This document shows, in pieces, positions 1-64,000 of a stretch of DNA of 64,000 bases. Under the pieces are notes generated by a model. It ran no database searches. It saw only the letters and a list, made by a program, of their open reading frames with translations, and was not told where the DNA came from. Made by a program: the position numbers and the translations under genes. Source of the DNA: Paracoccus sp. R12_2 (GTDB lineage Bacteria; Pseudomonadota; Alphaproteobacteria; Rhodobacterales; Rhodobacteraceae); contig NZ_JAGHRA010000008.1 of assembly GCF_017744015.1 (NCBI RefSeq), forward strand, positions 1 to 64,000, given 5' to 3'. Position 1 is the stretch's first letter. Every line of letters starts with the position of its first letter.

Positions 1-57
1 CTCCATCTGGCGCAGCACACCCATGATCTGGGCTTCTGTGTATCGTGTCTTCTTCAT
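1..57 (-). mobile_element. IS3-family transposase OrfA, N-terminus only (runs off window)
   Basis: The complementary strand encodes the first 19 residues of a protein beginning MKKTRYTEAQIMGVLRQ, which is the characteristic start of OrfA (the helix-turn-helix subunit) of IS3-family elements. A purine-rich ribosome binding site (GAGGAGA) precedes the start codon. The element continues beyond position 1. Its end lies near 105-118, where the sequence AACGGGATGCGGAAGTAG meets recombinase coding sequence. The family call rests on recognition of the N-terminal sequence only. Confidence 0.7.
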
Positions 58-90
58 CGGAATCTCCTCAGTCATCCTGCCGAGAAAATT

Positions 91-1248
91 CTACTTCCGC
101 ATCCCGTTAAGATCGGGGGGGATTACCCCCGGGTCCATGAGGCGATCCGTCAGCAGCGCGAGTATGCGCCGCTCCAGTTCGCGTCGGGCAATGCCGGTGC
201 GATTGGTGCAGTAGCCCTTGCCCTTGTTGCGCGAGTTCGAGCAGCCGAGCCTGTCCTGAGCGATCATCGAAAACCCGCCGCCGCAGCAGCCGCACTTGAC
301 CAGCCCGGTCAGCAGGAACTTGGGCTTCCGCGTCTGCCAGGCCTGCGTCTCCGTGTGCGTGATCTTGCGACCCTGCTGGCGGGCCTTCACCCGTTCCCAG
401 AGTTCCTGGTCGATGAGACGGAGATCCGGCACCTCGGTGATGATCCAGGTGCTCTCCGGGTTCGGCCGCGCCTGACGCTTGCCGGTCCGGGGATCCTTCA
501 CGAAACTCTGCCGGTTCCAGATCAGTCGGCCGATATAGATCTCGTTGTTGAGAATGCCGGTGCCGCGCCTGGGGTTGCCGTGGATCGTCGACTTGTCCCA
601 GGCCCGCCCGCGCGGGCCGGGAATGCCCTCGTCATTGAGGGCGGCGGCGATGCGATTGGGCGACAGGCCGTCGGCATAGGCGCGAAAGATCCGCTGGACG
701 ATGGTGGCTTCCTGTTCGTTGATCTCACGATCGCCGCGCTTTATCTCGCCGTTCTCGCCCATATGGCGCAGGACTGTATAGCCGTAGGCGTTGCCACCGC
801 CGGATTTGCCGGCCTCGACGCGACCGCGCAGGCCGCGGCGGGTCTTGGCAGCGAGATCCTTCAGGAACAGCGCATTCATCGTGCCCTTCAGGCCGATATG
901 CATCTCGTCGACCCGGCCTTCGGCCAGGGTCTCGATCGCGATGCCGTTGAAGGCGAGGTTCTGATAGAGGCTGGCGATATCGGCCTGGTTGCGCGACAGC
1001 CGATCCAGCGCCTCGGCAAGGACGATCTCGAAGCGCCGCGCGCGGCCATCCTGCTGCAGGCGCTGGACGCCGGGTCGCATGAGTGAGGCGCCCGAGGTCG
1101 CGGCGTCTTCGTAGGTGCCGACAATCTCCCAGCCCTCGCGGATGGCGCGCTCGCGGCAGAGGCGGATCTGGTCGTCGATGGACGAGGCGCTTTGCAGATC
1201 AGTGGAATAGCGAGCGTAGATGACGGCGCGCAGCGTGGCCTCAGCCAT
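91..1248 (-). pseudogene. large serine recombinase (resolvase/invertase family), 3' end cut by an IS
   Basis: The product, 385 residues as it stands, would catalyse site-specific DNA strand exchange through a serine nucleophile. The catalytic N-terminal domain begins RAVIYARYSTDLQ with the nucleophile at Ser15, followed by the conserved SIDDQI segment and LDRLSRNQADIA. The recombinase domain follows (NRIAAALNDEGIPGPRG). A zinc ribbon near residue 320 has the pattern CGCCGGG. Relatives are usually about 500-600 residues. Here the reading frame leaves the family sequence after LTDRLMDPG and runs into IS sequence, ending in NGMRK. The ATG at 1248 has a GGAGG site 7 bases upstream. Whether the shortened protein still works is unknown, since the lost part is the C-terminal coiled-coil region. 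Confidence 0.8.
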
Positions 1249-1263
1249 GATAAATCCTCCGGA

Positions 1264-1479
1264 TCAGTCTTGCAGCCTGCCGCGGCCGGCATGATCGGCG
1301 CGAGCCGCGTCGCGGGCCAGCGCCCGCACCAGGGCGATGAGCGCTTCCCGATCCTGGGCGCAGCCCGCAGCACCGACACCAGCAGGCCCGGCACCAGCGG
1401 GCCCGGCACCAGCGGGCCCGGCGGCGCGGCTGTTTGCCGCGGCCGTCTCCGTTGCCCTGATGTCGCGCCGCGTGGTCAA
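1264..1479 (-). CDS. small hypothetical protein upstream of the recombinase, with AGPAG repeats
   Basis: A 71-residue reading frame ends 15 bases before the recombinase start, so the two are probably cotranscribed. The proposed start is TTG at 1479, with GGAG about 11 bases upstream; no ATG is available. The middle of the protein is a glycine/alanine/proline pentapeptide repeat (AGPAG, three copies) encoded by 15-bp tandem repeats. The C-terminal half (DREALIALVRALARDAARADHAGRG) looks helical. Short proteins of this sort often precede large serine recombinases in alphaproteobacteria, but I do not know a function. The start is uncertain. Confidence 0.45.
   Translation of the reverse strand: MTTRRDIRATETAAANSRAAGPAGAGPAGAGPAGVGAAGCAQDREALIALVRALARDAARADHAGRGRLQD
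1378..1422. repeat. 15-bp tandem repeat, three units
   Basis: The unit ACCAGCGGGCCCGGC occurs at 1378-1392 (one mismatch), 1393-1407 and 1408-1422. It lies inside the small ORF upstream of the recombinase and encodes the repeated AGPAG peptide, so copy number changes would keep the frame. Confidence 0.85.
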
Positions 1480-1679
1480 CTGACGTGCGTCTCCGGTCCG
1501 CGCGGAGGCGTCCTCCGGCGGTGATTGCGGGTTGCTGGTGATGGGACATGTGTCCGCAGTTCTTATGGCGATCAGTATAGGGCAGGCGGGCCGGGGCTGC
1601 CGTTGCCGGGGCCGTGAAAATCTCCGGGTCGGGGCGATTCATGTGGAAAACTCCCATTGCCGGTCGAAAGCCGGTGCGA

Positions 1680-1856
1680 TCAATGCGGTAGGGGCGCCCG
1701 AAGCGCCTGTTTGCGAAAAAGAATTGCGCATCCTGGGGCCAGGATGCGCGCGGGAAAGCGATGCCGTTTTGACAGAGACAAGGCTAAAACGATACCGAGT
1801 GTAAAGAGTACTATCGCAAGCACGATCATTGCGAGAAGATCGGTGTCAATACGCAT
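1680..1856 (-). CDS. possible small single-span membrane protein
   Basis: Beginning at an ATG at 1856, this frame encodes about 58 residues with one strongly hydrophobic stretch (LLAMIVLAIVLFTLGIVLALSL) followed by a basic segment, like a one-pass inner-membrane peptide. An ACGGAGCG motif lies about 13 bases upstream, which is rather far for a ribosome binding site. The frame stays open upstream, but that part looks non-coding. The only support is the hydrophobic profile, so this is a weak call. Confidence 0.2.
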   Translation of the reverse strand: MRIDTDLLAMIVLAIVLFTLGIVLALSLSKRHRFPARILAPGCAILFRKQALRAPLPH

Positions 1857-2058
1857 GCATACAAGCGCTCCGTGTGAGACAATGCAATCGTGTAAGCAGT
1901 TCAGGTAGCTAGCAAGCTCTAGGAATGGCTCGAAACCAACCTTCAGGTTTTCATGCAGTGGCGCACTCGCGCGGCGGATGCAGATAAGGTGTTTGCCCTC
2001 TAGCGGCGGGCAAACCGAGCCAGGGCGCGGCGGCACCCAAGGAGCATTTCGTGCCCCG

Positions 2059-2116
2059 AAAGGACAAATGCCTTGGTTATCGACAAAACTGTCGAAAGTC
2101 ACCGAATTTGTCCTTT
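2059..2116. other. nested inverted repeats in a gene-free stretch
   Basis: AAAGGACAAAT at 2059-2069 pairs perfectly with ATTTGTCCTTT at 2106-2116. Inside lies a second perfect inverted repeat, TCGACA-AAAC-TGTCGA at 2080-2095. The surrounding region from about 1860 to 2237 holds no convincing gene. The structure could be a protein-binding site (for example for the nearby recombinase), a remnant of a mobile element end, or a transcribed hairpin. Confidence 0.5.
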
Positions 2117-2237
2117 TGAGCTTTTCCAAGCCCTTGAAAACACACTGGTCGGTTCTGGATCGGCAAAGAAGATATCCTTTGTCGTCACGGATGTCGTCCG
2201 CGCAGGCGCAACCCGGGGGGCAGCTATCCGGACGCAG

Positions 2238-3440
2238 TTAGCCCCGGGCACGCAAGGGCGGCACCATGGCGGTGATGCCAGCGATGGCCGCAGCGGTCGT
2301 CAAAACCACCGCCAGCCCCAGCCCACTGCTGTGCCATCCCCAATGCGCGAGCGCAGGGCTGCTGAGAACAGGCGACAGGAACTGACCCAGAAACACCGAT
2401 CCCGTCAGCAACGCCCCGGTCCTGCCCCGGCGATCGGGCGGGGTGGCGGCCAGCGACAGCACGACAAAGCCCGGAATGGCCAGCGCATATCCCGCGCCAA
2501 TTGCGGCGGTACCCAGATACACCGCAAGTTCTGCCCGGATTGCAACAAGCACGGCGAAACCCGCTGCCATCAGGCCAAAACCAAAGGCCCAGTTGCCGCT
2601 ATTGCCAATGCGATCACGAAGTCGGGGATAAAGCAGAGCCATCACGCCGCCTGCCAGCATCAGCGTCCCCAATGCCGCCCCGGTCATCGCCGGAGAGGTG
2701 TAGCCCCTGGCGGCCAGAAAAAACGGCAACTGGGTCGGTATGACAAAGAACAGCATCGTGACGGCCATCTGACCGCAGGCCAGCAGGATCACCCGGCGCT
2801 GCGATGTCCCGGTGCCGGGCAGGGCGGCGGTCCCCATGGCCGGAACATGGCGTTGCGGTTCGACGATCACCCGCCAGAAGAAGGGCAGGATCAGCAAGGG
2901 CAGGGCATAGATCGCGAAGGGCAGCCGTGGGCCGAGCGTCGCCAGAAGCCCCGCCAGAAGGATAAAGACCAGCCCCCCAAAATTGCGCGCCGAGACTTGC
3001 CCGCTGGAGACCTTTTGCAGCGCCCGGCCCGAGAAGTAATCGCCAAGCAATGCGGATTGGGTCGTCATGATCATGGCAAGCGCCACACCCAGACCCAGCC
3101 TGCTGACAAGGATCAGGGGTAACGTGGGCAGAACCAGTCCGGCGCTTCCGGCAAGGATGAACAGAATCAGTCCGCCCAGCAACATTCGCCGCCGGCCCGA
3201 CCGGTCCGCCATGGCGCCACAGAACGGCGCAAGAAGAACGACTGCCAGCGAAGGCGCGGGGACCAGCATCCGCACCAGGAAGGCATTCGTCTCGGATATG
3301 GGGAATTGCTGTTCCAGCCCCGGCAGGGCGGGGCTGATGGTTGCGGCCGTCATCACCGTCAGCGAGGCGGCGATCATCAGGGCGATGGCGCGCGGATCAC
3401 GCCAGACCGATGGTTCGGTGGGGGTAATCGGGGGGAGCAT
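2238..3440 (-). CDS. MFS efflux transporter, Bcr/CflA-like
   Basis: The product is an inner-membrane major facilitator of about 400 residues with 12 predicted hydrophobic segments. The first is ALMIAASLTVMTAATISPALPGL, a typical drug:proton antiporter TM1. The loop after TM2, GAMADRSGRRRMLLGG, matches the MFS motif A pattern (G-x-x-x-D-R-x-G-R-R). Such pumps export small toxic compounds. The start chosen is the ATG at 3440 (MLPPITPTEPS), because TM1 follows about 20 residues later; a longer in-frame form up to 3479 would run into the operator region. It is transcribed divergently from a MerR regulator, which most likely controls it. The substrate cannot be told from sequence. Confidence 0.85.
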   Translation of the reverse strand: MLPPITPTEPSVWRDPRAIALMIAASLTVMTAATISPALPGLEQQFPISETNAFLVRMLVPAPSLAVVLLAPFCGAMADRSGRRRMLLGGLILFILAGSAGLVLPTLPLILVSRLGLGVALAMIMTTQSALLGDYFSGRALQKVSSGQVSARNFGGLVFILLAGLLATLGPRLPFAIYALPLLILPFFWRVIVEPQRHVPAMGTAALPGTGTSQRRVILLACGQMAVTMLFFVIPTQLPFFLAARGYTSPAMTGAALGTLMLAGGVMALLYPRLRDRIGNSGNWAFGFGLMAAGFAVLVAIRAELAVYLGTAAIGAGYALAIPGFVVLSLAATPPDRRGRTGALLTGSVFLGQFLSPVLSSPALAHWGWHSSGLGLAVVLTTAAAIAGITAMVPPLRARG

Positions 3441-3485
3441 GGGCCTTGTCCTCTTGCTTGATCCGTCGAAGGCAGGCACGCTACG

Positions 3486-3505
3486 ACTTCAAGTCAGCTT
3501 GAGGT
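3486..3505. promoter_or_regulatory. MerR-type operator between MFS pump and regulator
   Basis: ACTTCAAG-TCAG-CTTGAGGT is an inverted repeat with one mismatch per 8-base arm. On the pump strand it follows a TTGACC hexamer, as in MerR-controlled promoters where the dyad sits between -35 and -10. It ends 5 bases before the regulator start at 3511, so the regulator may also repress itself. Confidence 0.6.
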
Positions 3506-3510
3506 CAAGA

Positions 3511-3957
3511 ATGAAATTACTTGATATTTCCGAGGTCGTGGAGGCAAGTGGCGCCCCCGCCTCGACCCTGCGATATTACGAAACGCTGCGTCTGATTGCC
3601 CCGGTGGGCCGACATGGCCTTCGGCGCCAGTATGAACCTGACGTCCTCCAGCGGTTGGCCTTGATCAACATGGGGCAGTCTGCCGGGCTGTCGCTTGGCG
3701 AAATTTCCGACATGTTCGGCCCTAATGCGACACCCGAGATCCCGCGCGAGGACCTGCATCAGCGCGCCAATGCGTTGGACAGCGAGGCGCGCCGGATGAT
3801 CGCATTGGCCACCATGATGCGCCATGTGGCCGACTGCCCTGCCCCGTCCCATATGGAGTGCCCGACATTCCTCAGGCTGCTGCGCATAGGCGTGGCCCAC
3901 CGCTCGCGTGCGTGCAAACGACCGGTGCCCGGCTTGGCCGGTCAAGTGCACACTTAG
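3511..3957 (+). CDS. MerR-family transcriptional regulator
   Basis: This 148-residue protein starts with a MerR winged helix: ISEVVEASGAPASTLRYYETLRLIAPVGR, including the hallmark TLRYYE motif, followed by a helix that reads ALINMGQSAGLSLGEISDMFG. A coiled-coil region follows, then a short effector part containing CPAPSHMECPTF with two cysteines eight residues apart, which could bind a metal or thiol-reactive ligand. The last ~20 residues (GVAHRSRACKRPVPG...) are unlike the rest and may mark a damaged C-terminus. It is divergent from the MFS pump at 2238-3440 and probably activates it in response to an exported toxicant. Confidence 0.8.
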   Translation: MKLLDISEVVEASGAPASTLRYYETLRLIAPVGRHGLRRQYEPDVLQRLALINMGQSAGLSLGEISDMFGPNATPEIPREDLHQRANALDSEARRMIALATMMRHVADCPAPSHMECPTFLRLLRIGVAHRSRACKRPVPGLAGQVHT

Positions 3958-4371
3958 GTGCTTTGGCCGACGTTCTTGTCCAATGCTGACCGGCAATTCT
4001 ACGGAAAAGCGGACAGCTAGGGTGCGGCTTACACCAGCACCCAAGTGACCGACAAAGCAAGGACTAGTGCCATGATGCGGTTGAACGCGCGCATCTGGCT
4101 GTTGGGGCACCGCGACAACCACGCCAGGTCTGGATCACTAATGGTTAGGATATGCCGACATTGGAACAAATGTCATGATCCTGATCCAGTCGGTATCGTG
4201 GTGCGTTTGCTACCTAAGACCGGATTTTCGAAAGAAGCGTAGCTGGCACTGTCCAGAAGTCTGAGGCAGTGTAGGTTTCACATGACGCCGAAAGGTGATT
4301 TGGGCCGAGGTCTCGCTTCCCGCACCTGCCCATAACCTGTCCTAGCGTCACCGAAACCTGGAGAGTCCGCC
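3958..4371. other. gene-free stretch
   Basis: I see no supported gene here. The only frames in it are arginine- and histidine-rich antisense readings without a ribosome binding site or family resemblance. The final ~60 bases presumably carry the promoter of the dehydrogenase at 4372, but no clear -35/-10 pair stands out. Confidence 0.4.
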
Positions 4372-5484
4372 ATGGCAACCACCGGCAAGCAACTGTTCAC
4401 AACGCTCGACGCAGATGGAACGCTGACCGTAGCGATCGAGGAGGTCAGCTTTCCCGATCCGACCGGCGATCAGGTCCTCGTGAAGATGGAGGCGGCGCCG
4501 ATCAACCCGTCTGATCTCGCAATCCTCGCCGGCGCGGCCGACCTGGAAAAGGCCAACTATGCGCCGGGGAAGTTCGTCGCCACCGTGCCCGAGCCATACA
4601 ATGCCGGATCGAAATCGCGCCACGGATTGAAGTTGCCGGCCGGAAACGAGGGCGCCGGTACGGTTGTCGCTGCCGGTGACAGTGACGCGGCCAAGGCGTT
4701 GATGGGACAGCGTATCGCCTGTGTCCCGGGCAATGCCTACAGCCAGTACTGTATTGCCGACGCGGCGTCGTGCCTGCCATTGGGCGATCATTCGGCCGAG
4801 GCTGGCGCCAGCGCCTTCGTCAATCCGATGACTGCGTTAGGCTTCGTCGAGAACGCCAGGATGGACGGGCAGGAGGCGATCCTTCATACGGTCGGGGCCT
4901 CGAATCTGGGCCAGATGCTGACGCGTATCTGCAACGAGGACGGCATCGGCCTGATCAATATCGTTCGAAAGGCAAGCCAAGCCGAGCTGCTTGCGAAGCT
5001 TGGATCCACGCATGTCGTCAACTCTTCGAGCGACGATTTCATGAGCCAGCTTCGGTCCGCGATCGAGGACACGGGCGCCTTCTACGGATTCGATCCAATC
5101 GGCGGCGGCAGATCGGTCGACCATGCCTTCCAGGCCATGGAACAAGTTGCCGTAAGCCGGATGGCGGAATACTCGCGCTATGGCTCGAACCAGCCGAAGC
5201 GAATGTTCATCTATGGACGGCTGGACACTGGCATGACGATGCTGTCGCCGAGTTACGGTTTCGGCTGGACCCTCTCGGGCTGGTTGCTGTTCCCGTTTCT
5301 CCAGGCCGCCGGGTCCGAGACTGTCGCCCGAATGCGCAAGCGCGTGCTGGACAACCTAACCACCACCTTTGCCAGTCATTACAAGAAGCGCGTCAATCTT
5401 GACGAGATGCTGACCAAGGACGCCGTTACCGACTACAGTTCGATGAAGACGGGTGAGAAATACCTCGTGACGCCATGGTCGTGA
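4372..5484 (+). CDS. zinc-type alcohol dehydrogenase / quinone oxidoreductase-like protein (MDR superfamily)
   Basis: A 370-residue medium-chain dehydrogenase/reductase homologue. The GroES-like N-terminal domain contains VLVKMEAAPINPSDLAILAG and LPAGNEGAGTVVAAG, the usual quinone-oxidoreductase signatures; the catalytic zinc cysteines of true alcohol dehydrogenases are not evident. The Rossmann domain follows near residue 160 (AFVNPMTALGFVEN, EAILHTVGASNLGQMLTRIC), where the family normally has a glycine-rich GxGxxG loop. The gene stands alone between a gene-free stretch and IS debris, so there is no pathway context. It probably reduces a quinone, enone or aldehyde with NAD(P)H. Confidence 0.75.
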   Translation: MATTGKQLFTTLDADGTLTVAIEEVSFPDPTGDQVLVKMEAAPINPSDLAILAGAADLEKANYAPGKFVATVPEPYNAGSKSRHGLKLPAGNEGAGTVVAAGDSDAAKALMGQRIACVPGNAYSQYCIADAASCLPLGDHSAEAGASAFVNPMTALGFVENARMDGQEAILHTVGASNLGQMLTRICNEDGIGLINIVRKASQAELLAKLGSTHVVNSSSDDFMSQLRSAIEDTGAFYGFDPIGGGRSVDHAFQAMEQVAVSRMAEYSRYGSNQPKRMFIYGRLDTGMTMLSPSYGFGWTLSGWLLFPFLQAAGSETVARMRKRVLDNLTTTFASHYKKRVNLDEMLTKDAVTDYSSMKTGEKYLVTPWS

Positions 5485-5594
5485 CAGTCTGGGCGCGGGT
5501 GGTCGGATCGTATCAGGGCTGAAGCACATCCTTGCGCGCCGGTTTTGCCGAGGCCTTGCGCCAGCTCGGCCTGACCCAGGAACATCGGTGCGCG

Positions 5595-5960
5595 CCGAAG
5601 ATGCCGCCTTGTGGTGCCTTCGGCCTGTGTTCCGACATCGCGTGCGGCTCATTTCGGGCACGTGCCGCCGGGCAGGTATCCTTTCAGAGGCGCCCTTTCT
5701 TGCGCCCGTCGGATCTGAGCAAGCAGATCGTGGAGCACCGGGTTGTCGCAGTCGCTGTTTACCATGCTTGCGCGCCTGCTATTCGCCATCGCCGAGGAGC
5801 TTGAACCCGGTGCTGTCCACAAGCAGGTTCAGTTGCCAGGCAGCGTGGCGATAGGGAACCCGCACAATTGTATGGCCGTGTCAGAAGACACCGCCGGACG
5901 CCCAGGGCGCCCGTCAAGCGGCGCGCACCCGGTCATATGCGTGTCCACCCAGATCGGTAG
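5595..5960 (-). pseudogene. IS5-family transposase remnant
   Basis: On the complementary strand the sequence RVPYRHAAWQLNLLVDSTG followed by FKLLGDGE matches the DDE-transposase segment of IS5-type elements (family pattern: IPYR...LNLLIDSTG-K-GEGEW-ARKHG). The tryptophan codon after GDGE is a stop codon here, and the flanking parts do not stay in one frame. No complete transposase or clear terminal inverted repeats can be built, so this is decayed debris. The rest of 5485-6120 holds no supported gene. Confidence 0.6.
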
Positions 5961-6119
5961 CATCCCCCGCTTGCGCAGTGACGCGTTGCCGCTGGACCAG
6001 TTCGTCCTGCGATCGCGGGCGGAAGGTGGCTTGCTCGTGCAGGCCGGGGAAACGCATGGATTCAGGAAGTGAATCCTCTGTCGTCAGCGATGCGCGACAA
6101 CGTCAAAGCGCCGGTGCGC

Positions 6120-6165
6120 GCCGCGCAATCCATAATTATGTATGTGCATTGACTTTAATGTGGGG
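6120..6165 (+). promoter_or_regulatory. putative promoter/operator of the dipeptide-type ABC operon
   Basis: The leader of the importer operon contains TCCATAATT at 6129-6137. The same nine bases occur inverted at 14006-14014, between the IclR regulator and the PLP enzyme gene of the same cluster. A TTGACT hexamer lies just downstream at about 6150. The shared element is a candidate IclR binding half-site. Confidence 0.35.
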
Positions 6166-6225
6166 CGATTCTCTACTCATTGCTACGGACATCATAACAT
6201 AATAATGGAATTCAGGGAGCTTCAC

Positions 6226-7734
6226 ATGACATTTCGTGCATTCTGTCTGGCCACCTCGGCTGCGCTTGCCATGTCGGCCGCGACAGGGGCCAATGCTGCC
6301 GGAACGATCGAGGTCGCCATTGTCGGCGACCCCGACACGTTCGATCCGATGGCCTCGACCAAGGATGTGGTCAGCATCGTGACCCAGCATTTCATGGAAA
6401 CCCTCTTCACATTCGATCAGGAATGGAAGGTGGTGCCGTTGCTGGCCGCCGCCATGCCCCGGATCAGCGAGGATGGGCTGACCTATACGATCCCGCTGCG
6501 CGAAGGCGTGACCTTCCATGACGGCTCGTCGATGGACAGCGCCGATGTGCTGGCATCCTTGCAGCGGTGGGAAGAGGTCGCCAGCCGTGGGCAAGGCATC
6601 GCCGACAAGATCGACAGCATCGAGGCCAGCGGCCCGAACGAGATCACCATCACGCTGAACCAGCCCTATTCGCCGCTGCTGTCGCTGCTGGCCTTCTCGA
6701 ACTCGGCCGCGGTGATCTATCCCGAGGAAATCATCGCCGACACGATCGACACGCCTGTCGGTACCGGCCCCTATAAGTTGGAAGCCCATGCCCCGGACCA
6801 GTACACGCAACTGGTCCGCTTTGACGGCTATTCCCAACCGGGCGAGGCTGCGGGCGAACGCCAGCAGATCGCCGACGAGATCCGCTTCGTTCCGGTTCCC
6901 GACACCAACACACGTGTCGAGGGGCTGTTGTCGGGCCAGTTCGATTACGCCGACAGCCTGTCGACCGAAGCCTACGACCGGATCGAAGCGTCGGACGTTG
7001 CCGACCCGGTCCTGCTGGAGCCGTTCGGCTGGCCGATCTTCGCGGTCAACCACAAGAAGGGAATGATGACGGATCTGAACATCCGCAAGGCGGTGCAGGC
7101 CGCGCTGCCTTTCGACGACATGATGTTCGCGGCCTTCGGGGATGAGAAGTTCTTCCAGACCGATGGTGCGCTGTATCCCGAAGGATGGGCGTGGCGCAAC
7201 GAGGCCGGCTTGGACCAGTACAACATCAATGATCAGGAAAAGGCGGCGGAATACCTAAAGGAAGCGGGCTATGATGGCACGCCCTTCCGCATCCTGACTT
7301 CGCGCCAGTACGAATTCCATTACCAGATGGCGGAAGTCGCACGGATGGCGCTGGAAATGGCGGGCTTTACCGTCCAGATGGATGTGGTCGACTGGGCGAC
7401 GCTGGCGCAGAACCGCGACAATCCGGATCTGTGGGACGTCTATATCACCCACTCGCCCTTCCTGCCGGAACCGGCGCTGACCTCGTCCTTCTTTGCAACC
7501 GCGCGCGAGGGCTGGGACAATCCGGAAAAGAACAAGATCCTTGACCAGTTCACCAGCGAGACCGATCCTGAAAAGCGCAAAGAGATCTTCGCGCAGTTGC
7601 AGCAGGTCATCTATGACGATGTGGGACTGATCAAGATCGGCAATTTCAACGCCCTGCAAGGCAAGGCGACGGCGCTGTCGGGGGTGAACCCGTCGCCTTG
7701 GCCGGCCTTCTGGAATGCCAGCCTGGCAGAATAG
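6226..7734 (+). CDS. ABC transporter substrate-binding protein, family 5 (peptide/nickel type)
   Basis: This 502-residue periplasmic binding protein starts at ATG 6226 (AGGGAG five bases upstream). It has a signal peptide, MTFRAFCLATSAALAMSAATGANA. The mature part shows the SBP_bac_5 signatures: DPDTFDPMASTKDVVSI, PLREGVTFHDGSSMDSADVLASL and TPVGTGPYKL. It captures the substrate for the two permeases directly downstream. The family binds peptides, opines, nickel chelates and other amino compounds; the neighbouring amidohydrolase and PLP enzyme point to an acylated amino or hydroxy acid. A strong stem-loop after the stop codon could favour higher expression of this gene than of the permeases. 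Confidence 0.9.
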   Translation: MTFRAFCLATSAALAMSAATGANAAGTIEVAIVGDPDTFDPMASTKDVVSIVTQHFMETLFTFDQEWKVVPLLAAAMPRISEDGLTYTIPLREGVTFHDGSSMDSADVLASLQRWEEVASRGQGIADKIDSIEASGPNEITITLNQPYSPLLSLLAFSNSAAVIYPEEIIADTIDTPVGTGPYKLEAHAPDQYTQLVRFDGYSQPGEAAGERQQIADEIRFVPVPDTNTRVEGLLSGQFDYADSLSTEAYDRIEASDVADPVLLEPFGWPIFAVNHKKGMMTDLNIRKAVQAALPFDDMMFAAFGDEKFFQTDGALYPEGWAWRNEAGLDQYNINDQEKAAEYLKEAGYDGTPFRILTSRQYEFHYQMAEVARMALEMAGFTVQMDVVDWATLAQNRDNPDLWDVYITHSPFLPEPALTSSFFATAREGWDNPEKNKILDQFTSETDPEKRKEIFAQLQQVIYDDVGLIKIGNFNALQGKATALSGVNPSPWPAFWNASLAE

Positions 7735-7744
7735 CGGCCACAGC

Positions 7745-7771
7745 GGGCCGCGTCGTCCACGGTCGCGGCCC
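7745..7771 (+). terminator. intercistronic stem-loop after the binding-protein gene
   Basis: GGGCCGCG at 7745-7752 pairs perfectly with CGCGGCCC at 7764-7771 around an 11-base loop. No U-run follows. It is more likely an mRNA-stabilising or attenuating hairpin between the binding protein and the permease genes than a full terminator. Confidence 0.55.
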
Positions 7772-7830
7772 GTATCCCCCCAATCCGCACAGCCCGGCCC
7801 TGAACCATTGCCCGCAAGCGAGATCGCCCC

Positions 7831-8772
7831 ATGAGCCGCTATCTTCTTCGCCGCGTGATCGGCATGGTCGTCGTCATCTTTCTGGTGCTGACGCTTGCCT
7901 TCATTCTGGTGCGCCTTGCGCCGGGCGATCCCGCATCGCTGCTTCTGGGCCCCGACGCCACGCCCGAAGAGGTCGTGGCACTGCGCGTCAGGCTGGGCCT
8001 GGATCAGCCGATCTTCGTGCAATACGGCACCTTCATCGGAAACGCGCTGCAAGGTGATCTGGGTCAGTCCCTGTTCTTCAACCAGCCAGTGACCCAGGTT
8101 CTGGCCGCCCGAGCCGAGCCGACGATGTTCCTGGCGCTGTTTTCGTTGCTGGTGGCGCTGGTCATCGCGACGCCCATCGGTATCTGGGCGGCCTATCGGC
8201 GCGGATCCGTGCTGGATCAGGGGTCGATCACGACGGCGATGCTGGCGGCCTCGGTCCCCAGTTTCCTGACCGGGCTGATCTTCCAACGTTATCTGGCGAC
8301 CGATCTGGGTTGGTTCCCTGCCTCGGGTTATGGCGGGGCAGGGGCCTCGTTCGCGGATCGGATGTGGCATCTGGTTCTGCCCTCGATCACGTTGGGCATC
8401 ACCAATTCGGCGCTGATCCTGCGGTTCACGCGCGCCTCGATGCTGGACATCCTGGGCGAGGATTACGTGCGCACCGCCCGCGCCAAGGGCATGACCGAAC
8501 GGCGCGTTGTGCTGCGTCATGCGCTGAAGAACGCGGGCATCCCGATCATCACCGTCGTGGGCCTGACCTTCGCGCTGCTGGTCAGCGGTGCGGTGGTGAC
8601 CGAGCGCGTGTTCAACCTGCCGGGCATGGGCAACCTTGTCGTGAACGCGGTGCTGCGGCGCGATTACCCGGTGATTCAGGGCACGCTGATCGTGGTCGCG
8701 GGACTTTACGTCCTGGTGAATCTGCTGACCGACCTGCTGTATCTGGTCGTCGACAAAAGGGTGAAATACTGA
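7831..8772 (+). CDS. ABC transporter permease, DppB type
   Basis: The 313-residue inner-membrane subunit has about six hydrophobic segments. The N-terminal MSRYLLRRVIGMVVVIFLVLTLAFILVRLAPGDPA is the standard start of DppB/OppB-type permeases. The EAA loop that contacts the ATPases reads EDYVRTARAKGMTERRVVLRHALKNA. Its stop codon overlaps the start of the next permease (ATGA), so the two are translationally coupled. It forms the membrane channel with the DppC-type partner. Confidence 0.9.
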   Translation: MSRYLLRRVIGMVVVIFLVLTLAFILVRLAPGDPASLLLGPDATPEEVVALRVRLGLDQPIFVQYGTFIGNALQGDLGQSLFFNQPVTQVLAARAEPTMFLALFSLLVALVIATPIGIWAAYRRGSVLDQGSITTAMLAASVPSFLTGLIFQRYLATDLGWFPASGYGGAGASFADRMWHLVLPSITLGITNSALILRFTRASMLDILGEDYVRTARAKGMTERRVVLRHALKNAGIPIITVVGLTFALLVSGAVVTERVFNLPGMGNLVVNAVLRRDYPVIQGTLIVVAGLYVLVNLLTDLLYLVVDKRVKY

Positions 8773-9632
8773 TGGCTGCCGCATCCACCGCCATGGCCCC
8801 GCCCTCGTTTCGCAATCTGCTGTTCCAGCGGCCGGCAGCCGTGGTGGCGCTGGTCGTCTTCGTGCTGATCGTCGCGGCCTGTTTCCTGCTGCCGATGCTG
8901 GGCCTGACCGAGATCGGTGGCATGTCGGTGCGCAAGCGGCTGACGCCGCCGGGCGCGGAATACTGGCTGGGCGCGGATGCCTTCGGGCGTGACGTGCTGG
9001 GCCGGCTGCTGGTCGCGGGGCAGACCTCGCTGGGCATCGGGCTTGGCGTCGCGGTCATCTCGTCGGCGGTCGGGATCCTGATCGGGCTTGTCGCGGGCTT
9101 CTTTCGCCGTCTGGACACGCCGCTGTCGCGTGTGATCGATGCGATGATGGCCTTTCCCGACATCCTGCTGGCCCTGTCACTGGTGGCGATCTTCGGCGGC
9201 ACGATGATGAACGTGATCCTGGCGCTGTCGGTCGTCTATGCGCCCCGGATCGCCCGGATCGTGCGTGCCTCGACCCTGGTGATCCGCGAATTGCCCTATG
9301 TCGAGGCCGCCCGTGCCCTTGGCACCCGAACGCCGACCATCATGGTCACGCATGTGCTGCGCAACATCATGTCGCCGATCCTGGTGCAGGCTACCTTCAT
9401 CTTCGCCTATGCGATGCTGGCCGAGGCGGGACTGTCCTTCCTGGGCGTCGGCGTCGATCCCAGGACGCCCACCTGGGGCATCATGGTGAACGAGGGCCGG
9501 CAGTATATCGACACCGCCTTCTTCCTGATCCTTTTTCCGGGCGCGGCCATCGCGCTGTCGGTCCTTTCGCTGCAGATCGTGGGCGACGGGCTGCGCGATG
9601 CGCTGGACCCAAGACTTGCCAAGGAGACCTGA
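8772..9632 (+). CDS. ABC transporter permease, DppC type
   Basis: A 286-residue permease starting at the ATG that overlaps the previous stop. After the first membrane span it carries the DppC-family segment PPGAEYWLGADAFGRDVLGRLLVAGQTSL, and its EAA loop reads ELPYVEAARALGTRTPTIMVTHVLRN. C-terminal features (AEAGLSFLGVGVDPRTPTWGIMVNEG) are typical. It pairs with the DppB-type protein to form the transmembrane pore of the importer. Confidence 0.9.
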   Translation: MAAASTAMAPPSFRNLLFQRPAAVVALVVFVLIVAACFLLPMLGLTEIGGMSVRKRLTPPGAEYWLGADAFGRDVLGRLLVAGQTSLGIGLGVAVISSAVGILIGLVAGFFRRLDTPLSRVIDAMMAFPDILLALSLVAIFGGTMMNVILALSVVYAPRIARIVRASTLVIRELPYVEAARALGTRTPTIMVTHVLRNIMSPILVQATFIFAYAMLAEAGLSFLGVGVDPRTPTWGIMVNEGRQYIDTAFFLILFPGAAIALSVLSLQIVGDGLRDALDPRLAKET

Positions 9633-9633
9633 T

Positions 9634-10758
9634 TTGGCATTGAAACTGACCAATTTCCGCGCCACCGGCTTTGACGCCAGCCCGGACGAGATCCATGTTG
9701 GCGATGATGGTCTTGTCGCCCCCGGCCCGCTGGACGGTGCCGAGGTGCTGGACCTGAAGGGCGCGTATCTGTCGCCCGGCTGGTGCGATCTGCATGTCCA
9801 TGTCTGGCATGGCGGCACCGACATCTCGATCCGCGCGTCCGAGGCCGGGCGGCCGACCGGCGTCACCGCGATGGCCGATGCCGGTTCGGCGGGCGAGGCC
9901 AGCTTTCACGGGCTGCGCGAATACGTCATCGAACCTGCCAGCGAGACGATCAAGGCGTTCCTGAACATCGGTTCGATCGGCCTCGTCGCCTGCAACCGGG
10001 TGCCCGAGCTGATCGATTGGCGGTCGATCGACATCGACCGGACGCTAGCCGTGATCGAGGCCAATCGCGATGTCATCTGCGGGATCAAGGTCCGCGCCTC
10101 GGGCGTGATCGTCGGCAGCTGGGGCATCACCCCCGCCAAGATTGCCAAACGCGTGGCCGAGATGACCAGCTTGCCGCTGATGGTCCATGTCGGCGAGCCG
10201 CCGCCCCTTATCGACGAGGTGTTCGAGATCCTGACGCCGGGCGACATCGTCACCCATTGCTTCAACGGCAAGCCGGCAGGATCGATCCGCGATACGGATG
10301 CCCTTTTCAAGATGGCGCAGGATCTGGCCGAACGCGGAATCCTGATGGATATCGGGCATGGTGGCGCGTCGTTCAACTTCAAGACCGCGCGGGATTCCAT
10401 GGCCGACGGGTTGCGACCGTTCTCAATCTCGACCGACCTGCACGCCCATTCGATGGCGAAGCCCGTCTATGACATGGCCACGACCATTGCCAAGCTGCTG
10501 GCCGTGGGGCTGCCCTTTGACGAATGCATCCGCGGCGTGACCCAGGCGCCGCGCGGATTTCTGGGCCTGTCGGGACGCGACGGACTGACGCCGGGGATGC
10601 GCGCCGATTTCACCGTGTTCGACCTGGAGGACAGCCAGATCGACGCCATCGACAGTCAGGGCAACCACATGGTCATGGAACGGATGTTCGAGCCACGGAT
10701 GACCGTGCTGGGCTGCGACGCGCAACCCGCCGCACGGCGTCTGCCGCCAGAGGGGTAA
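9634..10758 (+). CDS. amidohydrolase/deacetylase, COG3964 (EF_0837/AHA_3915-like)
   Basis: A cytoplasmic metal-dependent hydrolase of the amidohydrolase superfamily, about 374 residues from a TTG start at 9634 that sits 8 bases after AAGGAG. No ATG is near; a start further upstream would lie inside the previous gene. The metal-binding HxH motif is LHVHVW near residue 54, with later metal ligands probably in MVHVGEPP, ILTPGDIVTHCFNG and a Asp near PFSISTDLHAHS. COG3964 members are often misannotated as dihydroorotases; characterised relatives (such as Agrobacterium Atu3266) were reported to hydrolyse acetyl-(R)-mandelate-like esters. Partners of this family are commonly SelA-like PLP enzymes, and one lies at 14044. 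The true substrate here is unknown. Confidence 0.8.
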   Translation: MALKLTNFRATGFDASPDEIHVGDDGLVAPGPLDGAEVLDLKGAYLSPGWCDLHVHVWHGGTDISIRASEAGRPTGVTAMADAGSAGEASFHGLREYVIEPASETIKAFLNIGSIGLVACNRVPELIDWRSIDIDRTLAVIEANRDVICGIKVRASGVIVGSWGITPAKIAKRVAEMTSLPLMVHVGEPPPLIDEVFEILTPGDIVTHCFNGKPAGSIRDTDALFKMAQDLAERGILMDIGHGGASFNFKTARDSMADGLRPFSISTDLHAHSMAKPVYDMATTIAKLLAVGLPFDECIRGVTQAPRGFLGLSGRDGLTPGMRADFTVFDLEDSQIDAIDSQGNHMVMERMFEPRMTVLGCDAQPAARRLPPEG

Positions 10759-10764
10759 AGCACC

Positions 10765-11766
10765 ATGAGCGATGCCAGCGACACGATCCTGTCGGTTAAG
10801 GGCCTCAGCGTCAGTTTCGGACGCGGGCCTGCGGCCGTGACCGCCTTGCGCGACGTCAGCTTCAACCTTGAACGTGGCCGCACGCTGGCGCTTGTGGGCG
10901 AAAGCGGCTCGGGCAAGTCGGTCACGTCGCTGGCGCTGATGGGGCTGCTGCCGCCCTCGGGTCGGGTCCGGTCGGGGCGGCTGGACTTTCGTGGCCGCGA
11001 CGGATCGTTGGCCGATCTGGCGGGACTCGACGCCGCGGGGTTCCGGCGACTGCGTGGTCCCGGTATCTCGATGATCTTCCAGGAACCGATGTCGTCGTTG
11101 AACCCGCTGTTCACGATCGGAGACCAGATTGGCGAGATGCTGTTCCTGCACGAAAACATGCCAGCCGCACAGCGCCGCAAGCGGGTGATCGAAATGCTGG
11201 AGTTGGTGGAGATCCCCGGCGCGGCGGCCCGCGTGGACGCCTATCCGCACGAATTGTCGGGCGGCATGCGGCAGCGGGTCATGATCGCGATGGGGATGAT
11301 TTGCAACCCTGCGCTGCTGATCGCGGATGAGCCCACGACCGCGTTGGACGTGACGATCCAGGCTCAGATCCTGGATCTGATGCGACGGCTGCAAAGGGAT
11401 CTGGGCATGTCGATCCTGTTCATCACGCATGACATGGGTGTGGTCGCGGAGATGGCCGATGACGTGGCCGTGATGTACGCGGGCGCGGTGGTCGAACAGG
11501 CGGGCGTGATGGACCTGTTCGACGATACCCGTCATCCCTATACGCAGGGCCTGCTGAACTCGATCCCGCGCGAGGGGCTAGCCCTGGGCGAAAGGCTGGT
11601 GCCGATCCCCGGCACCGTGCCGCCGCTGACACATTTGCCGCCCGGTTGTGCCTTCGCGCCGCGCTGTCCCCATGCGCGGCCCGAATGCCGCGATCCGGTC
11701 GCGCTGAAGGAAAAGGCCCCCGGCCATCTGGCGGCCTGTGTCCTGGACATGGCGGTGCCCGCGTGA
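10765..11766 (+). CDS. ABC transporter ATP-binding protein, DppD type
   Basis: A 333-residue ATPase that powers the importer. It has Walker A ([15 protein letters not shown]), the Q-loop [10 protein letters not shown], the signature [15 protein letters not shown], Walker [14 protein letters not shown] and the H-loop [10 protein letters not shown]. The C-terminal oligopeptide/dipeptide extension ([11 protein letters not shown], rich in cysteines) is present; in some relatives it binds an iron-sulfur cluster. Its stop overlaps the GTG start of the second ATPase. Confidence 0.9.
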
Positions 11767-12746
11767 GCCATGCATTGATCCAGATACGGAACCTTTCCAA
11801 GCGGTTCCACACCCCGTCGGGAACTGTCCACGCCGTCGATGATGTCAGCTTCGATATTCCGCGCGGCTCGATTACCGGGCTGGTCGGCGAAAGCGGTTCG
11901 GGCAAGACCACGCTTGGCCGGACGTTGCTGCGGCTGGTCGAACCATCGGGTGGGCAGATCCGCTTTGACGGAACCGACATCACCTCGTTGCCCAATGCGA
12001 AGATGCGCGACATGCGGCGGCGGATGCAGATCATCTTCCAGGATCCGATGTCCTCGCTGAATCCGCGCCTGAAGGTAGGCGACCTGATTGCCGAAGGGTT
12101 GCGCGCCTATGGCATCGGCAACCGCGCCGAACGGCGCGACCGGGTGGCCGCGCTGCTGGACGAGGTTGGCCTCAGCGCCGATCACATGGATCGCTATCCC
12201 CATGCCTTCTCGGGTGGTCAGCGGCAGCGGATCGGCATCGCCCGTGCCCTGGCGCTGGAACCGGAATTCATCGTCGCGGATGAAAGCGTCTCGGCGCTGG
12301 ACGTGTCGATCCAGGCGCAGGTGCTGAACCTGCTGCTGGACCTGCGCGAAAAGCGAAACCTGACGATGCTGTTCATCGCCCATGACCTGTCGGTGGTGAA
12401 CTATCTCTGCGATCAGGTCGCGGTCCTGTATCTGGGCCGATTGATGGAAATCGGGCCGGCGGGTGCGATCCACAAGACCCCGGCGCATCCCTACACTCGC
12501 GCACTGAATTCGGCCATTCCGCTGCCCGATCCGCGCGCGGCGCGGGACCGGACGCCGTTGCAGGGAGACATCCCCAGCCAACTGAACCCGCCATCGGGCT
12601 GCGTTTTCCGCACGCGCTGTCCACACGCCGCTCCGATCTGCGCCGCCGGGTCACCCGGTGCGCATCCGGTCGGTCCCGATCATCAAAGCTATTGCAAGAG
12701 AACCGAGAAACTCTATGGACATGACGTCGCCGCAGCACACACCTGA
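11763..12746 (+). CDS. ABC transporter ATP-binding protein, DppF type
   Basis: The second nucleotide-binding subunit, about 327 residues. The start chosen is GTG 11763, which overlaps the preceding stop (GTGA) and gives [15 protein letters not shown]. It shows Walker A GESGSGKTTLGRTLL, Q-loop FQDPMSSLNPR, signature HAFSGGQRQRIGIARAL and Walker B EFIVADESVSALD (Glu-Ser in place of the more common Glu-Pro). The C-terminal CxxC-containing extension (FRTRCPHAAPIC) matches oligopeptide ATPases. Its 3' end overlaps the RidA gene by about 30 bases. Confidence 0.88.
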   Translation: MSHALIQIRNLSKRFHTPSGTVHAVDDVSFDIPRGSITGLVGESGSGKTTLGRTLLRLVEPSGGQIRFDGTDITSLPNAKMRDMRRRMQIIFQDPMSSLNPRLKVGDLIAEGLRAYGIGNRAERRDRVAALLDEVGLSADHMDRYPHAFSGGQRQRIGIARALALEPEFIVADESVSALDVSIQAQVLNLLLDLREKRNLTMLFIAHDLSVVNYLCDQVAVLYLGRLMEIGPAGAIHKTPAHPYTRALNSAIPLPDPRAARDRTPLQGDIPSQLNPPSGCVFRTRCPHAAPICAAGSPGAHPVGPDHQSYCKRTEKLYGHDVAAAHT

Positions 12747-13206
12747 GACGCGGCTGGCCAGCCTGGGTATCACCCTGCCGGATGCCGCGCCCAGCCCGAT
12801 CGGATCGTTCCGCAATGTCCGGATTTCGGGCGGAATGATCTATGTTTCGGGGCAGGGGCCGGTCCGGTCCGATGGAACCCTGATCCGTGGCAAGGTCGGC
12901 ACCGAGATCAGCCCCGAGGATGCCCGCGATCATGCGCAGCTGGTCGCGATCAACATTCTGACCGCCCTGCGCGACGCCCTGGGATCGCTGGACCGGGTGG
13001 GCGGCGTGGTCAAGCTGTTGGGCATGGTGAACGCCGATGCCGATTTCGAACGGCATCCTTTCGTGATCGACGGTGCCTCGGACCTTCTGGCCAAGGTGTT
13101 TGGCGAAGCCGGTATCCATGCCCGGTCGGCCTTTGGCGTCGGATCGCTGCCCAACCGCATCCCGGTCGAGATCGAGGCGATCTTCGAGATGGCCGATCAG
13201 CGGTGA
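12715..13206 (+). CDS. RidA family (YjgF/YER057c/UK114) enamine/imine deaminase-like protein
   Basis: A 163-residue cytosolic protein. The RidA fold is recognisable in NVRISGGMIYVSGQGPV and in the central AQLVAINILTALRDALGSLDRVGGVVKLLGMVN. Canonical RidA hydrolyses reactive 2-aminoacrylate and related imines released by PLP enzymes. The conserved catalytic arginine near the C-terminal GARSAFGV region appears as ARSAFGVGSLPNRIPVEIEA, so function is plausible. It lies in an operon with an amidohydrolase, importer genes and, after the IclR gene, a PLP lyase-like enzyme, which supports a role in clearing an imine intermediate. A second in-frame ATG at 12721 is also possible. Confidence 0.85.
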   Translation: MDMTSPQHTPETRLASLGITLPDAAPSPIGSFRNVRISGGMIYVSGQGPVRSDGTLIRGKVGTEISPEDARDHAQLVAINILTALRDALGSLDRVGGVVKLLGMVNADADFERHPFVIDGASDLLAKVFGEAGIHARSAFGVGSLPNRIPVEIEAIFEMADQR

Positions 13207-13976
13207 TGCAACCCAAGCGCCATTTCAACCGAACGCGCGGCATCTCGCACCGACTGAGCCACAAGGTCGAACTTGTCGGGGACACGATGCTTGGGCATCA
13301 CCACCGACAGGGTCAACTGACAGGTGCCGTCCTGCCCGCGCACCGGGGCCGCTATGCAGGCGACCTGATCCTCGGACGTGTCGATCTGGACGGACAGCCC
13401 GTCGATGAAATCGCGCCGCGACAGGTCGGCCAGAATCGCGGGATCTGTCTCGGCCAGGCCCGTATTCGACGGGCGCGCACATTCTGTAAAGACCGCCAAC
13501 CGCTCCGCATCGGGCAGATGACCGACCAGCAGCCGCCCCGAGGCGGTCCAGTTCAGCGGCACCCGCGTGCCAACATCCGAGGTGACGCGGAACGGCCCGG
13601 ACCCCTCGGCCATCGCCACGACCTGCATCATGCCTTCGTCGCGCGCGCAGATCTGGACCATTTCCAGAACCTGTTCGTTCAGCGCGAACATGGCCCGCTC
13701 TGCCTCGTTGAAGGCGTTGACGCGGGCGCGATAGGCAAGTCCGTATCGCATCAGGCGCGGACCCAGCCACGCGCGACCATTGGCACTGCGCGACAGCATG
13801 TTCCGTTCGGTCAATTCGTCGATCAGCTTGTAAATGGTCGAGGGCGGCGCACCCGTGGCCTTGGCCAGGTCATACGCGCTCATCGGGTGATGGCGTTCGG
13901 TCAGGATATCGAGGATCTGAAGCGACCGGTCGATGCCGCTGGTCCGGCTGCGCCGCGTCGTCTGATCACGCATCAT
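13197..13976 (-). CDS. IclR-family transcriptional regulator
   Basis: About 259 residues from the ATG at 13976 (a tandem ATG at 13973 is equally likely). The N-terminal winged helix is SGIDRSLQILDILTERHHPMSAYDLAKATGAPPSTIYKLIDEL. The effector domain shows typical IclR features such as GTRVPLNWTASGRLLVGHL and SEDQVACIAAPVRGQDG. It is convergent with, and overlaps by 10 bases, the RidA gene and is divergent from the PLP enzyme gene. It therefore most likely controls this catabolic cluster in response to its substrate or an intermediate. Confidence 0.88.
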   Translation of the reverse strand: MMRDQTTRRSRTSGIDRSLQILDILTERHHPMSAYDLAKATGAPPSTIYKLIDELTERNMLSRSANGRAWLGPRLMRYGLAYRARVNAFNEAERAMFALNEQVLEMVQICARDEGMMQVVAMAEGSGPFRVTSDVGTRVPLNWTASGRLLVGHLPDAERLAVFTECARPSNTGLAETDPAILADLSRRDFIDGLSVQIDTSEDQVACIAAPVRGQDGTCQLTLSVVMPKHRVPDKFDLVAQSVRDAARSVEMALGLHHR

Positions 13977-14043
13977 GTGTTCCACTGTTTCGATACAGGT
14001 TACGCAATTATGGAAACTTGCACAAGCGCAGAAAGGCCCCTTC
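13977..14043. promoter_or_regulatory. iclR / PLP-enzyme divergent control region with inverted repeat
   Basis: GTTCCA at 13979-13984 and TGGAAAC at 14011-14017 form an imperfect inverted repeat; TGGAA/TTCCA half-sites are common for IclR proteins. Within it, 14006-14014 is the inverse of TCCATAATT found in front of the importer operon at 6129. Confidence 0.45.
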
Positions 14044-15264
14044 ATGCTTAGGAATACCGAATACCCGATCGACTGGTCATGGCACGACGCGCAGGGCTAT
14101 GGCCGGATGATCAACACATCGGGCACCATGACCTCGCTGGGTGGATCCATCGCCACGCGCCGGGTGGCCGAGGCGACCGCAGCGGCAATGCCGCGTTTCG
14201 CCCGCATCCACGAGATGCAGGCCCGTGCGTCCGACATGATCAGGCAATTGACTGGCGCCGAGGCGGGGTTTCTCACTGCCTCGGCCAGTGCTGGGATCAC
14301 CCTGTCGGTGGCGGGCTGCATGACCGGGCTGGACCCCGCGCGGGCCGAGGCCTTGCCCGCCGATCCGGGGCCGAAGAACGGCGTCGCGGTGCAGATGGGG
14401 CATCTGTGCGAATACGGTGCGCCAGTCAGCCAGGCCATCGCGCTGGCGGGCGGGCAGACGCGCATCGTCGGGCAATCAACGCTGGCCAAGGATTATCAGC
14501 TGGACGCTGCGCTGGAAGACTGCGCCGCGGCCCTTTACGTCGTATCGCACCATGTCGTCGATTACGGGATGATCCCGCTGGAAACATTTGCGGCCATCTG
14601 CCATGCCAAAGGCGTGCCGGTGATCGTGGACGCGGCCTCGGAATACGACCTGACGGGCTTTCTGGCCAAGGGCGCGGATATCGCGATCTATTCGGGTCAC
14701 AAGTTCATGGGCGGGCCGACCTCGGGGATCGTGGCGGGGCGCAAGGATCTGATCCGGGCCGCTTATCTACAGAATATCGGCATCGGCCGCGGAATGAAGA
14801 TCGGCAAGGAAAGCATCGCCGGCGCCATCGAGGCCATGCAGCAATGGCTGGAACGCGACCATGATGCCATCCGGGCCGAAGAGACCCGCGTGTTGCAGAT
14901 GTGGCAGGCAGCCATCGCTGATCTGCCCGGCGTGACGCCGATCCGCATTCCCGATCCGACCGACAATCCGCTGGAACGGCTTCAGGTCTGGATCGATCCG
15001 GCGCAGGCCGGGGCCAGTGCCGCGCAGTTCGCCGAGATCTTCGGTCGTCAGGATCCACCCCTGATCGTGCGTGGTCACGAGGTCGAGAAGGGCTATTTCC
15101 AACTGGACCCCTGCAACATGATGGACGGGCAGCCGGAATTGGTCCGCGACATCCTGATCGCGGTGCTGTCCGACGGGGCCGCTGCGGTGGGGGTCGATGC
15201 CAAGGCCGCCGCAGCCGCCGCCCGGAACGGCGGCACACAGGCTTATATGGAGTGGCTGGCCTGA
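14044..15264 (+). CDS. SelA-like PLP-dependent enzyme (aminotransferase class V fold; D-glucosaminate-ammonia-lyase-like)
   Basis: A 406-residue cytosolic PLP enzyme related to selenocysteine synthase/DgaE-type ammonia lyases. The Schiff-base lysine is in YSGHKFMGGPTSGIVAG, preceded by the PLP-binding aspartate segment VPVIVDAASEYD. The N-terminal GYGRMINTSGTMTSLGGS is typical of the family. Members that pair with COG3964 amidohydrolases have been assigned as amino-acid or amino-sugar-acid lyases. With the importer, amidohydrolase and RidA nearby, it probably eliminates ammonia or transforms the amino compound released by the amidohydrolase. The exact reaction cannot be read from sequence. 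Confidence 0.8.
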   Translation: MLRNTEYPIDWSWHDAQGYGRMINTSGTMTSLGGSIATRRVAEATAAAMPRFARIHEMQARASDMIRQLTGAEAGFLTASASAGITLSVAGCMTGLDPARAEALPADPGPKNGVAVQMGHLCEYGAPVSQAIALAGGQTRIVGQSTLAKDYQLDAALEDCAAALYVVSHHVVDYGMIPLETFAAICHAKGVPVIVDAASEYDLTGFLAKGADIAIYSGHKFMGGPTSGIVAGRKDLIRAAYLQNIGIGRGMKIGKESIAGAIEAMQQWLERDHDAIRAEETRVLQMWQAAIADLPGVTPIRIPDPTDNPLERLQVWIDPAQAGASAAQFAEIFGRQDPPLIVRGHEVEKGYFQLDPCNMMDGQPELVRDILIAVLSDGAAAVGVDAKAAAAAARNGGTQAYMEWLA

Positions 15265-15512
15265 AGTCCGTCCAAGATATGTTCGCCCGGCTTGCGATTA
15301 TCCCTTTGGGTTTTTCCTTGCCGGGCGGCTTCGGCTTGACCGACTGCTGCTGGGTCAGTTCTCGGTGACATCGACATTGCCCGCGGCGAGAACACCCAAG
15401 CTTGGCGCGAGTTGTCACGGAAATTCGCAGCGCGTGTACTGAGCAGGGTGTGCAGCCGCCGACGCGCAGGACAGCGCAGCGGCGGCTTGAAGCGATGAAT
15501 TCCCGTTAAGTC

Positions 15513-15826
15513 ATGAAAGCACGCAATGTTGCAAAGGCAGCGCGGCGGCGCTTGTCGCCAGTGATGGGGCAGAACAAGGCAGAACGACCGCCGGACGTTG
15601 TGCAGATCGACCACGCGCCAGCGGATGCCATCCTTGTCGATGGTTTCGAGCGCAACTCCAACGGCCGTCCCCGGGATGACCTTGGCGATCGACATCGTGA
15701 CGCGTGTGGTGACAGGATACCACGCCAGCCTTGAGGCGCCGTCGCGCCTGGTCCGGTGCTTGACGCGGGCTGTGGCCCCCGAAGCAGGGTTTCTGGCTGA
15801 ACTCGAGTGTGCAGTCCCATGGCCCG
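15513..15826 (+). pseudogene. TnsB/TniA-type (Mu-like) transposase remnant, frameshifted
   Basis: Two reading frames together give the retroviral-integrase core of a Mu/Tn7-type transposase: RPPDVVQIDHAPADAILVDGF in the first frame, then MTLAIDIVTRVVTGYHASLEAPSRL and AVAPEAGFLAEL in another, joined by a frameshift near 15670. The IDH and IDI aspartates are DDE-type catalytic positions. The protein lacks both its N-terminal DNA-binding part and everything after PWPAQG, where the sequence fuses to a SulP fragment. It is a dead scrap. Confidence 0.7.
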
Positions 15827-16140
15827 CGCAAGGCAATGCCCGGTTTTTCGAGGGTCTGATCCAGCACCGCGTGGTCGACGGCGACGCTTTGCGCCACGTG
15901 ATCCTCATGTGCTCGGCGGTGAACGAAACCGGCTATTCGGCCTTCGAAAGCCTCGAGGCGATCAATCCAGCTCACGGATCTGGGGTCGGACTGCACCTCT
16001 TGGAAATGAAAGGTCCGGTCATGGGCCGCCTCAAGACCACGCACTTCATCGACCAGCTCAACGGACGCGTCTTTTTGTCCCAGCATGACGCCTGGAAGGC
16101 GCTTGCCAAACCGGCCGACCCGGCCAAAGTTGCAGAGTGA
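15826..16140 (+). pseudogene. SulP-family anion transporter, C-terminal STAS domain only
   Basis: The in-frame continuation of the transposase scrap reads HVILMCSAVNETGYSAFES, then LEAINPAHGSGVGLHLLEMKG and PVMGRLKTTHFIDQLNGRVFLS, which is the STAS domain that ends SulP sulfate transporters. All membrane spans are missing. The stop codon lies 20 bases before the MBL-fold gene, so the original operon was probably sulP-MBL-rhodanese. The fragment itself is unlikely to function. Confidence 0.65.
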
Positions 16141-16159
16141 CCGGAAAGGAAAGGACTGC

Positions 16160-17059
16160 ATGACAATCCCATATTCGAAAAGTTCATCCAGTGGGCCCGG
16201 CAGCCCGGAGGTCGTCGGTTTCTATGACGAAGCTTCAGGAAGTTGCCAATATCTCTGCATCGACCCGGCAACGAAGAAATGCGCGCTGATCGACGTGGTT
16301 CTCGACTTCAACCCGGCCCGCGCCCGCACCTCGACCCAGTCTGCCGACTGGGCGCTAGACTGGATTGAGCGCGACGGTCTGACGCTCGAATGGATCCTCG
16401 ACACGCACCCTCATGCCGACCACCTGATGGCCGCGGCGTATCTCAAGCAGAAGACCGGCGCGCCGAACGCCATCGGCCAGAAGGTTCTGGATATCGCGGG
16501 CCTCTGGCGCGATTTCTACAACACGCCGGACGCGTTCGACCCGGAGGCCGATTTTGACCGACTCCTTGCCGACGGCGACACGTTCCAGATCGGCGATCTC
16601 GAGGCGCGGGTGATGCTGTCGCCAGGCCATACCCTCGGCTCGATCACATATGTCGTCGGGGACGCGATCTTCGCGCATGACACGTTCATGCAGCCCGACA
16701 GCGGCACCGCGCGCGCAGACTTCCCCGGCGGATCGGCGGCCATGCTCTATGACTCGTTGATGGCGATCCTGGCGTTGCCCGACGACTACCGCATTTTCAT
16801 CGGCCACGACTATGGGGCACAAGGCCGCGACGACCCGGCCTGGGAAAGCACGGTGGCCGAGCAGAAAGCCTCGAACAAGCATGTCGGCGGCGGCGTCGAA
16901 AAGGAAGAATACGTCAAGGTGCGAAAGGCACGCGACGCGACGCTTAACCTGCCCGACAGGATGCTTCACGCACTGCAATTCAACCTTCGAGGCGGCCGTC
17001 TGCCGGGACCGGAGGCTGATGGAAACAGCTACTTCAAGATACCAGCGAACAGGTTCTGA
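16160..17059 (+). CDS. MBL-fold metallohydrolase, persulfide-dioxygenase-like (Blh/ETHE1 type)
   Basis: A 299-residue metallo-beta-lactamase-fold protein starting at ATG 16160 (AGGAAAGGA upstream). The metal motif is THPHADHLMAAAYL (HxHxDH), with further ligands in LSPGHTLGSITY, AHDTFMQPDSGTARADFPGG and FIGHDYG. This arrangement, with the ARADFPGG segment, is typical of the sulfur dioxygenase/Blh group, which oxidises glutathione persulfide using one iron. It is directly followed by a rhodanese gene two bases downstream, the usual partner in sulfide detoxification. Confidence 0.85.
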   Translation: MTIPYSKSSSSGPGSPEVVGFYDEASGSCQYLCIDPATKKCALIDVVLDFNPARARTSTQSADWALDWIERDGLTLEWILDTHPHADHLMAAAYLKQKTGAPNAIGQKVLDIAGLWRDFYNTPDAFDPEADFDRLLADGDTFQIGDLEARVMLSPGHTLGSITYVVGDAIFAHDTFMQPDSGTARADFPGGSAAMLYDSLMAILALPDDYRIFIGHDYGAQGRDDPAWESTVAEQKASNKHVGGGVEKEEYVKVRKARDATLNLPDRMLHALQFNLRGGRLPGPEADGNSYFKIPANRF

Positions 17060-17061
17060 TC

Positions 17062-17424
17062 ATGGCACAAGTGGAAAACTGGACTCCGAAAGAAGTCATG
17101 GCGGCGCTCGACGCGCAGAAGATCGTTTTGATCGATGTGCGCACGCCGCCCGAATACATCATGGAGCATATAGACGGCGCGTTGTTGATGCCCATGGCAT
17201 TCTTTCGCCCCGAGGCGCTGCCCACGCAGGACGGCAAGCGTATCGTTCTACACTGCGGCTCGGGCGCCCGGTCCGGAAAGATGGCCGAGATTGCCCTGAA
17301 AGCCGGACTGTCGCCACTCGCGCATATGGAGGGCGGCTTCGGCGCATGGAAGCAGGCCGGTCTGCCCTACACCGGCACCGATATGGCCACGGGTGCGCCC
17401 AAGGCGATGAATGCGGACTCATGA
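17062..17424 (+). CDS. rhodanese-like sulfurtransferase
   Basis: A 120-residue single-domain rhodanese. The substrate segment IVLIDVRTPPEYIMEHIDGALLMPM is followed by the active-site loop HCGSGARSGKMAE, with the catalytic cysteine in CGSGAR. It would transfer sulfane sulfur, passing persulfide to or from the adjacent persulfide-dioxygenase-like enzyme. Its TGA overlaps the ATG of a truncated methyltransferase. Confidence 0.88.
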   Translation: MAQVENWTPKEVMAALDAQKIVLIDVRTPPEYIMEHIDGALLMPMAFFRPEALPTQDGKRIVLHCGSGARSGKMAEIALKAGLSPLAHMEGGFGAWKQAGLPYTGTDMATGAPKAMNADS

Positions 17425-17486
17425 ACTGGGATGAACGCTTTGCCGGAGAGGAATACCTCTTCGGCAAAGCACCTGCGCACTTTTGA
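17421..17486 (+). pseudogene. SAM-dependent methyltransferase, N-terminal stump (21 codons)
   Basis: The frame MNWDERFAGEEYLFGKAPAHF then stops. This is the usual opening of small class I (TehB-like) methyltransferases in Rhodobacterales, which continue for about 180 more residues. The ATG overlaps the rhodanese stop, so it was the next gene of the operon before a deletion joined it to the region of the P-type ATPase gene. The following 87 bases have no recognisable content. Confidence 0.5.
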
Positions 17487-17573
17487 AGCGACACGCGCAC
17501 TGGCTTTGTCCGGGTTCCGAGGTGCTGTCGACGAGGTGGCGATCGGCTGCTGCAGCGGTCTCATCGCCGGTCG

Positions 17574-19694
17574 TCAGGCGCTGCAAGAGACGATGCCCGA
17601 GTCCGCGCGCGGCTGCTGAGCACCAACGCGAAGCGCATTCGCCATGACGGAAAGCGAACTGGCGGCCATCGCCAGCGCCGCGAGGTCCGGCGTCAGGTGG
17701 CCCGTCAGCAGCAGCGGCAGCAGGGCGGCGTTGTAGATCACCGCCAGGATCAGGTTCTGACGGCTGGTTCTGGCGGCGCGCCGCGACAACCGGATCAATT
17801 GGGGCAGCGCCGCAAGTCCACCGTCACCGATCACCACATCGGCGGTTTGCCTGGCTGCCGCATGCGCGCCCGCAACCGCGATCCCACAATCTCCGGCCGC
17901 CAATGCGGGAGCGTCGTTCACGCCGTCTCCGACGAACACCGTTCCCGCACCCTCGTTGCGGATCAACTCTGCCTTCTGTCGCGGCGTTTGCTGCCAGAAT
18001 ACGCTCTCGTCCGGCACACCCAGTGCCGCAGCCACTTGCCGCGTCGGCGTTGCCGCATCACCCGAGGCGATCCTGATGGACAGGCCCATGCGCGAAAGTG
18101 ACGTCATCGCGGCGGCGGCGTCGGGCAGAAGGTCGTCGGCGACGATCAGATGACCCAGCACGGCGCCATCGCGGGTGACGGTCAGTCGTGTTCCGCGACG
18201 ATCGTCGGCATCCGATCCTGTGACCCGCACGGTTCGGCCCGCGTCATCCAATCCCTCGGCATGCCGATCCGCGCGGCGCCCGCCCGCCCCCCGTTCGCCG
18301 GTCACCGCAACGATTGCGCGTGCCAGCGGATGGGTCAGGCCCGTTTCAGCAAAGGCGGCCGCTGCCACAAGGCCGTCCCGGCAAATGCCGCTGGCGGGCT
18401 CGGCGGCGATCATACGCGGCCGGCCCGCCGTCAGTGTGCCGGTCTTGTCGAGGAAGACGGTTCGCGCATGGGCCAGCTTTTCGAAGGCCTCCGGCTCGCG
18501 TATCCGATGGCCCGAACCTGCGGCAAGCTGCGAAATGCGCAGTCTCGTCAGCGGCACGGCAAGCGCCAGCGCACAAGGACACAAACCCGCCAGCACAGTC
18601 AGGCCGGTCATCAATGCCTGCTCGGTTCCAAGCCCGCGCAGCATCGCGACGATCGTCGCCGTTATTGCCAACGCCGGGATCGCGCGCGCAAGAAGCCCCG
18701 CCCAGTGTTCGGCCATGCCTCCCTCGGCGCCGTTGCGCGCGATCTCCAGCGCGATCGCACCGCCTAGCCGGTCAATCTCGCGGTCGCCGGGTTCACGATC
18801 ACTGCGTACGATAAGCCGCCTGTCCAGATTGACGCAGCCTGCTTCGATCCGGTCGCCGGGACGAACGGCGACCGACTTGCTTTCGCCAGTCAGAACTGCG
18901 CGATTCACAAGGCTGACGCCGGTCTCGATCACCCCATCTACTGTTGCCGCCTCGCCGGCATCGACGATGATCCGCGATCCGATGGGAACCTGATCCGCGG
19001 CCATGCGCCGCCGCTGGCCCAGGGTCTCGACCGTCGCGATTTCGGGTGCCGCATCCTGCATCGCCTTCAAGGCGCGGAGCGCCGAACGCCGGATCATCGT
19101 GTCGACAAGCCGGGCCAGAAGCAGAAGGGTCAAAAGCATCGTGGCCGCATCGAACCAGACCGCGACGTCGCCTTGCAGAAGCTGGACGGCGGACAGGATG
19201 AAAGCGCCAGTGACGCCCAAGGACACCAGAAGATCCATCGTCGGTTCACCCAACTGCAGCGACTTCCATCCCATCCACAGGATGCCCCGCCCGGCCCACA
19301 GGACCGGCAGCGCGAAGCCCCCCGAAGCCACGGCGATCCACCACGCCGTGTCTGGCGCAAGCTGTGTGGTGTACAGCACCAGCGCCAGGGCCATCGTCCA
19401 CATTCCTGACAGGACCGCCACCGCAAGGCGGATCCCAAGCCGGCCGAGATGCCGGTCCAGCATCGTCTCCAGTTCCTCGGGGCGGTGACGGTCGATCAGG
19501 CGATAGCCGGCACGGGCAACCTGGCCGGCAATCCTGGGTTGGCCTGTCGCGGTTTCATCCCAGTCCAACAGGGCCGAGGCGGTCAGATAATGCACCTTGG
19601 CCAGACGGATGCCGGGCTGGACAGACAGACGACGTTCCAGTCCACGTGCGCAACCGGCGCAGGCCAGACCCTCGATGGCGAATAATCGTCGCAT
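17574..19694 (-). CDS. P1B-type copper-transporting ATPase (CopA/CcoI-like)
   Basis: A 706-residue heavy-metal pump. It has an N-terminal metal-binding domain with GLACAGCARGLERRL (CxxC at residues 12-15), membrane segments carrying the transport motif GLCPCALALAVPL, the TGES loop (AVLTGESKSVAV), the phosphorylation site LDKTGTLTAG and the hinge FVGDGVNDAPALAAGD. The CPC motif indicates Cu(I) or Ag(I). Four bases after the TsdA-like gene, it ends an operon of heme-copper oxidase and cytochrome genes, so it most likely works like CcoI/FixI, moving copper across the inner membrane for assembly of the oxidase, though a detoxification role is also possible. The usual HP motif appears as GLTHPLARAIV. 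Confidence 0.9.
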   Translation of the reverse strand: MRRLFAIEGLACAGCARGLERRLSVQPGIRLAKVHYLTASALLDWDETATGQPRIAGQVARAGYRLIDRHRPEELETMLDRHLGRLGIRLAVAVLSGMWTMALALVLYTTQLAPDTAWWIAVASGGFALPVLWAGRGILWMGWKSLQLGEPTMDLLVSLGVTGAFILSAVQLLQGDVAVWFDAATMLLTLLLLARLVDTMIRRSALRALKAMQDAAPEIATVETLGQRRRMAADQVPIGSRIIVDAGEAATVDGVIETGVSLVNRAVLTGESKSVAVRPGDRIEAGCVNLDRRLIVRSDREPGDREIDRLGGAIALEIARNGAEGGMAEHWAGLLARAIPALAITATIVAMLRGLGTEQALMTGLTVLAGLCPCALALAVPLTRLRISQLAAGSGHRIREPEAFEKLAHARTVFLDKTGTLTAGRPRMIAAEPASGICRDGLVAAAAFAETGLTHPLARAIVAVTGERGAGGRRADRHAEGLDDAGRTVRVTGSDADDRRGTRLTVTRDGAVLGHLIVADDLLPDAAAAMTSLSRMGLSIRIASGDAATPTRQVAAALGVPDESVFWQQTPRQKAELIRNEGAGTVFVGDGVNDAPALAAGDCGIAVAGAHAAARQTADVVIGDGGLAALPQLIRLSRRAARTSRQNLILAVIYNAALLPLLLTGHLTPDLAALAMAASSLSVMANALRVGAQQPRADSGIVSCSA

Positions 19695-19698
19695 CCGG

Positions 19699-20742
19699 TC
19701 AGTCTTCTTCCGGAGCTTTCGCCGCCGCCGATGCCTGCATGCCCACCCCGATCAGCCTGCCATCGACGGTCTTGCCATAGAACGTTTCATCACCGTCATG
19801 GTGGGCCTTGCGCGTCTCTTCCACGCTGCCTTTCTGGCGCGGATCCTTGGGACGTTCGTGGCTGTCCAGAAAGGCAGCCACGTCCCAAGCCTGCTGATCC
19901 GTCAGCTTGCCCGGTTGCGACAGCGGCATGTTGTGCTTGACGAATGCCGCCGCCGTGTCGATCCGCGCCATGCCCGCGCCCCAATTATAGCTGTCCGCAC
20001 CCCAAAGCGGGGGAAAGACATAGCGACCGTTCAGATCCTTCTGCCCCTGTCCGTCTGGCCCATGACAGACGACGCAGTCTTCGGCGAAGACCGCCTCGCC
20101 GCGCGCCAGATCATAGCCCTGCTCTGGCTTTTCGACCTTGCCGAAGCCGCTGCCATCCAACTTCTCGTTGGTGGGCGCGCCAGTCGCAAGCCAATAGAAA
20201 TAGCTTTCCAGATCGCGATAGATGTCATCGCCATGCGGAGGTGGCCCGCCCGAAGGCGAGCCTTGGGCGTTCATCGAATAGGTAAAGCAGCCCATCACCC
20301 TGTCTTCCATCGTATTGATCTGCTTGTTCTTGCCGCGGTATTTCGGATAGGCGACCCACGCGGCCCACATCGGCGCCGACAGCGGCTGCCGACCCGAATC
20401 CAGATGGCAGTTCGAACAGGACAGACCGTTGCCGACATGATCCGAGGCATTCGTGCCGGTATTGGTGAAGATCGCCATGCCGCGCTGCACGGCGGCGCCG
20501 AATTCGTCATCGGGGATGCTGGCCGTGTCAGGAGGATGGAACAGATCGTCGCGTGGCTTCTGTGCCATCGCCGTCTTCTGCACCGGTTCGCCCGTCAGCC
20601 AAGCCGGCGCAAGGCCCAGTTCCACAACCAACGAGCCAAGGGCCACAAGCGCAAGGCCTCCGCCGGCGGCAAAGATGATATTGCGGGCCGTGTGTTTGCC
20701 ACCGCTGCTGTCGCTCTCGCGGGACTTCGGATCATTCGGCAT
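19699..20742 (-). CDS. diheme cytochrome c, TsdA (thiosulfate dehydrogenase)-like
   Basis: A 347-residue membrane-anchored periplasmic protein with one N-terminal span (about residues 20-42) and two heme c sites: CSNCH (109-113) and CVVCH (223-227). The stretch CSNCHLDSGRQPLSAPMW, PKYRGKNKQINTMEDRVMGCF is very close to the TsdA pattern, including a cysteine (Cys152) about 39 residues after the first heme, the position of the unusual Cys heme ligand in thiosulfate dehydrogenases. TsdA couples two thiosulfates to tetrathionate and gives electrons to cytochromes. It overlaps the triheme cytochrome gene by 11 bases, so it may feed the oxidase directly. Confidence 0.8.
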   Translation of the reverse strand: MPNDPKSRESDSSGGKHTARNIIFAAGGGLALVALGSLVVELGLAPAWLTGEPVQKTAMAQKPRDDLFHPPDTASIPDDEFGAAVQRGMAIFTNTGTNASDHVGNGLSCSNCHLDSGRQPLSAPMWAAWVAYPKYRGKNKQINTMEDRVMGCFTYSMNAQGSPSGGPPPHGDDIYRDLESYFYWLATGAPTNEKLDGSGFGKVEKPEQGYDLARGEAVFAEDCVVCHGPDGQGQKDLNGRYVFPPLWGADSYNWGAGMARIDTAAAFVKHNMPLSQPGKLTDQQAWDVAAFLDSHERPKDPRQKGSVEETRKAHHDGDETFYGKTVDGRLIGVGMQASAAAKAPEED

Positions 20743-21976
20743 TCGAGGTTCCTTCCTGTGCGCTGGCCGTGCGCCCAGCGGGCACGGGCGGCAGCGAGGC
20801 CAGATAATCGGCCACTGCTCGGCGATCCTGGCTGGACAGTGCCTGAGAGATTTGGCTCATCAACCCCAAGGGCGAATTCTGCCTGCCCCCGCCGGCCCAG
20901 GCTGCCAACTGGCTGGCCGTGTAGGGCGCATGCTGGGCCGCCAGCGCCGGAAAATCCGGGGCGACGCCGAACCCGGACGAGCCATGGCAGGTAAAGCAGG
21001 CTGGGACGCCCAACGACCAGTCGCCTTGCAGCGCCAGCCGCTCACCCCGTGCCAGATCCGCAGACAGGTTCGGGCTGGCGTTGCTGGTCGCACGCAACGT
21101 GGCAAAATACGCGCCCAAGGCCGCGGTCTCGGCATCGCTCAGACCGGCTGCGACAATCTGCATCGATTCGTTGTCGCGGGTGCCATCGCGGAAATCATTC
21201 AGCTGCTTGGTCAGATACTTGGCGGGCTGTCCGGCAAGGCGCGGCGTGTTTTCGCCCCCTTGGCCCAGGTCGCCGTGGCAACTGGCACAGGCCCAGACAT
21301 CGTCACGGCCTGCAAAAACCAGATCCTGCACAGTGGCCGTCATCGCATCCGCCGCCGTCGGCGCGGGATGGGGAGGTTGCGGGGGCATCGAGGTCACGAT
21401 CGTGGCCAATTCCGCGCCTCCGGCAAAGCTGCCCGCGTCGCCGACCTCATGGCGCAGATCCGCGACACGCTTCGGATCAAGTTTCGCATCGGTTTCGCCG
21501 AATGTCAGCGTGACGTAGCTGGCGATGCGCGATATCTCATCGTCGTTCAGCGCGCTGGCGAAGCTGGGCATATGCCCGTCGAAATCATCACCGCCGACCC
21601 GGATCGGCCCGTCGATGCCGCGCAGCAGGATGCGGGCGACGATTTCGGGACCGGCAGCGAGGACCTCGGACCCGGCCAAGGGCGGTACCGCGCCGCGAAG
21701 CCCCTCACCGTCCGGCTGATGGCAGGTCGAGCAGTTGGCAACGAACAGATTGCCCCCCTCGCCCTGATCGGCCGAGATTTGCACGGCGCGTTCCTCAACC
21801 CGCTCGTCTTGGGCGAGGGTCACGTCCTTGCCGGTATCGTACAGCATGAACGCCCCCCACGCGGCCAGTGCGATGGCAATCCAGTAGACCGGCATCGGAA
21901 TGCCCGAGAATTCCTCGTAGGGCTCGAAATTCTCATCGGGGCGAGGATGGTCGGACTTGCTCTTCCTGCCGAACAT
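20732..21976 (-). CDS. membrane-anchored triheme cytochrome c, possibly replacing CcoP
   Basis: A 414-residue protein with a single N-terminal span (PMPVYWIAIALAAWGAFMLY, about 27-46) and three class I heme c motifs: CSTCH (82-86), CASCH (230-234) and CFTCH (327-331). CcoP of ordinary cbb3 oxidases has two hemes and two spans; this protein has an extra heme and only one span. It lies directly after ccoO, with start and stop overlapping by one base, so it probably serves as the electron-entry subunit of this oxidase. Each domain has a downstream methionine that could be an axial ligand (for example GHMPSFASALND). Confidence 0.8.
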   Translation of the reverse strand: MFGRKSKSDHPRPDENFEPYEEFSGIPMPVYWIAIALAAWGAFMLYDTGKDVTLAQDERVEERAVQISADQGEGGNLFVANCSTCHQPDGEGLRGAVPPLAGSEVLAAGPEIVARILLRGIDGPIRVGGDDFDGHMPSFASALNDDEISRIASYVTLTFGETDAKLDPKRVADLRHEVGDAGSFAGGAELATIVTSMPPQPPHPAPTAADAMTATVQDLVFAGRDDVWACASCHGDLGQGGENTPRLAGQPAKYLTKQLNDFRDGTRDNESMQIVAAGLSDAETAALGAYFATLRATSNASPNLSADLARGERLALQGDWSLGVPACFTCHGSSGFGVAPDFPALAAQHAPYTASQLAAWAGGGRQNSPLGLMSQISQALSSQDRRAVADYLASLPPVPAGRTASAQEGTSNAE

Positions 21977-22623
21977 CAGCTGTCCCCCTCACTGGCGTTT
22001 GGATCCTCGGCGGCCGGGCCGCTTGCGTAGCCATCATCCCGCAGGGCATCGGTTGGCGACGGATATGTCCGGTCCAGCGCCCGGAGGTACGCGACCAGAT
22101 CCAGCGCGTCTCGGCGGGCAACGATCACGCCGCTTTCGGGCGCATAGGCGGGCGGCAAGGTGACAACGGTATCGCTGGGCGCGGCGCGGTCCTTTCGTTC
22201 GAACAGAAATGGATAGGCGGGCATGATCGACCAATCGAAAATGGCGCGAGGTTGATACAGATGGGTCAGGTGCCAGCCCTCGGACGGCAGGCGCGCGCCG
22301 ACGTTCAGCAGGTCCGGTCCGGTCCGCATCGTGCCCAACTGATGCGGAGCATCGAAGGCATAATCCGATGCCACGGATGGACGTCCCCAGCCACGTTCGC
22401 CATCGGGGGCCTGATCGGGTGATCTGGGTTGCTGGCTATGGCAATAGACGCATCCCATTGCGACATAGACGTCGCGGCCGTTCTGCTCGGCCTGGGTATA
22501 ATTGCGCAGCCCTTCCGGAACGTTGCGGGCGTCGATCTGGATGCCTGGTGCGATGACCAGCATCAGCGTCGCAAATGCCAGAATGGCCAAGGCGAGAATC
22601 GAGAGAGGAAGATACCGGTTCAT
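21976..22623 (-). CDS. ccoO: cbb3-type cytochrome c oxidase, monoheme subunit CcoO-like
   Basis: A 215-residue subunit with an N-terminal membrane anchor (residues 5-27) and one heme c site CVYCHSQQ (58-62), preceded by YTQAEQNGRDVYVAMG, the standard CcoO/FixO context. The following segment (GRPSVASDYAFDAPHQLGTMRTGPDL) is characteristic. It passes electrons from the soluble or larger cytochrome to the catalytic subunit. Its ATG overlaps the ccoN stop. Confidence 0.88.
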   Translation of the reverse strand: MNRYLPLSILALAILAFATLMLVIAPGIQIDARNVPEGLRNYTQAEQNGRDVYVAMGCVYCHSQQPRSPDQAPDGERGWGRPSVASDYAFDAPHQLGTMRTGPDLLNVGARLPSEGWHLTHLYQPRAIFDWSIMPAYPFLFERKDRAAPSDTVVTLPPAYAPESGVIVARRDALDLVAYLRALDRTYPSPTDALRDDGYASGPAAEDPNASEGDS

Positions 22624-24176
22624 TCCGCAGCCACCGTCGATGCAGATTCATCCCGCGTCATGAAGGCCAGTCCCAGCAAGTTCAGCGCGAAGACCAGATG
22701 ACCGAGCGTCATCAATGTCCCGCCGACGCTTCGGGCCTGAAGATAGGGCAGCACGACCTCGACGCTGTCGCGGAACGGTCGCGTGGCATCCAACATCGCC
22801 AGTCCCTGCAGCACACCGCCAATCGACAGCGCAAGGAAGTAGATCGCGAAGCCGATCACGACCAGCCAGAAGTGCAGCTTCAGCAACCCAGGCCACGGAA
22901 AGACCCGACCCGTCGCGCGCGGCAGGATCTGGTAGATCGCGCCGAACATCACCAGCGACACGAAGGCATAGGCCCCCAGATGGGCGTGGCCGACAGTATA
23001 TTGGGTGAAATGGGTGATCGTGTTGACTGACCTCAACGCCTCGATCGAGCCCTGGAAGGACGCCAGCGTGTACATGACGGCACCGAACGAGATGAAGCGC
23101 AGCGGAATGGATTCCCTCAGCGCCCAGAGGTTCATCGCGACGGTGACGTGCTGGTTGATCGCAACCGCGATCACGGGGATGAACATCATCACCGAATGCA
23201 CGACCGACAATGTCACCAACCACGTCGGCACCGGACCTCCGATCAGGTGATGAATTCCGACCTGGCTGTAGAACAGCGCCAGCCCCCAGAATCCCAGCAA
23301 CGACACGGCATAGCTGTAGATGGGCTTTCCGATGATCTTCGGAATGAAGTAATAGGCCGCGCCCACGCCAAGCGGCGTCAGCCAGAGGCCCAGCACGTTG
23401 TGCGCGAACCACCAGTTGATCGTCGCCTCCTGCGCACCCCCATAAAGCGGCAGGTTGGCGACCACGAACAGCACCGGGAACCACAGGATCGCAGCCAGGA
23501 AATACCAGCCCGAGACATAGATGTGATGGACCTGCCGAGCCCGCGTTGTCTGGATCAGCGGCGCGATGAAACAGGCCCCTCCGGCGGCCAGAAAAATGTC
23601 GACCTGCCACGGGATCTCCAGCCATTCCTCACCGTCGGTCCAACCGCGTGCGATGGCCACCGCTCCCAGGGTGACGCCGATGTTCCATAGCAACGCGCCC
23701 CATATAATCAGCTGCGGACGACGCGAGGGCGTATGGAAGATGCGCGGGATGATCCACATGACCGAAGCAACGCCCGCCTGCGACAGCCAGCCGTAGATCA
23801 CCAGGTTCAGATGCAGCGTTCGCATCCTTCCGAAGGTCAATGGCGCTGCGAAATCCAGCCAGTCCGGCCAGTGAAGCTTTAATGACGCGATCAGTCCAAA
23901 GACCGAACCCGCCACAAGCCAAAAGGTCGCCGCAGCGATCAGGACCAGCACCGGCCTCGCCGAGATCTGGTCGATGCCGGCCTGCACAGGGTCGAACCTG
24001 TGTGGGTGGGCTTCCTCACCAGCATCGCCGCGGACTTCACCGGCTTCAAACACGGTTTCCGCGTCGTGCTGGTCGATGGTGATCTGCCGGTTGGCGATCG
24101 CCCAGATCAGAAAGGCCAGCGCCAAAAGAGAGACAACAAAGCTAAGCGCCAGCAGCAGCCCCAGCGTGACGGGCAT
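22620..24176 (-). CDS. ccoN: cbb3-type cytochrome c oxidase, catalytic subunit I (CcoN-like)
   Basis: A 518-residue heme-copper oxidase subunit with about 12 membrane spans. The start is ATG 24176, seven bases after GGGAGG; a TTG two codons upstream is less likely. Heme and copper ligands are visible in RTLHLNLVIYGWLSQ, SGWYFLAA..., NWWFAHNVLGLW, FYSQVGIHHLIGGPVPTW (CuB histidine pair and the cross-linked tyrosine position) and HFTQYTVGHAHLGAYAF. It reduces oxygen to water with proton pumping. A typical CcoP or CcoQ is missing next to it. It heads an overlapping five-gene operon ending in a copper ATPase. Confidence 0.9.
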   Translation of the reverse strand: MPVTLGLLLALSFVVSLLALAFLIWAIANRQITIDQHDAETVFEAGEVRGDAGEEAHPHRFDPVQAGIDQISARPVLVLIAAATFWLVAGSVFGLIASLKLHWPDWLDFAAPLTFGRMRTLHLNLVIYGWLSQAGVASVMWIIPRIFHTPSRRPQLIIWGALLWNIGVTLGAVAIARGWTDGEEWLEIPWQVDIFLAAGGACFIAPLIQTTRARQVHHIYVSGWYFLAAILWFPVLFVVANLPLYGGAQEATINWWFAHNVLGLWLTPLGVGAAYYFIPKIIGKPIYSYAVSLLGFWGLALFYSQVGIHHLIGGPVPTWLVTLSVVHSVMMFIPVIAVAINQHVTVAMNLWALRESIPLRFISFGAVMYTLASFQGSIEALRSVNTITHFTQYTVGHAHLGAYAFVSLVMFGAIYQILPRATGRVFPWPGLLKLHFWLVVIGFAIYFLALSIGGVLQGLAMLDATRPFRDSVEVVLPYLQARSVGGTLMTLGHLVFALNLLGLAFMTRDESASTVAAE

Positions 24177-24187
24177 CGCCAACCTCC

Positions 24188-24201
24188 CGTTCTTGAGAAC
24201 G
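24188..24201. promoter_or_regulatory. perfect inverted repeat in the ccoN leader
   Basis: CGTTCT-TG-AGAACG lies immediately upstream of the ccoN ribosome binding site. It could be an operator or a small leader hairpin affecting translation. It does not match the FNR consensus TTGATnnnnATCAA. Confidence 0.35.
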
Positions 24202-24243
24202 AATCATTACATATGAATATTTGCGTGCTTTAGATGCACAAAC

Positions 24244-24260
24244 CTTAAACCAACCTTAAG
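24244..24260. promoter_or_regulatory. candidate response-regulator box upstream of ccoN (CTTAA repeat, 11-bp spacing)
   Basis: CTTAAACCAACCTTAAG contains two CTTAA units starting 11 bases apart. It shares this layout with the 17-bp boxes at 25536-25552 and 29690-29706. It ends about 68 bases upstream of the ccoN start, a promoter-proximal place. Part of it lies in the 12-base palindrome AACCTTAAGGTT (24252-24263). Direct repeats one helical turn apart are typical for OmpR-family regulators. Confidence 0.5.
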
Positions 24261-24285
24261 GTTCCCCCGAGTCGACCAAGTTTTC

Positions 24286-24501
24286 TTAGACGACGCGCAA
24301 TCGCCCCAGCATCTTACGCTTCGGGCGGTCACGGTCTGCAAACCACCTACGCAAAGCCTTGATCGCGGTGACGCCAACCTCACACCGATCCTTGCCGTAA
24401 CGCGTCAGCACACCCTGCATGGTGATGAAGGCGCAGCGATAGGGGGTGTCTTGATCCAGTGGGCCACCATCACGCACGAACGTTAATTCGATCCTCCGCA
24501 T
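24286..24501 (-). CDS. small hypothetical protein
   Basis: A 71-residue frame from ATG 24501, with GGAGAA seven bases upstream. It reads MRRIELTFVRDGGPLDQDT at the start, then YRCAFITMQGVLTRYGKDRCEVGVTAIKALRRWFADRD. It vaguely recalls the short DUF6968-type proteins, but I cannot confirm this. A longer form starting at 24591 lacks a ribosome binding site. It ends 25 bases before the ccoN regulatory box and is on the same strand as ccoN. Confidence 0.4.
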   Translation of the reverse strand: MRRIELTFVRDGGPLDQDTPYRCAFITMQGVLTRYGKDRCEVGVTAIKALRRWFADRDRPKRKMLGRLRVV

Positions 24502-24915
24502 GGGGGGATTCTCCAACTTGGCGTTCAGGGTAAGGCGGCGAAAACGCCTTCCCATCGTAGGCCGAATGCCGTTGGAAGATTTCGTCGGCATGGTCTTGCC
24601 GAGAAGGGGCTCGGCCCATCCGATGACTTCGATTCGGTAGCCGGTGGTTTCGACGATGAGGGTCGGGGCAAGGCGTGGCGGGTCATCCCGTCAAAGGATG
24701 GCAAGTGGTCGCCAGAAGGGGTGGTTCAGCATTCCCTGCAAACCCAGCCATCCTCCGCAGGGTCGGCCCCCTCGCGTCCCTAATTCGCGATGCGGTTCAA
24801 GGAAGCCCTGGCTGCCATTCAACCGGATCAAGGTCAGCCGGGTCATGCAGCAGGTCGTTCCAGGTCTGACCGGCGGGGTGGCAACGAGACGCACCCTGCC
24901 GGTCTCGATTCGGCG
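24502..24915. other. gene-free stretch
   Basis: I found no reading frame with a plausible start or family resemblance here. The L,D-transpeptidase gene ends at 24916 on the complementary strand, so this stretch may include its terminator, but no strong hairpin with a T-run is visible. Confidence 0.4.
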
Positions 24916-25470
24916 TCAGATCACACGCACCTGCGTGCCGACCGGACAGAGGCCGAAAAGCTCTTCTATCTTCTCATTGTAAAGGCCGATGCAGCCATCT
25001 GAAGACAATCGCCCGATCTTGCGCGTGTCATGGGTGCCGTGAATCAGATAGGCGGGCCAGCCCAGATACATCGCGTGGGTACCCAACGGATTGTCGGGCC
25101 CTGGACCCACCGGCTTCCAGTCGGGATAGCGCTCCATCTGCGACGCGGTGGGCGTCCAGCTTGGGCCGACTTTCTTGCGCACGATTTCCGTGTAGCCGCG
25201 CTTGGTCAGTTCGTCGGATATGGGAACCGAGGTCGGATAGGTGCGGTGGATCGTGTCGTCGGCGTTCCAAAAATGCAAGGCACGCGATGTGGTGTCGGCG
25301 ACGATGGCGCCCTTGCCAAGCGACTCGAAATGATCCTGCCACCGTTGCATCGTGAAACTGCTGATATTGTGACGCGGTGTCGTCTGTGCCCGCACCAGAC
25401 CGGGCATCGCCAGCCCGCCCGCGGCGAGAATGCCCAACCCCAGGGCGCGGCGACGGTTGATGTCGCTCAT
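24916..25470 (-). CDS. L,D-transpeptidase (YkuD domain), Tat-type signal
   Basis: A 184-residue periplasmic enzyme that would make 3-3 crosslinks in peptidoglycan or attach proteins to it. The N-terminus MSDINRRRALGLGILAAGGLAMPGLVRA has a twin-arginine-like signal. The catalytic motif is HGTHDTRKIGRLSSDGCIGLYN, with the nucleophilic cysteine in SDGC. The preceding GPDNPLGTHAMYLGWPAYLIHG is a standard YkuD segment. A CTTAAG box lies 66 bases upstream. It is transcribed in the same direction as the DsbA/Ldt/TlpA/DsbD operon. Confidence 0.88.
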   Translation of the reverse strand: MSDINRRRALGLGILAAGGLAMPGLVRAQTTPRHNISSFTMQRWQDHFESLGKGAIVADTTSRALHFWNADDTIHRTYPTSVPISDELTKRGYTEIVRKKVGPSWTPTASQMERYPDWKPVGPGPDNPLGTHAMYLGWPAYLIHGTHDTRKIGRLSSDGCIGLYNEKIEELFGLCPVGTQVRVI

Positions 25471-25535
25471 TTCACTGCTCCTTTTCTCATGATGCGGGGA
25501 AGTTGGCCCCCGCTTCGCTTGAATGCGACGTCATG

Positions 25536-25552
25536 CTTAAGCCCGGCTTAAG
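25536..25552. promoter_or_regulatory. candidate response-regulator box upstream of an L,D-transpeptidase
   Basis: CTTAAGCCCGGCTTAAG is an almost perfect palindrome made of two CTTAAG units 11 bases apart. It is the exact reverse complement of the box at 29690-29706 in front of dsbD and the response regulator. It overlaps the stop codon of the DsbA-like gene and sits upstream of the L,D-transpeptidase start. Confidence 0.6.
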
Positions 25553-26174
25553 ACGCCTCGCGCGCTTGGGAAATCGCGCCGCGCAGGGTCGCCGCGTCCA
25601 GTGCGCCGGGATAGATCGTGCGACCGATGATGAAGGCGGGCGTACCGCGCAGGCCCAACTGCGCGGCCTGTGCCGCGTTGCGCGCCAGAAACCCGTCCCA
25701 CTTGTCCCGGTCCGCGCGATATGCGTCCTGCGCCGCCGCGACGTCGATCCCGGCATCACCCAGAACCTTGTCGATCTGCTCGTTGCTCAGCTTGGCCTCG
25801 GTCGCCATCAGGGCGGAATTCGCCTTGTGATACTCGCCCATCCCGGTCGCGCCCAGGACAAGTTGGCTGGCATGGACCGACGGTGCGCCGAAGATCGGCC
25901 AGTCCTTCATCACCAGGCGGATATTGCCGTCCTCGGCCACCACATCGGTCAGCGTGGGATGGTTCCTTTTGCAGAACGGACATTGATAGTCGAAATATTC
26001 CACGATGGTCACGTCGCCCTCGGCATTACCCAGAACCGGACCGTCGGGATCGTGCAGCACGTCGTCCACGGTCAGTTCATCCGCGCGCGCGCGCAGGCTC
26101 ATGGCGCCGCCGGCAAGGCCAAGCAGCCCCAGGCCGGCACCTGCGCCCAGCATCATGCGTCGATGAATGTTCAT
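25548..26174 (-). CDS. DsbA-family thiol:disulfide protein (thioredoxin fold)
   Basis: A 208-residue exported protein with an N-terminal signal (NIHRRMMLGAGAGLGLLGLAGGAMSLRA, possibly Tat). The active site is YFDYQCPFCKRNHPTL (CPFC), the cis-proline loop is LRGTPAFIIG, and the intervening helical insertion matches the Com1/BdbD/DsbA group. It oxidises or isomerises cysteine pairs in the periplasm. It overlaps the neighbouring L,D-transpeptidase gene by four bases in the order TlpA-Ldt-DsbA. Confidence 0.88.
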   Translation of the reverse strand: MNIHRRMMLGAGAGLGLLGLAGGAMSLRARADELTVDDVLHDPDGPVLGNAEGDVTIVEYFDYQCPFCKRNHPTLTDVVAEDGNIRLVMKDWPIFGAPSVHASQLVLGATGMGEYHKANSALMATEAKLSNEQIDKVLGDAGIDVAAAQDAYRADRDKWDGFLARNAAQAAQLGLRGTPAFIIGRTIYPGALDAATLRGAISQAREAS

Positions 26175-27013
26175 GCGTTGTCTCCTTCTGTCCAGGATGA
26201 AGAGGGCGTTGCAGTCGCAGTGGCTGCAGGCCCCGAGATCGACACGGGCGCGCCAGCGTTGGTCGGAGTGGCCGCCGTCGGCGCAGCGGTCCCCGCCGCC
26301 GGCAGCGGTTGTCCGGGCGGTACCGTGCCCTTGCCCGATTCAGCCTTCGTTAACACGATGACCTTGGTCATGCTGTCGGTCTGATCGGCCAAATGGATGA
26401 TGTCCTGATTGAACAGCCGAATGCAGCCGGCCGAGGTTGCCTGACCGATCGAGGACGGGTCCATCGTGCCGTGGATGCGGTAATAGGTGTCGCCCCGATT
26501 ATTGTGCAGATACAGCGCCCGCGCACCCAGCGGGTTGTCCAGCCCGCCTTCGACCCCATCGGCCACGGGGCCATAGAGGTCGGGATTGTCGGCCAGCATG
26601 TTGTCGGTCGGCATCCATCTGGGCCAGTCGCGCTGATAAGGGATATGCGCCTCGCCGGTGAAGCCGTATCCCGCCGCACCTACGGCGACGGCATAGCGCA
26701 TCGCCTTGTCGTTCGGCTGCACATGATAGAGGTAACGCGCATAGGGATCGACAATGATCGTGCCGGGCTTCTGATCGGTCCAGTATTCCACCTGCTGACG
26801 GGCCTTGTCCTCGGACAGATACTGCATGGGCACGGCGTCGATCTGATGGCCATTGTCGTTCAGTGCGCCATACTTGGCCGCCGTCGCGGAACTGACGGCG
26901 GGTTGCTGTGGGGCCTCTGGCACATCCGGCCGGGGGTTCTGGTTCGTCTCACAGGCCGTCAGCGACAGGATCGCGGCGATTGCCAGGGCGGCTGTTCTTA
27001 GTGTCATCGTCAT
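26171..27013 (-). CDS. L,D-transpeptidase (YkuD domain), lipoprotein
   Basis: A 280-residue protein whose signal ends in a lipobox (ILSLTACETN), so it is probably anchored to a membrane by lipidated Cys. The YkuD catalytic segment reads YRIHGTMDPSSIGQATSAGCIRLFN, with the nucleophile in SAGC. A low-complexity, Ala/Pro-rich tail of about 50 residues follows. Its start overlaps the TlpA-like stop codon. It is the second L,D-transpeptidase of this region. Confidence 0.88.
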   Translation of the reverse strand: MTMTLRTAALAIAAILSLTACETNQNPRPDVPEAPQQPAVSSATAAKYGALNDNGHQIDAVPMQYLSEDKARQQVEYWTDQKPGTIIVDPYARYLYHVQPNDKAMRYAVAVGAAGYGFTGEAHIPYQRDWPRWMPTDNMLADNPDLYGPVADGVEGGLDNPLGARALYLHNNRGDTYYRIHGTMDPSSIGQATSAGCIRLFNQDIIHLADQTDSMTKVIVLTKAESGKGTVPPGQPLPAAGTAAPTAATPTNAGAPVSISGPAATATATPSSSWTEGDNA

Positions 27014-27819
27014 TCCTTCATGGCCTTCTCGATCATCTCGCTCAGCGCGGCGCGGGACACTTCGCCCGTTTGCGCCGCGACCAGGTTGCCACCGGCATCA
27101 AAGACAAGCGTCGATGGCAGGCCGATCGCGTCCAGCCGACCCATCAGCCGCTGGCGCGGGTCCAGCACCATGCCGTCGAAAGGCAGGTTCTCGCCCTGCA
27201 GGAAGTCCATCACCTGATCTGCGCGTTCGCCCTGATTGGCGAAGACGAAATCCACGCCGGGGCTGCCCGAGGCCAGATCCAACATCATCGGCATCTCGCG
27301 ACGGCAGGGCGGGCACCATGTCGCCCAGAGGTTCAGGACCACGGGCTTGCCGCGGCCCGCCAGTTGTTCGGTCCCGGCATCTAGGCCGATCAGATCCATT
27401 GCGGGCAGTTCGACCTGCGGGCGCGGCACTGCGATGCCGATCGCCTGTTGCGTCAGAAAGGCAAGCACCGCGCCGACGATCAGCGGCATCACAGCGGCGC
27501 GTCGCTGACGCAGCAACGCCGCGGCGAAAACTGCCATGCCGGCGACCCAGCCAGCGCGGGGCGAAAAGCCGCCCTGCCACAGTTTCAGCACGTCCTGCGG
27601 GTGGGACGCGAACTCGTCCCAGTTTCCCAGCACAAAGCCGAACCGCGCACCGACGATCCAGGCCAGCAGCGCGTAGCCCGCCCATCGCGCGGCATCCGTT
27701 CCCGGCCGTCGCTGCACCCGCGCCGTGATCTCGGCCGTCAGCAGGAACACAATGATTGCGGCGATCGCGGCAAGGCGTGCGCCGTCAAAGACCAGCGGCC
27801 CGATCGAGACGGTATTCAT
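27010..27819 (-). CDS. Lgt-like membrane domain fused to TlpA-type thioredoxin
   Basis: A 269-residue protein. The first ~130 residues have several hydrophobic spans (LAAIAAIIVFLLTAEITARV, ARWAGYALLAWIVGARFGFVLGNWDEF) that resemble the start of prolipoprotein diacylglyceryl transferase, although too short for a full enzyme. A periplasmic thioredoxin domain follows with LNLWATWCPPCRREMPMM (CPPC) and cis-proline IGLPSTLVFD. TlpA proteins reduce disulfides in the periplasm. The ATG overlaps the dsbD stop codon, so DsbD is the likely electron donor. Confidence 0.82.
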   Translation of the reverse strand: MNTVSIGPLVFDGARLAAIAAIIVFLLTAEITARVQRRPGTDAARWAGYALLAWIVGARFGFVLGNWDEFASHPQDVLKLWQGGFSPRAGWVAGMAVFAAALLRQRRAAVMPLIVGAVLAFLTQQAIGIAVPRPQVELPAMDLIGLDAGTEQLAGRGKPVVLNLWATWCPPCRREMPMMLDLASGSPGVDFVFANQGERADQVMDFLQGENLPFDGMVLDPRQRLMGRLDAIGLPSTLVFDAGGNLVAAQTGEVSRAALSEMIEKAMKE

Positions 27820-29666
27820 TGGCGCACCTTCCCGATCGAGGCCAGCATGTCTTCGGACCCCACCTCGCCGATCAGGCGGCTGCCAGACGCCTCGGACCGG
27901 GCGGCGTTCAGGAACACCATCGTCGGCGGACCAGCGGCTGCAAGCCGCCCCATCAGGGCCTGCGCCTCGGCGTTGAAATCGCTGACATCGATCTTGATCG
28001 GTGCCAGATCTTCCAGTGCCGCATTGACGGTCGGATCGGACAGCGGCCCGCGTTCGATGCTGCGACAGGTGACACACCAATCGGCGGTGACATAGACCAG
28101 CGCCGGTTTTCCTTCGGCCGATGCCAGCGCCTGATCCAGTTCATCGCTGGTCGTGACGCGGGCAAAGCTGAGGTCGGCGGCTTCGCTGACCGGGCCATTC
28201 CGGCTGGCCAGCGGCGCCAGCGGACGCAGCGGATCATCCGCACCCAGCGCAGCGCCGACGCCCTGCACCATGCCAGTGAAGGCCAGCATCATCCCCAGCG
28301 CGGCTGACAACCTGACACGAAAGGGCGATCCGCTGTCCAACCGGTCCAGCGCCCCCAGAAACACTCCGGTGGCAACCAGCAGCGCGGCCCACAGGGCCAG
28401 CATCGCGGGACCGGGCAGAACGCGCCCGGCCAGCCAGACCGCGAATCCCAGGAAGATGACGCCGAAGGCCTGCTTGACGCGCTGCATCCAGATGCCGCTT
28501 CGCGGCAGGATCCGCGGGCCGAATGCCCCCACCGCCAGCAGCGGCAGGCCCTGCCCCAGACCCAGGGCGAACAACGCGACCGCACCCAGAAGGACATCGC
28601 CCGTCTGCGCGATATAGATCAGCGCGCCCGCCAGCGGTGCGGTCACGCAAGGCCCCACGATCAGCGCCGAGGTAAATCCCAGACCGGCCGCGCCCGCCAC
28701 CGATCCGCGCCGGCCGGCGACCTGCCCCAGCCTGCGCTGCAATGTTGAAGGCATCTGCAGTTCGTAAAGGCCGAACATCGACAGGGCCAGCGCGACGAAC
28801 AGGATCGCCACCACCCCGATCGCCCATGGCGATTGCAAAGCCACCTGCAGATTGGCGCCCGACCATGCCGCGACGACGCCAAGCGCACCAAAGGCCGATG
28901 CCATCGCCAGAACATAGGCGCCGGTCAGCACCAGCCCGCGCCGCGCCGTCAGAGGTTCGCCTTGACCTGCCAGCATGCCCACGACGATCGGTACCATCGG
29001 CAGGACGCAGGGCGTGAAGGCCAGCAACAACCCGAAACCCAGAAATCCAAGGATCACGAGGGCATTCCCGCCGCGCAGGGCAAGTCCTTCGATCAGACCG
29101 TCGTCCTGGGCCAGTGTCAGATCGCCCCGCGCTGGGCCACTGTCCTGCGTCTCGCCGCCGGGTGACCATGCCGCATCGTCGGCCTGGCTGAAAGCGTTCG
29201 CGGCACCCTCGGGGGACGGCTCGCCGCCTGCGGATAGTCGCGTCACCGTGCCGTCAGTGCCCAGCCGCGCCATCTGCGGCGCGTAGCAGATGCCGTCCTG
29301 CTGGCAGCCCTGCCAGGTCAGCGTCACCGGCCCGTTCTGCGCGGGTAGGGTCGCCGCGACATCGTCGCGAAAGATCTCTTCGGGGCCGAAATACGGATCG
29401 TCGTGGCGTTCACCCCTGGGCAAATCCAGGGGGATCGCCGCGCCGTCCGCTGTTTCTGCGACGAACTTTCCCCGATAAAGGTAATACCCATCGGCGATCT
29501 GCCAGGACAGGGTTTGCGACCCATCATCAGACGGGGTGACATTCAGCGCAAAGGCGTCTTCAGGCTGCAAGGGCTGCGATGCTGCTTGCGCGGCGGCAAG
29601 AAGCCCGACCAGAGCGAGACAGGCCAGCAGCCCCGCGCGAAAAATGGGAAACAATCTCGTCATCAT
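27816..29666 (-). CDS. dsbD: thiol:disulfide interchange protein DsbD
   Basis: A 616-residue inner-membrane electron carrier with three parts: a periplasmic N-terminal domain with the cysteine pair WQGCQQDGICYAPQ, a membrane domain with eight or so spans (including TPCVLPMVPIVVG, GPCVTAPLAG) and a C-terminal thioredoxin domain with VTADWCVTCRSIE. It moves electrons from cytoplasmic thioredoxin to periplasmic partners such as the TlpA-like protein encoded next. It is divergent from the response regulator gene, with a CTTAAG box 24 bases upstream of its start. Confidence 0.92.
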   Translation of the reverse strand: MMTRLFPIFRAGLLACLALVGLLAAAQAASQPLQPEDAFALNVTPSDDGSQTLSWQIADGYYLYRGKFVAETADGAAIPLDLPRGERHDDPYFGPEEIFRDDVAATLPAQNGPVTLTWQGCQQDGICYAPQMARLGTDGTVTRLSAGGEPSPEGAANAFSQADDAAWSPGGETQDSGPARGDLTLAQDDGLIEGLALRGGNALVILGFLGFGLLLAFTPCVLPMVPIVVGMLAGQGEPLTARRGLVLTGAYVLAMASAFGALGVVAAWSGANLQVALQSPWAIGVVAILFVALALSMFGLYELQMPSTLQRRLGQVAGRRGSVAGAAGLGFTSALIVGPCVTAPLAGALIYIAQTGDVLLGAVALFALGLGQGLPLLAVGAFGPRILPRSGIWMQRVKQAFGVIFLGFAVWLAGRVLPGPAMLALWAALLVATGVFLGALDRLDSGSPFRVRLSAALGMMLAFTGMVQGVGAALGADDPLRPLAPLASRNGPVSEAADLSFARVTTSDELDQALASAEGKPALVYVTADWCVTCRSIERGPLSDPTVNAALEDLAPIKIDVSDFNAEAQALMGRLAAAGPPTMVFLNAARSEASGSRLIGEVGSEDMLASIGKVRQ

Positions 29667-29689
29667 GGAACAACCGCTAAAGACGCCTC

Positions 29690-29706
29690 CTTAAGCCGGG
29701 CTTAAG
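29690..29706. promoter_or_regulatory. candidate response-regulator box between dsbD and the two-component genes
   Basis: CTTAAGCCGGGCTTAAG, identical as a reverse complement to 25536-25552, lies in the 90-base divergent region. It would allow the regulator at 29757 to control dsbD and itself. Confidence 0.6.
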
Positions 29707-29756
29707 TTCGACCGACGAAAGCGTGAGCGTGACTGGAAAAGGAAAAGCCCGATAAG

Positions 29757-30425
29757 ATGCGATTGCTGATCGTTGAAGATGACCCCGTCCTGTCGGACGG
29801 CCTGTGCGTCGGCCTTGGCATGGCCGGATTCACGACCGATCCGGTTACGACACTGGACGATGCCCGCGTTGCGCTGCAGACCGGCGGTTTCGGTGGGGTG
29901 GTGCTGGACATCATGCTGCCTGACGGGTCCGGGCTGGAACTTCTGGCCGAACTGCGCGGCCGCGGCGACCGGATCCCGGTGTTGCTGCTGACCGCGCGCG
30001 ACCGGGTGCGGGACAGGGTCTCGGGGTTGGATGCGGGCGCCGACGATTACCTGGGCAAGCCCTTCGATCTTGACGAACTGGCCGCACGGCTGCGCGCCAT
30101 GTTGCGCCGTCACGAAGGCCGCGCCGCCGGTCTGATCGCCTGGAACGGACTCAGCCTGGACCCGGCAGCGCAGACCGGTCGCCTGGAAGACCGGCAACTG
30201 CATTTCTCGCGCCGAGAATTCGCCATTCTTCACGCGCTGATCGAACATCCCGGCCATATCCTGTCGAAATCTCAGCTGGAGGAACGCCTTTACGGCTGGC
30301 AGGAAGAGGTCGAAAGCAACACGGTCGAGGTCCATATCCACCATCTTCGGGCAAAGCTGGGGCGCGATTTCATCCGCACCGTTCGCGGGCTGGGCTATCG
30401 TCTGGCGGACGAAGCAGGCGCCTGA
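29757..30425 (+). CDS. OmpR/PhoB-family response regulator
   Basis: A 222-residue regulator. The receiver domain begins MRLLIVEDDPVLSDGL, the phospho-acceptor is Asp51 in VVLDIMLPDGSG, and LLLTARDRVRDRVSGLDAGADDYLGKPFDLDEL carries the conserved Thr and Lys. The C-terminal winged helix contains FSRREFAILHALIEHPGHILSKSQLEERLYG and VEVHIHHLRAKLG...IRTVRGLGYRL. Its stop overlaps the start of the histidine kinase (ATGA). Nearby CTTAAG boxes are its probable targets. Confidence 0.93.
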   Translation: MRLLIVEDDPVLSDGLCVGLGMAGFTTDPVTTLDDARVALQTGGFGGVVLDIMLPDGSGLELLAELRGRGDRIPVLLLTARDRVRDRVSGLDAGADDYLGKPFDLDELAARLRAMLRRHEGRAAGLIAWNGLSLDPAAQTGRLEDRQLHFSRREFAILHALIEHPGHILSKSQLEERLYGWQEEVESNTVEVHIHHLRAKLGRDFIRTVRGLGYRLADEAGA

Positions 30426-31756
30426 TGTCGATCAAGGTTCGCCTTTTCCTGATCCTTGCCCTGGCGACTGGCCTTGTCTGGCTGTCGGCCGTCCTTTGGA
30501 TCGAGGGATCGACGCGGTCCCAGGTCGAACAGGTGCTGGACGCGCGGCTTTCGGAATCCGCCAACATGGTCAGTTCGCTGATCTCGGATCACCGGATCGA
30601 GGTTGGCGATGCCACCCGCCGGCCCGCCACGGTCCCATTGCTGGGCAGCGGCGATTATTCGCGGCAGCTATCCTGCCAGATCTGGTCCCTGCGGGGCGAT
30701 CTGGTCGGCGCCTCGTCGGGCGCTCCGAAATCACGACTGGGTGCGAAAGACGGTTTCAGCACCTCTGTGATCGACGGCGAAAGCTGGCGCGTCTATTCGG
30801 TTCGCAATGATGATTTGGGCGTCACGGTCATGGTCGGGGACCGCATGACGATGCGCGACAACCTTGTTCATGACGTCGTGGCAGGACTTCTATGGCCTGC
30901 CCTGGTGATCCTGCCGCTGCTGGCCGCGCTGATCTGGGTCAGCGTCGGGCGTGGACTTGCCCCGCTGGAAGGTCTTGAGGCGGCGCTCCGGTCGCGAAGC
31001 CCGTCCGATCTCAGCCCTCTGCCCACCGGGCCGGCACCGCGCGAAATCCGGCCTGTACGCCGCGCGCTGAACAGCCTGTTTTCGCAACTTGAGCGCGTGC
31101 GCAGGACCGAGCGCGACTTTACCGCGTTCGCCGCCCATGAGTTGAAGACGCCATTGGCGGGGCTGCGCACGCAGGCACAGATCGCGCGCCAGGCAAAAGA
31201 CGATGCGACCCGCGGCAAGGCGCTGGCCGCGATCGAATTGTCGGTGGACCGGACCGACCGAATGGTGCGCCAGCTTCTTGACCTGGCAACCGTCGAGGGC
31301 GAGGAGACGCCGACCGAACAGGTCGTTCTGACGGAGCTCTGCGCCGAGATTTCGACGGCCCTGCGGCAGCCCATAGAAGCCCGTGCGGTGCAGCTGTCCT
31401 GCGACATTCCCGCCGGACTGGGGCTTTTCACCAACCGCTTTCTTCTGTTCGCCGCCCTTCGCAATATCGCCGAGAACGCCGTTCTCGCATCGCCGCAGAG
31501 CGGAACTGTCCGTCTTGCCGCGCAACAAGAGTCAGGCCGGGTGGTCTTTCGGGTGACCGATGAAGGGCCAGGCATCGATCCGGACGACCTGGCCCGCGTG
31601 ACCGACCGCTTTTTCCGCGGCCGCGCAACATCTTTCCAAGGCAGCGGCCTCGGCCTCGCGATCGCCGTCGCGGCCGCGAACAGAATGAACGGGACATTGA
31701 CGTTTCCGGCCTCCAAGAAAGGTCAGGCCGTGGAGTTAGCTGTCGCATTGAACTGA
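30425..31756 (+). CDS. sensor histidine kinase (QseC/TctE-like)
   Basis: A 443-residue kinase with a first span at residues 7-27, a periplasmic sensor of about 130 residues with one visible cysteine, a second span (LLWPALVILPLLAALIWVSVG), the H-box FTAFAAHELKTPLAGLRTQ and the ATP-binding N and G boxes (ALRNIAENAVLAS, VTDEGPGID, GSGLGLAIAV). It phosphorylates the adjoining response regulator. The signal is unknown; the gene set it neighbours suggests redox, copper or envelope stress. Confidence 0.9.
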   Translation: MSIKVRLFLILALATGLVWLSAVLWIEGSTRSQVEQVLDARLSESANMVSSLISDHRIEVGDATRRPATVPLLGSGDYSRQLSCQIWSLRGDLVGASSGAPKSRLGAKDGFSTSVIDGESWRVYSVRNDDLGVTVMVGDRMTMRDNLVHDVVAGLLWPALVILPLLAALIWVSVGRGLAPLEGLEAALRSRSPSDLSPLPTGPAPREIRPVRRALNSLFSQLERVRRTERDFTAFAAHELKTPLAGLRTQAQIARQAKDDATRGKALAAIELSVDRTDRMVRQLLDLATVEGEETPTEQVVLTELCAEISTALRQPIEARAVQLSCDIPAGLGLFTNRFLLFAALRNIAENAVLASPQSGTVRLAAQQESGRVVFRVTDEGPGIDPDDLARVTDRFFRGRATSFQGSGLGLAIAVAAANRMNGTLTFPASKKGQAVELAVALN

Positions 31757-31889
31757 TGCGGTGGATGCTCCCAAGCCAGCGGCTTATCGTATGCCATGAT
31801 GGATTCATCGGAACATAGCGGAGTCCAAATCGACCTCGCGCCCGACCATGCGGTTTGTGGACCTCGGCGACCAAGGAACAGCCCGGGGG

Positions 31890-32936
31890 TCAGTCGTCGC
31901 GATGCTTCGACGGGGCCGCTCCGGTGGCCTTCTTGAACGCCCGCCAGAGGGCGGTGCTGTCCGCATAGCCAAGTTGCCGCGCGATCTCTGCATTGGTTGT
32001 TCTGCCTTCGCGCAATTGCGTCCGCCCCAGCTCGAGCCGCGCCTCCAGAAGAAGCGCCCGAAGCGTCGTGCCTTGCGCAGCAAGCTGCCGCTGGAGGGTG
32101 CGCGGCGACAGGCTCAGTTCGTCTGCCACCAGCGTCAGGTTCACAGGCCGTTGGCCAAGATGCAGGCGCACCAGGCTGCGAACGCGCTGCATCAGGTCGG
32201 CGGCCTGAGGCCGACCCGAAAGATCCTTGAGATGGCGCGACAGGATCAGCAGGAGGTCGGCATCCTCCACCCTCAGCATCGTTTCGGCGGCCGCGAGGTC
32301 AAAGAACAGCCGATTCCCGGTTTCCCCGAAACAGACCCGCACGCCCAGCAGGCGTTCAAGAGTCGCGGCGTTCTCGGGAGGGGCATGTTCAAGATGCGCC
32401 TCGAAAGGACGACCATGTGCACCAAAGGCGTCACGCGACAGGGCGATCGTTGCAGCGATGGTATATTCGTTGTCCTGTCGCCGCGGCCAGAGGGCGGGAT
32501 CTTCCAGCCGGTAGGTCCAGACGAGGTGGCCGTCATACTCCTCCACCTGGATTGACGTGCCGTCCTGCCAAGCGCTGAGCATTGCGGCAAGTCGCCCCAA
32601 GCCCCGGCGCAGGGTGGCGGAGGCGCCGAAGACGAGGCCGACGGGGCCGAGATCCGCTGCCCGGAAGCCGGTTCCGACGCGTGCGCAAAGAAAGGGATCG
32701 CTGCAGGCTTCGGCGGATGCCTCGAGGAACGCGACGTAGCGCTTCAGCGGAATCTTGGAATACGGGTCCGCGACCATCGTACGGGTGAGCATGTTGCGCG
32801 ACAGCAGCCGGTCCGCCCGGGGTTGATGCTGATCCAGCACCGCCAGGATCGGCCGCAGGCTGGAAGCGCGGATCATCGGACTGCGCGGGCCGCTGCCGCG
32901 CGCTCGGGCATCCGTTGGCGCAAAATATCGAATCAT
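31890..32936 (-). CDS. AraC-family regulator, OruR/ArgR-like with arabinose_bd-type N-domain
   Basis: A 348-residue regulator from ATG 32936 (a TTG at 32951 would add five residues). The N-terminal ligand domain (RADRLLSRNMLTRTMVADPYSKIPLKRYVAFLEASA) is the type seen in OruR-like proteins. The C-terminal double HTH contains LTLVADELSLSPRTLQRQLAAQGTTLRALL and TNAEIARQLGYADSTALWRAFKKATGAAPSKHR. It is divergent from an amine permease operon and probably activates it. Confidence 0.88.
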   Translation of the reverse strand: MIRYFAPTDARARGSGPRSPMIRASSLRPILAVLDQHQPRADRLLSRNMLTRTMVADPYSKIPLKRYVAFLEASAEACSDPFLCARVGTGFRAADLGPVGLVFGASATLRRGLGRLAAMLSAWQDGTSIQVEEYDGHLVWTYRLEDPALWPRRQDNEYTIAATIALSRDAFGAHGRPFEAHLEHAPPENAATLERLLGVRVCFGETGNRLFFDLAAAETMLRVEDADLLLILSRHLKDLSGRPQAADLMQRVRSLVRLHLGQRPVNLTLVADELSLSPRTLQRQLAAQGTTLRALLLEARLELGRTQLREGRTTNAEIARQLGYADSTALWRAFKKATGAAPSKHRDD

Positions 32937-32983
32937 TGTCGCTTCCCGCAATTCGGATCACCCGCAGCATAATCTAAATTTCG

Positions 32984-33015
32984 TTTCAGATGAAATGAAA
33001 GCCGCACGAAGCGGC
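32984..33015. promoter_or_regulatory. operator-like palindrome and hairpin before the amine permease
   Basis: TTTCA-GA-TGAAA at 32984-32995 is a perfect inverted repeat in the divergent control region. GCCGC-acgaa-GCGGC at 33001-33015 follows and could fold in the permease leader. Both may be involved in control by the AraC-type regulator. Confidence 0.35.
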
Positions 33016-33041
33016 ATCAACATCGCCTCAGGGAGAAGAAC

Positions 33042-34490
33042 ATGTCAGCATCACAGGCCCGAGGTGCGGCCCCATCTGCCGCGCTCGCCCGCAACTCCAT
33101 CGGCACCCCCCATATCGTCTTCTTCGTCGTCGCCGCCGCGGCCCCGCTTGCATCGGTAGTCGGCGCCTCGCCCGCAGCCTTCGCCTTCGGCAACGGCGCC
33201 GGCGTGCCGGGCGTCTATCTGATGGCCGGGCTTCTGTATCTGGTCTTCTCGGTCGGTTTCACCGCGATGAGCCGGTCCGCAGGCTCGGCCGGCGGATTTT
33301 ATACCTATATCGCCAAGGGCCTTGGCCGCCCCGCCGGGGTGGCCGCCGCGCTGGTCGCGCTGCTCACCTACAAGATGATTCAGCTGGCCGTGTATGCGCT
33401 GTTCGGCATCTTCGTATCCGGCGCTTTGGCGGGGCTTGGCATCAACATGCCGTGGTGGCTGCCGACGCTGGCCATTATTGGGCTGATCTGGCTTTGCGGC
33501 GCGCGCAACATCGCCTTTTCGGGCCGGCTCCTGGGCATCTGCATGCTGGCCGAGATCGCCATTCTCTTTGCGCTTGACGTCGGCATCCTGATGCGTGGAG
33601 GAGGCCCCGAGGGCATCACCCTGACCTCCTTTGCGCCGCAAACGGTATTCGTGCCGGGGCTGGGTGCCGCGCTGGTTTTCGTGGTGGGCTCGTTCATGGG
33701 CTTCGAGGCCACCGCCATTTTCAGCGAAGAAGCCAAACGCCCCGAGCGGACCATCCCCCGCGCGACCTTCATCGCGGTGGCGCTTATCGCGGGCTTCTAT
33801 GCTTTTTCGACCTGGTCGATCACGCAATACTACGGGCCCGAGACCGCGCAGGCAGCGGCGCTGGAAGGTCTGGAGACGTTCTTCTTTGTCGCCGCCGCCG
33901 ATGTTCTGGGCCCCTGGTCGGTCACCACCATCGAGATCCTGCTGATCGTCAGCCTCTTCGCCTCGGCGCTTAGCTTCCACAACACGATCAATCGCTACTT
34001 CTTCGCCCTTGGCCGAGAAGGGCTGTTGCCCCGCAGCCTCGGCTCGGTCCACGACCGCCACGGTTCACCCCATCTTGCTGGACGCGCCCAGAGTCTCATC
34101 GCGGCGGCGCTTCTGGCAGCCGCGGTGGTGTCGGGGCTTGACCCCTATGCCGTCGTCTTCTCGTGGACCTCGGCGATCGCCGTGATCGGCATCCTCTCGG
34201 TGCAGATCCTGGTGAGCATCGCGATCATCGCATGGTTCCGGCGAAACCCGGCGGGTCTGGGCGCCTGGACCCGTGTCGCAGCGCCCGTCCTTTCGGTCTT
34301 GGGGCTCGGAACCGGCCTGGCGCTGGTCATCTTCAACCTGCCGCTTCTGGCGGGCACCGACAGCCCGATCATATGGAGCTTTCCGTGGCTTGTCCTGGCC
34401 GTCGGCCTGCTGGGTGCGACCTATGCCGCCTATCTGCGCACGCATCGCCCCGCCCTCTACGCCGCGCTTGGCGCCCTCACCGAGGCTTGA
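33042..34490 (+). CDS. APC-family amino acid/amine permease
   Basis: A 482-residue inner-membrane transporter with about 12 spans. The start is ATG 33042 with AGGGAG 10 bases upstream. TM1 contains the APC unwound helix pattern HIVFFVVAAAAPLASVVGASPAAFAFGNGAG, and EATAIFSEEAKRPERTIPRATF matches the cytoplasmic loop of amino acid permeases. The following oxidase, cupin and aldehyde dehydrogenase genes suggest import of an amine or polyamine such as putrescine. Confidence 0.88.
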   Translation: MSASQARGAAPSAALARNSIGTPHIVFFVVAAAAPLASVVGASPAAFAFGNGAGVPGVYLMAGLLYLVFSVGFTAMSRSAGSAGGFYTYIAKGLGRPAGVAAALVALLTYKMIQLAVYALFGIFVSGALAGLGINMPWWLPTLAIIGLIWLCGARNIAFSGRLLGICMLAEIAILFALDVGILMRGGGPEGITLTSFAPQTVFVPGLGAALVFVVGSFMGFEATAIFSEEAKRPERTIPRATFIAVALIAGFYAFSTWSITQYYGPETAQAAALEGLETFFFVAAADVLGPWSVTTIEILLIVSLFASALSFHNTINRYFFALGREGLLPRSLGSVHDRHGSPHLAGRAQSLIAAALLAAAVVSGLDPYAVVFSWTSAIAVIGILSVQILVSIAIIAWFRRNPAGLGAWTRVAAPVLSVLGLGTGLALVIFNLPLLAGTDSPIIWSFPWLVLAVGLLGATYAAYLRTHRPALYAALGALTEA

Positions 34491-34493
34491 TCC

Positions 34494-35816
34494 ATGAGCA
34501 TGCTCAACCCCCTGCAGATGCGCCGACTCGACGCGCTGAACTACTACACCGCCACAAGGAAGTACGACCTGTCTTTTCCCAGGCTGACCGATGACATCGA
34601 CTGCGACGTGGTCGTGATCGGCGGCGGCTTCTCCGGCATCAACACCGCCCTTGAACTGGCCGAGGCCGGCATCACGAATGTCGTGGTTCTGGAAGCGCGC
34701 CATCTCGGCTATGGCGGCACCGGCCGCAATGGCGGGCAGGTCATGGCCGGAATCGGCCACGATCTGGATGCGGTGAAGAAACATGTCGGCCCGCAAGGCC
34801 TCGAGACCCTGTTCAAGATCGCCAACATGGGCGCCGGGATCATCCGCGACCGCGTGGCAAAATACGGGATTGATGCGGACTTTTCGCGCGGCTACGGCTA
34901 TCTGGCCTACAACCAGCGCCAGCTGAAGACCCTGCGTGGCTGGTTCGACGAGTTCCGCGCGGCTGACCCCGGGGAAGAGATCGCGCTGTTGGAAGGCCGG
35001 GATGTGCAGACGATCATCGGCACGGATGTCTATGCCGGCGCGATCAAGCACATGGGCGGCGGGCATGTCCATTCGCTTAACCTGCTGCTAGGAGAAGCCA
35101 AGGCGCTTGCCGGGTACGGCGCGCGGATTTTCGAGAACTCTCCCGCCACTTCGGTCGAATATGGCCCGCGTATCACCGTGCGCACGAACGGAGGCACGGT
35201 GACCGCGAGCAAGCTGCTATGGGCCTGCGACGGGTTCCTGGACCGGTTGGAGCCTGCCATCGCCTCGAAGACCGTCAACACCTTCGCCTTCCAGGTCGCA
35301 ACCGAGGCCCTGTCTGACGACATTATCGAGCGGATAAGTCCGATCCGCGGCGCCTATTCCGACATCCGCCCGGTCATCGACTATTTCCGCGTCACGCGCG
35401 AGAACCGGCTGCTCTTCGGCTCGGCAACGCGGGCGCTGGACTACATCCCGAAGGACCTGGCGGGCTGGAACCAAAACCTGATGCTGAAGATCTTTCCCTA
35501 TCTGAAGGACGTGAAGATCGACATGGCCTGGGGCGGCCCGATGGCCTGTTCGGCGAACCTGTTCCCGCAGATCGGAACCCTGCCAGGAAGGCCGAACGCC
35601 TTCTTCGTGCAAGGGTATTCCGGCTTTGGCGTAACGCCCAGCCATATCGTCTGCAAGGTTTTGGCCGAGGGGATGAGCGAGGGTTCGGCGCGCTATGACC
35701 TGATGGCGCGGATCCCGCATGTCTCGATCGTCGGGGCGGATAATGCCCGTCCCGCGATCACCACCGCTGGCAAATGCTGGCACCAACTGTCCGGCTACTT
35801 CAACGGCCGACGCTGA
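34494..35816 (+). CDS. FAD-dependent amine oxidoreductase, PuuB-like (DAO family)
   Basis: A 440-residue flavoprotein. The dinucleotide-binding motif is CDVVVIGGGFSGINTALELAEAGITNVVVLEA, followed by GYGGTGRNGGQVMAG, the segment seen in gamma-glutamylputrescine oxidases and sarcosine-type oxidases. The C-terminal GYSGFGVTPSHIVCKVLAEGM also fits. It would oxidise an amine to an aldehyde, releasing ammonia and H2O2. It starts three bases after the permease stop codon. Confidence 0.87.
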   Translation: MSMLNPLQMRRLDALNYYTATRKYDLSFPRLTDDIDCDVVVIGGGFSGINTALELAEAGITNVVVLEARHLGYGGTGRNGGQVMAGIGHDLDAVKKHVGPQGLETLFKIANMGAGIIRDRVAKYGIDADFSRGYGYLAYNQRQLKTLRGWFDEFRAADPGEEIALLEGRDVQTIIGTDVYAGAIKHMGGGHVHSLNLLLGEAKALAGYGARIFENSPATSVEYGPRITVRTNGGTVTASKLLWACDGFLDRLEPAIASKTVNTFAFQVATEALSDDIIERISPIRGAYSDIRPVIDYFRVTRENRLLFGSATRALDYIPKDLAGWNQNLMLKIFPYLKDVKIDMAWGGPMACSANLFPQIGTLPGRPNAFFVQGYSGFGVTPSHIVCKVLAEGMSEGSARYDLMARIPHVSIVGADNARPAITTAGKCWHQLSGYFNGRR

Positions 35817-35836
35817 ACCAACCAAGGAAGAAGCAA

Positions 35837-36193
35837 ATGCTGACCAAGATCAACACGCCCCTGCCAGAACTCGAAAGCTGGGGCAGCGTGACCAATCTCG
35901 GCGCTGAGGTCCTCGAGGGCGATGTGCAGTGCATGGGCGCAATGCTGCACGGCGCGCCGAACAACCGCGTTTCCTGCGCCTATTTCGGCATCACCAAGGG
36001 CAAATTCCGCATGACCTACCTGTTTGACGAACATTCCGTCGTGGTCGAAGGCAGCGCGACCCTGACCGATGAGAGCACCGGCACCACAACCACCTTCGGC
36101 GTGGGCGACAGCTGGTTCGTCAAAAAGGGCACGCCGGTCCTGTGGGACGTGACCACCGATCGCTTCGTCAAGAACTACCTGGCCGTAACCTGA
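35837..36193 (+). CDS. small cupin-domain protein (DUF861/EutQ-like)
   Basis: A 118-residue single-domain cupin. Cupin motifs appear as FRMTYLFDEHSVVVEGSATLTDE and GVGDSWFVKKGTPVLWDV. Proteins of this group occur next to amine-oxidase genes and their role is not clear; a detoxifying or binding function is inferred. It is third in the amine operon, 20 bases after the oxidase. Confidence 0.8.
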   Translation: MLTKINTPLPELESWGSVTNLGAEVLEGDVQCMGAMLHGAPNNRVSCAYFGITKGKFRMTYLFDEHSVVVEGSATLTDESTGTTTTFGVGDSWFVKKGTPVLWDVTTDRFVKNYLAVT

Positions 36194-36487
36194 TCAGGGG
36201 CTTTGGCCACACGGGTTAGTGCGTGACCGCCGTCAGAAGCTTGCTGGATTTGCTCATTCCCGGCTTCTGGCAGGCGCGCTGGCGGTAGGTCAGGACTGTG
36301 CAGACGCGTCGCGTCAGGTCCTCCTCGGGTGGTGCGGGCCGACTGCATGACGGCCTCAGCGACGAGATGAACCTGAGGCTGTGGTCGAGATCGACGCTCA
36401 TCCTAATGAACTACATCAGTGACCGCGAAGCGCCATTCGGCGCCATGACAACGGCCCGTCAGGGCTGATCCATCTCTGGGAGGAGAC

Positions 36488-37891
36488 ATGATGAGCCATT
36501 CCAACACCGTCGGCCTGCGGGCTGCGACATCGGCGCATTTCTCGGTCCTCAATCCCGCCACGGGAGAGGTCGTAGGCGAGGCGCCGAACGCCACCGCCGC
36601 GGACCTGGATCGCGCGGTTGCCGCGGCCCGCGCAGCACAGCCCGCTTGGGCCGCCATGCCCGACGCGCAGCGTGCGGCCGCTTGTCAGGCCATCGCCGGT
36701 CTGCTGGACGCGAACGCCGAGGAACTGGCGCGTCTACTGACGCTGGAACAGGGCAAACCGTTGAACGGCCTCGGCTCCCGGTGGGAACTGGGCGGCGCTG
36801 CGGCCTGGGCGGGCTACAACGCCGGCCTGTCGCTGCCCCTCGAGGTCCTGCAGGACGACCCTGCGGGCCGCGTAGAACTGCACCGCAAGCCCGTCGGCGT
36901 CATCGGCTCGGTCACGCCCTGGAACTTCCCGGTCATGATCGCGATCTGGCACGTCGTTCCCGCCCTGCGCGCCGGAAATACCGTGGTGCTGAAACCCTCG
37001 CCGATGACCCCGCTTGCGACACTGCGGATGGTTGATCTGGCGCAGACCGTCCTGCCCAAAGGCGTGTTGAACATCGTGACCGGTGATGACATCGAATTCC
37101 AGCTTGGCGCCGCGATGACCAGACACCCCGGCATCGACAAGATCGTCTTCACCGGCTCGTCAGCCACCGGCCGTCAGGTCATGCGGACCGCCGCCGACAC
37201 TCTCAAGCGGCTGACATTGGAACTTGGCGGAAACGATGCGGGTATCGTCTTGCCCGACGCCGAGCCTGCCGCCATTGCCGAGGGCCTTTTCTGGGGCGCA
37301 TTCATCAACAACGGGCAGACCTGCGCTGCTCTGAAGCGTCTTTATGTCCATGACTGCATTCACGACGAGGTTTGCGAGGCTCTGGTTGATTTCGCACGCA
37401 CCATCCCGGTGGGCAACGGCTTGGACGAGTCGTCCATACTGGGACCGATCCAGAACCGGATGCAGTTCGACAAGGTCTTGCGGCTGGTCTCGGACGCTGC
37501 AGGCCGTGGGCAGGTGCTGCTGGGCGGCGAGCCGGGCGAAGGGCTGTTCTTCCGCCCCACGATCATCGCGGGTCTGAGCAACGGCGACGCCCTGGTGGAC
37601 GAGGAGCAGTTCGGTCCGGCCTTGCCGATCATCCGCTACAAGGATGTGGGCGAGGCGGTCGCTGCGGCGAACGACAATCCCAACGGCCTCGGCGGATCGG
37701 TCTGGAGCGCGGACCACGCAGCCGCCCGTGCGGTGGCCAACCGGATGGAGTGTGGCTCCGTCTGGATCAACAAACACGGGGCGGTGCAACCTAACGCGCC
37801 TTTCGGTGGGATCAAGCAGTCTGGCATGGGTGTTCAGTTCGCGAAAGAAGGTCTGGCCGAGAACACGGTGGCACAGGTCGTCTTCAGTTGA
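36488..37891 (+). CDS. NAD(P)-dependent aldehyde dehydrogenase
   Basis: A 467-residue ALDH-superfamily enzyme. The N-terminal NPATGEVVGEAPNATAADLDRAV is typical, the general base lies in LELGGNDAGIVLPDAE and the catalytic cysteine in NNGQTCAALKRLYVH. The cofactor site is GSVTPWNFPVMIAIWHVVPALRAGNTVVLKPSPMTPLA. It would oxidise the aldehyde produced by the PuuB-like enzyme. A 294-base gap from the cupin gene holds no clear gene. An ATG three bases on (36491) is also possible. Confidence 0.9.
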   Translation: MMSHSNTVGLRAATSAHFSVLNPATGEVVGEAPNATAADLDRAVAAARAAQPAWAAMPDAQRAAACQAIAGLLDANAEELARLLTLEQGKPLNGLGSRWELGGAAAWAGYNAGLSLPLEVLQDDPAGRVELHRKPVGVIGSVTPWNFPVMIAIWHVVPALRAGNTVVLKPSPMTPLATLRMVDLAQTVLPKGVLNIVTGDDIEFQLGAAMTRHPGIDKIVFTGSSATGRQVMRTAADTLKRLTLELGGNDAGIVLPDAEPAAIAEGLFWGAFINNGQTCAALKRLYVHDCIHDEVCEALVDFARTIPVGNGLDESSILGPIQNRMQFDKVLRLVSDAAGRGQVLLGGEPGEGLFFRPTIIAGLSNGDALVDEEQFGPALPIIRYKDVGEAVAAANDNPNGLGGSVWSADHAAARAVANRMECGSVWINKHGAVQPNAPFGGIKQSGMGVQFAKEGLAENTVAQVVFS

Positions 37892-38588
37892 CGTCGTTCT
37901 TCCATTCCGGGCCACAGGCACTGGCGACGATCTTCTTGTCGTTACGACGTCCTCCAGCTGTTGCGTCAGGGGCGGGGTGAGGGAGCGCGGGATCTAGAGA
38001 TATCTAGGCTCAGCTGCTTCCAGCGTATTGTGCTGGATGAACGAACCGAAGCTTTCGTGCAGCAGCGCGCCGGGTCCTTTCTCGGCCAGATAAGAACACT
38101 GCCGTCGCGCAAAAATTTGCATGTGTCGGTGTGACCTTGGCGACATCCGGCGTTGCTGCTGAGAGTGTCTGAAATTCTGTGTATCCGACCGGGTCCATGC
38201 TGTTATCAGATACGTTAAGGCGACGAAGCGCCCGGCACACATTACGGCCAGCTGACTGCGGGCAGGATCGCCCGTCAATCTACTCTAAATGCCATCCGCA
38301 TGCTTCTGCGAAGATTGGCGAAATGTCGTGTCGCCAAGAATCAGCTGCACCAAATATCTGGCAGACCCCAATATTGCCCCCTGCTTGCACGTCGGCCCAG
38401 AAGTTTGGCCCTCTGCAGCGCCGAAAACCGGCCCCGTGGCCGAACGGCGCCAGCGATCCGGACGTCGGGGCAGGCGCCAGCTTCCGGCATCATCCCGTAA
38501 CGCCGTTCGGATCCGAGATGGGTACTTTTGCATTGTCGGTTTCTTGTTTAGGTTGAAATTCGCGATCTCAGCACAGGGAAGGTGAAGC
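37892..38588. other. gene-free stretch
   Basis: About 700 bases without a supported gene. Minus-strand frames at 38000-38280 look like decayed coding sequence with shifting frames, but I could not assign them to a family. The last 60 bases contain a plausible start region for the Hint-domain gene (GGAAGG before the ATG at 38589). Confidence 0.35.
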
Positions 38589-39746
38589 ATGGCAACGTAT
38601 GACGCATGGGGCTGGGTCGGTACGGGTGCAAGCACGGGTATCCCGACTGCCGGCGGCAGCGATATCGAAGGCGGGTTGAGCAATACCAGCCATGCGCCCG
38701 ACGGCAGTGATATAAGCTATGTCGAACGCGGTACGATTGTGTTCGATGATGGCAACGGCGATAACAATATAGAAGATACGGATACTGATGATGGCGGCGG
38801 CGCACCACCCGCTGGCGATCGGATTTCCGTCGATGGTGGAACGTCGTTCCAGGCTTTGAATGAAATCGGCCTGTATAGTAATTCAACCATCGACTACACC
38901 CTTCCCGACAGTTCGTCCGGGACCATAACGGGTGTCACCCTGCGCGTTTTCCAACTGGCTGATGGCACGATCATCATGCGTATGACCGACACCAGCCTGC
39001 AGGATGCCTATGATTCGGTCGGTTTCCTGCCCAATCATGCGACAAGTCTTAATCTTGGAACATACGACGGAACGGACTATACCGCGATGCTTCCCAGTAA
39101 TTTTGACGAAGCGCTTCCCTGTTTCACGGCAGATACATTGATCGAGACCGATCGCGGGCTGATGAGAGCATTGGATCTGCGTGCCGGGGATCTGGTCCGG
39201 ACGCTGGATCATGGCTATCAGCCTGTTCGTTGGAGCTGCTCGCGTAGCCTTGATGGGCTGCAACTGGCGATGTCTCCGCATCTGCGACCGATCCGCATTC
39301 GAGCGGGCGCGCTGGGGGATGAATCGCCTGCACGCGACTTGATCGTCTCTCCACAACACCGGGTGCTTGTGCGCTCGAAAATAGCGCAGCGGATGTTCGG
39401 GGCGGATGAGGTGCTGGTGGCAGCTAAGCAGCTGCTGGTGCATGACGGCGTGGAGAACGCTGACGATCTCACCGACGTAATCTATGTGCATTTCCTTTGC
39501 GAGAGACACGAAATCGTCTATTCGGAAGACGCTCTGACGGAAAGCCTTTATCCGGGGCCGGAGGCGCTCAAATCCATCGGCCCGGCCGCTCTGGATGAAC
39601 TCCATGAACTGTTTCCGCAACTGCAGGACATTTCAGAAGGGTTGGAATTCGAACCAGCCCGACCTTTGCTCAAGGGCCGCGAAGCCCGGAACATGGCGGA
39701 GCGTCACGTCAAGAACGAGAAGCCGTTAGTGAGCACGTGCTGCTAG
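38589..39746 (+). CDS. Hint-domain (hedgehog/intein-type) protein
   Basis: A 385-residue protein. The first ~175 residues are acidic, Gly/Asp/Thr-rich and probably extracellular beta structure. The Hint domain starts at PCFTADTLIETDRGLMRALDLRAGD, where the cysteine is the N-terminal splice-type nucleophile, and includes the Hint block SPQHRVLVRSK. Such Hint_2 proteins are common in Rhodobacterales and often follow adhesin- or RTX-like domains; the domain may cleave itself at the cysteine. There is no signal peptide, as in many type I secreted proteins. The downstream end (VSTCC) carries a double cysteine. Confidence 0.8.
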   Translation: MATYDAWGWVGTGASTGIPTAGGSDIEGGLSNTSHAPDGSDISYVERGTIVFDDGNGDNNIEDTDTDDGGGAPPAGDRISVDGGTSFQALNEIGLYSNSTIDYTLPDSSSGTITGVTLRVFQLADGTIIMRMTDTSLQDAYDSVGFLPNHATSLNLGTYDGTDYTAMLPSNFDEALPCFTADTLIETDRGLMRALDLRAGDLVRTLDHGYQPVRWSCSRSLDGLQLAMSPHLRPIRIRAGALGDESPARDLIVSPQHRVLVRSKIAQRMFGADEVLVAAKQLLVHDGVENADDLTDVIYVHFLCERHEIVYSEDALTESLYPGPEALKSIGPAALDELHELFPQLQDISEGLEFEPARPLLKGREARNMAERHVKNEKPLVSTCC

Positions 39747-40229
39747 CAACTGTATCAGTGAAGAAATGCGAATCGGATCTGGGTCCTGGTGGTCTGGCCG
39801 ATTTCGGACAAAGTAGGTGAACTTGGTGATGCAGCGCTTCGCATCGTTCAAACGGCCAGGTCGGCCGATCGAAGGTGGTGTCGGCGATATGAATTTGATC
39901 ATGTGGGGCGGTCCTCCGCCATAACTGTAAAGGGGGCATTGTTGTCATCGGCCCTCGGTGCATTTGAGGCTGTTCAGCACGGCCGCCGCGCCGCGGTGCA
40001 GCCTATCTGAACCGGCCTTCTTAATCTTCGCAGCAATCTGTCCGGGCGATGTTGCTGCTGCGGAACAGTGGGGCCTTTCGTTGCGCTGGATCGAATGTCG
40101 GACTTCATTTTCCGCCATCGAGCATCGTCATGATATCCGCCGTTTCCTTGTCCGCCGGAAAGACAGCTTCGATCGGCAACCTCGGACAACAGCACAGAAC
40201 GTGCCCATTCCCTTCCAGAAGTTAAGGCG
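39747..40229. other. gene-free stretch with decayed sequence
   Basis: No supported gene. Several short frames on both strands (for example around 39800-39960 minus) look like remnants of mobile elements that I could not place in a family. They join the broken end of the TonB receptor fragment at about 40230. Confidence 0.35.
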
Positions 40230-41388
40230 CGACGCGCCGATTTCGTATCGTTCACCGCGTTCGGGCTCGACCCCGATGACGGGTGGAGCGACCGATTCCG
40301 CATAGCTGATATAGGTCGAGATCTCGGGCGTGACCTTCCAGGTCAACGCGCCGCGCAGGGACGTCTCGGAAAAATCATCCTCTGACGAGACGCCGGTCAT
40401 GCGGTCGTCTTCGCGGATCTCAAGGCGGTCGTGCCGGGCGCCAAGGGTGGCGATGAACCTGTCGTCGAAAGACAGGTTCTGCTGTACGAAAACCGCCTTG
40501 TTGGTGCTGTCGCGCTTCAGATCCTGATATCGCACCAGATCCGCAGGCGCGCCAGTATAGACCGGATCGTGCGGGTCGATCCCGGTGGCGGCCGCGTAGA
40601 ACGATGATTGGTCCGTGGAAACATCGCGATATTCGACGCCCGCCAGCGTGCTGCTGTCGATCCGCCCAAGGTTGCGGTCGTATTGCAGGATCACGTCGCC
40701 CACGACCTCATCCGTTTGCGAATCCGAGGCCAGATATCCGCGCGGCACCGGGAATGTGCCGTCATCGCCCGCGATATAGACATAGCCGTAGTCGTCGGCG
40801 GTGTCGCTGTAGCGCAGGTTCGAACGCAGGGTCAGGCCGCCTCCGAAATCATGTTCGGCAATCAGGCTCAGCGATTTGCGTTCGACATTCAGATAGTTGA
40901 AATCCGGTTCGCCCAGAAACAAGCTGCGGTCATAGTCGCCATAGCGCGGATAGCCGCCGCTATTGGGGGTCGCCTCGCGTTCCAGGTAATCGGCGATCAG
41001 GCTGATCGAGGTCACGTCGCCGGGTTGCCATGTCAGCCCGCCCATCAGGAATTTCTCGTCGTCCTGAGAGAAGTCGTATTCGCGGTCGCTGTCCTGCAGC
41101 TTGCCGGTGAACCGGTATGACAAGGTCGAATCGGGGCTAAGCGTGTCGCCGAAATCGAATCCGATTTCCTTGCGGTCATCCGATCCCGCGGTTGCGAAGA
41201 CCTCCGAGAAACGTTCAGCGCGCGGACGCTTGGTCACGAAATTGATCGAGCCGCCGGGATCTGCAATGCCGAACAGGGTCGAGTTGGCGCCGCGGATCAC
41301 CTCGACCCGTTCATAGGCCAGAGGTTCCTCGCGGATGCCCCGGCGGTACTGACCACCGCCCCTCGGCAGGGCTACGATCTGACATTTT
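40230..41388 (-). pseudogene. TonB-dependent siderophore receptor, internal fragment (both ends lost)
   Basis: The frame reads RRGIREEPLAYERVEVIRGANSTLFGIADPGGSINFVTKRP, a classical plug-domain region of FhuA/FpvA-like receptors, and then about 330 residues of beta-barrel with alternating aromatic strands. Upstream of QIVALPRGGGQ there is an in-frame stop, and no signal peptide or TonB box exists, so the plug N-terminus is missing. Downstream, the barrel ends after GERYEIGAS and continues into unrelated sequence, so the last ~150 residues including the terminal aromatic residue are also gone. It cannot be functional. Confidence 0.75.
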
Positions 41389-41421
41389 CAACAAATGACG
41401 GATGGCAATTGACATTTGTTG
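41389..41421. promoter_or_regulatory. inverted repeat upstream of the sugar ABC operon (candidate SorC operator)
   Basis: CAACAAATG at 41389-41397 and CATTTGTTG at 41413-41421 form a perfect 9-base inverted repeat, 15 bases apart. A TTGACA hexamer overlaps its right part (41409-41414). A further half-like CATTT precedes the left arm. The operon encodes a SorC-type regulator, whose family uses TGTT/AACA-type palindromes, so this is its likely operator. Confidence 0.5.
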
Positions 41422-41501
41422 GAATCGCCCCTAACCCTATCATTATTCAGGTCTGCCTTGACAGTTGTCGTGTGGGGGGTGTGACGATGCCGGGGGAAAT
41501 C

Positions 41502-42983
41502 ATGAACAGGCCGCTGCTGGAAGCGACAGGCTTTCGGAAATCGTTTGGTGGCGTGCCCGCGCTGAGCGACGGCAGATTCACGCTGCACGCCGGTTCGGTT
41601 CATGCATTGTGCGGCGGCAACGGCGCTGGCAAGTCCACGTTCCTCAAGATCCTCATGGGGATTCATCTCCGCGACGGGGGCACACTTCTGCGAAATGACA
41701 GGCCGGTCACCTTCGACAGCCCTTCCCAGGCGTTGGCGAATGGCATTTCGATCATCGAACAGGAACTTAGTCCTGTTCCGGCGATGACGGTGGCCGAAAA
41801 TATCTATCTTGGCCGCGAGCCGGTGGGGCTTTTCGGTCGCGTTCGCTTTCGCGAGTTGAATCGCATGGCGCAGGAATTGCTTGACGGGTTTCATTTCGGC
41901 ATCCGCGCCGAAAGCCTGATGATGGACCTGACCGTCGCACAGATCCAGCTGGTCGAGATCGCCAAGGCGCTGAGCTATGACGCAGAGATCATCATCATGG
42001 ACGAGCCGACCTCGGCCCTGGGCGAGGCCGAGGCCGATCAGCTGTTCGCGGCCATCAAGACGCTGAAGGCCCGCGGCAAGGGCGTCATCTATGTCAGCCA
42101 CCGTTTGTCCGAAATCTTCTCGATCTGCGACAGCTACACGGTGTTCCGCGACGGTGCCTTCGTCGAGGCTGGGGCGATGGCCGATATCGACAAGGATCGC
42201 CTGATCCAGCTGGTCGTGGGCCGCCCCCTGACCGAGGAATTCGTCAAGGAAAACGTGCCGGGACACGAGGAAATGCTGTCGGTGCGCAACCTGAGCGCCG
42301 ATCACGGCGTCCGCGACGTGAACTTCGCCGTCAGGCGCGGCGAGATCCTGGCGCTCTATGGTCTGATGGGATCTGGTCGGACCGAGATCTTCGACCGCCT
42401 GTTCGGCCTGTCCGACGTTGCGGGCGGTGAGATCGCGATCGAGGGCAAGCCCACGCGGATCGACACGCCCCACCAGGCGATCGGCGCGGGGCTGGCCTAT
42501 GTCACGGAAGACCGCAAGCAGTCGGGGCTGGTGCTGACGGGGGACGTTCGCGACAATCTGTGCCTGGCGACGCTGGACCGGGTCTCGACCGGTCCCCTGA
42601 TGCGCGCAGGCGCCGAACGCGATGCGGCGCAGCGCATGATCGACACGCTGAATATCAAGACCGCCTCGGACCAATTGTCGGTTTCCAGTCTATCTGGGGG
42701 CAACCAGCAGAAGGTCGTCCTGGGCAAGTGGTTCCTGACCGAACCGCGCATCCTGCTGCTGGACGAGCCGACGCGCGGCGTCGATGTGGGCGCCAAGCGC
42801 GAGATCTATCGCGTGATGTCGGATTTCACGCGGGCCGGCGGCGCCGTCATCATGATCTCGTCCGAGACGGACGAGGTGCTGGGCATGGCCGATCGCGCGG
42901 TCGTCATGCGCGACGGGCGCGTTGCCGGTGAATTGCAGCGGGCGGACCTGTCCGCAGAGAGATTGCTGCATCTGGCGGCCTGA
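41502..42983 (+). CDS. sugar ABC transporter ATP-binding protein, RbsA type
   Basis: A 493-residue double ATPase from ATG 41502 (GGGGGAAA upstream; a start at 41487 is possible). First Walker A: CGGNGAGKSTFLK (residues 38-46). The first signature is degenerate, LTVAQIQLVEIAKAL, with Walker B EIIIMDEPTSALG. The second half has the degenerate P-loop GLMGSGRTEIFD, signature SSLSGGNQQKVVLGKWF and Walker B ILLLDEPTRGVD. This is the standard RbsA/XylG architecture. It energises the permease encoded downstream. Confidence 0.92.
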   Translation: MNRPLLEATGFRKSFGGVPALSDGRFTLHAGSVHALCGGNGAGKSTFLKILMGIHLRDGGTLLRNDRPVTFDSPSQALANGISIIEQELSPVPAMTVAENIYLGREPVGLFGRVRFRELNRMAQELLDGFHFGIRAESLMMDLTVAQIQLVEIAKALSYDAEIIIMDEPTSALGEAEADQLFAAIKTLKARGKGVIYVSHRLSEIFSICDSYTVFRDGAFVEAGAMADIDKDRLIQLVVGRPLTEEFVKENVPGHEEMLSVRNLSADHGVRDVNFAVRRGEILALYGLMGSGRTEIFDRLFGLSDVAGGEIAIEGKPTRIDTPHQAIGAGLAYVTEDRKQSGLVLTGDVRDNLCLATLDRVSTGPLMRAGAERDAAQRMIDTLNIKTASDQLSVSSLSGGNQQKVVLGKWFLTEPRILLLDEPTRGVDVGAKREIYRVMSDFTRAGGAVIMISSETDEVLGMADRAVVMRDGRVAGELQRADLSAERLLHLAA

Positions 42984-43044
42984 ACCGCGGCGCGCCCCAT
43001 CGGGGCTGTCCTGCGGCGCAAGATGCACGAAAGGGAGGATCAAG

Positions 43045-44064
<1,020 letters not shown>

Positions 44065-44067
<3 letters not shown>

Positions 44068-44083
44068 CGCCGCTGCGGCGTCA
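44065..44083 (+). terminator. hairpin across the permease stop codon
   Basis: TGACGCCGC-T-GCGGCGTCA is a perfect inverted repeat starting at the stop codon. With no T-run it is more likely an mRNA stability element than a terminator, in front of the binding-protein gene. Confidence 0.45.
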
Positions 44084-44119
44084 TGTTCCGATGAGAATGT
44101 CATAAAGGGAGGAAACCAC

Positions 44120-45112
44120 ATGACACCGAAGATGATGATGACGGCCAGCGTGTTCGCCTTGGCCCTGGGGGCGGGTGCCGTCCAGGCGCAGGACGAGCCG
44201 ATCAAGATCGGCATGGCCGCCTATGGCCTGAATGCCGAATTCATGCAGTTGTGGTCGGCCGCCGGCGAGAAGCATCCCGCTGTCCAGTCGGGCATGGTCG
44301 AACTGACGATTTTCGACGGTCGCTACGACGCGCTGGTCCAGCAGGACCAGTTCGAGACGATGATCACCCAAGGGTTCGACGCGATCGTCTTTGCGCCGAT
44401 GGATGTCGAGGCAGGTGCCACTGCGGTCCAGCTGGCGGTCGATGCGGGCATTCCGGTCGTTGGGTCGAACGCGCGGGTGAACAGCGACCAGCTGACATCC
44501 TATGTGGGGTCGAACGATGTCGAGGCGGGCTATCTGGAGGCCAAGGCCGTCCTGGACAAGATGAATTGCGAAGGTGACGTCGTCATCATCGAGGGTCCAA
44601 TCGGGCAGTCGGGCGAGATCCAGCGCGGCGAAGGCAACGAAAAGGCCCTGGCCGAATGCCCAGACGTCAAGATCCTGGAACGCCAGACCGCCAACTGGTC
44701 GCGTGCCGAGGCGCAGAGCCTGATGGAAAACTGGCTGACCTCGCATGGCAACGACATCAAGGGCGTGATCGGCCAGAACGACGAGATGGCCCTTGGTGCC
44801 ATCGAGGCGATCCGCGCCGCCGGCATGGACGTGAGCGATTTCGCCATCGCGGGTGTGGACGGCGTGACCGATGCGCTGAACGCGGTCAAGGAAGGCAACA
44901 TGGATTCCATCCTGCAGGATGGCGAGGCGCAGGCCCTGGGTGCCATCGACGTGGCGATCAAGGCTGTCCGCCCGGACTACGAGCCGATGTCCGAAATCTG
45001 GCAGCAGTATCCCGACATGCCTTGGAACGATGGCGCCGACAGCGAGTACAATGTGCCCTGGACACCGGTGACCTCTGAAAATGTCGACGACCTGCTGGCC
45101 TCGCGCCAGTAA
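44120..45112 (+). CDS. sugar ABC transporter substrate-binding protein (periplasmic binding protein type 1)
   Basis: A 330-residue exported protein from ATG 44120 (GGGAGGAAA upstream). Signal peptide: MMMTASVFALALGAGAVQAQ. The mature chain shows the RbsB/XylF fold: ITQGFDAIVFAPMDVEAGATAVQLAVDAGIPVVGSN and IKGVIGQNDEMALGAIEAIRAAG, AIAGVDGVTDAL. It binds a sugar or polyol for the RbsA/RbsC-type proteins. A strong hairpin follows. Confidence 0.92.
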   Translation: MTPKMMMTASVFALALGAGAVQAQDEPIKIGMAAYGLNAEFMQLWSAAGEKHPAVQSGMVELTIFDGRYDALVQQDQFETMITQGFDAIVFAPMDVEAGATAVQLAVDAGIPVVGSNARVNSDQLTSYVGSNDVEAGYLEAKAVLDKMNCEGDVVIIEGPIGQSGEIQRGEGNEKALAECPDVKILERQTANWSRAEAQSLMENWLTSHGNDIKGVIGQNDEMALGAIEAIRAAGMDVSDFAIAGVDGVTDALNAVKEGNMDSILQDGEAQALGAIDVAIKAVRPDYEPMSEIWQQYPDMPWNDGADSEYNVPWTPVTSENVDDLLASRQ

Positions 45113-45128
45113 GGCCATCGGAATCCGT

Positions 45129-45152
45129 CCCCGGCGCTGTCTTGCGCCGGGG
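45129..45152 (+). terminator. GC-rich hairpin after the binding-protein gene
   Basis: CCCCGGCGC-tgtctt-GCGCCGGGG is a strong stem followed only by GCAAAC. It may act as a partial terminator between the transporter genes and the catabolic genes. Confidence 0.55.
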
Positions 45153-45241
45153 GCAAACAGGATCGTTCTTTCGGATCTGAACCTGCCGTATCGGGGTCAA
45201 CCTCGTCGCAGGGATGATCCTGCGTTGGAAAGAGGGCCGCT

Positions 45242-46000
45242 ATGGCAGTTTCATTGGATTTTTCTTTGGCGGGCAAGGTTGCGATCGTCACTGGCGCTGC
45301 ATCGGGGATCGGCGCGGCTATCGCACAGGCATTCGCTGCCAAGGGCGCGCACGTGGCGTTATTCGACCTGAATACAGGGAAGGCGCGGCAGATTGCCGAC
45401 ACGTTGCCCGGCGAAGCGCGCGTCTTTTCTTGCGATGTGACCGATCCCGACAGCATCTCATCGGCCGTCACGGGCGCCGCCGAGACAATGGGTTCCATCG
45501 ACATCCTGGTAAACTCGGCAGGCATCGTCGATCTGGCGCCGGCGGAGGAATTGTCGTCCGAAGCATGGACGCGCACTCTCGACATCAACCTGACCGGCAG
45601 CTTTGCGATGGCCCAGGCCGTGGGACGTGTCATGATCGCCGCCGGCAAAGGCGGCAGGATCGTCAACCTCGCCAGCCAGGCCGGATCGGTCGCCATCGAG
45701 GGCCATGTCGCCTATTGCGCGGCAAAATTCGGCATCATCGGCGTCACCAAGACGCTGGCGCTGGAATGGGGCAAGCATGGGATCACCGTCAATTCGATCT
45801 CGCCGACGGTCGTGCTGACCGATCTTGGCCGAAAGGCATGGGCGGGCCCAAAAGGCGAGGCCATGAAGGCGCAGATTCCCGTCGGTCGTTTCGCCGAACC
45901 CGACGAGATTGCCGCGGCGGCAGTTTTCCTGGCCTCGGACGCTTCGGCGATGATCAACGGCGCCGATCTTCTGGTGGACGGCGGGTATACGGTGAAGTGA
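45242..46000 (+). CDS. short-chain dehydrogenase/reductase (polyol dehydrogenase-like)
   Basis: A 252-residue classical SDR. The NAD-binding motif is VTGAASGIGAAIAQAF, the NSAG motif is ILVNSAG, and the catalytic residues lie in NLASQAGSVAIEGHVAYCAAKFGIIG (Ser, Tyr, Lys in YCAAK). Conserved C-terminal NGADLLVDGGY is present. In position it likely oxidises an imported polyol to a ketose, which the adjacent Dha kinases would phosphorylate. Homologues include D-threitol and galactitol dehydrogenases; the substrate is not known. Confidence 0.88.
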   Translation: MAVSLDFSLAGKVAIVTGAASGIGAAIAQAFAAKGAHVALFDLNTGKARQIADTLPGEARVFSCDVTDPDSISSAVTGAAETMGSIDILVNSAGIVDLAPAEELSSEAWTRTLDINLTGSFAMAQAVGRVMIAAGKGGRIVNLASQAGSVAIEGHVAYCAAKFGIIGVTKTLALEWGKHGITVNSISPTVVLTDLGRKAWAGPKGEAMKAQIPVGRFAEPDEIAAAAVFLASDASAMINGADLLVDGGYTVK

Positions 46001-47784
46001 TGGATAACGATAACACGTACGACCGGTCTCAACTTGCCATGCAGCGGTTTTTCAACGACCCGGACGACATCGTCGACGAGACGGTTGCGGGTTTCGTCAA
46101 GGCGCATGGTGATCTGGTGCGAAAGGACCCGATGAACCCGCGTGTGGTACTGTCGCGCTTTGCCCCGCAGGACGGCAGGGTCGGAATCGTGACCGGCGGC
46201 GGTTCGGGGCATGAGCCCGCGTTCATCGGCTATGCCGGACGCAACATGGTGGATGCTGTCGCGGTGGGCGAGCTGTTCTCGTCGCCCACGGCGCAGGCTT
46301 TCGCGGATGCGATCCGCGCGGCCGACGGCGGTGCCGGCGTCGCGGTCCTTTACGGCAATTATGCCGGGGACAACATGAACGTGAAGATGGCCCGCGAGAT
46401 GGTGGCCGCAGACGATATCGAGGTCGGTCTGGTCGTTGCGAATGACGACGTATGCTCGGCCCCCCCGGCCGAACGTGCCAAACGGCGCGGCGTGGCGGGC
46501 GAGATCTTCATGTGGAAGATCGGCGCGGCCCGGGCAGCGGCTGGCGGCAACCTTGCCGAGGTTCAGGCGGCGGCCCAGAAAGCCATCGATTCCTGTCGCT
46601 CGGTCGGTCTGGGCCTTGGTCCCTGCACGCTTCCGGCGGTCGGGCATCCGAATTTCCAGATCGCGCCCGGCACCATGGAAGTGGGAATCGGCCATCACGG
46701 CGAACCCGGCACCCGCGTCGAGCCATTGAAACGCGCCGACGATGTTGCGGATGACATGCTGCGTATCGTCCTTGGCGACCAGAATCTGGCCGAGGGGACC
46801 GAGGTCGCAGTTCTGGTTTCCGGCCTGGGGGCGACACCGGTCAACGAACTTTACGTGCTTTACGACCGCATCGAAACCGGTCTCGAGGCTGCAGGGCTCA
46901 GGGTGTATCGGGCCTTTGTCGGCAACTATTTCACTTCGCTTGAAATGGTGGGGGCAACCTTGACGGTGATGGCTCTGGACAGCGAGTTGAAAGAACTCCT
47001 GGATGTCGAATGCGCCTCGCCGGGCCTGACATCGCCTGGATCGTCCGTTCCGTCGCCTGCGCCCAGTTCGACACCCAGGCAGCGCAAAGCCCGGTCCGCC
47101 GAGTCAGCGGTCGCGATCGAACGCGCCCCCGATGCTGCTGGCCAGCCGCGCTTGGGCCTGAGATCGGCGTCCGCCATCGTCGAGGAAATTGCAGCCGTCA
47201 TCGTGGCAAACAAGGCTTATCTGTCCGAGATTGACGGCCTGATCGGAGATGGCGATCACGGCATCAACATGGCCAAGGGGTTTGGGCGCGCGGCCGAGCG
47301 TATTTCCGGACAGAACCTGTCGCTGGATCAGGCGCTTCTGGTCCTATCGGACGTGCTGATGACCGAGATCGGAGGCTCGATGGGTCCGCTTTATGGCTTC
47401 ATGTTCCGCAACATGTCCCTGACCATCAACGAACGGCAGGCCATCGACGCCGACGGGTTTGCGGTCATGTTGCAGGCCGGGCTGCGGGGCGTCAGGATGA
47501 CCGGAGCAGCCGAGATCGGTGACAAGACCCTGATCGATTGCCTCGTGCCTGCAATCGCGGCATTCGAGACCACAGTTCCGGAAGGCTTCGCGCCCGCGCT
47601 GAAGGCAATGAAAGAGGCGGCCGAGGAAGGCCGGGACAGCACCATCGACCTGGTGGCGCGGCTTGGCAGGGCAAGTCGCCTTGGCGAACGTTCGCGTGGC
47701 GTTCTCGATGCCGGTGCGACCTCCTGCTGCCTTATCCTCAATGCTCTGGCGGACAGTGTGGCCGCGCGCCTTTCAGAGGAGTGA
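46000..47784 (+). CDS. dihydroxyacetone-kinase family protein, DhaK-DhaL fusion
   Basis: A 594-residue kinase, starting in the ATGA overlap with the SDR. The DhaK part (about 1-335) has GGGSGHEPAFIGYAG and the catalytic histidine in GIGHHGEPG (His233), which binds the keto sugar as a hemiaminal. A Ser/Pro-rich linker (about 338-375) leads to the DhaL part with GLIGDGDHGINMAKGF (ATP-magnesium aspartates, residues 417-421). This is the ATP-dependent type, as in Citrobacter DAK and the DerK/LerK tetrulose kinases. The pathway with ABC importer and SDR points to a tetrulose or other ketose as substrate. Confidence 0.9.
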   Translation: MDNDNTYDRSQLAMQRFFNDPDDIVDETVAGFVKAHGDLVRKDPMNPRVVLSRFAPQDGRVGIVTGGGSGHEPAFIGYAGRNMVDAVAVGELFSSPTAQAFADAIRAADGGAGVAVLYGNYAGDNMNVKMAREMVAADDIEVGLVVANDDVCSAPPAERAKRRGVAGEIFMWKIGAARAAAGGNLAEVQAAAQKAIDSCRSVGLGLGPCTLPAVGHPNFQIAPGTMEVGIGHHGEPGTRVEPLKRADDVADDMLRIVLGDQNLAEGTEVAVLVSGLGATPVNELYVLYDRIETGLEAAGLRVYRAFVGNYFTSLEMVGATLTVMALDSELKELLDVECASPGLTSPGSSVPSPAPSSTPRQRKARSAESAVAIERAPDAAGQPRLGLRSASAIVEEIAAVIVANKAYLSEIDGLIGDGDHGINMAKGFGRAAERISGQNLSLDQALLVLSDVLMTEIGGSMGPLYGFMFRNMSLTINERQAIDADGFAVMLQAGLRGVRMTGAAEIGDKTLIDCLVPAIAAFETTVPEGFAPALKAMKEAAEEGRDSTIDLVARLGRASRLGERSRGVLDAGATSCCLILNALADSVAARLSEE

Positions 47785-47837
47785 CGCACAGCGACACAGC
47801 ATTGCATCAACGCATCTTCCCGAGGATAACGGACGGC

Positions 47838-48500
47838 ATGCAGATGTTTACCCGAAACGATCTGACCTTGCTGTTTCGCGTCCTGGCCGAGCGCATGGGG
47901 GCAGAGCAGGATTATCTTGCCGAACTGGATGGCGAGATCGGCGACGCGGACCACGGGGTCGCCATGTCTGTTGGTTTCGCAGCAGCAGCCAAGGCGCTGT
48001 CGGAGGGTGAAGCCGACGCGCCGAGACTTGCCGACGGCATGGTCCTGGCTGCCCGCGCCCTGCTGAACGAGATCGGCGCGACGACCGGGCCCCTTTATGC
48101 CAGCGCGCTGTTGCACGCCGCCAAGTTGCTTGGGCAGGAAACTGAAATTCCGCTTGCTCGCCTGCCCGAGGTCGTTGTCGCGATCTCGGAGGGGGTCGCC
48201 GCACGTGGACTGGGCAAGCCGGGTGACAAGACCATGCTCGATGCATGGGCCCCTGCGGCCCATGTCGCCCGTGCCGGTCTGATGGCGGGACAGGATGTCT
48301 TGGATACGATGACCAAGGCCGCTCAGGCGGCGGCCGAGGGCGCAGAGGCAACTCGCGCCATGATGGCGGCAAAGGGGCGCGCCGCCCGCCTTGGACCGCG
48401 CAGTCTTGGCCATCTGGATCCGGGCGCCGCCTCGGCCGCTGCGCTGTTGGACAGCATGGCGCAGTGGGTTGCCGCGAAAGCCGGGCGGTCGGTGCAATGA
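47838..48500 (+). CDS. dhaL: DhaL-type kinase subunit
   Basis: About 220 residues from ATG 47838. A GTG at 47781, overlapping the previous stop, is the alternative start and would add 19 residues. It contains the nucleotide-binding aspartates in GEIGDADHGVAMSVGF, then the DhaL loop GATTGPLYASALLHAAKLLG, and C-terminal GHLDPGAASAAALLDSM. DhaL transfers phosphate from ATP (or from DhaM in PTS-type systems). No DhaM gene is near, so an ATP-type partner for the SorC-DhaK fusion downstream is likely. Confidence 0.88.
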   Translation: MQMFTRNDLTLLFRVLAERMGAEQDYLAELDGEIGDADHGVAMSVGFAAAAKALSEGEADAPRLADGMVLAARALLNEIGATTGPLYASALLHAAKLLGQETEIPLARLPEVVVAISEGVAARGLGKPGDKTMLDAWAPAAHVARAGLMAGQDVLDTMTKAAQAAAEGAEATRAMMAAKGRAARLGPRSLGHLDPGAASAAALLDSMAQWVAAKAGRSVQ

Positions 48501-50542
48501 AAAATGGACCGACAACGCGCGGAGCGGGCGGCGCGCGCGGCCCCTTGCGCTTTGGCGAGGATCCACTGCTCTGGGCTGCCTGGCTTTACTATGAAGACGG
48601 CATGACACAGGGCGACATCGCGACGCAGATGGGTATTTCGCGCGCTTCGGTGAATGCCTATCTGGCGGATGCGCGAGAACGCGGCATCGTTTCGATCGAG
48701 ATTGACCCGGACCGTTTTCGCGCCCTCAGCATCGCGCAGACCCTTCAGGAACATTTCGATCTGATGGACTGCCTGGTCATCCCCTCGGACGGCCGGGGCA
48801 AGCCACTGATCGACAGGCTGGGGGATGCGGGGGCGCAGGTGTTGGCGCGAACCGCGCAATCGGGCGATACGATCGCGATCACCTGGGGCAGGACGATGCT
48901 GTCACTGGCCGACAGTATCCGAACCAGCGGGCTTCAGGATCTGAGGGTCGTTCAGGCGACTGGCGGCACCACCGCCAAGATTCCATGGACGCCCGAGGCC
49001 TGCGCAACCACCCTTTCCGATGCACTTGGCGCACGATGCATCCCAATATCGGCCCCCGCCATCGTGTCCTCGCCGGAAATGCGCGAGTTGCTATTGCGCG
49101 AACCGGTGATTGCCGAGCAGATGGGCGTGCTGTCCGAGGCGAACCGCATCATATTGGGCATCTCCTCGCTTCGGCCGGAAAGCACAATACACACCAGCGG
49201 CTTCTTCGACGCCGTGGACATGCAGGACTACGGAAATGCGGCAGTCGGCAGCATCGCCGGACGGTTGATTTCGGCCTCTGGCGAGGCCGTCGCTGGCCCC
49301 TTGGAGCCGCGCACCATCGGCATCGATCTGGACAGCCTTCGCACGATCCCGTGCCGGATCGGTGTCGCGGGTGGGATGGACAAGGTGCAGGCCATTCTGG
49401 CGGCGTTGCGTGGCAAATTGGTCAACGTCATGGTGACCGATGCAGACACGGCGCGCGCAGTCCTTGCATCCGAGGGTCGCGACATCGGCGCCCCCAAGCG
49501 CACGAACAAGGCCGGCTCTGCCTTGCCCGAGCGGTTACGGGTCAAGAAGTTCCTCAACCGTCCACAGGATGCAGTCAATGAGGCTATCGCGGGCGCCGTG
49601 CTGGCGCACGAGGGGTTGCTGTCACCGATTGATGGCGCGCCACGCGCCTTGAAGGCCGCAATCGGCCCGCGACCTGGCAAGGTCGGGTTGGTCATCGGTG
49701 GCGGATCGGGCCATGAGCCGGGCTTTCTTGGCTATGTGGGGCCGGGCCTTGCCGATGCCGTCGCGATCGGAAATATCTTCGCGGCTCCGCCACCCGACCC
49801 GATCCTTGCAGCCACGCTGGCCGCCGATGGCGGCGCAGGCGTGCTGCATATCTTCGGGAACTTCTCGGGCGATGTGATGAACTTTGAAATGGCCGCCGAT
49901 CTGGCGGCCGCCAAGGGAATTCCCGTGCGCTCGATCATCACAACAGACGATATCGCCTCGGCCCCGGTCGAGACTCGCGCAGCTCGGCGCGGTGTCGCCG
50001 GAAACGTCTTCGTCTTCAAGATCGCCGGTGCCGCGTGCGACAGGATGCTGCCACTGGACCGCTGCGCCGAACTTGCCAACCGAGCCACGCAGCGTTGCTA
50101 CACCATGGGCATCGCGCTTGAACCCGGAACTTCGCTTGAGACCCGCCGCCCCAGCTTCCGCATCGGCCCTGATGAAATGGAAGTCGGTGTGGGCGTCCAC
50201 GGAGAGCGCGGCATAGCCAGCGACAGGCTTGTCAGCGCCGACGCCGCAACGGATTTGATCGTCGACCGGATATTGACAGAGATGGCTCCGGCGGAAGGGG
50301 ATCGGGTGGCACTGTTGGTCAATTCGCTCGGCAGTACGCCACAACTGGAACTTTATATCATCAACCGCCGTCTCAGGCAGCGTCTTCGTGCACGCGGTGT
50401 CACGGTGCATCGGACGCTGATCGGTCACTACTATACGTCGCTCGACATGGCTGGCGTTTCGATTACCGCGATGCTTCTGGACGATGAGTTGGCCGCCCTG
50501 CTGGACCATCCCTGCCAGTCGCCCGCCTGGCGGGTCGTCTAG
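48497..50542 (+). CDS. SorC/DeoR-type sugar-binding regulator fused to DhaK kinase subunit
   Basis: A 681-residue fusion. Residues ~28-62 form an HTH (MTQGDIATQMGISRASVNAYLADARERGIV), residues ~75-325 are the SorC sugar-binding domain (QTLQEHFDLMDCLVIP, ITWGRTM, GVAGGMDKVQAILAALRGKLVNVMVTD), and residues ~348-675 a complete DhaK domain with GGGSGHEPGFLGYVG (401-409) and the substrate histidine in VGVHGERG (His568). It starts in the ATGA overlap with dhaL. It could regulate the operon while sensing or phosphorylating the ketose. I believe similar bifunctional proteins are annotated in databases, but they are rare. Confidence 0.85.
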   Translation: MKNGPTTRGAGGARGPLRFGEDPLLWAAWLYYEDGMTQGDIATQMGISRASVNAYLADARERGIVSIEIDPDRFRALSIAQTLQEHFDLMDCLVIPSDGRGKPLIDRLGDAGAQVLARTAQSGDTIAITWGRTMLSLADSIRTSGLQDLRVVQATGGTTAKIPWTPEACATTLSDALGARCIPISAPAIVSSPEMRELLLREPVIAEQMGVLSEANRIILGISSLRPESTIHTSGFFDAVDMQDYGNAAVGSIAGRLISASGEAVAGPLEPRTIGIDLDSLRTIPCRIGVAGGMDKVQAILAALRGKLVNVMVTDADTARAVLASEGRDIGAPKRTNKAGSALPERLRVKKFLNRPQDAVNEAIAGAVLAHEGLLSPIDGAPRALKAAIGPRPGKVGLVIGGGSGHEPGFLGYVGPGLADAVAIGNIFAAPPPDPILAATLAADGGAGVLHIFGNFSGDVMNFEMAADLAAAKGIPVRSIITTDDIASAPVETRAARRGVAGNVFVFKIAGAACDRMLPLDRCAELANRATQRCYTMGIALEPGTSLETRRPSFRIGPDEMEVGVGVHGERGIASDRLVSADAATDLIVDRILTEMAPAEGDRVALLVNSLGSTPQLELYIINRRLRQRLRARGVTVHRTLIGHYYTSLDMAGVSITAMLLDDELAALLDHPCQSPAWRVV

Positions 50543-50574
50543 GATCCGGGCATGTCGAAGAAATAAGCTACGTC

Positions 50575-50805
50575 CCTTCAAGGATTGGCCGGCGAGGCTG
50601 GAAACGATGAATGCCGCCTGACGAGGCTATAGAGCCCGTCGAGTATCTGGCGAGGGTTCTTCGGCCTTGGCGCTGGTCTGCCATGCGTCCCGCCAGACCG
50701 GTTCCGACTTGACGGACTTGAAGAAGATCCCGGCGATCGCGGTATCGTAGCAGTTCCCGCGCCCGTTCATCGAGATCAGAAGACCGCGTTTTCGGATTGG
50801 CGCCT
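50575..50805 (-). pseudogene. IS3-family OrfB transposase, C-terminal remnant
   Basis: The complementary strand reads LISMNGRGNCYDTAIAGIF and FKSVKSEPVWRDAWQT, then a frameshift to a tail matching the NPRRRHSALG-type end. This is the final DDE block of IS3-type OrfB proteins (SMSRKGNCWDNAVAESFF). The rest of the element is missing. The flanking sequence to about 50950 contains no assigned gene. Confidence 0.65.
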
Positions 50806-51017
50806 GATGGTGAACCTGTTCCGGCGCTGGTTCGCGAACCACGAGAGCGCGGCGCAGATCTGCGAGACGGCAGCGGCATGGACCACCTTCGCAACGACGA
50901 AAACCCTCGGCGATTTCTCAGGCCGCCAGCAATGCCTGTCCAGCGGGTGGTGACCTCAGACGATCTATCGGCCCCTTGCAATCTTCCGGTGTCCCACCTA
51001 GATGCATGGCTATCTAT

Positions 51018-51027
51018 TAGCATGCTA
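51018..51027. promoter_or_regulatory. palindrome TAGCATGCTA upstream of the MarR gene
   Basis: A perfect 10-base palindrome lies 10 bases before the chosen start of the MarR regulator. MarR proteins usually bind such short dyads near their own promoter, so it could serve for autorepression. Confidence 0.4.
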
Positions 51028-51036
51028 TTTTGTCAG

Positions 51037-51480
51037 ATGTCCCATCCCGAACGCCCCGAAGCAAATCTTTTCCGTACACTCAGTTCGCTGACACGAAAGG
51101 TCCGCACGCTTTTCGATGCCCGCTCTGGCGAGCATGGCCTGACCGAGGCGCGGGCGCGCCTGCTGCTTCACCTGTCGCGAAGCGGTCCGCTGACGCAGGC
51201 CGATCTTGCCGAGGCGATGGAGGTGGAGCGGCCTACCATGGCGCGGCTGATCGATGGCATGGAAGCCCAGGGGATGGTGCGCCGCGAGATCGTGCCCGGC
51301 GACCGCCGCCAGCGTCATATTGTCCTGACCGCGGCCGCACAGGACCAGTGCGCAGCCGTCCTGATGCTGACAGAGCAGTTGCGGGCGGACGTCTTGTCCG
51401 GAATCCCCGAGAAGGATCTTGAGGTCACGAACCGGGTTCTCTGCCGCATGCTTGCCAATGTGGCGGAAGCGGGCCGATGA
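51037..51480 (+). CDS. MarR-family transcriptional regulator
   Basis: About 147 residues from ATG 51037; an ATG at 51022 lies inside the palindrome and is less likely. The winged helix reads LTQADLAEAMEVERPTMARLIDGMEAQGMVRREIVPGDRRQRHIVLT, with the DRR wing typical of MarR. Its TGA overlaps the ATG of the downstream pump gene (ATGA at 51477). It probably represses the emrAB-like operon and is released by toxic phenolics or drugs. Confidence 0.9.
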   Translation: MSHPERPEANLFRTLSSLTRKVRTLFDARSGEHGLTEARARLLLHLSRSGPLTQADLAEAMEVERPTMARLIDGMEAQGMVRREIVPGDRRQRHIVLTAAAQDQCAAVLMLTEQLRADVLSGIPEKDLEVTNRVLCRMLANVAEAGR

Positions 51481-51705
51481 CGGATCGCGAACACCTCTCT
51501 TCCGGGACCGCGGCAGAACGGTCCCCGCAGCAACCGGCGGTGCCGACGGCCCGCGTGGCTGGGGAGGGACCGGCATCGGAAGGGTCCGATTCCCGGGCTC
51601 AATCAGCCGGGGCGCAACCACATGGCCTGACGATGCCACCACTGCGCGTGCGGTTACTTCGCGACCTCTGTTGTCCTCGCGCTCGCGCAGGGGTTCGGGC
51701 AATCG

Positions 51706-53253
51706 GTGATCTCGGCCAACGCGCAACAGTTGCAGGGCGTCTTCGCCACGACCCAGGCCGAGACCGCCTGGCTGACCGCAGCCTACATGGCGCCCAACGT
51801 CTCATTGACGCTGGCGCTGATAAAGATCCGTGGCCAGTTCGGGATTCGCCGGTTCGCCGAAATTTCGATCGTCGGCTTCGTGATCGCTGCCTTGCTCAAC
51901 TTTTCGGCCGAGGGGTTCGGCGCCAACATCGCGGTGCGGTTCCTGTCCGGCGTCGCCGCCGCGCCCATGACGTCTCTGGCCTTTCTCTACATGCTGGAAC
52001 CGCTGCCGCCGCATCGGAAGATGAATGTCGGTCTGTCGGCGGCCCTGACCTTCATCTTCATCGGGTCGCCTGTCACCCGACTGATCTCGCCGCATCTTCT
52101 TGATATCGGGCTATGGCACGCGCTGACGAGCATGGAAGTCGCGCTTGCCACGATCGGGCTTGGGCTGATCTATCTTCTGCCGCTGCGAACCCCTCCGACG
52201 CCGATGAAGATCGAGGCGGGCGATGTGGTTTCCTTTCTCTTCATCGCCATCAGTTTCGGGTGTCTGGCCGTGGCGGCGGTGACCGGCCCGGTCTATTGGT
52301 GGACGGAACAAGCTTGGCTGGGCGCGCTGATCGCCGTCGGAGTCGCGGCCTTTGCCGTCGCCGCCTGCATCGAACTTAACCGCAAGCAGCCGCTTCTGGA
52401 TATCCGTTGGCTTGCCAGCCCCGCCATACTGCACTTCACGGCCGCCATCCTGCTGTTCAGGCTGGTGCTGAGCGAACAGACCTCTGGCATGGCCGGCCTG
52501 TTCCGGTCGATGGGACTTCTCAACGCCCAGATGCAGGGCCTTTGGCTGGTCGTCATGGGGGCCACCCTTCTGGGCGGTACGATCTGCGCGGTTCTGCTGA
52601 AGCCGGGTCGCGAGTTCCAGTTCCACACCGTGGCCCTGTCCCTTCTGATCGCGGGCTCCCTGATGGATGCGCGTTCCACCGCGCAGACGATGCCCTCCGA
52701 CATGTATCTGTCGCAGGCGATGGTCGGACTGGCTTCGGCACTGTTTCTGCCGCCGGCGATGCTGTCGGGTCTGATGTCAGCCCTTGCGAAGGGACCGAAC
52801 TACATTCTGACATTCGTGATCGTCTTCCTGACGACTCAGAAGCTGGGCGGCATTTTCGGGGGCGCGATCTTTTCCAGCTATGTGAAGGTTCGTCAGCAGC
52901 TTCACGTTCAGGAATTGTCGGCGGCGTTGCCTGCGACCGATCAGCTGGTGGCCGAGCGTCTTGCAAGCACGAGCAAAGCGTTGTCGGCGCAGATCATGGA
53001 CCCGGCGGTTCTATCCGCTCAATCAGCTGCACGGCTGGCTGCAGAGGTCCAGTCTCAGGCCTCTGTCATGGCCTATAACGACGCATTTCTGATGATCGCC
53101 GCGGCTTCGACCGCGGCCTTGGCTCTGCTTCTGGGCCACGCAGCGATCAGGACCTGGCGGCAACGTCGCTGCGAGGTCGCTTCAGAACATGCCGACTCTG
53201 AGGCTGGCGCGCGGACACCTGCGCCTGAGGCACCAACGGCTCGGGCGGCTTGA
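51706..53253 (+). CDS. EmrB-type MFS drug exporter (DHA2), apparently frameshifted at the start
   Basis: A 515-residue transporter frame with many spans (FLFIAISFGCLAVAAVTGPVYWW, GVAAFAVAACIELN). The only in-frame start is GTG 51706, which would cut through TM1. An ATG at 51477 overlaps the MarR stop and begins a 50-residue cytoplasmic leader in another frame, while the TM1 sequence YFATSVVLALAQGFGQSVISANAQQL is readable in this frame upstream to about 51650 after a stop at 51627. A single-base shift near 51630-51655 would join the two, giving a complete ~590-residue protein. This may be a real mutation or an error. It pairs with the EmrA-like adaptor. Confidence 0.7.
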   Translation: MISANAQQLQGVFATTQAETAWLTAAYMAPNVSLTLALIKIRGQFGIRRFAEISIVGFVIAALLNFSAEGFGANIAVRFLSGVAAAPMTSLAFLYMLEPLPPHRKMNVGLSAALTFIFIGSPVTRLISPHLLDIGLWHALTSMEVALATIGLGLIYLLPLRTPPTPMKIEAGDVVSFLFIAISFGCLAVAAVTGPVYWWTEQAWLGALIAVGVAAFAVAACIELNRKQPLLDIRWLASPAILHFTAAILLFRLVLSEQTSGMAGLFRSMGLLNAQMQGLWLVVMGATLLGGTICAVLLKPGREFQFHTVALSLLIAGSLMDARSTAQTMPSDMYLSQAMVGLASALFLPPAMLSGLMSALAKGPNYILTFVIVFLTTQKLGGIFGGAIFSSYVKVRQQLHVQELSAALPATDQLVAERLASTSKALSAQIMDPAVLSAQSAARLAAEVQSQASVMAYNDAFLMIAAASTAALALLLGHAAIRTWRQRRCEVASEHADSEAGARTPAPEAPTARAA

Positions 53254-53267
53254 GAAGAGGTTATTGG

Positions 53268-54308
53268 ATGTTTTCGAAATTCACCCGTCATGTCGCAACC
53301 CTGCTCGCCGCAGCCACTGGCATTCTGGGCACCGTGGGCGTCCTTTATGCCTGGGGTCTGCCGCCTTTCCAGCCGACCGCGCAAATCACGGAAGACGCCT
53401 ATGTTCGCGGCAAGGTGACGTTTCTCGCTCCGCAGGTGGCAGGGGAAGTCGCAGAGGTCGTCGTGGGCGACTTCGACCGGGTCGACAAGGGCGATCTGCT
53501 GATCCGGTTGGACGATTCCACGTATAACCAGCAGCTGGCTCAGGCAAACGCGCATCTGGAAGCCGCCCGTGCCCAACTCGCGAGCGCCAGGCAAAAGCGC
53601 CTCTCCGCCGCCGCGGACGTCGAATCCGCAGACGCGGGGGTCGAATCTGCGCAGGCCGCACTGAAAGTGGCCCGAGCCGAGCTGGATCGGGCCACGGAAC
53701 TGCGCAGCAGCGGTGCCATCACCGAGCGCGACATCCAGAACCGACAGCTGCAGTTCGACCAGGCACAGGCAACGCTTCGGCAGGCCCGGGCACAGGCCGA
53801 GACCGCCCGCCAGAGCGTGGACTCGGTCGCCGCCGAACGCCAGTCGCGCGTGGCTGAGGTCGCCGAGGCTCAGGCAGCCGTCAATCTGGCTCGGATCAAC
53901 CTGGATCATACCCGCATCACCGCTCCGGCAGGCGGCAAGCTGGGTGAGATTTCGGCACGGGCCGGCCAGTATGTGACGCCGGGCACGCGTCTGGCCGCGT
54001 TGGTGCCCGACCGCAAATGGATCATCGCCAACTTCAAGGAAACCCAGATTGCCGGAATGTATATGGGTCAGCCGGTCAGCGTCGAGGTGGACGCCCTGGG
54101 TGGCGCGCAGATGAGCGGGCATGTCGAGGGCTTTTCACCAGCGACCGGCTCTGAATTCAGTGTGCTCGGCAGCTCGAACGCAACCGGGAACTTCATCAAG
54201 ATCGCGCAGCGTCTGCCGGTACGGATCGCCATCGACCCGGATCAGCAACTTACCGATCGCCTGGTGCCCGGCATGTCTGTGGTGGCCCGAGTGAAAATGC
54301 GCCCGTAG
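53268..54308 (+). CDS. HlyD/EmrA-family membrane fusion protein
   Basis: A 346-residue adaptor from ATG 53268 (AAGAGG upstream). It has one N-terminal span (HVATLLAAATGILGTVGVLYAWG), a biotinyl-lipoyl half (VTFLAPQVAGEVAEVVVGDFDRVDKGDLLIRLDDSTY), a long alpha-helical hairpin of about 150 residues, and the second lipoyl half (LDHTRITAPAGGKLGEIS). It links the inner-membrane MFS pump to an outer-membrane channel, which is not encoded nearby. Confidence 0.9.
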   Translation: MFSKFTRHVATLLAAATGILGTVGVLYAWGLPPFQPTAQITEDAYVRGKVTFLAPQVAGEVAEVVVGDFDRVDKGDLLIRLDDSTYNQQLAQANAHLEAARAQLASARQKRLSAAADVESADAGVESAQAALKVARAELDRATELRSSGAITERDIQNRQLQFDQAQATLRQARAQAETARQSVDSVAAERQSRVAEVAEAQAAVNLARINLDHTRITAPAGGKLGEISARAGQYVTPGTRLAALVPDRKWIIANFKETQIAGMYMGQPVSVEVDALGGAQMSGHVEGFSPATGSEFSVLGSSNATGNFIKIAQRLPVRIAIDPDQQLTDRLVPGMSVVARVKMRP

Positions 54309-54779
54309 CGTGACAGCGATGGCAAGCATGCGCCATTTTCTGCGCGTTCAGAATATCTGGCTGAGAGGCTTCTAGAATCCAGATGCAAAAGACAATATTT
54401 CTGAAAACAATCGTCCAAAAGGTTTTATTCCTTATCGGTCCTTAAATGTGATCACGCCGAGGTGGCTTTTGCATTTGACACCGCTTCGGAATCACTCTGC
54501 CAACAGAACGATGTCGGTGGGACCTTCTATCATGCGCGCGGAAATGGCGCTCTGACCGGACTGATACTGTTGTCGCCGCAGATTGCGATCAAGCCGGATT
54601 CTTAGCTGGTCGCATCCTTCCGCACATCGTGACCTCCGGCGCTCACTGGATGTAGCAATAGGCCCGAGTGCTGCATCGCAGCGCATCGTCCTTACCATTC
54701 GTTGCATCTGCACGACGATATGCTGGATGGATGGCGCCAGCGCGTGTTAGACTTGCCCCGATCAAATACGGGAAGCATC
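54309..54779. other. gene-free stretch
   Basis: About 470 bases. Short antisense frames are present but show no family resemblance. The last ~40 bases probably contain the promoter and ribosome binding region of the large secreted protein; GGGAAGC precedes its ATG. Confidence 0.35.
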
Positions 54780-57700
54780 ATGTTCCGCACGCTTCTTTTC
54801 GTCGCTGTTGCACTTCTTGTTCCCGGCGCCGCGGCTGCCGAACCGAGCATCCAGACCGAGGCCGACGCCGCTGACACCAGTCTCGGCGTCACGGTGTCGG
54901 ATCTGGATCCGGCCCAGACATATTGGGTCACGCTGGTACCGCCCGATACGCCAGAGGGCGGATATGACGAATTTCGGTACATTTCAGGCCAGACGGATTC
55001 GGCGCTGAGTTTTCAGCGCGTGCCGGCTGCGACGGAATTTCGTCTGCATCTCAAGGGTGCTGGCGATCCGCTGCTTGCCCGTGCGTCGCTTGCGGCGGAA
55101 GGGAAGGGGAAAGAAGACCGGGCGCCCGGATTGCAAAGGGAAATCGCCTTTGCCCAACGATACGGCCTGGCCGGAGAATGGCAGGGCGGCTATGTCTGCC
55201 CCGATGGTGCCGCCGAGGTGTCGGCCCGGCTCTGGCTTGGTCCTGGCGGCAGTTACCTTGGCGCGATGGATGTGACGTTGGTAGATGGTGACAACGCCGG
55301 CGGAACGGGGCGCTGGCCGCTGATCGTCAACTACACCGAACGTTCCCGTACGGTTGCGATCACGCCCGACAGCCCGGAATCAGAGCCGGTCGAACGCTAT
55401 GGCATGGCTCAGATCTCGGGCGCTACGCTGTCTCAGGACGGGTTGCGGATCGAGAATGGCGCGCTGCTGCGGCATGGTTGCAGCGATTTTCACTTGGCGC
55501 GCGCGCCGCTGCCCGAGCCACAGACCGCGCTGGCCGAGGTTGCGCAGCTGGCCGAATCCGGCTTTGGCGGAACATGGCGGGGGGAATATCAATGCGGGGC
55601 GCAGATGACGCTGGACCTGGGCTTTGCCCGCCATCCGGCCGCCGGGTTCCCGCTTGCCCGCTGGCGCTATCGCGAGGCTGGACCCACCCCCGGCTTTGAC
55701 GGCGAGATCGAATTTCAGGTCAAGGCGACCGGTCCGGGCGAGGTGCGCCTGTATCCCCTTGGCTGGGTCAAGCAGCCAAGTGGGCATCGCGCGTTGCCCG
55801 TCACGCTGCGGATCGCACCGGACGGGCGCAAGATGGCCGGTGAGATCGAGGGATGTGGGCCGGTCTCTCTGGAACAGACGGACGACACGCCGGTCACGGC
55901 GGGGCTGATCGACACGGGTGCGCTGACCGGGCTGGCCGGCACCTGGACTGGCATCGGCCAATGTCACGGCGAAGATCAGATCATGCAGCTTGACTTGGCC
56001 GATCTGTCGATGGGCGACGGCGCGGCCGAGTTCCGCTATGCCGAGGTGACAGGCTTCATTCCCGGCGCGTGGCAGAAACTGCAGATCGAGGCTGCGGCCG
56101 ACGGAACGCTGGCGGCCCGCCTGCTGGAAAATGTGGTGCGTCGACAGGGTCACGAATTCGGTGTTCCCGCGCAGTTGGTCAGGCAGGACGATGGCTTGCA
56201 TGTCCGGTTCGCAGGCGATCTTTGCCAGCCGGTCACGCTGGCATTGGCCGAAACGCCCTTGCCCTTGACCGTCACGCCGGGTGACGGTCAACAAGACGTT
56301 GCCTTCGTCGCCATGGGTGAAGACCAGCTTCGCGCGGCACCGCCCGCCGCCCTTTGCACGTCCATGCGGAGATGGGCGGCACAGTTGCAGCCCGACGAAG
56401 CCAATATGTCTCACGACAAGGATTTCGCCAGTTGGCCGGCGCTTTTTGCGGATGACAAGTTCACGCCCTTCATGGGTCTGCCCTATGACCGCCTGCGCGC
56501 CTCTCCTCAGGTGGGCCAGGCGCTGTTGGCACCCCTGAGGGATGAATGTCGTGACCTTCGACAGGATTTCCCGTTCTTTTCGAAGGTGATCAATGCCGCG
56601 TTCGGCCTTGACCGGAACAGCGATGTTTTCGCAAGCGACGCGCAGCGGTTCCGCGCCGCCGTCTCGCTGGCGCAACGGGACAGCGCCGCGCTTGCGCCGC
56701 TGCTGGATCGGATCGCGGCTTTGCCCGTCGATGACCGCATGAGCCCGGCCCTCAAGGCCCTTCGCGCCGAAAGCGAAACCTTGTCGAACCTGACCGCAGG
56801 CGATCGGGCGCGTGTCGCGGATCGCATCGCGGCCCGCCAGGACGAGGCCCAACAATCGGAAAACGAGGCCTGGCTGACGGCCCTGGCCGAGGGTCGGGAA
56901 CCCTCAGGCCTTGCGGCCCTGTCACGGGCCGAGCAGATCCTTGCGACAGCGCCCGCGCAAACGCGGGACGCATGGCGCGACCGGCTGCAACCCCGCGCGG
57001 CCGAGGTGGCAGGCACCATCGACGATGCCGCCGCCGCCGGGGCGGCCGATCTGCGTGTCTATCCCGCCATCGCAAGTCGGCTGGACGCACTTGCCGAACA
57101 GGCCGCGCGCAGGAAACAGGACGCGTTGCAAATGCTTCGGGATCGGCTTGACGGGGTCGCCGAGATCGCCGGGCTTCGCCCGGTCTTTCAGGAAATCTCT
57201 GGCCTTGAGGTGTCGGAGGCGCAAGGTCTCTGGCCTCTCTATGACAGGAAGGCAGGTGATCTGCTGGCCGCGGCCGTCGCCGGCCTGCCCGCCGAACACA
57301 CCGTGCCGCAAGCCGACCCCGCCCTGTCCGAAGGGGGCCCGGCCGGGTTGCGCAACAATGCATTGCTGACAGCGTTTCTGAACGGCGACCGAATGGTGCC
57401 ATATCGGGCCGATCGCGATACGACGATGATCTATCTTCAGCAGTTGACCGGGACCTTCAACACCTATTGCCCCGCTGCGCTTCCCTCTGACCTTCCGCGC
57501 CTGATCGCGGGGCAGTTCACCGATCTTGACGCGCTGACCGGCAGTCGGGATCAGATGGTTGCGCAGGGACTGCAAAATCTTCTGCAGGGGCTGCAGACGC
57601 TTGCGGATCCTGGCCCGGCGGTTGCAGAGGCGATGCGGCGCGATGAAATCATGCTGATGGCCGATGGCGATGCGCAGATCCTGCTGAATGATCTGAACTG

Positions 57701-57998
57701 CACCGGGCCGGAACTTCGCACGATGTTCGAGAACATCCGTCTTTATGTCCGAGATCCGGCGAAAGACATTCCGGCAGCGGCCCAAAGCATGGCCGATATC
57801 TGCATCCGCGCGCTGGATGATGGCATGATCATGAACGAAACGCGTGCCTATTGTCGCTGTTCCGGAACGGTTCTGGAGGCAGCGTCAGACGATCTGCAAC
57901 GCTATGTCAGGGCGGACCCGCCGCGACATTACCGGCAGATCAGCTTCCTGGACCGCAGCGTGAACCGAAACCTGCAATCCTGCCGTCAACCCATCTGA
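54780..57998 (+). CDS. large secreted protein of unknown function with three tandem repeats
   Basis: A 1072-residue protein I do not recognise. The start at ATG 54780 gives a clear signal peptide (MFRTLLFVAVALLVPGAAAA). Three repeats of about 110 residues follow, at ~128-242, 261-367 and 384-490. Each opens with G(L/F)xG(E/T)WxG...C and ends with G(C/L C)...L, each holding a cysteine pair (140/234, 272/359, 395/482), so each is probably a disulfide-bonded beta-sandwich. The remainder (~525-1072) is alpha-helical with further cysteines, including AYCRCSG near the end. It stands alone; the arsJ gene is convergent. It probably works in the periplasm. Confidence 0.75.
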   Translation: MFRTLLFVAVALLVPGAAAAEPSIQTEADAADTSLGVTVSDLDPAQTYWVTLVPPDTPEGGYDEFRYISGQTDSALSFQRVPAATEFRLHLKGAGDPLLARASLAAEGKGKEDRAPGLQREIAFAQRYGLAGEWQGGYVCPDGAAEVSARLWLGPGGSYLGAMDVTLVDGDNAGGTGRWPLIVNYTERSRTVAITPDSPESEPVERYGMAQISGATLSQDGLRIENGALLRHGCSDFHLARAPLPEPQTALAEVAQLAESGFGGTWRGEYQCGAQMTLDLGFARHPAAGFPLARWRYREAGPTPGFDGEIEFQVKATGPGEVRLYPLGWVKQPSGHRALPVTLRIAPDGRKMAGEIEGCGPVSLEQTDDTPVTAGLIDTGALTGLAGTWTGIGQCHGEDQIMQLDLADLSMGDGAAEFRYAEVTGFIPGAWQKLQIEAAADGTLAARLLENVVRRQGHEFGVPAQLVRQDDGLHVRFAGDLCQPVTLALAETPLPLTVTPGDGQQDVAFVAMGEDQLRAAPPAALCTSMRRWAAQLQPDEANMSHDKDFASWPALFADDKFTPFMGLPYDRLRASPQVGQALLAPLRDECRDLRQDFPFFSKVINAAFGLDRNSDVFASDAQRFRAAVSLAQRDSAALAPLLDRIAALPVDDRMSPALKALRAESETLSNLTAGDRARVADRIAARQDEAQQSENEAWLTALAEGREPSGLAALSRAEQILATAPAQTRDAWRDRLQPRAAEVAGTIDDAAAAGAADLRVYPAIASRLDALAEQAARRKQDALQMLRDRLDGVAEIAGLRPVFQEISGLEVSEAQGLWPLYDRKAGDLLAAAVAGLPAEHTVPQADPALSEGGPAGLRNNALLTAFLNGDRMVPYRADRDTTMIYLQQLTGTFNTYCPAALPSDLPRLIAGQFTDLDALTGSRDQMVAQGLQNLLQGLQTLADPGPAVAEAMRRDEIMLMADGDAQILLNDLNCTGPELRTMFENIRLYVRDPAKDIPAAAQSMADICIRALDDGMIMNETRAYCRCSGTVLEAASDDLQRYVRADPPRHYRQISFLDRSVNRNLQSCRQPI

Positions 57999-58051
57999 CC
58001 GGGCTGGCGTCCCGGCGGTTGCAGTCTGTCTGCCGGTGATGGCAGAGATTG

Positions 58052-58076
58052 CAGGGGCTGATGCGGTCCGCCCCTG
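58052..58076 (+). terminator. hairpin after the large secreted protein gene
   Basis: CAGGGGC at 58052-58058 pairs with GCCCCTG at 58070-58076, followed by TAAATC. It lies in the convergent space between the secreted-protein gene and arsJ and may act as a terminator. A second inverted repeat, CCGCATT/AATGCGG near 58190-58215, is also present. Confidence 0.4.
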
Positions 58077-58241
58077 TAAATCGTGATGTTTCGCCGGGCG
58101 TTGCGATGCGCGGCTGCGCCGGTCGCGATGTTCCAAGCCCTTGAAGCGTCGGGCGACAGGCCTGGTTTGGGTCCATTCTGGTTAGCCCCCGCATTCCATC
58201 AGAGTGGCGAAATGCGGCGACGTTACCGTCTTGGTTGCTGT

Positions 58242-59486
58242 CTACTCTGCCGATGAATGGCTCACCCGCGTCATCGCCCACCAACTGGCCGCGGCCATGA
58301 TCCCGGCGGTGGACAGACACAGGGGCAGTCCGCCAAGCTGATAGCTGATCCCCGACAGCAGCGTGCCGATCAGGCGTCCCGCCGCGTTGGCCATGTAGTA
58401 GAAGCCCACATCGCGCGTGATCCGCTCGGCCTGACCGAATGCCAGTATCAGGTAGGAATGGACCGAGGAATTTATCGCGAAGACATAGCCGAAGCCCAGA
58501 AGCCCAAGAACCAGCAGCCCCGTCAGCCAGGGCGCGGGATCGCCGGCGACCAGCACCGCCAGGGCCAGCGCGAAGGGGATCGGCACCAGGCGTCCGGCCC
58601 ACCGGATTGCATCGCGAGTCACCGCGTCCTCGGGGCGGTTCGACCCGCCGACGATGCGGGGCGCCGCTGCCTGCACCGCACCGTAGAGAATGATCCAGAC
58701 GGCCATGAAGCCGCCAACCAGGAAAAAGGCCTCGCGCCGACCCTCGGCGGTGCCATCCGACAGGACCGCCTGGAAATAGATCGGGATGCCTACGACGAAC
58801 CACACGTCCCGTGCGCCGAAAAGGAACATGCGCGCCAGCGACAGCCGGTTCACCCGCTGGTCCGTCGAACGCCAGCCGGACCAGCTGTCCGCCCCCTTCA
58901 TCCGACCGGGCAGGCCCGGCGGCAGGAACAGCGCGACCGCCAGCAGAATGACGGCCAGGACGGCTGCCATCGCCCAGACCGCCGCCTGAAACCCCGCAAG
59001 TGCCAAAAGCGCCGCGCCAAGAAAGAAGCCAAGGCCCTTGATCGCGTTCTTGGACCCGGTCAGCGTCGCGACCCAGCGGAAAAGGCCGCCATCGGCCGGT
59101 GCCAGCACCTTCACCGCCGATTTCGACGACATCTTGGCCAGGTCCTTGGCGACCCCCGACGCGCCCTGCACCGCCATGACGAACATCACCGACGCGCCCA
59201 CCGTCCAGCCCGGGTCCAGCTGCGCCAGCGCCGCCAGCGCCACGATCTGGATGCCCAGCCCCGCGTACAGCGTCGAGGCAAGCCCGAAGCGCGCGGCCAG
59301 CCATCCCGCCGTCAGGTTGGTCACGATCCCCGCGACCTCGTAGAGCAGGAACAGATAGGCCAGCTGCACCGGCGAGAAGCCGAGTCCGTTGAAATGCAGC
59401 AAGACAAGCATGCGCAGTGCGCCGTCCGACAGCATGAAGGCCCAGTAGGCTGCGGTTACGGCGGCATAGGCGCGAAGTCCATTCAT
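58242..59486 (-). CDS. arsJ: organoarsenical efflux MFS transporter ArsJ
   Basis: A 414-residue MFS transporter from ATG 59486, overlapping the gapdh stop. It has 12 spans beginning [33 protein letters not shown], and the ArsJ-specific stretch [42 protein letters not shown]. ArsJ exports 1-arseno-3-phosphoglycerate, the unstable product of GAPDH acting with arsenate. The adjoining GAPDH gene supplies that product. Confidence 0.92.
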
Positions 59487-60487
59487 GCCATCCGCTCCGC
59501 GACCATGCGGGCGATGTCGACCAGGCGGCAAGCGTAGCCCCATTCATTGTCGTACCAGGCGTAGATCTTCACCTGCGTGCCATTCACGACCATGGTCGAT
59601 CCCGCATCCACGATTCCACTGCGCGGATCGTTGACATAATCGGTCGAGACGAGGGGCCGCGTCTCATAGCCGAGGATTCCCGCCAAAGGCCCTTCGGCGG
59701 CAGCTTGCAGCAGCGCGTTCACCTCGTCCGAGGTGGTCTCGCGCGCCACCTCGAAGACGCAATCGGTCAGCGAGGCATTCAACAAGGGGACCCGGATAGC
59801 GTGGCCGTTCAGGCGGCCCTTCAGCTCGGGATAGATCAGCGTGATCGCGGTCGCGCTGCCCGTGGTCGTGGGGATCAGGTTCGCAAGTGCCGATCTGGCG
59901 CGGCGCATATCCTTGGCCGGGCGGTCCACGATGGTCTGGGTGTTGGTCACATCATGGATCGTCGTGATCGAGCCGTGGCGGATTCCCAGGGCTTCGTGGA
60001 TGACCTTGACCACCGGAGCCAGGCAATTTGTCGTGCAACTGGCCGCAGTCACGATGCGCTGGCTGCCATCGTAAAGGTCGTGGTTGACGCCATAGACCAG
60101 GTTCAGCGCGCCCCCGTCCTTGACCGGGGCGCTGACCACGACCTTGCGGACACCGGCGGCGAAATAGGGGGCGATCTTCGCCTCGGTCTTGAAGGTGCCG
60201 GTGGCGTCGATGACCAGATCGACGCCCTCCAGCGGCAGTGCCTCGATCGTGCGCGCGCGCATCAACGGGATGCGGTGCCCGTCCAGGATCAGTGCATCGC
60301 CATCGGCGCTGACGGGGACGGGCCAGCGGCCATGGACGCTGTCGAACTCCATCAGCAGGGCATGCTGTTCGGCATCCCCCGCCAGGTCGTTCAGCAGGAC
60401 GATCTGTGCGCCCATGCCTTCGTCGATCAGGCGCCGCAGCGCCAGCTTGCCGATGCGGCCGAGGCCGTTGATGGCGATGCGCGTCAT
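59483..60487 (-). CDS. ArsJ-associated glyceraldehyde-3-phosphate dehydrogenase
   Basis: A 334-residue GAPDH. The NAD site is [17 protein letters not shown], and the catalytic cysteine lies in [14 protein letters not shown], with the histidine in [12 protein letters not shown]. In this setting it forms 1-arseno-3-phosphoglycerate from arsenate and glyceraldehyde 3-phosphate, which ArsJ exports. It starts three bases after the arsR-arsC fusion stop codon. Confidence 0.92.
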
Positions 60488-60490
60488 GGG

Positions 60491-61312
60491 TCAGTCCTTG
60501 GCGTCAGTGTCGATGGCATCGACGCGATTCTGCAGCGAGATACGGTCAAGGCTGGCCATCGGCAGGGCCACGAAGGCCTCGATCCGGCGGCGCAACGCAC
60601 CATAGGTCTGGGCAAAGACCAGTGCCTTTTCGGCGTCGGTCCCCTGGGCCTTGACCGGGTCGGGCAGGCCCCAATGGCCGGTGATTGGCTGGCCGGGCCA
60701 TGGCGGGCATTCCTCGGCCGCCGCCGTGTCGCAGACGGTAAAGACGAAATCCATGCGCGGCGCGTCCTCGGACTGGAATTCGGACAGGTGCTTGGACCGC
60801 ATGCGGCTGACGTCGTGGCCGTTGCGTTCCAACACCTCCAGCGCAAAGGGATTCAGTTGGGTGCCGGGGCGGGTGCCCGCTGAATAGGCGGCAAAATGCG
60901 CGCCGCCCAGATCGCGCAAAAGCGCCTCGGCAAAGATCGAGCGGGCGGAATTGCCCGAGCAGATGAACAGGACATTGAATATCTCTGACATGGGTCTTTC
61001 CTTTGTGATGGGCGCAAGCAGGTCGGGCCGCGCCCGTCCCAGATCCAGCGCCAGATAGCCAAGCAATGCCTCGGTCCGGTCCAGATCGACCGAGTAAAGC
61101 AGGAACCGACCGTCGCGTCGCACCCGTGCCAGCCCGCAGCCCGTCAGGTCCGACAGGTGATGGGACAGCGTGTTCGGTTTCAGCCCCAGGGCCTGCGCGA
61201 TCTCGGTCGGACGCACCCCGCGCGGGGCAAAGCGCATCAGCAGCCGAAAGACGGCAAGGCGGCCGGGATGGCCGAGGGTTGCAAAGGATTCGGCGGCACG
61301 ATTCGTTTCCAT
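60491..61312 (-). CDS. ArsR regulator fused to ArsC arsenate reductase (LMW-phosphatase type)
   Basis: A 273-residue fusion. The N-terminal ~95 residues form an ArsR winged helix (RPTEIAQALGLKPNTLSHHLSDLTGCGLARVRRDGRFLLYSV). The C-terminal part is a thioredoxin-coupled arsenate reductase with the P-loop FICSGNSARSIFAEALL (CSGNSAR, residues 118-124) and FVFTVCDTAAAEECPPWPG, which holds the further cysteines. An internal ATG at 60991 (MSEIFNVLF) keeps a good ribosome binding site AAGGAAAGA, so free ArsC may also be made. It leads the operon with gapdh and arsJ. Confidence 0.9.
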   Translation of the reverse strand: METNRAAESFATLGHPGRLAVFRLLMRFAPRGVRPTEIAQALGLKPNTLSHHLSDLTGCGLARVRRDGRFLLYSVDLDRTEALLGYLALDLGRARPDLLAPITKERPMSEIFNVLFICSGNSARSIFAEALLRDLGGAHFAAYSAGTRPGTQLNPFALEVLERNGHDVSRMRSKHLSEFQSEDAPRMDFVFTVCDTAAAEECPPWPGQPITGHWGLPDPVKAQGTDAEKALVFAQTYGALRRRIEAFVALPMASLDRISLQNRVDAIDTDAKD

Positions 61313-61313
61313 A

Positions 61314-61323
61314 ATTCCGGAAT
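61314..61323. promoter_or_regulatory. palindrome ATTCCGGAAT at the start of the arsR-arsC operon
   Basis: A perfect 10-base palindrome lies two bases upstream of the fusion gene start codon. It may be part of the operator for the encoded ArsR domain. Confidence 0.4.
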
Positions 61324-61386
61324 AAAGGAAATCATGATGCAGTCCAGTGAAGTTTTCATGACGCGGTGATGACCGCCCCGCCGCGC

Positions 61387-62100
61387 TCAGGTCGCCTGTG
61401 ACAGGTTCACCCGCGCGATAAGATCTGCCGCGCTTTCCTTGCGTTCGGAATAACGGTCGGCCAGCCAGCCCGCCTTGCCGCGAGTCAGCAGGGTGAAGCG
61501 GATCAGTTCCTCCATCACGTCCACGATTCGGTCATACAGGGGAGAGGGGCGCATCCGCCCGGCCTCGTCGAATTCCTGGAAAGCCTTCGGAACCGAGGAT
61601 TGGTTGGGGATGGTCAGCATCCGCATCCAGCGGCCCAGCACGCGCATCTGGTTGACGGCATTGAAGCTTTGCGACCCGCCCGAGACCTGCATCACGGCCA
61701 GGGTCTTGCCCTGCGTCGGGCGCACCGCGCCGTCGGACAAGGGGATCCAGTCGATCTGGGTTTTCATCAACCCGGTCATCGCTCCGTGCCGCTCGGGGCT
61801 GGACCAGAGCATCCCTTCGGACCAGGCGACCAGCTCGCGCAGTTCGCGCACCTTGGGGTGGCCAGCATCGGTGCCGTCATCGACCAAGGGCAGGCCCGAA
61901 GGATGAAAAAACCGCACCTCGGCCCCAAGATGGGTCAGGATCCGCCCCGCCTCCTCGGCCGCGAGGCGCGAGAAGCTGCGTTCGCGCAGCGAGCCATAGA
62001 GGATCAGGATGCGCGGCGGATGGCCGGGTTCCGTCGTTTCGGGCAGAACGAGGCCGCCGGGCATCAGGCCGCGGTCCAGCGCGGGCAGGTCGTCGGTCAT
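61387..62100 (-). CDS. arsH: arsenical resistance protein ArsH (NADPH-dependent FMN reductase)
   Basis: A 237-residue flavoprotein. The flavodoxin-like FMN site is [25 protein letters not shown], and the family segments [25 protein letters not shown] and [18 protein letters not shown] are present. ArsH oxidises trivalent organoarsenicals to less toxic pentavalent forms. Its ATG overlaps the ACR3 stop codon. Confidence 0.93.
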
Positions 62101-63152
62101 CTTGTGGTCTCCGTCGGGAAACGGGCGCGGGTGCGGTTGGCAAAGGCGACCAGGGACAGCATGACCGGCACCTCGACCAGCACGCCGACCACCGTCGCCA
62201 ACGCCGCACCCGAGTTCAGCCCGAAAAGGCTGATGGCGACGGCGACCGCCAGTTCGAAGAAATTCGACGTGCCGATCATCGCGCAGGGCGCCGCGATCCG
62301 GTGCGGCACGCGCATCAGCCAGGCCGCGCCGTAGCCGATGGCGAAGATCAGGTAGCTTTGGATCAGGATCGGCACCGCGATCAGAGCGATGATGACTGGT
62401 CGATCAAGGATCGTCTGCCCCTGCAGTCCGAACAGGATCGCCACCGTGGCGATCAGCCCGATCATGGACCAGGGTTTCACCTGCGCCGAAAATACCTTGA
62501 TCCGGGCGGGGCTTCCAAGCGCGCGGCGCGTCAGCAACCCCGCCGCCAGCGGCAGCACGACATAGAGGACGGTCGCCAGCACCAGCGTCTGCCACGGCAC
62601 CACGACCTCGGTCACGCCCAGAAGCAGCGCCACGATGGGCGCGAAGGCAACCACCATGATGATGTCGTTCACCGAGACCTGCACCAGCGTGTAGGTCGCG
62701 TCACCGCGGGTCAGCTGCGACCAGACGAAGACCATGGCCGTGCAGGGCGCTGCGCCTAGCAAAATCAGGCCGGCAATGTATTGTTGTGCATCCTGGGGCG
62801 CGATCCACGGGGCGAACACATGGTCGAAGAAAAGGACCGCCAGCAGCGCCATGGTGAAGGGCTTGATCAGCCAGTTGACGGTCAAGGTGATCAGCAGGCC
62901 CTTGGGCTGTCGCGCAACACCGGCCACGGCGCCGAAGTCGACATTGACCATCATCGGATAGACCATCGCCCAGATCAGCACGGCGACGACAAGGTTGATC
63001 GAAGCCACTTCGGCCATCGCGACGGCCTGAACCAACCCCGGCGCCAGAACGCCCAGGGCAAGCCCCGCGATCATGGCCAGCCCAACCCACAGGGTCAACC
63101 AGCGTTCGAAGGCGCCCAACGGACTGGCCGGGTGTCGTGTCATGTCACTCAT
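62097..63152 (-). CDS. ACR3-family arsenite efflux transporter
   Basis: A 351-residue transporter with about ten spans, from ATG 63152. Conserved ACR3 features are visible: [49 protein letters not shown] (with the essential cysteine) and [27 protein letters not shown]. It exports As(III) using the proton gradient. It is flanked by an arsR regulator upstream and arsH downstream. Confidence 0.93.
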
Positions 63153-63189
63153 CGTGGTTCGGCTTTCGGTCGTTTTGGTCCGGCTGAGG

Positions 63190-63522
63190 TCAGCATTCAC
63201 AGGCGATCTGGTCCAGAACCGGCTGGCACAGTTCGGACCGCCCACCGCAGCAGTCTTCCAGCAGGAAGGCCAGCAGTGCTCGCATCGTCTCCATCCGGGC
63301 GAAGTAGCGGATCGAGCGCCCCTCGCGCGCGGATCGCACCAGACCCGCCGCGGACAGGATGTTGAGGTTGTTCGACAGGGTGTTCGGCCGAATGTCCAAA
63401 GTTGTCGCGATCTCGCCTGCGGCCAGACCCTCGGGACCGGCTTTTACAAGAAGGCGGAACACGTCCAGCCGCGTGTCTTGGGCAAGCGCTGACAGCGCGG
63501 TCAGTGTTTGAATGTTATCCAT
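63190..63522 (-). CDS. arsR: ArsR-family arsenic-responsive repressor
   Basis: A 110-residue winged-helix repressor: [43 protein letters not shown]. The C-terminus contains [22 protein letters not shown], with vicinal and terminal cysteines typical of the group that senses As(III) there. It starts the arsR-ACR3-arsH operon. Its own promoter sits directly at the start codon. Confidence 0.92.
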
Positions 63523-63527
63523 ACTTC

Positions 63528-63556
63528 ATGATACGTCGAAATTAAATGCGGTTCAA
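63528..63556 (-). promoter_or_regulatory. arsR: arsR promoter (-35 TTGAAC, -10 TATCAT, 17-bp spacer)
   Basis: On the complementary strand TTGAAC (63556-63551) and TATCAT (63533-63528) are separated by exactly 17 bases. The -10 box ends six bases before the arsR ATG, so transcription would begin at or very near the start codon, giving a leaderless or nearly leaderless message. Confidence 0.55.
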
Positions 63557-63848
63557 GTTGTCGGGCTTTCTCGCTGCAACCATCCCTTCCGGCATTCGCA
63601 TCGCTGATCTCGTGGCAGCTATGCCGGTTCAAGTCAGTCCACAGAAACGGTCAGAACCTCCATACTTTGAAGGTGGATGACGCCAGGGCCATGTCTCGGT
63701 GCAATAGGATCGGCGTGCAAAGGTTCTTGCTACGCAGATCTTCCGGGGGATGAACCTTCACGAATGCGCGATCGCCGTAACGTGGTCGTGCCGGATCGAG
63801 ACATGCACCTCTGAGTTCCGAAGCCACAGACCAGCGGGGAACAGCAAC

Positions 63849-64000
63849 ATGCTGAGACAGCGTCTATACATGATTTCGGCCGATAACTTATTCTTATGGC
63901 GATTGCTGATCCTCTTGGCGTTTGCAGTCGGATTGCCGGCCTACGCTCAGGATACCGCGTTGAGACAGGCTTGGCCGCAGACCGATTTCTCGCGCAGTGG
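63849..64000 (+). CDS. secreted protein, DUF3179-like N-terminus (runs off window)
   Basis: The frame begins at ATG 63849 and continues to the end of the window (50 codons). It has a signal peptide (WRLLILLAFAVGLPAYAQ), then QAWPQTDFSRS, which resembles the WP/W-T-DF start of DUF3179 proteins. DUF3179 is a periplasmic family of unknown function. The rest lies outside. The 326 bases between arsR and this gene hold only the arsR promoter and no other supported gene. Confidence 0.5.
   Translation, partial: MLRQRLYMISADNLFLWRLLILLAFAVGLPAYAQDTALRQAWPQTDFSRS

Follow-up and report, generated by a model that had tools for sequence, protein, structure and literature searches.

The window analysed here, a stretch of 64,000 nucleotides from Paracoccus sp. 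R12_2, contains a two-component system facing a set of envelope redox and cell-wall genes. On the plus strand, a response regulator gene (29757..30425) is followed by the gene for a QseC-like sensor histidine kinase with a 2CSK_N sensor domain (30425..31756; NCBIfam and Pfam matches). On the minus strand lie dsbD, encoding a protein-disulfide reductase (27816..29666; NCBIfam PRK00293 at 492 bits for a cut-off of 330, Pfam DsbD_TM and DsbD_N), a gene for a TlpA-like thioredoxin-fold protein with a CPPC motif and a hydrophobic N-terminal part (27010..27819; Pfam Redoxin/AhpC-TSA over cut-off, LGT-like N-terminal match), L,D-transpeptidase 1, a predicted lipoprotein (26171..27013; Pfam YkuD), a DsbA-like thioredoxin-fold protein with a CPFC motif (25548..26174; Pfam DSBA) and L,D-transpeptidase 2, or LDT2 (24916..25470; Pfam YkuD, cysteines 160 and 175). 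L,D-transpeptidase 1 has cysteines at positions 21 and 197, and its sole cysteine besides the likely lipobox residue is the catalytic one. Further along the minus strand are a ccoN-type heme-copper oxidase subunit I (22620..24176; Pfam COX1, TIGR00780 at 265 bits, below its cut-off of 583), a FixO/CcoO-type mono-heme subunit (21976..22623; Pfam FixO), a c-type cytochrome with several cytochrome c domains (20732..21976; Pfam Cytochrom_C in three stretches), a TsdA/SoxA-like cytochrome c (19699..20742; Pfam SoxA-TsdA_cyt-c and Cytochrom_C) and a heavy-metal, copper-type P-type ATPase (17574..19694; TIGR01525 at 348 bits, over cut-off, and the copper family TIGR01511 at 333 bits, below its cut-off of 397). 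A metallo-beta-lactamase/rhodanese pair occupies 16085-17424. The initial annotation of this DNA did not mention the DsbA-like gene, nor three points discussed below: the proposed autoregulation, the assignment of the box to the PmrA/BqsR type and the kinase cysteine.

That annotation had reported a box before an L,D-transpeptidase, another between dsbD and the response regulator and a variant before ccoN, and all three sequences were found where it had placed them. None is assigned to a strand. Box 1 (CTTAAGCCGGGCTTAAG, 29690..29706) lies in the divergent promoter region shared by dsbD and the response regulator gene; the dsbD start is 24 bp away and that of the regulator 51 bp. On the plus strand this box is the exact reverse complement of box 2 (CTTAAGCCCGGCTTAAG, 25536..25552), which overlaps the TAA stop codon of the DsbA-like gene (minus strand, 25548-25550) and stands 66 bp ahead of the LDT2 start. 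Both match CTTAAG-N5-CTTAAG exactly and are odd palindromes, with 8-base arms around one central base, and they therefore match on both strands. Box 3 (CTTAAACCAACCTTAAG, 24244..24260) has one mismatch to the pattern and is located 68 bp upstream of the likely ccoN ATG (24176).

The motif is rare in this 4.07 Mb genome. A whole-genome scan, proposed beforehand as a test that might return hundreds of sites, gave three with at most one mismatch (two exact, one with a single mismatch), all in the window, and the control scan with the exact reversed pattern gave none in the whole genome; from base composition, 0.05 exact sites would be expected. Allowing two mismatches adds 12 sites genome-wide, for a total of 15 versus 120 for the reversed pattern. 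The shorter form TTAAG-N6-TTAAG occurs at four places in the genome, three of them in the window, with two for its reversed control, and shuffles of the window yield 0.05 expected matches to the 17-mer at up to three mismatches. Whole-genome scans were extended to 24 genomes with orthologs, where the exact box occurred 58 times and the reversed pattern 5 times (forward columns). On the window shuffles, the genome scan and these 24-genome scans against the reversed pattern, a chance origin of the boxes was rejected.

The gene at 29757, previously assigned to the OmpR family, does encode an OmpR/PhoB-family regulator (Pfam Response_reg and Trans_reg_C, adjoining a kinase with HisKA, HATPase_c and 2CSK_N), and PDB and NCBIfam comparisons place it more exactly in the PmrA/BqsR(CarR) branch; CarR and BqsR are names that we take to denote one protein. 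Its best full-length matches in the PDB are the PmrA/BasR structures 8jo2 and 4s04, and the closest match to its DNA-binding domain is CarR 9yfa, from the BqsRS/CarSR system of Pseudomonas aeruginosa. Equivalog identity was rejected for PmrA (NCBIfam 229.2 bits, under the curated cut-off of 330) and for QseB (215.9 bits, under 345). Most of the residues through which PmrA contacts bases, T187, N188, V192, H195, N196 and R210 (PMC4660055, excerpt), are kept: all 42 orthologs retain N188, V192, H195 and R210 and have serine in place of T187, and position 196 is variable (K in 16, H in 15, N in 9, R in 2). Besides this variable position and the score below the equivalog cut-off, the system differs from PmrA/PmrB (BasRS) in that the named genes of the module are not lipid A genes.

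The boxes themselves have the geometry of a PmrA/BqsR-type operator, with CTTAAG-type half-sites, an 11-bp period and a 5-bp spacer; such operators are bound by their regulator and lose function at a pentamer spacing of 5 or 7. Half-site type and spacer are those of the PmrA box, in which CTTAAG/XTTAAT half-sites separated by 5 bp are bound head-to-tail (PMC3973317, excerpt). The BqsR operator, TTAAG-N6-TTAAG, is identical to the boxes in sequence and spacing, and at the bqs promoter its downstream pentamer overlaps the -35 element (PMC4682146, excerpt). According to the same excerpt, the BqsR motif has 432 sites with at most two mismatches in the pentamers in P. aeruginosa, where the system responds to ferrous iron, whereas here the exact pattern is confined to four places and the proposed regulon comprises thiol enzymes and transpeptidases.

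Across 295 genomes of the family, the box accompanies the regulator (called at 63% identity or more, the next matches reaching at most 53%). An exact box is present in 18 genomes, the regulator in 16 and both in 14, that is, in 14/16 genomes with the regulator versus 4/279 without it (Fisher p 1e-18, phylogeny not corrected). The reversed pattern occurs in 66 of the 295 genomes, 3/16 with and 63/279 without the regulator (hand count), and because it is commoner than the box, it is the association and not raw frequency that carries the argument. Two of the 16 genomes with the regulator, G205 and G272, lack an exact box, and in the four with a box and no regulator no module gene was found in the 2.7-3.0 kb fetched around the boxes. 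The initial annotation had made conservation in related genomes with this two-component system a point on which its proposal could fail; the box is conserved there and rare in family members without the system. An even class-wide sample gave no association, with an exact box in 36 of 385 genomes and the regulator at 60% identity or more in two, the present genome and G306, which has a box with one mismatch but no exact one. The class-wide signal is absent because the even family sample held just these two genomes with the regulator; the 36 exact boxes are read as chance occurrences in AT-richer genomes, composition being assumed, and the 24 named ortholog genomes were used instead.

The position of the boxes is conserved as well, and boxes recur upstream of orthologous regulator and target genes in the homologous promoters whose comparison had been proposed. 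A box with at most one mismatch lies within 200 bp upstream of 40/47 orthologous regulator genes versus 5/89 other regulators. Four of the 47 have no box in their own upstream region (at least three mismatches); one of these is G091, where the regulator gene comes second, after an LDT2 gene that has a box. In the fetched loci, 72 of 94 boxes adjoin genes for the response regulator, DsbD, DsbA, TlpA, L,D-transpeptidase 1, LDT2 or CcoN. The other 22 were not scored beside module genes; 15 are in one Bradyrhizobium genome, and one of the 22 (L026) actually lies 34 bp before a regulator missed by the gene caller. Spacers in the 72 module boxes are of 37 different kinds, so the box cannot be explained by DNA copying alone; the outer C and G of the half-sites are kept in 96-97% of these boxes, largely by construction, because boxes were selected at one mismatch or fewer. 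LDT2 orthologs are boxed in several other genomes (for instance L007, with one mismatch, L008, L239 and L243), and on three plasmids a box ends 38 bp upstream of dsbG (two exact, one with one mismatch). The underlying box/gene table covers the window and loci L007-L028, L045, L062, L211-L224, L226, L228 and L229-L246; L225, identical to the L010 stretch, L227, a 10-base stretch, and the loci of 3 kb that came from the pattern searches fall outside it.

Downstream of the box, a single base stands out. An A occupies the position 12 bases past the box (+12) in 63 of 93 promoters (99 box-to-gene pairs before near-identical pairs were removed), the maximum in 5000 shuffles being 33. PhoB-like class II promoters have their -10 element some 10 bp past the box, and the A at +12 fits such an element. 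The rule from the 93 pairs predicts -10 hexamers for the regulator (29717..29722, plus strand; A at 29718, counted from the box end) and for dsbD (29674..29679, minus strand; A at 29678). The signal is weak before dsbA (3/10) and absent before ccoN at box 3 in the window. Of 43 one-sided boxes, 17 also show it on the side where no gene was called. Since the dsbD start codon in the window is at +24, a leaderless mRNA is predicted; in-frame dsbD or tlpA starts at +23/+24 in 11 of 21 cases suggest the same (in L237 the ATG at +24 is out of frame with tlpA and was therefore not counted).

The kinase carries a single predicted periplasmic cysteine, Cys84, within the motif QLSCQIW (codon 30674..30676, plus strand), between hydrophobic stretches at about 1-28 and 147-181, the topology being taken from hydropathy alone. 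In an AlphaFold model (mean pLDDT 83.8, pTM 0.54) strands lie between two long helices, and Cys84 is on strand 83-88. The first kinase alignment held 39 orthologs, as some loci had no full kinase call, and alignment A1 held 23 kinases (the window and 22 of the 24 named loci); a repeat with tblastn covered all loci and found cysteine at this position in 53/53 kinases of at least 41% identity and in 0/22 below, related kinases having mostly Phe or Tyr. The ortholog set presents the invariant, predicted extracytoplasmic cysteine expected of thiol-sensing kinases, in which modifying the cysteine alters kinase output, and Cys84 could be how the kinase feels oxidation outside the cell membrane.

Taken together, we consider it probable (roughly 0.85) that the boxes are operators of the PmrA/BqsR(CarR)-type regulator at 29757, in an autoregulated envelope-thiol stress system. 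Genome comparison supplies the box, its association with the regulator, the target set, the -10 geometry and the invariance of Cys84; from these we infer binding, activation and signal. A phosphorylated dimer of the regulator would occupy both CTTAAG half-sites, which are 11 bp apart, next to the -35 region, and would act as a class II activator of transcription. Since TTAAG can be read within CTTAAG on either strand, a single box is able to serve divergent promoters on its two sides: box 1 would drive both dsbD-tlpA-ldt-dsbA-ldt and the regulator's own regulator-kinase operon, making the system autoregulated. With box 2, LDT2 would have a separate promoter, and box 3 would bring in the oxidase/cytochrome/metal-ATPase operon. 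The core regulon would then combine periplasmic thiol maintenance with cysteine-dependent L,D-transpeptidases, DsbD carrying electrons out and TlpA/DsbA- or DsbG-type proteins reducing oxidised thiols and keeping the transpeptidases active. As signal, damage to or modification of envelope thiols is likely, whether through an oxidant, through copper or through reactive sulfur, and Cys84 may be what reads it. Comparative evidence favours the single regulon of oxidase, copper ATPase, TsdA-like cytochrome, DsbD/TlpA and two L,D-transpeptidases that had been predicted. A tentative extension, which we would not back at even odds, makes the kinase a direct periplasmic thiol sensor whose unpaired Cys84 would be oxidised, persulfidated or metal-bound in envelope stress, switching on a DsbD-TlpA-DsbA/DsbG relay for the repair of the kinase itself as well as of the cysteine-dependent L,D-transpeptidases; operon and operator would together form a mobile package in which this feedback loop is closed.

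Alternatively, though on balance this seems unlikely, the signal might be sulfide or sulfite (reactive sulfur) and not thiol oxidation, with the thiol enzymes and oxidase forming part of sulfur oxidation. The oxidase operon includes the TsdA/SoxA-like cytochrome, the window holds the metallo-beta-lactamase/rhodanese pair, a SoxB-like gene has a box in L216 and, in L008, one in common with ccoN, blh-bigR-yeeE-tauE-dsbG clusters adjoin the module on three of six plasmids examined and 7-9 of 39 neighbourhoods contain BLH/YeeE families. The BLH family is, however, missing from 30 of the 39, the three blh-cluster plasmids have their box before dsbG and none before blh, and transpeptidases do not fit sulfur oxidation; the sulfur genes may simply co-travel on stress islands. 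It is improbable that true operators are confined to the dsbD/regulator and LDT2 boxes, with the ccoN box a chance near-match and the oxidase operon under other control. Box 3 is the sole imperfect one of the three, has no A at +12, and the ccoN locus of G254 has no box; but the ccoN link, which on sequence alone was the weakest in the initial annotation, is backed by three exact boxes upstream of ccoN, at 98 bp in L008, 106 bp in L232 and 102 bp in L240, so that four of five loci looked at are boxed, and the ccoN-type oxidase (E ≤1e-190) occurs in 4/295 family genomes, all four belonging to the 16 regulator-bearing ones (p 6e-6). The palindromy of the two perfect boxes suggests that they might act as hairpins in RNA or bind a symmetric-dimer repressor, and box 2, at the dsbA 3' end, folds with its flanks at -17.4 kcal/mol as RNA (box 1 at -7.7). 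We judge this very improbable, as, leaving the central base aside, just 20 of 74 exact boxes are palindromes, no U run follows box 2, and the A at fixed +12 and the upstream placement fit a promoter operator; an intrinsic terminator at box 2, a stem without a U-run, was likewise rejected. That the boxes belong to CtrA is scarcely credible and was rejected: CtrA is present in this genome, and all three boxes on inspection also read TTAA-N7-TTAA, the CtrA full site described along with A-11 promoters in R. sphaeroides (PMC6180460, excerpt), but box presence does not track CtrA (over its curated cut-off in 267/295 family genomes, 271 at E ≤1e-60, versus an exact box in 18, 14 of them with the PmrA-type regulator), the outer C and G are retained, if largely by construction, and the targets are thiol and wall genes, many adjoining the regulator.

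Parts of this proposed system have counterparts elsewhere. The E. coli DsbD-DsbG genes are scattered and we know of no dedicated two-component system for them, whereas here the genes form one operon with box and kinase; L,D-transpeptidases were reportedly among the DsbG clients found by Depuydt in 2009. In the Cpx system, which controls dsbA, the regulator branch, motif and regulon size are other than those seen here. CpxAR nevertheless offers a parallel in coupling an L,D-transpeptidase, LdtD, to envelope stress (PMC4791840, excerpt), and the target set here resembles the single-cysteine repair relay of E. coli, where DsbG, kept reduced by DsbD, controls sulfenylation of lone cysteines (PMC4460558, excerpt). 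CenKR of Rhodobacter sphaeroides, also an OmpR-family system of an alphaproteobacterium, has a putative L,D-transpeptidase among the targets predicted for it, but it is essential, with a TGA-N8-TGA motif and a broad envelope regulon (PMC9275681, excerpt). In a narrow search of open-licence papers, we recognised no description of this system, operon or box in alphaproteobacteria.

To our knowledge, how bacteria sense thiol oxidation beyond the inner membrane is poorly known. The locus offers a compact candidate, with one kinase bearing one invariant periplasmic cysteine, one short operator and targets that resemble a repair relay together with cysteine-dependent wall enzymes, and the role of Cys84 can be tested with one point mutant. 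The motif CTTAAGSCWGSCTTAAG with an A at +12 can be used for regulon annotation in other genomes, and some alphaproteobacterial L,D-transpeptidases gain a specific candidate regulator.

On the minus strand of the Paracoccus locus, dsbD, a tlpA-like gene, L,D-transpeptidase 1 (LDT1, likely a lipoprotein), a dsbA-like gene with the motif CPFC and L,D-transpeptidase 2 (LDT2) lie in this order, divergent from the response regulator (29757-30425) and the kinase (30425-31756) on the plus strand. A second minus-strand operon, downstream, encodes a ccoN-type subunit I, FixO, a c-type cytochrome, a TsdA/SoxA-like cytochrome and a heavy-metal P-type ATPase, and is adjoined by genes for a metallo-beta-lactamase-fold protein (possibly a persulfide dioxygenase) and then a rhodanese (16085-17424). 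The three boxes of the form CTTAAG-N5-CTTAAG reported by the initial annotation were all found in place: box 1 (29690-29706) between dsbD and the regulator, box 2 (25536-25552) overlapping the dsbA stop ahead of LDT2, and box 3 (24244-24260) ahead of ccoN. Boxes 1 and 2 are odd palindromes and mutual reverse complements, self-complementarity being broken at the central base only. RNA over box 2 (25520-25570) could form a stem (-17.4 kcal/mol) that lacks a U-run and may function in mRNA processing.

The initial annotation had proposed judging the motif by a whole-genome scan. In 4,070,181 bases (51 contigs) the box occurs exactly twice and with one mismatch once, all three sites falling within the same 5.5 kb; the base composition of the window predicts 0.05 exact sites per genome. 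Allowing two mismatches adds 12 sites genome-wide, and the reversed motif, used as a control, is matched 120 times at up to two mismatches. The related pattern TTAAG-N6-TTAAG is present at four places, three of them in this locus, and its reversal at two.

The solved structures nearest to the regulator are of PmrA/BasR (8jo2, 4s04), and those nearest to its DNA-binding domain are of CarR (9yfa) and then PmrA. PmrA and QseB are also the top-scoring NCBIfam models, but both scores fall under the cut-off and assignment as either equivalog was rejected. The PmrA box is described in PMC3973317 as half-sites CTTAAG/XTTAAT with 5-bp spacing, and PMC4682146 gives the BqsR operator as TTAAG-N6-TTAAG with a strict 6-bp spacer, its activity abolished by inversion of the upstream pentamer. 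Since CTTAAG contains the pentamer both ways, one box could work in both directions, and the regulator is predicted to act like PmrA/BqsR.

Eighty relatives of the regulator were fetched. Over the loci compared, regulators with at least 58.5% identity were considered orthologs (47 distinct genes, extra copies counted). Within 200 bp upstream of these 47 the box is exact in 36, has one mismatch in four and two mismatches in three; the remaining four lack a good box in that interval. Conservation in related genomes with this two-component system, on which the initial annotation had staked its proposal, thus holds for 40 of 47 orthologs at up to one mismatch; the figure for more distant regulators is 5/89. 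One betaproteobacterial relative carries three overlapping boxes in 11-bp register directly upstream (L042:2302-2340), resembling the multi-pentamer BqsR promoters described in PMC4682146.

Whole-genome scans of 24 named ortholog-bearing genomes yielded 58 exact boxes, distributed over 22 genomes, against five instances of the reversed control. In a survey of 295 genomes of the family, 18 have an exact box, 16 the regulator (at 63% identity or above) and 14 both (Fisher p 1e-18, uncorrected for phylogeny). The reversed pattern is commoner than the box in the family (66/295, hand count), yet it is unlinked to the regulator, occurring in 3/16 genomes with it and 63/279 without. Around the box of the four family genomes that have a box but not the regulator, no module genes were found in 2.7-3.0 kb. 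The association is absent from an even sample of 385 genomes of the class, because only two of these had the regulator at 60% identity or above. Bradyrhizobium elkanii WSM2783 (L015, L221, L222, L223, L228) has extra boxes away from module genes; a TGGAA/TTCCA spacer recurs in several of them, and they are perhaps a repeat family.

The fetched loci contain 94 boxes at up to one mismatch, and 72 of them lie next to module genes, a proportion that is not a genome-wide rate, the loci having been chosen in part around the regulator. Counting a divergent box for both flanking genes, the tally is regulator 42, DsbD 17, LDT2 15, LDT1 10, DsbA 10, CcoN 4 and TlpA 4. The other 22 include 15 from one Bradyrhizobium genome and one (L026) that is really a regulator box, the regulator having been missed by the gene caller. 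Single boxes also precede genes for, among others, an MCP, an RTX protein and, in locus L216, a SoxB-like 5'-nucleotidase. SoxB-like 5'-nucleotidase-domain genes lie close to a box at L008:11473 and L216:11508; in L008 this gene and a boxed ccoN are divergent and have one box in common. In 39 neighbourhoods reaching 9.5 kb from the regulator and kinase genes, L,D-transpeptidases were found in 31, DsbA-like proteins in 25, DsbD in 19 and TlpA in 13.

The kinase is also present in nine plasmid records, six of which were examined. Five of the six carry at least one box, exact on four, and on three the box ends 38 bp upstream of dsbG (L251:13563, L255:14359, L252:15045; two exact, one mismatched). 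On these same three plasmids the module has genes for sulfide detoxification as neighbours. Roseovarius indicus plasmid L253 has no box at up to one mismatch, and the annotation splits both its dsbD and its kinase region in two, so that it looks like a decaying copy of the module.

A ccoN-type protein (E up to 1e-190) occurs in four of the 295 family genomes, all four within the 16 that bear the regulator (p 6e-6). A box lies 68-106 bp ahead of ccoN in three of those four genomes and in L008; for the ccoN of surveyed genome G254, none was found at up to three mismatches. By these comparisons the link of the oxidase to regulator and box is good, though not universal. The proposal of a single regulon is, at the level of sequence, supported and sharpened.

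Spacers are diverse (37 different among 72 module boxes) with a preference for S-C-W-G-S, position 2 being C and position 4 G in 81% each (strand-symmetrised count), and only 20/74 exact boxes are palindromes when the central base is disregarded. Past the box the recurrent bases are T (+2, 62%), G (+4/+5, 52-54%) and A (+12, 68%); the last is present in 63/93 box-to-gene promoters, compared with at most 33 in any of 5000 shuffles. In the PhoB-type arrangement the -10 hexamer lies 10 bp past the box, and the +12 A fits the -11 A of a hexamer so placed. R. sphaeroides CtrA promoters are described in PMC6180460 as having an invariant -11 A, with a single site serving two divergent promoters. Where a gene is called on one side only (n=43), the A is present on the gene side in 32 and on the other in 17; among two-sided boxes (n=28) it is present on both sides in 10, one in 15 and neither in three.

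Of 21 dsbD/tlpA upstream regions, 11 have an ATG that is in frame and open at +23 or +24, all 11 with A at +12: dsbD in this window (29666-29690), L008, L009, L229, L233, L235, L236 and L244, and tlpA in L014, L214 and L246. The gene caller's start is a later in-frame one in L235 and L236 and an earlier one in L246; in a twelfth region (L237) the ATG is out of frame. With A at +12, transcription is therefore predicted to start at or beside the start codon, and these dsbD/tlpA mRNAs to be leaderless.

Cys84 of the kinase (codon 30674-30676, plus strand), predicted to be periplasmic, is located between two hydrophobic stretches, on strand 83-88 of the sensor domain as modelled. The first alignment had Cys at position 84 in 39/39 orthologs, 37 of which have no other Cys in the first 150 residues, and in 0/29 others. 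Across 53 distinct kinases at 41% identity or above it is invariant; below 41% it is found in none of 22 (Phe in 12, Tyr in seven). Such invariance in a kinase whose proposed regulon comprises thiol reductases and cysteine enzymes suggests that it senses thiols or a metal.

Envelope thiol stress would alter Cys84, the kinase would phosphorylate the regulator, and a regulator dimer would bind CTTAAG-N5-CTTAAG and bring in RNA polymerase at both sides of box 1. Electrons would then flow from DsbD to TlpA and to proteins of the DsbA/DsbG type, by which the catalytic cysteines in the transpeptidases would be regenerated and Cys84 perhaps reset. DsbG is described in PMC4460558 as acting on lone cysteines and being reduced by DsbD, and copper inhibition of L,D-transpeptidases is the subject of a title in the reference list of PMC12729407. 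Because sulfide-detoxification genes lie nearby, reactive sulfur is a possible signal. This type of box was already known; the regulon and the sensor cysteine are new here.
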